A DNA stretch of 19,939 nt, taken from the NCBI GenBank assembly GCA_938048505.1, contig CALIUX010000149.1, forward strand, positions 1 to 19,939. The letters are read 5' to 3'. The notes under the pieces were generated by a model. It did no database searches, was not told the DNA's origin, and saw only the letters and a list, made by a program, of their open reading frames with translations. Positions 1 to 19,939 of the stretch are shown here, piece by piece. The DNA is from an uncultured Pseudomonadales bacterium. GTDB lineage: Bacteria; Pseudomonadota; Gammaproteobacteria; Pseudomonadales; Cellvibrionaceae. Positions within the stretch are counted from its first letter, which is position 1, and the number at the start of each line of letters is the position of its first letter. The position numbers and the translations under genes were made by a program.

Positions 1-1074
1 ACATCGTTGGTTGTATCGACTAGCTGGCGTTTTGAGCTGGGTATGTCCCGCAATGAAAACCGCTGGCATGGGGCGCAAGGCCGCTTAGTATTAGAGGGTG
101 GTGAAGCCGTGGCGGGCATGTTGTTTTTGACGAGTGATATAAAAGAAACAGACTCAGATGGCGATGCCGATCATTTGCACGAAGACTGGAGCCAGCCTCT
201 TCAACAGCTCGTAGATGGCGGGATGATTGAGGCTAGGATAACTGATGCGCAAGGTCGTTTTAATATTAATATGTTGAGTTTGGCGGAACAGTCAGTTCAG
301 CAACAACCGCAACAACCGCAACAACCGCAAAACCCTCATTGCCAAAACCAAGCAAATAAGCTGGACTTCGAATGCTATTTTACTGTGGCACAACGACGAT
401 TTATTCGTCTGCTCCAAGCTATTCCACTTAATGAAAGGCCGCTTGAAACTCAAGAGGCCATAGAAATTACTGAGGCTGTAATCGATTGGATGGATGAGGA
501 TCCCGGCGTGAGACAGCGAGGGGGCGCAGAGCAGAGTTATTATAATGGGTTAGAGGTGCCCATCGTTGTGCCGAATGCACCGATGACAAGCATCAGCGAG
601 CTATCACTTGTGAAGGGTGTTATGGAACGTCCTGAGTTGTACGAGAGGCTTTTGCCGCTTGTGATTGCGTTGCCGGCCGGCCATGATGCAGGCAGTGCTG
701 GGGTAGCACATTTGAATATTAATACGATGGATGCTCTTTTATTTAGTATTTTCAATGAAGAGAAGGAGCAAAGACCATTAGATCCAGATCAAATTAATGA
801 GTTGATAAACATTAGAAATGAAAGTCTTAATAGAGAAGAAAAGCGCGGTTTACAAAGCGTTCAGGATTTTTTTGATGAGGCGTTTCAAGGCCCTTTAGTT
901 AATATCAATCGACAAAACTTTAATACAGAACAGCTAGATACAAAAACTCAGTATTTTATCTATTCTGCCAACGTTACAATTGGCGATAAAACACGCCGAG
1001 GCAAGTCACTGCTACACCGCAAGCCTTCAGGTGGTGCAGTGACTACTGTGTGGCGTACAGACGCAAATTTTTAA
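1..1074 (+). CDS. gspK: Type II secretion minor pseudopilin GspK (5' end cut by window edge)
   Basis: The reading frame is open from base 1, so the true start and the prepilin signal/N-terminal helix lie outside the window. What remains is the periplasmic globular part of GspK, the large minor pseudopilin that caps the tip of the type II secretion pseudopilus together with GspI and GspJ. Family marks are the segment around 475-540 (VIDWMDED, then a GAEQSYY-like stretch), the helix-hairpin-helix-like LNINTMDALL at about 712-741, and a C-terminal stretch ending in VWRTDANF. A Gln/Pro low-complexity tract at about 295-335, built of three 9-base caacaaccg units, sits in a probable loop. gspL, gspM and gspN follow in the order usual for gsp operons, which supports the call. 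Identification is firm; only the missing 5' part is uncertain. Confidence 0.93.
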   Translation, partial: TSLVVSTSWRFELGMSRNENRWHGAQGRLVLEGGEAVAGMLFLTSDIKETDSDGDADHLHEDWSQPLQQLVDGGMIEARITDAQGRFNINMLSLAEQSVQQQPQQPQQPQNPHCQNQANKLDFECYFTVAQRRFIRLLQAIPLNERPLETQEAIEITEAVIDWMDEDPGVRQRGGAEQSYYNGLEVPIVVPNAPMTSISELSLVKGVMERPELYERLLPLVIALPAGHDAGSAGVAHLNINTMDALLFSIFNEEKEQRPLDPDQINELINIRNESLNREEKRGLQSVQDFFDEAFQGPLVNINRQNFNTEQLDTKTQYFIYSANVTIGDKTRRGKSLLHRKPSGGAVTTVWRTDANF

Positions 1075-1153
1075 ACGATTTTGATGTCTAGATGTCGATT
1101 ATATGTAAAATTATATACCGTTATCTAGGCATTACACAAAAACAGGTGAGACA
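1075..1153 (+). other. gspK-gspL spacer with imperfect hairpin
   Basis: This 79-base gap is the only sizeable space in the gsp block. It can fold into a nested hairpin: an outer CTAGAT (1088-1093) pairs with ATCTAG (1123-1128), and an inner TATAT (1100-1104) pairs with ATATA (1113-1117). There is no T-run after it, so it is not a standard intrinsic terminator. It may affect mRNA stability or be neutral AT-rich spacer. The gspL ribosome site (caggtgaga) follows at about 1143-1151. Confidence 0.35.
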
Positions 1154-2380
1154 GTGGCAGAACGCATACTGGTACGCAAAATTGAGCCCGGACTATGGCA
1201 GTGGCGCCTCGTTACGGCGCAGCATGAGTGGCTTAACGAATCATTTTATACGGGTGATATTAACCTCTTAAAAGAATCCATTGAGGGTAAGTCGTGTTGG
1301 CTTATTTTAGATGGGCGCGATGTGGGTACTCAAACAGTTGATGTGGGGGTTAAAGATCGTAAGCTTCTGCCGAAACTTGTGCCTTTTGAGCTTGAAGATA
1401 GCCTAGTCACGCCAGTTGAAGATCTTGTTTTTGCCTACGGTCCTCTCGTTGAGGGCAACGTTAATGCTTCTTATGTGAACGAAGACTACGCTCGCCAAGC
1501 GATTGAAGAACTTGAAGAGCTTGGTGCAGATGTGCAATGCACCATTTGCGATTATTTGGAGCTAGACTCTGGTCAAGGTTGGATCTTCCTTCTGGATGAA
1601 GACACACTATTTGTGAATCAAGGTGAGGGTACGGGCCTTCGTTGTGATGCGGATAATGGTGAAATGTTTATTCGTGCATTATTCCCAGAAGATGAGACTT
1701 TTTCAGAGTCATTTCCCTCAACACTGCACTTAGTAGCCGATGCTGAGGAAAACCAAGCCAAATTAAGATCGTGGCTGCCTCAAGCAGTTGAGACCAATGA
1801 AGAGCTGACTATAGTCGAGCAAGAGGGTGGTTTTTGGGATGTTGTTAAACTCAACGTCAAACCCAATATCGATTTCAGAACCGGTGATCTTGCAAGACAG
1901 TTACCGTTTGCACAATGGTGGACTGATTGGAAAATTCCGGCCATTGCCGCTGCAGCAGCTTTTGTTATTGCATTGGGTACAACTTGGGCAGAGTGGAATC
2001 ATGCTAAGCAAGACTCTAAACAGCTGTTTGCAGATCGTGATGCCGTATTTCGTCAAGTTGTGCCATCAGGCTCAATCAGTGATCCGGTTCGCCAGCTTAA
2101 GTCAAAACTCGTAAAGTCTGAAACCACCGAGCCATCTAACGTTGTGTATTTGATGTCTAAAATCGTGCCTCAAATACGGGGAAATGACAATTTCACCATG
2201 ACGAGCTTTCGCTACACGCACAGTAATGGTTCTTTGCAGTTCAATGTTGAAGCAAAAGACTTTGCTCAACTGGAAGCACTACGAGGCAAAATTAGCGAAG
2301 CGGGCTTATCGGCTGAAATAAAAAGCTCAAAAGCGTCAGGCGATATTCATCAGGCGCAGATTCGCGTTTCAGAGAGTTAA
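1154..2380 (+). CDS. gspL: Type II secretion inner-membrane protein GspL
   Basis: GspL is the bitopic inner-membrane platform protein of the type II secretion system. Its cytoplasmic actin-like-fold domain holds the GspE ATPase at the membrane, and its periplasmic ferredoxin-like domain pairs with GspM. The 408-residue length is normal for the family. The sequence shows a long acidic cytoplasmic region (about residues 1-260), one hydrophobic segment at about 262-280 (IPAIAAAAAFVIALG), then a coiled linker and a small periplasmic domain to the end. The start is GTG, with a purine-rich site (aggtgaga) just upstream; no earlier in-frame start fits better. Only three bases separate it from gspM, so the two are surely co-transcribed. 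I see no missing parts. Confidence 0.92.
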   Translation: MAERILVRKIEPGLWQWRLVTAQHEWLNESFYTGDINLLKESIEGKSCWLILDGRDVGTQTVDVGVKDRKLLPKLVPFELEDSLVTPVEDLVFAYGPLVEGNVNASYVNEDYARQAIEELEELGADVQCTICDYLELDSGQGWIFLLDEDTLFVNQGEGTGLRCDADNGEMFIRALFPEDETFSESFPSTLHLVADAEENQAKLRSWLPQAVETNEELTIVEQEGGFWDVVKLNVKPNIDFRTGDLARQLPFAQWWTDWKIPAIAAAAAFVIALGTTWAEWNHAKQDSKQLFADRDAVFRQVVPSGSISDPVRQLKSKLVKSETTEPSNVVYLMSKIVPQIRGNDNFTMTSFRYTHSNGSLQFNVEAKDFAQLEALRGKISEAGLSAEIKSSKASGDIHQAQIRVSES

Positions 2381-2383
2381 CCC

Positions 2384-2860
2384 ATGAATGAATTGAAAGA
2401 TCGATTTTTACAGCTTTCGCCTCGCGAGCAGCTTTCTTTAGGCATACTTTTTGTTGCCGTCACGCTGACGCTTTTGTATGTATTGTTATTGGCGCCTATT
2501 GCTAAAAAACGTGATAAGCAGTTGGTTAATAATAAAGCCGTTGCAACTCAGCATATGGAAGTTCGGCAGTTAGCATCAGAAGTATTAGGCCAGCAAAAGG
2601 CGGGTGGCCGTGGCCAGGCGAGCTTGGCGCAAGTCACAAATAATAGTTTGGGCAATCATGGCTTACGTATGGAAGATTTTAACCCTAGCGGCAATAGTAA
2701 TGCTCGGGTTCGATTAGCAAACGTTGAGTATAACAAGGTGATGGCTTGGCTCGATGAGCTTGAAAATAAAGAAGGCATACAAGTCAAAGAGGTCTCTGTA
2801 ACCGCAGGTGATGTCAAAGGTGTACTTGCGACCGTTATGGTTAAGTTATATAGGAATTAA
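2384..2860 (+). CDS. gspM: Type II secretion inner-membrane protein GspM
   Basis: GspM is a small bitopic protein that partners GspL in the type II secretion inner-membrane platform. The 158-residue length is typical. It begins with a short cytoplasmic tail whose motif LSPREQLSLG is characteristic of GspM, then a membrane segment at about residues 18-40 (ILFVAVTLTLLYVLLLAP). A coiled linker and a ferredoxin-like periplasmic domain follow to the C-terminus. It lies 3 bases after gspL and 3 bases before gspN, so translation is probably coupled along the run. Sequence conservation of GspM is low in general, so the call rests on length, topology, the N-terminal motif and position. Confidence 0.9.
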   Translation: MNELKDRFLQLSPREQLSLGILFVAVTLTLLYVLLLAPIAKKRDKQLVNNKAVATQHMEVRQLASEVLGQQKAGGRGQASLAQVTNNSLGNHGLRMEDFNPSGNSNARVRLANVEYNKVMAWLDELENKEGIQVKEVSVTAGDVKGVLATVMVKLYRN

Positions 2861-2863
2861 ACA

Positions 2864-3628
2864 ATGACTAAACTGCTTAAAGTGATCCTTGGTATAGGTT
2901 TGGTCTTGTATCTCTTTGTATTGATCATCAAAGAAACGCCTGCCACATTGATTACCTCTCCGTTGGCTAAGGCTCTCCCGCAATTACAGTTAGCTGCTGT
3001 CACAGGCACTATCTGGGAAGGTAAAGCCGGCGATGCGGTAGTTATGATTCAAAACAATCCCCTTCCTCTTGGTGCATTGAAGTGGAAGTTTAAGCCGATG
3101 TCTTTACTTGCGCTTAAAGCCTGCGCCGATGTTGAAAGTAGTGTATTTTCAGGTAATGCGTGCCGTACGTTGACAGGTATGAATCAATTGCATCGCTTTC
3201 AGGCTGATTTGCCGGCCGCATTAGCCAATGATTTTATTCCTCAAGCCGAGGTGGCTGGTGCAGCAAGTTTAGGGTTGGTTGAGGCAGCTTTTAATAATAA
3301 AGCTGAAGTGAGTAAGTTAAAGGGTAATTTGAGCTGGCGTGGTGCCCGCGTGAAGTTTCAAGGTACTTGGTTTACGTTAGGAGACCTTGCTGCTGATCTT
3401 AAAGAAGCTGAAGGCGGTGCGCTAGCGGCCCATATATTTGATTTATCGGGTCCGTTCGGTATTGATGTCAATGCCAAGGCTGGCCTTGCTATTGCACCCA
3501 GTTTAGTGGGTGATATTACACCGCGTGAGAATGCACCTGCTGCCATTACAGACGGACTCAGCCTTATCGCGATTCCTCAAGATAATGGCGCGTTACGGGT
3601 GACATACCCACTTGGCGGTAGCAATTAA
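2864..3628 (+). CDS. gspN: Type II secretion protein GspN
   Basis: GspN is an accessory type II secretion component that occurs in only part of the family; its exact role is not settled. This 254-residue protein has an N-terminal membrane segment at about residues 5-24 followed by an extracytoplasmic domain. The family signature right after the membrane (LPQLQLAAVTGTIWEGKAG, about residues 39-57) is present, and the protein ends in a short strand YPLGG. It starts 3 bases after gspM and is the last gsp gene here. No terminator is visible in the 26-44 bases before the apbE-type gene, so read-through into that gene is likely. Confidence 0.88.
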   Translation: MTKLLKVILGIGLVLYLFVLIIKETPATLITSPLAKALPQLQLAAVTGTIWEGKAGDAVVMIQNNPLPLGALKWKFKPMSLLALKACADVESSVFSGNACRTLTGMNQLHRFQADLPAALANDFIPQAEVAGAASLGLVEAAFNNKAEVSKLKGNLSWRGARVKFQGTWFTLGDLAADLKEAEGGALAAHIFDLSGPFGIDVNAKAGLAIAPSLVGDITPRENAPAAITDGLSLIAIPQDNGALRVTYPLGGSN

Positions 3629-3672
3629 GCTAGAAGGCTGAGACTGATGTCGTTATGGCGGGAGGCCTTATA

Positions 3673-4692
3673 GTGCATTGTAAGCTTTTACATTACAGGG
3701 TCTTGATGCTTTTTGTGATGGCGCTGTTGGGTTTTTTACCGTGTGCTCATGCGGCATGGTTTGAAAAAAGTGCCCCTATCATGGGGACCCGTGTCTATGT
3801 GAATGTGTGGCATAAGGATGAAAAGCTTGCACAGGCAGCCATCGAACATGTATTTGAAGTTATGCGAGGTGTGGATGCTCGCCTGTCTCCATACAAGCCC
3901 GATTCTGACTTGTCACGCCTTAATCGGGTGGCTGCAAAACGCCCAGTTGTATTAACCCGTGAACTTTTGCTTTTACTCGAAAAATCTCAGTGGGCTTACG
4001 GTGTCACTGATGGGGCTTTTGATATCACTTTTGCATCTGTTGGCCGGCTTTATGATTATCGTGAAAAGCGCCTCCCTTCTCCTGAGCAAATCCAACAATT
4101 ACTTCCCGCACTTTCTACTGCCCATTTAGCATTTGATAAAGCGCACAATACGCTAAGGTTTCTGCACCCAGAGGTCGCCCTTGATTTGGGGGGTATCGCA
4201 AAAGGCTATGCCGTTGACTTGGCCATTGAGGCACTTAAAAAACGTGGTATTCAGCATGCCTATGTGAGTGCAGGTGGTGATAGTCGTGCGTTGGGCAATC
4301 GAGGTGATAGACCCTGGTTGATTGGTATTAAGCATCCCAGGCCATCAAAGGCCCTTGGTGAAGCCGGTACAGTGATAACACTGCCTGTCGATAATCTTTC
4401 GGTAAGTACTTCGGGTGATTATGAGCGTTTTTTTATTGATGAAAAAAGCGGTGATCGTATTCATCATATAATCAACCCTAAAACAGGTGCGAGTGCGAGT
4501 GGCGTTATGAGCGTGACGGTTATTGGTCCAGAGGGCTTAACAACAGACCCACTGTCAACGGCAATATTTGTTTTGGGTGTCGCAAAAGGCCTCAAATTAA
4601 TTCATAGCATTGCACATTATGATGCCATCATTCTCGATTCGACTGGCCAAGTACACTATAGCAATGGTTTAATGCCGCCAGACGAGTCATAG
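3673..4692 (+). CDS. apbE: ApbE-family FAD:protein FMN transferase
   Basis: This is a periplasmic flavin transferase of the ApbE family. The family uses FAD to attach FMN covalently to a threonine of target flavoproteins such as NqrB/NqrC or RnfG/RnfD. No such target lies in this window. Motifs seen are MGTRVYV near the mature N-terminus, LSPYKPDSDLSRLN, DLGGIAKGYA (DNA 4183-4212), SAGGDSRALG (from 4267), STSGDYERFF, HHIINPKTG, and the metal-binding TTDPLSTAIFVLG near the end. I prefer the GTG start at 3673 over the in-frame ATG at 3655. A good ribosome site (gggagg, 3660-3665) lies 7 bases before the GTG but inside the longer reading frame. The protein then opens with an export signal ending ...PCAHA. 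It follows gspN closely, and a link to secretion is not implied by known biology. Confidence 0.9.
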   Translation: MHCKLLHYRVLMLFVMALLGFLPCAHAAWFEKSAPIMGTRVYVNVWHKDEKLAQAAIEHVFEVMRGVDARLSPYKPDSDLSRLNRVAAKRPVVLTRELLLLLEKSQWAYGVTDGAFDITFASVGRLYDYREKRLPSPEQIQQLLPALSTAHLAFDKAHNTLRFLHPEVALDLGGIAKGYAVDLAIEALKKRGIQHAYVSAGGDSRALGNRGDRPWLIGIKHPRPSKALGEAGTVITLPVDNLSVSTSGDYERFFIDEKSGDRIHHIINPKTGASASGVMSVTVIGPEGLTTDPLSTAIFVLGVAKGLKLIHSIAHYDAIILDSTGQVHYSNGLMPPDES

Positions 4693-5079
4693 ATCGATAG
4701 ATGTCGGTTCAATAGAGCGCCTTAGTCTATAGTATTGGATGATGTTGGCTGTTGATTAGCAAAAAAATAGCCAGTATCGTAAGGTAACACTTTGATCTGT
4801 TAACAAAAAAGGTAATAATAACCTGATACACAAGGATTCAGCGTCGATCGGTTAAAAGGCCTCTTCGCTGCTCTTTCTATCATTGTTATTTTTACTGAGT
4901 ACAATTTGCTCTATTATATTGTCGATAAGACAATAATGAGTGTGAAGTACCTGATGAACTAGCGTGTGAGTTAGTTGATAATGATGTGAATTAGCGCGTA
5001 TGCCTGTGCAGCATTAGATTGCGATTAGGTTAGGTATCCTTCATATTCTATTGTGAGCCGTTGTCTAAGGGAGACACTC
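4693..5079 (+). promoter_or_regulatory. Gene-free regulatory stretch before the nine-gene operon
   Basis: About 390 bases without a credible gene separate apbE from the operon. Two weak promoter candidates are visible: TTGATC (4792-4797), 16 bases, AATAAT (4814-4819); and TTTACT (4891-4896), 18 bases, TATATT (4915-4920). Three dyads overlap or flank them: TAACA-N8-TGTTA (4785-4802), AGGT-N7-ACCT (4810-4824) and the perfect 7-5-7 palindrome TATTGTC-GATAA-GACAATA (4917-4935). No convincing terminator for apbE is seen. The regulator and the real start site are unknown. Confidence 0.35.
4917..4935. promoter_or_regulatory. Perfect 7-5-7 palindrome, possible operator
   Basis: TATTGTC-GATAA-GACAATA is a perfect inverted repeat with a 5-base centre. 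It overlaps the -10 box (TATATT, 4915-4920) of the better-placed promoter candidate before the nine-gene operon, which is where a repressor would bind. There is no following T-run, so a terminator is unlikely. The operator role is an inference from position and symmetry only. Confidence 0.3.
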
Positions 5080-5739
5080 TTGCTAAACGCCAAAAAAAGC
5101 AGCAGTCTTATTTTGACTGCCTTGTTATGTTGTTATTCTTCATTATCGGTTTATGCTCAAGATGAGTTGACGCAAGAAGAGGGCCGTAATGCCCTGAGCC
5201 AAATCGAAGGTGGTGGCAATATCGAGATGCCAGATGGCTCTACGCTTCGTAAGGAAAACGAAACAGCCTTTATTGAGCGTGATGAAAATGCATCGCCTCT
5301 TAGTGAGCAAGTAGAAGACCTCAAAAAAGCAGCACTGGAGCTCAATCGTGACTTGCTTATCCTAGAAGAAGATCTGTTATTTCCAGCCAACACACAAATC
5401 ATGGTCTATATCTCTATGGATGTTGGTGAATACTTTTCAATGGATGCAGTACGCCTCATGATTGACGGCGAGATGGTTGCAACGCACCTTTATACTGAAA
5501 AGCAAAATAGTGCTCTTATTCGTGGAGGCATTCAACGCCTATACTTGGGTAACCTTAAAACGGGTGAGCATGAAATCACGGCTATTTTTCACGGCTATGG
5601 CCCCGGTGGCAGAGAGTATAAGCGCGGTGCTTCACTCACAATTGAAAAAGATCAATCGCCGACGTTACTAGAGATCAAAGTGCGTGATTCTGTGCGCAAA
5701 ATGCAGCCTACTTTCCAGTTTAAAAAGTGGAACCTATGA
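5080..5739 (+). CDS. Secreted protein of unknown family, first gene of the Agl/Glt-like operon
   Basis: I do not recognise a named family. From the TTG start the protein is 219 residues with a textbook export signal: a basic start (LNAKKSS), a hydrophobic core (LILTALLCCYSSLS) and cleavage after VYA before QDE. A charged, probably helical stretch follows (EQVEDLKKAALELNRDLLILEEDLL, given here by its position at mature residues about 60-90). The C-terminal half is rich in predicted beta strands (VRLMIDGEMVATHLY; HEITAIFHGYGPGG), suggesting a small periplasmic beta domain. I choose TTG 5080 over the in-frame GTG 5053 because a strong ribosome site, aagggag (5067-5073), sits 6 bases before it and the signal peptide then begins at once. 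Its stop overlaps the next start by four bases (ATGA), tying it to the operon. Confidence 0.8.
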   Translation: MLNAKKSSSLILTALLCCYSSLSVYAQDELTQEEGRNALSQIEGGGNIEMPDGSTLRKENETAFIERDENASPLSEQVEDLKKAALELNRDLLILEEDLLFPANTQIMVYISMDVGEYFSMDAVRLMIDGEMVATHLYTEKQNSALIRGGIQRLYLGNLKTGEHEITAIFHGYGPGGREYKRGASLTIEKDQSPTLLEIKVRDSVRKMQPTFQFKKWNL

Positions 5740-7595
5740 CCTGTCGTGACCTTAGGTCGACGCTTTTTTTTGTTGTTTTTTTCGTTTGCGGATCTTTTGC
5801 TGTATCTGCTGATACTCGAGAAGAACCCCTCACGGAGGTCGCTGACCTGCGTTATGGCGTTGCCCTGTACCACTATTATCAAAACCAACACTTCCAAGCC
5901 TTAAGTGATCTACTTGTTGCAGAGGAACGTGGTGGTATACAAGGACATGGCGATAACCCTGAAATAATGCTCGGTGGTTTTTATCTTGCCTATGGATTAG
6001 ATCGAACGGCTAGTGATATCTTTGAACGCTTGCTTGATAATAATCGCCCACAAAAAACCCGTGATGCCGCATGGCTTTATTTAGCTAAAATTCGTTATTT
6101 ACGTAACGATTGGCAGGCTGTGCAAGAAGCATTAGGCCGCATTAGCGAAAAGCCAAGCCCTAAAATTCTGGATCACATGAAAGTGCTCAGCGCGAATGTC
6201 GCTATTAAGCAAGATCGCACAGAGGATGCCAAGGAATTGGTTGATGATTTCGACCCGAACAACGAATGGGCACCTTACCTATATTTTAATATGGCATCGC
6301 TGCTTGCACGAGAAGGCAACCATACACTAGCTGTGCATTACTATGCTCGTATTGCACGTATGAAGCAGCGTACAGAGGCTCACCTAAGCCTATACGATAA
6401 AGCGATGACTGCGGCGGGCTTTGCGCATTTATTTGATGAAGATCCAGTGCAAGCCATTGCGTACTTTAAGCAAGTTAGGCTCGATAGCCCCATGTCTGGG
6501 CGTGCATTGCTGGGTTATGGTTGGGCTCAGACTGAAAGTGGCCGTTATCGCGAGGCACTGTCTCCTTGGCAAGCATTGGCTAAACGTTCATTAATCGATG
6601 ACAATACACAAGAAGCGATGGTCGCCATCCCCTATGCGTATGAGAAACTAGGCCTTGCCTCAGCCGCATTGAACATGTATCGCGAGGCTGAAGCCGGTTT
6701 TGAATCAGAGTTGGTCACTGTTGATAGCTTTATTAACAGTATGAACGGCAAAGCGATGTTGGATGCGTTAAAAATTGATCCTTCTGAAAATGTTAATTGG
6801 CTAAACTACGCCAGAGAAAATCAACTATCGCCACAGCTTTCTTACTTGACAACGTTATTTGCGAAAGACAGTTTTCAAGGGGTAACTCAGGAGCTGCGTG
6901 ACTTATTAGTGCTTCAAAACAAGTTAACTGATTGGCGTTCTCGAATGGACTTTTATTACGCAATGCTTGATGAGCGTGATGCAAACCGTAAGCGTGAAAT
7001 GGATTTGATTGCCAAGCAAGAAGCGTTTCAACTACTTGATGATATGAATCAAAAGCGCAAAGAGATCCTTGCTGAGCTTAACCAGCTTGAAGCCGATGAT
7101 AATTTTTTATCCATGCTTCGTGGTAAAGATCGCGAACGTCTAAAGCGTATTGTTCGAGCCGAAAACAATATTAAGGCGCTTGAAGCTGCAGGGCGTGATG
7201 TAACGGAAGAGCGGCGTAAGGTCATCAAGCTGCGAGGCCTATTATTATGGGACGCTGGCGAATTGTTTGCTGAACGTATGTGGCGAGCACGTAAAACCCT
7301 TGAAGAGCTTGAAGACCATCTTAAAAAGACGCTTGATACACAGCTGCATGTACAAAGCATTGTTGATGAGGGCTTTGACTTAGAGCCCTATCGCGTGCGC
7401 ATTCAGGCGTCTAACCAGCGTATTGATGCGCAGCTTGCTGATATTGATCAAGCTATCAATGCTGCACAAGAAATGCTGCGTAGCGAGGTAACTAATGTCT
7501 TGCAAGAGCAGCGTGGGCGCATCAGTTATTACTTGGCGCAGAGTCGTTTGGGTATTGCGCGTTTGCTCGATGATGCCAATGAGGAGGCATTCTAA
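5736..7595 (+). CDS. Secreted TPR/coiled-coil protein, Agl/Glt-like operon
   Basis: This roughly 619-residue protein starts with an export signal (hydrophobic core FFVVFFVCGSFAV, cleavage probably after SA). The first half holds helical repeats of tetratricopeptide type, for example the stretches beginning YGVALYHYYQNQHFQAL, AWLYLAKIRYLRNDWQAV, YFNMASLLAREGNHTLAV and LLGYGWAQTESGRYREAL. From about residue 415 to 560 it becomes long charged helices likely to form a coiled coil (KREMDLIAKQEAFQLLDDMN; RKVIKLRGLLLWDAGEL). It ends in a conserved-looking RISYYLAQSRLGIARLLDD. The ATG at 5736 overlaps the previous stop as ATGA, which favours it over the GTG at 5727. No lipobox is seen, so I infer a periplasmic protein and probable scaffold. 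TPR proteins of this kind accompany Agl/Glt-type motors; exact orthology is not shown. Confidence 0.82.
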   Translation: MTCRDLRSTLFFVVFFVCGSFAVSADTREEPLTEVADLRYGVALYHYYQNQHFQALSDLLVAEERGGIQGHGDNPEIMLGGFYLAYGLDRTASDIFERLLDNNRPQKTRDAAWLYLAKIRYLRNDWQAVQEALGRISEKPSPKILDHMKVLSANVAIKQDRTEDAKELVDDFDPNNEWAPYLYFNMASLLAREGNHTLAVHYYARIARMKQRTEAHLSLYDKAMTAAGFAHLFDEDPVQAIAYFKQVRLDSPMSGRALLGYGWAQTESGRYREALSPWQALAKRSLIDDNTQEAMVAIPYAYEKLGLASAALNMYREAEAGFESELVTVDSFINSMNGKAMLDALKIDPSENVNWLNYARENQLSPQLSYLTTLFAKDSFQGVTQELRDLLVLQNKLTDWRSRMDFYYAMLDERDANRKREMDLIAKQEAFQLLDDMNQKRKEILAELNQLEADDNFLSMLRGKDRERLKRIVRAENNIKALEAAGRDVTEERRKVIKLRGLLLWDAGELFAERMWRARKTLEELEDHLKKTLDTQLHVQSIVDEGFDLEPYRVRIQASNQRIDAQLADIDQAINAAQEMLRSEVTNVLQEQRGRISYYLAQSRLGIARLLDDANEEAF

Positions 7596-10549
7596 TGGCG
7601 CGAATTACTCTATCTAGTTTGCCATTACCTAGTGTCTTGTTGGTTGTGCTTGTTGCTACCTTAAGTGGTTGCAGTTCTTTCAATCGTGAAATCAGTGATT
7701 TAGGGCCGACACTCGCTGATTTGCCTGAAGCAGACATCCCGCAAACCATTGAGCCTGTTGCGCAAGTATCACGCAGAGAAATTGAAGAAATGTATCGCTC
7801 GGCATTAGCTGTTGCAGAAGACCCTAAAATGCAGCAACAGATTCGTATTCGTTTGGCGGATATCGAAATGTCGCGCAGTGAAGATGCGCAAATTGCTAGC
7901 GAAGAAGGCGGCACTTTTTTTGGCTCAACAATTGGTATGTATGATGAGCTAATTGCTTTGCAGAAAGCCCAAGAGGGCGTAGTGGATGAGCGGTTGCTTT
8001 ATCGCGTATCCAAGGCGTATGCATTAGATACACGCTTAGCAGAATCAGACGAGGCCTTAGCTGAGTTAGTGGCGCAAAACCCTGAATCAGGTTTTGCAGC
8101 AGAAGCACTATTTCGCCGTGCTGAATTAGCCTTCTCAAAAGAAAATTACTCAACAGCCTACGATTTTTATAGTGAGGTGGTTGAGTTTGGTGAAGAGACG
8201 CCTTTTTACCTTAATGCGATTTATATGCAGGGTTGGTCGCAATTTAAGATGGACAAGTACCACTTGGCGCTTGAACCTTTTGGCTCTGTTTTAGATAAGA
8301 TCTTACCAGAAGGCCGCACAATGGATGCGCTAGCGCCTTCGCAACAAAACTTACTGGCTGACACGCTTAAAGTCACGGGGTTTTCACTGTCTTACATGGA
8401 AGGCGCTGATTCGATTGCTGAAATGGCCGATACTCGCGGTGAAAGACATTATCAGCATTTGCTGTATCGCCAGTTAGGCGATTTATATCTTGATAAAAAC
8501 AGGTATCGTGATGCTGCAGATACTTATGCAGCCTTTATTGAGCGTTACCCTAATAGTGATTACAACCCTGAGCTGTCCGATAAAACGATTGATGTATACC
8601 TCAAAGGCAATTTCCCCAATGATATTTTGCCAGCCAAAGAGCAATATATTCAGCGATTCGGTATACACAGCTCATATTGGCAAACTCGCTCGCCTGAGCA
8701 GCGTGCAACCTATTCGAGTACGCTAGCCACTTACTTGGATGAAGTCTCTAGTTATTATCACTCTGAGGCTCAGGTCTTAGCGAGTGCTCAAACGGTTAAG
8801 CCTGCCAAAGGTAAACAACCGGATGCGCCGGAGCCGTACTTCCTTAAAGCGGCCAATTACTACGAAGAAATCCTTCAAACCTTTAACGAAGAAGAGCGCA
8901 AGTCAGAGCTCACGTTCTTAATGGCAGAGGCGTTTAACGATGCAGGCCAAGCGCAAAAAGCGGTTACAGGTTACGAAAAAGTGGCTTATCAGTTCAAGGA
9001 CCCTGAGCGCGGTGCGACAGCTGGTTATGCTGCGATTCTGGCTTTAGACTCACTCATTGAACAAGCTGCAGAACAAGGTGTGGCCCCACTACCAGCAACA
9101 GTTGAAGACACATCACCCGAGAGTGAGGGTGAACAGAGTGTTGCGCAAACGGTAGAGAGCTCAGCCAAATCACCGTTAACATCATTAGAACAGCACAGAA
9201 TGAACAGTGCGATTTTGTTTGCTGACAATTACCCTAATGACGAACGTGCAGTGTCCGTGCTAACGAATGCGGCAGAGCGAGCTTATACAGCGGGTAACCG
9301 TGAAAAAGCACAGGAGTTGGCGATACGCTTGACGCAATGGCAGCCCGCACCGCCCAAGCCGCTACAAAAAACCGCATGGTTAGTGTTAGCGCACAGTCAG
9401 TTTGAATCAAATCAGTTTGTAGAGGCCGAAGAATCTTACCGTCATGTTTTAACACTTCTTGATGTTAATGATACAGACCGTAAAGCTGTTACCGACCGCA
9501 TTGCTGCAAGTATGTATAAGCTAGCTGAGCAAGAGATTGCGAATAATGCAAAATCTCAAGCTGTTAACCGCCTGTTGCTGATCTCGGAAGTGGCGCCAGG
9601 CAGTGAGTTGGCTATCAATGCGCAATATGATGCGGCAAGTCATTTAATCCAGATGGAAGATTGGAGTCGAGCGGAACGTGTGCTGGTTGATTTTCAGCGA
9701 AATTTCCCAACAAACCCGCTCACCAAAACACTACCGGCTAAGCTGGCAGTTGTATATCAGGAGTTAAAAGACTGGGATAAAGCTGCCGAGCAGCTTGCAA
9801 TCATGTCCAGTGGGGATGCCGACCCTGAAACGCGTCGCAGCGCGTTATACCTTTCTGCAGAGCTCTATCAAAAATCAGGCAATACGCCTTTGGCTGAGCA
9901 AACTTATAAAGATTATATTCGCCGTTATCCTCAGCCATTCGATTTGGCGCTCGAGGCCCATGTCCAAATACGCGATATGGCGAAAGAGCGTGGTGCGATG
10001 GGTGAATACGAGTCGCAATTGAGAGGCCTTGTTAAGCTCGATAGCTCAGCCGGCAGTGATCGCACAGAGCGTTCTACGTATCTTGCAGCAGAGTCTTTGA
10101 GTTACTTTGCAGAGCAAGATCTTAAAGCGTTCGAACGTATTCAGTTACGCGCACCTATTCGAAAAACACTAAAAGCAAAGCGTAAAGCGATGGATAAAAC
10201 GCTTTCAAGTTACAAGCAAGTGATTGACTATGGTGTTGCAGACTTTGCGACAGAAGCTAATCATCGGATCGGTGAAGTGTATTCTAATCTCTATAATGAG
10301 TTGCTGGATTCAGAGCGGCCGGGTGGTTTGGATGAGCTAACCTTAGAACAATATGAAATCATGTTAGAAGAGCAGGCTGATCCCTTCAAGGGTAAGGCTG
10401 TTGAAATGCTCACCATTAATGCCGAGCGTTCGTGGGATGGGTTTTATGATCAATGGGTGAAAGCAAGTTTTACAGCACTTGCCAAACTCCTCCCTGCTCG
10501 ATATGGCAAAGAAGAAGTGGTTGTTGAGGTGAGTCGTGGTGTGCATTAA
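7595..10549 (+). CDS. Large multi-TPR outer-membrane lipoprotein, Agl/Glt-like operon
   Basis: This 984-residue protein has a lipoprotein signal with lipobox LSGC (Cys26) followed by Ser, which predicts outer-membrane sorting by the usual Lol rule. Nearly the whole length is helical repeats of TPR type, such as LYRQLGDLYLDKNRYRDAAD (about residue 289), AEALFRRAELAFSKENYSTA, AWLVLAHSQFESNQFVEAEE and ALYLSAELYQKSGNTPLAEQ. A Ser/Glu/Pro-rich low-complexity linker at about residues 495-530 splits it into two arrays. The start ATG overlaps the preceding stop by one base (TAATG) and has a strong ribosome site, gaggagg (7581-7587). The role is inferred: an outer-membrane scaffold that could receive motion from the TonB-like arm encoded at the operon end. 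GltD/GltE of Myxococcus are large TPR envelope proteins of similar type, but I cannot assign orthology. Confidence 0.85.
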   Translation: MARITLSSLPLPSVLLVVLVATLSGCSSFNREISDLGPTLADLPEADIPQTIEPVAQVSRREIEEMYRSALAVAEDPKMQQQIRIRLADIEMSRSEDAQIASEEGGTFFGSTIGMYDELIALQKAQEGVVDERLLYRVSKAYALDTRLAESDEALAELVAQNPESGFAAEALFRRAELAFSKENYSTAYDFYSEVVEFGEETPFYLNAIYMQGWSQFKMDKYHLALEPFGSVLDKILPEGRTMDALAPSQQNLLADTLKVTGFSLSYMEGADSIAEMADTRGERHYQHLLYRQLGDLYLDKNRYRDAADTYAAFIERYPNSDYNPELSDKTIDVYLKGNFPNDILPAKEQYIQRFGIHSSYWQTRSPEQRATYSSTLATYLDEVSSYYHSEAQVLASAQTVKPAKGKQPDAPEPYFLKAANYYEEILQTFNEEERKSELTFLMAEAFNDAGQAQKAVTGYEKVAYQFKDPERGATAGYAAILALDSLIEQAAEQGVAPLPATVEDTSPESEGEQSVAQTVESSAKSPLTSLEQHRMNSAILFADNYPNDERAVSVLTNAAERAYTAGNREKAQELAIRLTQWQPAPPKPLQKTAWLVLAHSQFESNQFVEAEESYRHVLTLLDVNDTDRKAVTDRIAASMYKLAEQEIANNAKSQAVNRLLLISEVAPGSELAINAQYDAASHLIQMEDWSRAERVLVDFQRNFPTNPLTKTLPAKLAVVYQELKDWDKAAEQLAIMSSGDADPETRRSALYLSAELYQKSGNTPLAEQTYKDYIRRYPQPFDLALEAHVQIRDMAKERGAMGEYESQLRGLVKLDSSAGSDRTERSTYLAAESLSYFAEQDLKAFERIQLRAPIRKTLKAKRKAMDKTLSSYKQVIDYGVADFATEANHRIGEVYSNLYNELLDSERPGGLDELTLEQYEIMLEEQADPFKGKAVEMLTINAERSWDGFYDQWVKASFTALAKLLPARYGKEEVVVEVSRGVH

Positions 10550-11339
10550 TTTTCGTTATGGCGGTTTATTCCTTCTCTTTTTTGCACTGGTTTTGAGTGG
10601 CTGTACAACCTCACCAAGAAAAAGTGTTGAGGAAGACGATAATACGCGTGAACTGGATGCTGAATTGACAGCTGCCTTACAAGATGAGTCTTTTACACCT
10701 TCCCCAGACCCTTACCTTCAGCAAGCTACTGCAGTCGATGTCAGTATCAAGCAAGCCTTTGACGATGCCTTGCTTGTTATGCAACAACAGGATTGGCCTC
10801 AAGCAGAGCGTCAGCTTATGGCGATTGCACAATCTGCACCGACGCTTTCGGGGCCATGGGTTAACATTGGATTATGCCGCTGGCGTCAGGATCAAATTGA
10901 TGGTGCAAAGGAGGCGTTTGAGCAAGCTATTCAGCTTAATGCGCTTAATGGCGATGCCTATAATACCTACGCAGTACTTGCTAGAGAGCAGGGTGAATTC
11001 ACTCAAGCAGAAGCGCTTTATCAAAAGGCCCTCATAGCCTGGCCTCATAATGAAACAAGCCATCGAAATTTAGGCGTTTTGTACGATATGTATATGGGGC
11101 GCTTGGATGATGCACTCAAGCATTTTGAAATGAGCGCCAAGATTAATGGCAACCCCGATAAAAAGCTCAGGGGTTGGATCATCGATATTAAGCGGCGCCA
11201 AGCCAAGGCAGCAAAAGAAAAACCTGCAGCACCTAAACCGAAGGCTGAACCGCAGCAAGTCGAACAAAATGACGCGCCAGAATCAGGCTCGTCAGCAGCT
11301 GAAGGTACCCAGTCATCTTCGGAGGAGGGCGAACCATGA
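10539..11339 (+). CDS. TPR lipoprotein, Agl/Glt-like operon
   Basis: A lipoprotein of about 266 residues with lipobox LSGC (Cys22 from this start) followed by Thr, so outer-membrane anchoring is expected. Three adjacent TPR units are clear: WVNIGLCRWRQDQIDGAKEA, DAYNTYAVLAREQGEFTQAE and HRNLGVLYDMYMGRLDDALK. The C-terminal 60 residues are a Lys/Pro/Ala then Ser/Glu-rich low-complexity tail. Two adjacent GTG codons (10536 and 10539) can start it. The ribosome site gaggtga (10526-10532) is better spaced for 10539, but 10536 cannot be excluded. The gene overlaps the end of the 984-residue gene by 11-14 bases, so translation is coupled. GltE (AglT) of Myxococcus is a TPR lipoprotein in the comparable machine; the match here is by type only. 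Confidence 0.83.
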   Translation: MCINFRYGGLFLLFFALVLSGCTTSPRKSVEEDDNTRELDAELTAALQDESFTPSPDPYLQQATAVDVSIKQAFDDALLVMQQQDWPQAERQLMAIAQSAPTLSGPWVNIGLCRWRQDQIDGAKEAFEQAIQLNALNGDAYNTYAVLAREQGEFTQAEALYQKALIAWPHNETSHRNLGVLYDMYMGRLDDALKHFEMSAKINGNPDKKLRGWIIDIKRRQAKAAKEKPAAPKPKAEPQQVEQNDAPESGSSAAEGTQSSSEEGEP

Positions 11340-11659
11340 AGTTCTTATCTACGCTATGTTGGATAACTATTGGCTCAAGTGCTGTTTTTTCGAGTGTACA
11401 AGCCCAAACTGAACAGCCTACTCAAGGCAATGTTGTAACGCTAAGTACAACGGTTAAAGGTAATCAAGAGCACCCAAGTGTCACGTATATCGTGCCTTGG
11501 CGCCAGGCAGCAGCCGAAGATTCAGTCAATGTCTCTTTCAATTCACGTTCTCGCTTGGGAGATGTGTTTGAACATGTCGAACGATCAGAGCATGAACGGC
11601 AAGTCGAATTTCTTGTTCAAATGGAATCGGCAGGTCAGCAAGCACCTGCAGACCAATAA
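11336..11659 (+). CDS. Small secreted protein of unknown family, Agl/Glt-like operon
   Basis: A 107-residue protein that I do not recognise. It has an export signal (MKFLSTLCWITIGSSAVFSS, cleavage after VQA) and a mature part of about 83 residues. The mature part includes a likely beta stretch (HPSVTYIVPWRQAA; DSVNVSFNSRS) and a helical acidic end (VFEHVERSEHERQVEFLVQM). The start is well supported by a strong ribosome site, ggaggag (11321-11327), and an ATGA overlap with the preceding gene. Position between the TPR lipoproteins and the ExbB-like gene suggests a periplasmic accessory subunit of the same machine; this is inference from position. Confidence 0.72.
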   Translation: MKFLSTLCWITIGSSAVFSSVQAQTEQPTQGNVVTLSTTVKGNQEHPSVTYIVPWRQAAAEDSVNVSFNSRSRLGDVFEHVERSEHERQVEFLVQMESAGQQAPADQ

Positions 11660-11752
11660 TAATTAATAAAAACGAATGATGTTAAGTCATTAATCCTCAT
11701 TTAAATCAACTTAAAACGTGTTACTTATACAACGCATTGCGGAGAAATAAAA
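11660..11752 (+). other. Internal operon spacer with dyads before the motor genes
   Basis: A 93-base AT-rich gap divides the envelope-protein genes from the motor genes. It holds short inverted repeats, AATGA-N7-TCATT near 11674-11691 and TTAAGT with ACTTAA further on, but no T-run, so it is not an obvious terminator. An internal promoter is possible; I see no convincing -35/-10 pair. The ribosome site GGAG (11741-11744) lies 8 bases before the ATG at 11753. Confidence 0.3.
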
Positions 11753-12430
11753 ATGTTAGATACTGCGATTGGCTTTTTTCAAAACGGTGGGCCTTTTATG
11801 TACCCAATTGGCTTGGTTTTGGTTATAGGTCTTGCGGTGGCGCTAGAACGCTTCATTTTTTTAACAGTAGCCAGAGGATCAAATCGTAGAGCGTTTGATC
11901 GCATGTTACCGCTATTGAAGAAAAAGGATTTTAACGGTGTTGTTGAAGTTGCACGCAGCTCACAAGCTCCTGTTGGTCGAATTATTGCTGCTGGCCTTGC
12001 TCGCATGCAACAAACTCCGCGTCGAGAAGAAATCGAGTACGCAATGGAAGAGGGCGTGATGGAAGCGGTTCCACGTTTAGAAAAACGCACTCCTTACATT
12101 GCAACTTTGGCCAATATTGCCACGCTACTGGGTCTATTGGGTACCATTATGGGCTTAATTGCGGCCTTTACTGCAGTAGCAGAAGCTGACCCTTCAGAAA
12201 AAGCGACGCTATTATCACAAAGTATTTCCGTTGCGATGAACACTACAGCATTTGGTTTGATGGCTGCTATTCCATTGTTGTTATTGCATACGGCTATTCA
12301 AAATAAAACCAATGAAATTATTGATAGCCTCGAAATGGCCGGTGTGAAGTGCCTTAACATCTTATCGATGTCTTCGTTGTCTGCCGGTGGTGCTAAGCCT
12401 CAAGGACAGACAAAGAGCCCTTCAGCATAA
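11753..12430 (+). CDS. MotA/TolQ/ExbB-family proton channel subunit (AglR-like)
   Basis: This 225-residue inner-membrane protein has the ExbB/TolQ layout: a first membrane helix (about residues 16-38), a cytoplasmic loop, then two helices (about 115-139 and 157-180). The family core is clear in LLGLLGTIMGLIAAF and SVAMNTTAFGLMAAIP. By eye alignment with E. coli ExbB, Thr148 and Thr181 correspond to T131 and T165, both kept, while the membrane Glu176 corresponds to V160. Such proteins form a pentameric ring around ExbD-type subunits and turn proton flow into movement. Two ExbD-like genes and a TonB-like gene follow, the same composition as the AglR/AglQ/AglS motor of Myxococcus. It could also be called TolQ-like, but the tol genes are absent here. 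Confidence 0.93.
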   Translation: MLDTAIGFFQNGGPFMYPIGLVLVIGLAVALERFIFLTVARGSNRRAFDRMLPLLKKKDFNGVVEVARSSQAPVGRIIAAGLARMQQTPRREEIEYAMEEGVMEAVPRLEKRTPYIATLANIATLLGLLGTIMGLIAAFTAVAEADPSEKATLLSQSISVAMNTTAFGLMAAIPLLLLHTAIQNKTNEIIDSLEMAGVKCLNILSMSSLSAGGAKPQGQTKSPSA

Positions 12431-12449
12431 TTATTAGGCCATATTTCAC

Positions 12450-13037
12450 ATGAGAATCAGAAGACGTCAGACGGAAGAGGCAGATCTTGATATCACCTCT
12501 TTCATGAATCTGATGATCATCCTTGTGCCCGTATTGTTGATGAGCATGGTGTTTTCCCATATCACCGTACTGGATCTTAAATTACCGGATTTAGCACCAA
12601 ATAGTGCTGATGAAAACCCGGAAAAAAACGATGCGCTCGAGGTGGTCATTCACGATGACAAAATCGTGGTTAATTATCCTGCTGGAGCACCATTGAAAAC
12701 GCTGGCAAAGCGTGACGGTGAGTATGACTTCAAGTTATTGTCCGATGTGTTGCAAGAAGTGAAGCGACAGCTTGCCGATAAAGATAAAGAAAAGCGTGAT
12801 ATTTTTATTTTGTCTCAGCCTGATACAGATTACCAAACCATTGTTACCACTATGGATACGGTTCGATCTTATAAAGCGGTTGTTGCTGCATCGGTTGTTA
12901 ATGCCGAACTTTTCCCCGAAATTTCTTTGGGTGATGCACCTCAGCCTTTAGAGGGTAGTGAAGCCGGTAGTGCCCTTGGTGTCGACGGATCTGAAGCCGA
13001 GCCCGCAGCACAAGCAGGGGAGGGAGCAACACAATGA
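12450..13037 (+). CDS. ExbD/TolR-family protein, first of two, lacking the membrane Asp
   Basis: A 195-residue bitopic protein: a short basic cytoplasmic start (RIRRRQ), one membrane helix at about residues 17-37, and a periplasmic ExbD-type domain. The segment DITSFMNLMIILVPVLLM aligns with the E. coli ExbD membrane region in which Asp25 is essential for proton use. Here the residue at that position is Asn20. Otherwise the fold marks are normal (LDLKLPD after the membrane; DIFILSQPDTDYQTIVTTMD). It carries an acidic Ala/Gly/Glu-rich tail after about residue 165. It follows the ExbB-like gene by 19 bases, with only a weak ribosome site (ttagg), and overlaps the second ExbD gene by ATGA. It may be a structural half of a heterodimer rather than an active proton carrier (inference). 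Confidence 0.9.
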   Translation: MRIRRRQTEEADLDITSFMNLMIILVPVLLMSMVFSHITVLDLKLPDLAPNSADENPEKNDALEVVIHDDKIVVNYPAGAPLKTLAKRDGEYDFKLLSDVLQEVKRQLADKDKEKRDIFILSQPDTDYQTIVTTMDTVRSYKAVVAASVVNAELFPEISLGDAPQPLEGSEAGSALGVDGSEAEPAAQAGEGATQ

Positions 13038-13552
13038 AACAATCTCTCCGCGCTAAGCGTATGGCAAGGTTACACCGTCGCCACAACTCACAACCCAAGC
13101 TTAATCTTGTATCCTTGATGGATATTTTTACTATTTTGGTTTTTTTCTTGTTGGTTAATTCTTCTGATGTAGAAGTTTTACAAAACAATAAAGCAATCAA
13201 ATTGCCAGAATCGATTGCTGATCAAAAGCCCGACAACATGTTGGTTGTTATGGTCAGTGCTGAGAATATTATTATCTCAGGTCGTTCTGTCGTATCGGTA
13301 GATCAAGCGTTGAGCGGTGAAGATGATGAAATTGCACCGCTCAAAAAAGAGTTGGAGTACCTTGCATCCAGAAAACCATTTGCAAATGAGCTTGAGGCCA
13401 AAAAAGGGCGTGATGTCACCATTATGGGTGATAATACGATTCCGTATACGCTAATTAAGCGCATCATGACAACCTGTGCTGAGGCTGACTACCGCAATAT
13501 TTCCCTCGCTGTGAGCAAAATTGCTAATACAGCAGAAGAGGGGGTGCAATGA
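13034..13552 (+). CDS. ExbD/TolR-family protein, second of two, with membrane Asp
   Basis: A 172-residue bitopic protein with a very basic cytoplasmic start (KQSLRAKRMARLHRRHN), a membrane helix at about residues 25-43 and a periplasmic ExbD-type domain. The segment LNLVSLMDIFTILVFFLLV places Asp30 exactly where the proton-carrying aspartate of ExbD/TolR lies. This subunit is therefore the likely proton-active partner of the preceding ExbD-like protein. The periplasmic domain includes VTIMGDNTIPYTLIKRIMTT, the usual ExbD C-terminal helix and strand. The gene overlaps both neighbours by four bases (ATGA), which argues for strict co-production in fixed ratio. In Myxococcus the comparable pair is AglQ and AglS; which one this matches cannot be said by eye. 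Confidence 0.91.
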   Translation: MKQSLRAKRMARLHRRHNSQPKLNLVSLMDIFTILVFFLLVNSSDVEVLQNNKAIKLPESIADQKPDNMLVVMVSAENIIISGRSVVSVDQALSGEDDEIAPLKKELEYLASRKPFANELEAKKGRDVTIMGDNTIPYTLIKRIMTTCAEADYRNISLAVSKIANTAEEGVQ

Positions 13553-14571
13553 ATCATAACAAACTCATTCTTGCACCTAATCTTGCGTTACCTTGGTCGA
13601 GTGGTATAGAAGACAATAAACGCTATTGGAAAATATTTTTTAGTTTTCTGATTCCGTTTTTGATTATTGGTTATGTGATTGCTCAGATTAATTTACCTGA
13701 GAAAACACGTGAAGAGCGAGCCAAGTTGCCACCACAGCTTGCGCGGGTTGTACTTGAGAAAAAAGAACTTCCCAAGCCCCCGCCTCCTAAACCTAAGCCA
13801 AAGAAAAAAGAACCACCTAAAGAAGAAAAACCAAAAGATAAGCCCAAGCCTGAGCCAAAACCTGAACCCAAGCCTGAGCCAAAACCAGAACCTAAGCCCA
13901 AGCCTGAACCTAAGCCTCCTAAAAAGGCACCGGACCCTGTGAAGTTGCAGCAAGCAAAAGAGCGCGCCCAGCAAATCGTGCAGCAAACTTTTGCAGATGA
14001 CTTGAGTGCAATGCGCGATGCATTGGATGTAAGTGATGTGAGAACGCAGCAGGTTACAAGGGCACAGGGTAAAGCTGCGGCGGTCGATCGAAGCCTAGTC
14101 TCGAGTGGCGCACAGGCCTTGAGTGGTGGTGTCAATACTGCAGCATTAAGTACAGATACCGGTGGCGTGGCACTTTCTGGCCGTGAAACGACCGCTGTAA
14201 CCAGCAAGCTTGAGAATGTGAGTAAGGTTGCACAAGCTGAGCGAGCACGTGAGTCTCAAGCGCAAGCAGCAGGGGTAAAGGCGTCGCGTAGCAAAGTGGC
14301 TATGAATCAATCGATTGACGCTAATAAAGCGAGTATTTTTGGTTTATATCAACGCGCTCTTGATGAAGACCCTACCTTAGAAGGTAAGGTCGTCTTTGAG
14401 TTGGTGATTGAGCCGAATGGGCGTGTATCATCGGTTAAGATTGTTTCTAGTGATTTAGGTGATAAAAAGCTAGAGCGCAAACTGAAAGCCCGCTTGAGGT
14501 CGATCAATTTTGGTCCTGAGGATGTTCAGCGCACTACTCTCAGGCATACCTTCAATTTCTTGCCTTATTAG
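13549..14571 (+). CDS. TonB-like linker protein with AgmX/PglI-type C-terminal domain
   Basis: This 340-residue protein has a short cytoplasmic start, one membrane helix at about residues 26-47 and a Pro/Lys/Glu-rich arm at about residues 70-130 built on PKPE repeats. A Gln/Ala/Ser-rich middle follows, then a TonB-like C-terminal domain. The last 80 residues begin with SIFGLYQRALDEDPTLEGKV, then VFELVIEPNGRVSSVKIVSS, and end HTFNFLPY; this is the pattern of the AgmX/PglI C-terminal domain. The rigid arm would span the periplasm and pass motor motion to outer-membrane partners. The Ser-x3-His motif of the classical TonB membrane helix is absent. It is the last gene of the operon, overlaps the second ExbD gene by ATGA, and is followed by an intrinsic terminator. 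A role in siderophore uptake is not supported by neighbours. Confidence 0.9.
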   Translation: MNHNKLILAPNLALPWSSGIEDNKRYWKIFFSFLIPFLIIGYVIAQINLPEKTREERAKLPPQLARVVLEKKELPKPPPPKPKPKKKEPPKEEKPKDKPKPEPKPEPKPEPKPEPKPKPEPKPPKKAPDPVKLQQAKERAQQIVQQTFADDLSAMRDALDVSDVRTQQVTRAQGKAAAVDRSLVSSGAQALSGGVNTAALSTDTGGVALSGRETTAVTSKLENVSKVAQAERARESQAQAAGVKASRSKVAMNQSIDANKASIFGLYQRALDEDPTLEGKVVFELVIEPNGRVSSVKIVSSDLGDKKLERKLKARLRSINFGPEDVQRTTLRHTFNFLPY

Positions 14572-14599
14572 CTTTAGCCAGTAACTGGCATTCTATATC

Positions 14600-14636
14600 A
14601 AAGCCCTCATTGCAATCGTAATGGGGGCTTTTTTTT
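14600..14636 (+). terminator. Intrinsic terminator of the nine-gene operon
   Basis: AAGCCCTCATT (14601-14611) pairs with AATGGGGGCTT (14620-14630), giving an 11-base-pair stem with one G-T wobble and an 8-base loop. A run of eight T (14629-14636) follows at once. It lies 29 bases after the last stop codon of the operon and has the normal layout of a Rho-independent terminator. Confidence 0.92.
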
Positions 14637-14822
14637 GAACCTCATTATTTGACCTATTGTATGGACGCTAGTAACGGGACCAATGGCTGCGCACAAACCC
14701 TATAGTGCGTCTTATAACTGCGGTTTAATCCTTTAGGTTAACTTTTTTTTTGGTTGATTTGGTGATAGGCTGATTTAGTTCAAGTCATTGATAAAAAAGT
14801 ATTTTTAAGGTTTCTTTGCTTT
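14637..14822 (+). other. Leader region of the aminotransferase gene
   Basis: This 186-base stretch must hold the promoter of the aminotransferase gene if the preceding terminator is effective. Isolated boxes such as TTGACC (14649-14654), TATAGT (14701-14706) and TATAAC (14713-14718) are seen, but none forms a well-spaced pair. A nine-base T-run at 14743-14751 follows a weak, bulged hairpin (GTTTAATCC with GGTTAAC) and could be a second, poor terminator. The ribosome site is weak (aagg about 12 bases before the ATG). Confidence 0.3.
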
Positions 14823-16016
14823 ATGTTTGATACGCTAAACGTCCTTCCTTCAGACCCAATACTCGGTCTGATGCAAGCTTATAAAACTGATACCAACCCT
14901 CATAAGGTTGATTTGGGTGTTGGTATCTACAAAGATAGCGAAGGGGCAACGCCTATTATGGCAGCAGTAAAGCAGGCAAGTGAGCTGCTGTCACTCAAGC
15001 AAAAAACACTGGCTTATGTTGCGCCTCAAGGTAATACGCAGTTTGCTGAATTGCTCAGTGAAGTTGCATTTGGCGAGACTAAAGCGCAGTTGGCTGAACG
15101 ATTGAGCTGTGTACAGACACCTGGTGGTTGCGGTGCGCTGCGTATTATTGCAGAAGTGGTCAAAGCGGCTTCGCCTGATACAACGGTTTGGGTGAGTCGA
15201 CCGACTTGGGGTAACCATCTCCCTTTATTGAGCCATGCTGGCCTTTCGCTAAAGGAATATGATTATCTTGCGTCTGATAAGCGCTCCTTATCTTGGGAGT
15301 CTATGCAAGAGTCTATCTCTCGAATTCCAAGAGGTGACATGGTGCTACTGCATGCATGCTGCCATAACCCTTCAGGTGTTGATCTAACTTTTGAGCAGTG
15401 GCAATGGTTAACGGAAGCCGCTCTTAAACAAGGCTTCATTCCTTTTGTTGATATGGCGTATCAAGGGTTTGGCGAGGGTTTGGATGCAGATGCAGAAGGC
15501 TTACGTTATATGGCTGCGCATGTTCCCGAAATGGTGCTGGCGACTTCTTGCTCTAAGAACTTTGGGCTTTACCGTGAAAGGGTAGGCATGGCTTGTTTTA
15601 TTGGCCACAGTGCAAGTCAGGCTAAGGCGATGTACACACATGCTCTAAACATTGCTCGTGGCATCTATTCTATGCCGCCTGATCGTGGAGCATCGTTAGT
15701 CGCCGAAATTTTAAGCTCAGAGTCGCTGAGGTCGTCTTGGCTGACCGAGCTCGATCAAATGCGCATACGCATTACGACCCTAAGGCAAGCGTTAAGTCGG
15801 AATATGGCAAGCCGAGGTCATCATGAATTTGAGTTTGTTTCGCAGCAGAAGGGAATGTTTTCTTATTTAGGTATTTCTGCCGAGCAAGTGGCGTGGCTGG
15901 CCAAACATCGCGGCATTTACATGCTGGACTCGTCAAGGGCGAGTATCGCCGGTTTAAATCAAGAAAATCTCGACTATGTGAGTGCATCGCTTGTTGATGC
16001 TCTCAATCAGGTGTAA
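14823..16016 (+). CDS. Aspartate/aromatic amino acid aminotransferase (class I, PLP)
   Basis: A 397-residue fold-type I PLP enzyme of the AspC/TyrB group, expected to move amino groups between aspartate or aromatic amino acids and 2-oxoglutarate in the cytoplasm. All key residues can be placed by matching to the E. coli enzymes. They are W129 (ring stacking, Trp140 equivalent), N182 in NPSG (Asn194), D210 and Y213 in DMAYQGFG (Asp222, Tyr225), K245 in SCSKNFGLY (Schiff-base Lys258), R253 (Arg266) and R372 in SSRASIAGL (Arg386, substrate carboxylate). The family motif NPTG is NPSG here, a mild change. The N-terminus (FDTLNVLPSDPILGLMQAYK) is standard, so the ATG is right. It is transcribed alone. 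Aspartate versus aromatic preference cannot be decided from sequence by eye. Confidence 0.92.
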   Translation: MFDTLNVLPSDPILGLMQAYKTDTNPHKVDLGVGIYKDSEGATPIMAAVKQASELLSLKQKTLAYVAPQGNTQFAELLSEVAFGETKAQLAERLSCVQTPGGCGALRIIAEVVKAASPDTTVWVSRPTWGNHLPLLSHAGLSLKEYDYLASDKRSLSWESMQESISRIPRGDMVLLHACCHNPSGVDLTFEQWQWLTEAALKQGFIPFVDMAYQGFGEGLDADAEGLRYMAAHVPEMVLATSCSKNFGLYRERVGMACFIGHSASQAKAMYTHALNIARGIYSMPPDRGASLVAEILSSESLRSSWLTELDQMRIRITTLRQALSRNMASRGHHEFEFVSQQKGMFSYLGISAEQVAWLAKHRGIYMLDSSRASIAGLNQENLDYVSASLVDALNQV

Positions 16017-16178
16017 TAAAGAGTATCGCACTGTAATGTTTTTTGTATTAATTTCTCTTGCGCCAAACACTTTCCCCTTAGGATTATCTCGATTGGCTTT
16101 CATATATATGGACTATTCTAATGAATATGGCTCTTTGTATTATGATAGGTATGGTTTTGTTGCTTTGGTTTAGATGTT
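16017..16178 (+). other. Spacer between aminotransferase and HD-GYP genes
   Basis: A 162-base AT-rich stretch with no convincing terminator, promoter pair or gene. An open frame crosses it from within the aminotransferase gene, but it has no coding character. Single boxes such as TATGAT (16141-16146) occur without a partner at the right distance. Confidence 0.25.
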
Positions 16179-17411
16179 ATGTCATTAAATAATATGATCG
16201 AAGTACGCGTCTCCGAGCTGCGAGTGGGGATGTACGTAGCGAAGCTTGATCGGGAATGGCTTGATACGCCTTTTTTGATACAAGGCTTTTACCTTGAGTC
16301 TCAAGAAGATATCGAGACGGTTTGCCAATACTGTAAGAAAGTTTGGATAGACGCATCTCGTAAAGCGCCTGGAATACATTTAGATGGGCGTAATAAGCCT
16401 ACTGATACTCATAGCGCTCCTGTCAAAAAATACCCCCGCAAAAGCGATATCTTTCAAGAACACAAACGCAGCGCCAAAGCATTTGGTCAGGCTCGCACAC
16501 TCACAAAAAGCTTGCTTGATGATGTGCGATTGGGTGAAGTAATTAACACTCAAGCCGCAGAAGCGACGGTGAATGAGTGTGTCCAGTCGGTCATGCGTCA
16601 TCCAGATGCATTAATGTGGATGACTCGACTCAGAAAAGAAAGTGAATACACTGCCGACCACTCTTTAAATGTATGTATCCTTGCGGTTGCCTTTGGGCGG
16701 CATTTAGGAATGAGTGAGCAAGATTTGCAGCATATTGGTTTGTGTGGCCTGTTGCATGATGTGGGTAAAATGAGAGTGCCAGACGATGTACTCAACAAGC
16801 CTGGCAAGCTGTTGCCAAAAGAAATGCGCATGATGATGGCCCATACCGTTCACGGTAGAAACCTGCTTTTGAGTGCTGGTAATATTTATACTGGTGCCGT
16901 TGATGTGGCATACAGCCACCATGAAAGAATTGATGGGCAAGGTTACCCGCGCAAACTGACAGCCGATAAAATTTCTCTTTTTTCACGCATTATCTGCATA
17001 GTCGATGCATACGATGCCATGACGGCTGACCGTTGCTATCAGGCCGCTAAGACTTCGACCGAAGCACTGAAAATCATTTATGAAGAGCGTGGCAAGCAGT
17101 TTGACGAACGTTTAGCTATAGCGTTTTTAGAAACAGTGGGTTTGTACCCACCAGGCAGCATTGTTGAACTATGCTCGGGTGATATTGGTGTTGTGATAGA
17201 AAACAGCCAAAACTACCGCCACCTTCCCATTGTGTCAGTTGTTTTAGATGCCGACAAAACTCCATACCCTAAGCCTCAGACCTATAACCTTGCAATGACT
17301 CAAACAGATGAGCTAAGCAAAGAATATTTAGTGAAACGTGTGCACCCAGACGGATCATTTGGTCTTTCCCTGCGGGATTTTCATGAGAAAGGACTTCTTA
17401 ACTACCGCTAG
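16179..17411 (+). CDS. HD-GYP domain cyclic-di-GMP phosphodiesterase with N-terminal DUF3391
   Basis: A 410-residue cytoplasmic protein with no membrane segment. Residues about 5-110 match the DUF3391 domain that often precedes HD-GYP (VRVSELRVGMYVAKLDREW). The HD-GYP domain follows with its metal and signature residues intact: H161 (DHSLN), H193-D194 (LLHDVGK), H247-H248, and the HHERIDGQGYP signature (residues 247-257). Such proteins hydrolyse cyclic-di-GMP to GMP or pGpG and so favour motility over biofilm. No receiver or other input domain is seen; DUF3391 may serve that role. A C-terminal extension of about 90 residues follows. The start ATG 16179 has only a weak ribosome site, and ATG 16194 in the same frame is possible. 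A 38-base gap separates it from the converging transporter gene. Confidence 0.93.
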   Translation: MSLNNMIEVRVSELRVGMYVAKLDREWLDTPFLIQGFYLESQEDIETVCQYCKKVWIDASRKAPGIHLDGRNKPTDTHSAPVKKYPRKSDIFQEHKRSAKAFGQARTLTKSLLDDVRLGEVINTQAAEATVNECVQSVMRHPDALMWMTRLRKESEYTADHSLNVCILAVAFGRHLGMSEQDLQHIGLCGLLHDVGKMRVPDDVLNKPGKLLPKEMRMMMAHTVHGRNLLLSAGNIYTGAVDVAYSHHERIDGQGYPRKLTADKISLFSRIICIVDAYDAMTADRCYQAAKTSTEALKIIYEERGKQFDERLAIAFLETVGLYPPGSIVELCSGDIGVVIENSQNYRHLPIVSVVLDADKTPYPKPQTYNLAMTQTDELSKEYLVKRVHPDGSFGLSLRDFHEKGLLNYR

Positions 17412-17449
17412 TGATGGCAAGTCGCATTATTCTTATTTGAGCTAGAGAG

Positions 17450-18970
17450 CTAATTTTGAATAAAAGCGGATGCTCCAGGACCCAAGGGCAAATCGAGTAA
17501 TACCCACAGCAAAAGCAGTAAAAGCCAGCTAACGAATAAGGCAATAGAGTAGGGCAGCATAACAGCAATGATCGTGCCGGCGCCTAGTTTCTGGTTGTAG
17601 TGTTGCATGAATGCGATCACCACGCCAAAGTAAGGCATAAGTGGTGTGATGATGTTGGTTGTACTGTCTCCTATTCTAAATGCCATCTGTGTTGCTTCAG
17701 GCGTTATCCCTAGAAGTAGCAGCATAGGCACAAAGATGGGTGCGAGCAGAGCCCATTTGGCGGAAGCACTTCCTATTAGTAAATTAATGAAAGCGGCTAA
17801 GAAGACAAAGGTAATTAACAAAATCGGCAGGGGTAATTGGATTGCTTTGAGCAATGTTGCACCGGCAATAGCGATAATAATACCGAGCTCACTCCAGCTG
17901 AATAACGCGATAAATTGTGCAGCAAAGAACATGAGTACGAGGTAGCCAGATAATGTGGCAATGTGCCGTTCCATGCCGGTTATTGCATCTTGTGCACGCT
18001 GGTAGCGACCAGACGCCAACCCAAACGCCAAACCTGCTAGGCCTGCCCAAAAGGCGACTACAACAACAATACCACGCATAAATGGCGATTCAATAATGCC
18101 TCCCTCGCTACTACGCAAGAAGCCACTTTCTGGTACAAAGCCTGCGAGAATAATCACAACGAGGGCAAGTGTTACGGCAAGTGCAGCCTTTAACCCTTTT
18201 TTATCTTTATCGTGCTGATTAGATGCCAAATCTGTTTGTGTGTGGTCAGCACTGGGTGCATCAAAGGGAATATTTTGTGTTTGATTTTGTGTGACAAACA
18301 AGCAAACAAGGCTGGCCACTATGGTAATCAATGCGGTTGAAGCCAATAAGAAATAATAATTGCTGGTTATAGCGACCGAATATTGTGAGTCGATTAGTTG
18401 TGCGCTCTCTTGACTAATACCCGCTAAAATTGCATCCAGCGGCCCGACTACAATATTTGCGCTATAACCGCCTGATACGCCTGCAAACGCGGCTGCAATA
18501 CCCGCAATAGGGTGTTTTCCTGCACGTAAAAAAATCAATCCTGCGAGGGGGATGAGTACAACATATCCGGCATCTGCTGCCAAGCTGGATAATACACCGC
18601 AAAAGACGATGCTAGTGACCAGTAAAGAGGAGGGTGTTCTTTTAACCAGTGCTTGTAATGAGGTAGAGAGCAGGCCAGAGTGATCGGCAATCCCTAAGCC
18701 TAGTGTGGCAACCAATACGGTGCCTACGGGGGCAAATGTGACAAAGTTCTTCACCAGGGATGTGAGGAGATGATTTAACCCCTCTATGCTTAGGATGTTC
18801 TTTGCATAAATCACGTCCCCGTTGACGGGTGAAACGGCATGCAGGCCAAATAAATAGCTGATCGCAGAGATAATGGCAATACCCACGCAAAGTATCGCAA
18901 ATATTGCCGTAGGGTGAGGTAGGCGATTACCGATAGCTTCGATACGTTGTAAAAAATGTGTCATCATCAT
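17450..18970 (-). CDS. AbgT-family transporter
   Basis: A 506-residue inner-membrane protein with about eleven hydrophobic segments, on the minus strand. It belongs to the AbgT family, named for uptake of p-aminobenzoyl-glutamate by E. coli AbgT; the relatives MtrF and YdaH export sulfonamides. Family marks are LAADAGYVVLIPLAGLIF, the GVSGGYSANIVVGPLD segment, and the C-terminal GDSTTNIITPLMPYF at about residue 434. A polar loop at about residues 225-255 (rich in Asp, Gln, Lys) splits two bundles. The protein opens with MMMTH, so the exact first Met is uncertain by two codons. It lies 23 bases after arfB on the same strand, which suggests co-transcription with no known functional link. Substrate and direction of transport cannot be told from sequence. 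Confidence 0.93.
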   Translation of the reverse strand: MMMTHFLQRIEAIGNRLPHPTAIFAILCVGIAIISAISYLFGLHAVSPVNGDVIYAKNILSIEGLNHLLTSLVKNFVTFAPVGTVLVATLGLGIADHSGLLSTSLQALVKRTPSSLLVTSIVFCGVLSSLAADAGYVVLIPLAGLIFLRAGKHPIAGIAAAFAGVSGGYSANIVVGPLDAILAGISQESAQLIDSQYSVAITSNYYFLLASTALITIVASLVCLFVTQNQTQNIPFDAPSADHTQTDLASNQHDKDKKGLKAALAVTLALVVIILAGFVPESGFLRSSEGGIIESPFMRGIVVVVAFWAGLAGLAFGLASGRYQRAQDAITGMERHIATLSGYLVLMFFAAQFIALFSWSELGIIIAIAGATLLKAIQLPLPILLITFVFLAAFINLLIGSASAKWALLAPIFVPMLLLLGITPEATQMAFRIGDSTTNIITPLMPYFGVVIAFMQHYNQKLGAGTIIAVMLPYSIALFVSWLLLLLLWVLLDLPLGPGASAFIQN

Positions 18971-18993
18971 TTTGTGTACTTGCGACCTAATTT

Positions 18994-19428
18994 TTACTCA
19001 TTGAATGAGGATTTGTTTCTCAGTTTTTTAACAAGGCCGCGCTGGCTTTTTTGTTTGATGCGCCTTTCAACACTACCGCGCGTGGGTTTTGTTTTAATGC
19101 GCTTCTTTGGGATATGACAAGCTTCATTAAGCAGCTCGGTAAGCCGGCTAAACGCTTCTTCTTTGTTAAGTAGCTGGCTGCGATGTTCTTGCGCTTTAAT
19201 AATGATGAGGCCTTGAGCTGTAATCCGAAAGTCATTGCGAGCCAGTAACTTATTGCGTACGGCTTGGGGCATGGGTGTTGTATGAATATCAAGCTGAACG
19301 CAGACGGCGCTAGAGACCTTGTTGACATTTTGCCCGCCAGCTCCTTGGGAGCGAATAGCATGCCATTTAATGCAACGCATAGGAATGGTCAAGCGCTCGT
19401 TAATCGTTAGGCTGTCAGTAGTGGGCAT
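18994..19428 (-). CDS. arfB: Alternative ribosome-rescue factor ArfB (peptidyl-tRNA hydrolase, YaeJ)
   Basis: A 144-residue protein, close to the 140 residues of E. coli ArfB. ArfB enters the empty A site of ribosomes stalled at an mRNA end and hydrolyses the peptidyl-tRNA. The catalytic GGQ is at residues 31-33 in RSQGAGGQNVNKVSS, followed by a release-factor-like domain (IIIKAQEHRSQLLNKEEAF). The basic C-terminal tail (KKRIKTKPTRGSVERRIKQK) is the part that plugs the mRNA channel in the family, and it is what separates ArfB from full-length release factors. The N-terminus is a few residues longer than in E. coli, and the ribosome site is weak. It is read before the AbgT-family gene on the minus strand. 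Confidence 0.93.
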   Translation of the reverse strand: MPTTDSLTINERLTIPMRCIKWHAIRSQGAGGQNVNKVSSAVCVQLDIHTTPMPQAVRNKLLARNDFRITAQGLIIIKAQEHRSQLLNKEEAFSRLTELLNEACHIPKKRIKTKPTRGSVERRIKQKSQRGLVKKLRNKSSFNE

Positions 19429-19713
19429 ATCTAATAATGCTTATCAATATAATGAGGTAATAAGCTTATCAGCTTTCACCTGATTATTTATCATTATTCG
19501 TTAACGACAAGCTTTTATTGCAGTGAAATGTAATGACTGGTTAGACTGGCGAAGTATTGGCTTGCTTTAGATTGCTTGTGTAGGTTGTGAGGTGCTTAGG
19601 TTTGAACGACTTGGGTGTAAGCTACTGTAGCGATTCCTATTTCAAGAGCTAAAGCTGCTAATAGTCAGTAGTTCGCATTCAGTGATACACAGCAACTAGT
19701 TAGTAGCCAGTAA
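19429..19713 (-). other. Spacer between arfB and the EAL gene
   Basis: About 285 bases with no credible gene. Next to arfB lies a 10-base palindrome, ATAAGCTTAT (19460-19469), about 30 bases before the arfB start, with AT-rich sequence (TATATT on the minus strand) that may be part of the arfB promoter; the pair is not clear. The far end holds near-copies of a 10-base unit (see the repeat entry). No terminator for the EAL gene is evident. Confidence 0.3.
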
Positions 19714-19727
19714 CTAGCAGTAACTAA
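19690..19727 (+). repeat. Three near-copies of a CAGTAACTAG unit at the EAL gene end
   Basis: CAGCAACTAG (19690-19699), CAGTAACTAG (19708-19717) and CAGTAACTAA (19718-19727) are near-identical 10-base units; the last two are directly in tandem. The tandem pair spans the stop codon of the EAL gene, so its last residues (QLSYC) are encoded by the repeat. Origin is probably slippage; no function is proposed. Confidence 0.6.
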
Positions 19728-19939
19728 GTTGTGAGCGTGAGGCTCTTTTGGTGCAATACCCTTTGAAGTTTTCGATGCTAAGTGGTTTAGAGTAGTAATA
19801 GCCTTGGATTAAGTTGCAGCCCATACTTTTGAGTAGATTGAGTGTTTTTTCGTCTTCTACCCCTTCGGCAATTAAATCAATACCCAGATCTTGGCTTAAA
19901 TTGATAACAGCTTGGGTAATCGCTGAATCAACTTTAGAG
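19714..19939 (-). CDS. EAL-domain protein, C-terminal end only (cut by window edge)
   Basis: Only the last 75 codons are inside the window; the gene continues past the right edge on the minus strand. The translated part shows the C-terminal end of an EAL domain: VINLSQDLGIDLIAEGVEDE, which holds the conserved AEGVE loop, then LLKSMGCNLIQGYYYSKPLS, which holds the QGYxxxKP end signature. EAL domains hydrolyse cyclic-di-GMP to pGpG, but many are degenerate, and the ExL motif and metal ligands lie outside the window, so activity cannot be judged. A GGDEF or sensor domain may precede it. A tail of about 15 residues follows the domain, and the stop TAG (19716-19714) lies within a short repeat. Confidence 0.88.
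   Translation of the reverse strand, partial: SKVDSAITQAVINLSQDLGIDLIAEGVEDEKTLNLLKSMGCNLIQGYYYSKPLSIENFKGYCTKRASRSQLSYC

Follow-up and report, generated by a model that had tools for sequence, protein, structure and literature searches.

An Agl-Glt "core complex" encoded by a single gammaproteobacterial gene cluster, with function unknown, has been described (Luciano 2011, PMC3169522; also PMC3858216). As set out in the accessible parts of these papers, it comprises an AglR-like protein, two ExbD-like proteins, a GltG-like TonB protein, three TPR proteins and an additional gene, conserved and taken to lack a Myxococcales homologue. Luciano 2011 judged the core not sufficient for gliding, which is undocumented in most carriers, and we found no later functional study among the sources searched. 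The core complex is a widespread orphan machine, and it was in gliding bacteria that machines of its kind were first investigated. In Myxococcus, the AglQ substitution D28N abolishes proton conductance (PMC3858216), and a review states that AglQ and AglS both carry Asp (PMC9389320). Clusters of ApbE, DUF3570, DUF4266 and thioredoxin genes were reported separately, with one DUF3570 protein shown to be flavinylated (eLife 2021, PMC8238504). The main text of that report contains neither ExbB nor gliding, and the main text of Luciano 2011, supplementary figures aside, has no match for ApbE, flavin, thioredoxin or DUF3570.

We analyzed a stretch of 19,939 nucleotides (the window) from an uncultured Pseudomonadales bacterium (contig CALIUX010000149.1). 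At positions 5080–14571, nine genes on one strand encode five exported proteins and one ExbB-like, two ExbD-like and one TonB-like protein. We designate the genes g1–g9 in order, and g7 and g8 as D1 and D2 (Table 1). The first-pass annotation had proposed this gene content, a closing terminator, an AgmX/PglI-type C-terminus of g9 and the absence of a nearby TonB-dependent receptor; ORFs, Pfam and NCBIfam matches confirmed the content, and the other three points also held; the annotated ORFs of the window encode no TonB-dependent receptor, TolB or Pal. It described most of the genes as overlapping by 1–14 bases, and 6 of the 8 junctions do overlap (13, 1, 14, 4, 4 and 4 bases); the other two are gaps of 93 and 19 bases.

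Table 1. Features of the nine-gene cluster and its flanks (window positions).
Feature	Positions	Strand	Description	Matches and motifs
ApbE, FAD:protein FMN transferase	3655-4692	+	recurrent upstream of cluster	Pfam ApbE 260 bits
g1	5080-5739	+	exported; coiled coil and beta sandwich; 219 aa from TTG	
g2	5727-7595	+	exported TPR/coiled-coil protein, GltC position	TPR_19 over cut-off
g3	7595-10549	+	984 aa TPR lipoprotein, GltD position	many TPR matches (Pfam); LSGC lipobox
g4	10536-11339	+	TPR lipoprotein, GltE position	TPR matches (Pfam); LSGC lipobox
g5	11336-11659	+	small exported protein; conserved E-x-P and P-W motif	
g6	11753-12430	+	ExbB/AglR-like proton-channel subunit	MotA_ExbB 101.5 bits
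g7 (D1)	12450-13037	+	ExbD-like axle subunit without proton Asp	PF02472 43 bits
D1 codon 20	12507-12509	+	AAT = Asn where Asp is conserved	
g8 (D2)	13034-13552	+	ExbD-like axle subunit with proton Asp	PF02472 60.5 bits
D2 codon 30	13121-13123	+	GAT = Asp	
g9	13549-14571	+	TonB-like transducer; one TM helix, Pro/Lys/Glu-rich stretch	AgmX/PglI C-terminal domain
Terminator-like hairpin	14600-14631	+	14-pair stem then T run; closes operon	

All members of the core-complex set are encoded together in the window: an AglR-like protein, two ExbD-like proteins, a TonB/GltG-like protein and three TPR proteins. The first-pass assignment to an Agl/Glt-like set therefore stands for the gene set, but g9 (52.8 bits; cut-off 650) and g4 (39.3 bits; cut-off 225) score far below the cut-offs of the GltG (NCBIfam) and GltE equivalog models, respectively. 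As a discovery the proposal is weakened because the set was already published as the gammaproteobacterial core complex (PMC3169522, PMC3858216).

Among the exported proteins, g1 and g5 have no Pfam match and are conserved among relatives. The g1 start was taken as the TTG at 5080, with a GTG at 5053 as an alternative; g1 may be the "additional gene" that Luciano 2011 reported. The relatives search covered 58 genomes, including the bacterium's own, and 37 of them have matches to g2, paralogues counted. The starts of g3 and g4, read from the sequence, are lipobox-like. An alignment of 27 g5 sequences revealed invariant E45, P47, P54 and W55, and g5 is possibly a docking peptide. The C-terminus of g9 matches the NCBIfam models NF033768 (AgmX/PglI C-terminal domain; 64 bits, cut-off 40) and tonB_Cterm (27.3 bits, cut-off 27.1) and falls just below the cut-off for Pfam TonB_C (22.4 against 24.6 bits). 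In the PDB, the best 20 Foldseek matches of g9 all belong to TonB/TolA-family C-terminal domains (lowest E value 2.2e-3, none below 1e-3). Pfam detected no FHA domain in g9, and its TM stretch has no His in the window or in 148 of 160 rows.

Gene order is strongly conserved in relatives and the motor genes lie outside the Ton/Tol clades; neither of the two outcomes that the first-pass annotation had named as refuting it was thus observed. Order and strand are identical in all 112 loci, among 180 examined, in which the nine genes were detected, so the arrangement is far beyond chance. The other 68 loci are cut by contig ends, have an undetected gene or have genes apart; two of them (L167 and L191) show neighboring genes in a different order. 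In L215, a complete locus, g1 is listed twice. The g1 gene is present in 86 of 370 sampled Gammaproteobacteria genomes. D1 and D2 co-occur in 162 loci, which are all 162 loci with D2 and 162 of the 164 with D1. Three genomes (G109, G229 and G122) have g1–g5 or g1–g3 without motor genes and encode a core-type AglR elsewhere.

In the g6 tree, the core-type proteins form their own clade outside Ton/Tol (SH-aLRT 100), and D1 and D2 each likewise form their own clade outside the Ton/Tol clades. With its ExbB and both ExbDs in clades of their own, the cluster does not qualify as a Ton or Tol unit. Besides g6, the genome has five further MotA_ExbB matches. The g6 protein has Thr131 in 90/90 and Thr165 in 89/89 scorable rows; these and the axle Asp we take to be the proton-path residues of a 5:2 proton motor. 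The ring residues are thus present in g6, and the axle Asp is present throughout in D2 only: the D2 site is Asp in all 162 scorable sequences (one truncated row set aside), whereas the D1 site is Asn in 136 and Asp in 29 of 165 sequences, window included, with no other residue. The D1 Asn aligns with the ExbD Asp column in the tree alignment and also in a weak PDB alignment. A tree built after removal of the trait column revealed a single Asp-to-Asn change (clade support 98/90). Judged from these alignments, D1 is an axle subunit with a natural D-to-N replacement of the proton-carrying Asp. The pair offers a natural motor with two chemically unequal axle subunits and bears on the question, left open in the review, of mixed or like ExbD pairs (PMC9389320). 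The accessible text of the core-complex papers PMC3169522 and PMC3858216 makes no mention of this split.

In the window, the cluster sits behind gspK-L-M-N and apbE. Among the 81 loci whose upstream sequence reaches 1.5 kb or more, 45 have a same-strand ApbE gene in the fetched upstream stretch, not always directly next to the cluster. Many relatives have near the cluster a module of a haem-motif propeller lipoprotein, two beta-barrels, a DUF3570 barrel, a TlpA-like thioredoxin, DUF4266 and sometimes ApbE; it includes OMP_myx_plus barrels. In the window's own genome, module parts are on another contig (C42), and only ApbE adjoins the cluster. In 29 of the 370 genomes, a DUF3570 gene precedes g1 on the same strand by no more than 1.6 kb (by no more than 530 bp in 25 of the 29). 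Of the 51 genomes with both an HZS_alpha-like gene and a DUF3570 row of 75–155 bits, 48 have the HZS_alpha-like gene on the same strand and within 7 kb. Among 20 linked DUF3570 proteins, only 3 show the strict flavinylation motif where it aligns, and S mostly replaces G. The ExbD split, the ApbE gene just upstream and the module near the cluster in many relatives go beyond the first-pass annotation; the split and the module are, as far as we found, also beyond print.

Across the 370 genomes, g1 occurs in 86, DUF3570 in 98 and both in 72 (Fisher p 6e-40; about 1e-16 when counted by taxonomic family); 14 of the 86 g1 genomes have no DUF3570. This co-occurrence alone is confounded because a control, GspN of type II secretion, is equally strongly tied to g1 (83/86 genomes with g1, 97/284 without). 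When only the 180 GspN-positive genomes are considered, DUF3570 is still linked to g1 (70/83 with g1, 15/97 without). In the window's family, DUF3570 is present in 27/27 genomes scored with this core subtype and in 1/9 others; family genomes with only a second core subtype (G006, G008 and G016) are without it.

We favor, with moderate confidence, a proton-driven, envelope-spanning machine of the Agl-Glt core type that works with an outer-membrane redox module. In this machine, g6 would build the ring in the inner membrane. D1 and D2 would pair as a mixed axle in which only one site can be protonated, g9 would be a TonB-like arm reaching through the wall, and g1–g5 would provide a periplasmic and outer-membrane scaffold. 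The force path through g9 is conjectural, and transmission through the envelope is plausible, judged from the parts. The reading draws on the conserved gene order, the separate clades, the Asn/Asp pattern, the linkage of DUF3570 and the HZS_alpha-like gene, and the core-type AglR found elsewhere in three genomes. Weighing against it are the confounded co-occurrence, the placement of the module other than ApbE away from the cluster in the window's genome, the lack of DUF3570 in 14 g1 genomes and in those with only a second core subtype, and the scarcity of the strict flavinylation motif. As the machine would work with the module in most relatives of this subtype, it would probably serve to move or gate a redox-active complex of the outer membrane, or to assemble it; the module offers a concrete clue to its role, in that it suggests outer-membrane components and a chemistry for the machine. 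We suggest only tentatively that a machine with a one-sited Asp/Asn axle mechanically drives or assembles an outer-membrane redox complex with flavin and haem, so that two orphan systems, the Agl-Glt core and the ApbE/DUF3570-type cluster, would be one machine.

The redox genes might instead be cargo or bystanders of a machine that handles surface polymers or surface proteins like Myxococcus Nfs, which acts on spore-coat polymer (PMC3858216), or that serves type II secreted proteins. The position behind gspK-L-M-N and apbE and the frequency of GspN in g1 genomes fit such a role, which is nevertheless unlikely: the annotated window ORFs include no polysaccharide gene, and GspN adjoins the cluster in only 18 of the 81 loci with enough upstream sequence. 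That the module is a frequent neighbor by lifestyle or transfer, not working with the machine, we regard as distinctly unlikely. The GspN confounding, the unlinked state in the window's genome, the 12 genomes in which the module is divergent and 10.7–13.6 kb off, and the 26/284 genomes with DUF3570 and without g1 agree with mere proximity, but the same-strand upstream position in 29 genomes, the closely matched presence in 36 family genomes and the persistence among GspN-positive genomes argue against it. A machine for gliding or surface motility on the Myxococcus pattern would account for the shared architecture and the OMP_myx_plus barrels, and is improbable given the judgment of Luciano 2011 on the core and its carriers. 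An ordinary Ton/Tol-type energizer for nutrient uptake, to which the TonB-like C-terminal fold of g9 might point, is very improbable and was already disfavored: the separate clades, the five other MotA_ExbB matches, the lack of a receptor among the annotated window ORFs and the usual lack of a TM His in g9 all oppose it.

Compared with Ton and Tol-Pal, the cluster shares the ExbB/TolQ and ExbD/TolR families and a TonB-like C-terminal domain, but differs in its two unlike ExbDs, its clades, the His-free TM stretch of g9 and the absence of receptor, TolB and Pal among the annotated window ORFs. From published descriptions, the Myxococcus Agl-Glt motor and Nfs likewise combine a motor with TonB-like and TPR envelope parts; Myxococcus GltG has an FHA domain, whereas g9 shows none, and D1 is naturally Asn where AglQ and AglS are described with Asp. 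The clusters of PMC8238504 bring together the same ApbE, DUF3570, DUF4266 and thioredoxin families; here, by contrast, these lie near an envelope motor with HZS_alpha-like and OMP_myx_plus proteins, and in most of the linked DUF3570 proteins the flavinylation motif carries S instead of G.

The cluster comprises nine co-directional genes, designated g1–g9: five for exported or scaffold proteins (g1–g5), one for an ExbB/AglR-like protein (g6), two for ExbD-like proteins (g7 and g8, hereafter D1 and D2) and one for a TonB-like protein (g9). The first-pass annotation had described these genes as an Agl/Glt-like proton-driven envelope machine, and both its gene layout and its domain assignments were borne out: six junctions overlap, and the genes encode TPRs (g2–g4), MotA_ExbB (g6), ExbD (g7 and g8) and an AgmX/PglI C-terminal domain (g9). 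The gene parts and their genomic linkage are established; the cluster is most likely an Agl-Glt-type proton-driven envelope machine, of a subtype that serves a flavin- and haem-containing complex in the outer membrane. A short motif, centred on E-L-P-K and I-V-P-W-K, is kept across the g5 family and may act as a peptide on which the TonB-like arm docks.

Features of the window and of two related regions
Feature	Region	Position	Strand	Remark
gspK, gspL, gspM, gspN (type II secretion)	window	7–3628		immediately before apbE and g1–g9
apbE	window	3655–4692		between gspN and g1
g1–g9	window	5080–14571	+	nine-gene cluster
g5	window	11336–11659	+	family-wide short motif
terminator-like hairpin	window	14600–14631	+	after g9
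aminotransferase, HD-domain protein, AbgT-family transporter, RF-1-domain protein	window			downstream flank
GGDEF diguanylate cyclase gene	L334 (window's own genome)	6997–8334		after DUF3570
three extra genes	L338	2631–8034		between module and g1, divergent arrangement

A reading of the motor genes as a Ton unit was rejected because g6, D1 and D2 fall in clades of their own, outside the Ton clades in which the first-pass annotation had said they should not lie. The g6-type rows form one clade (SH-aLRT 100; 39 core rows against 37 others of the MotA/TolQ/ExbB family). In a tree of 141 ExbD-family rows, D1 (42 rows), D2 (42) and the remaining 57 separate from one another, each at 98. Both are quick trees in which numerous internal branches are weak, and a long-branch warning applies to the first. 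In the predicted g9 model (mean pLDDT 69; C-terminal domain mostly 90–95), the C-terminal fold is TonB/TolA-like: all 20 best PDB matches are of that type, the best with an E-value of 2.2e-3 and none below 1e-3. His is absent from the g9 TM stretch in the window copy and in 148 of 160 rows.

Gene order, whose conservation in relatives had been set beforehand as a test, was kept. Among 180 loci gathered in three batches (40 and 60 loci, then 80 genome contigs, nearly all MAGs), all nine genes were present in 112, with identical order and strand in 112/112; the remaining 68 were mostly cut by a contig end or had one gene undetected. L167, L191 and L215 deviate in listed order or copy number (g9 before g8, g6 before g5, and g1 twice). 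In three loci (L109, L111 and L152), g1–g5 or g1–g3 are separate from the motor genes, and a core-type AglR was found elsewhere in the corresponding genomes (G229, G109 and G122). A search among relatives matched g2 in 37 of 58 genomes, a count that includes the own genome and paralogues, and the g1 profile matched 86 of 370 Gammaproteobacteria (own genome counted) in 67 of 273 genera. In a second core subtype (L056–L059, and alike in several of L098–L110), g9 is ~455 aa long and its TM helix is preceded by a long N-terminal extension.

Residue 20 of D1 is Asn (codon AAT), at the position where ExbD has Asp. This position is Asn in 136 and Asp in 29 of 165 D1 rows, with no other residue; Asp is over-represented among the last 80 loci, which were drawn with an Asp-type query, and the ratio before them was 85 to 2. 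D2 has Asp in every one of the 162 rows that could be scored (a truncated row was excluded), as do 17/17 other ExbD/TolR rows in a careful tree of hand-picked rows (44 D1, 10 D2 and 17 others). In this tree, built with the trait column omitted, Asn-type D1 forms one clade (98/90), corresponding to one change, and Pro27 accompanies Asn in 130/136 D1 rows and occurs in 0/29 Asp-type rows. D1 is therefore not in decay but kept at Asn. We infer a mixed axle of D1 and D2 with a single protonatable site; alternatively, the axle may consist of like pairs of D2, with D1 serving as a partner. For Myxococcus AglQ and AglS, passages of a review state that it is not known whether pairing is mixed or like (PMC9389320). 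Judged from titles and abstract openings, we found no earlier report of such an asymmetry between two ExbDs.

The linked module consists of outer-membrane and redox genes. Its usual order in 20 further regions is HZS_alpha-like (~900 aa, two or three CXXCH motifs), SH3/barrel, OMP_myx_plus barrel, TlpA-like thioredoxin, DUF4266, DUF3570, sometimes ApbE, then g1; some parts are missing in L340 and L347, and a contig end cuts L351. Profile matches identify HZS_alpha and SH3 in L334 and L344 only; in the other regions the assignment is by position and size, with a genome search as an additional basis for HZS_alpha; OMP_myx_plus scored above cut-off in 10/10 third-position ORFs scored, including the own-genome copy. 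Among 81 mutually non-independent loci with at least 1.5 kb upstream, that stretch holds ApbE on the same strand in 45, a TlpA-like gene in 24 and GspN in 18. In the window's own genome, the module lies on another contig (C42, region L334), and ApbE adjoins g1 in the window.

Across the 370 genomes, g1 occurs in 86, DUF3570 in 98 and both in 72 (p 6e-40); DUF4266 occurs in 94 (69 with g1) and HZS_alpha in 61 (53 with g1). Both g1 and DUF3570 occur in 39 taxonomic families (p about 1e-16, with families hand-copied and their total estimated at 160–170), and among the matches listed, DUF3570 rows of 75–155 bits come from 60 genomes, 58 with g1. In the window's family, DUF3570 is present in 27/27 genomes with this core subtype versus 1/9 others (G013); G006, G008 and G016, family genomes with only the second core subtype, have none. 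Co-occurrence by itself is confounded, because the control GspN equally tracks g1 (83/86 g1 genomes versus 97/284 others); among the 180 GspN-positive genomes, DUF3570 is in 70/83 with g1 versus 15/97 without. The case for the module link rests on physical linkage. DUF3570 and g1 share a contig in 45 of 55 genomes picked by eye: (i) same strand and within 1.6 kb upstream of g1 in 29 (within 530 bp in 25); (ii) divergent in 13 (12 at 10.7–13.6 kb, one at 3.6 kb); and (iii) 4.3 kb upstream in one and 23–31 kb downstream in two. The HZS_alpha-like gene lies on the same strand within 7 kb of DUF3570 in 48/51 genomes with both, and on a separate contig in G229, G312 and G388. In divergent arrangements, three additional genes separate the module from g1; those of L338 encode a 533-aa protein whose start is Tat-like, a two-CXXCH LamG protein and a 414-aa protein with a single CXXCH, and L337, L339 and L353 have similar-sized ORFs.

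A DUF3570 has been demonstrated to be flavinylated at [S/T]GA[S/T], and clusters of ApbE, DUF3570, DUF4266 and thioredoxin were described in the same 2021 report, as far as its consulted sections go (PMC8238504). At the aligned site, 17/20 linked-type DUF3570 sequences show D-x-x-[ST]-[SGT]-A-[ST] and only 3/20 the strict [ST]GA[ST], and the own-genome protein has SGAS ten residues after it; from these motif counts, flavinylation is therefore possible. A machine of this kind would act through a mixed D1/D2 axle, would pass force through the envelope and would serve the outer-membrane flavin/haem complex.

The main text of PMC8238504 mentions neither ExbB nor gliding, and no paper with both DUF3570 and ExbB was found in the literature searched. 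The core itself belongs to an already described kind, since the consulted portions of two papers report a gammaproteobacterial set: gltC, D, E and G with aglR, Q and S and an extra gene in a single region, of unknown function (Luciano 2011, PMC3169522), later described as a standalone seven-protein system (2013, PMC3858216). Against the equivalog models, g9 is not a GltG equivalog (52.8 bits, cut-off 650) and g4 is not a GltE equivalog (39.3 bits, cut-off 225). The portion of PMC3858216 consulted also reports that AglQ D28N abolishes proton conductance. Whereas Myxococcus AglQ and AglS both carry Asp, according to the review passages (PMC9389320), the present cluster combines Asn in D1 with Asp in D2.
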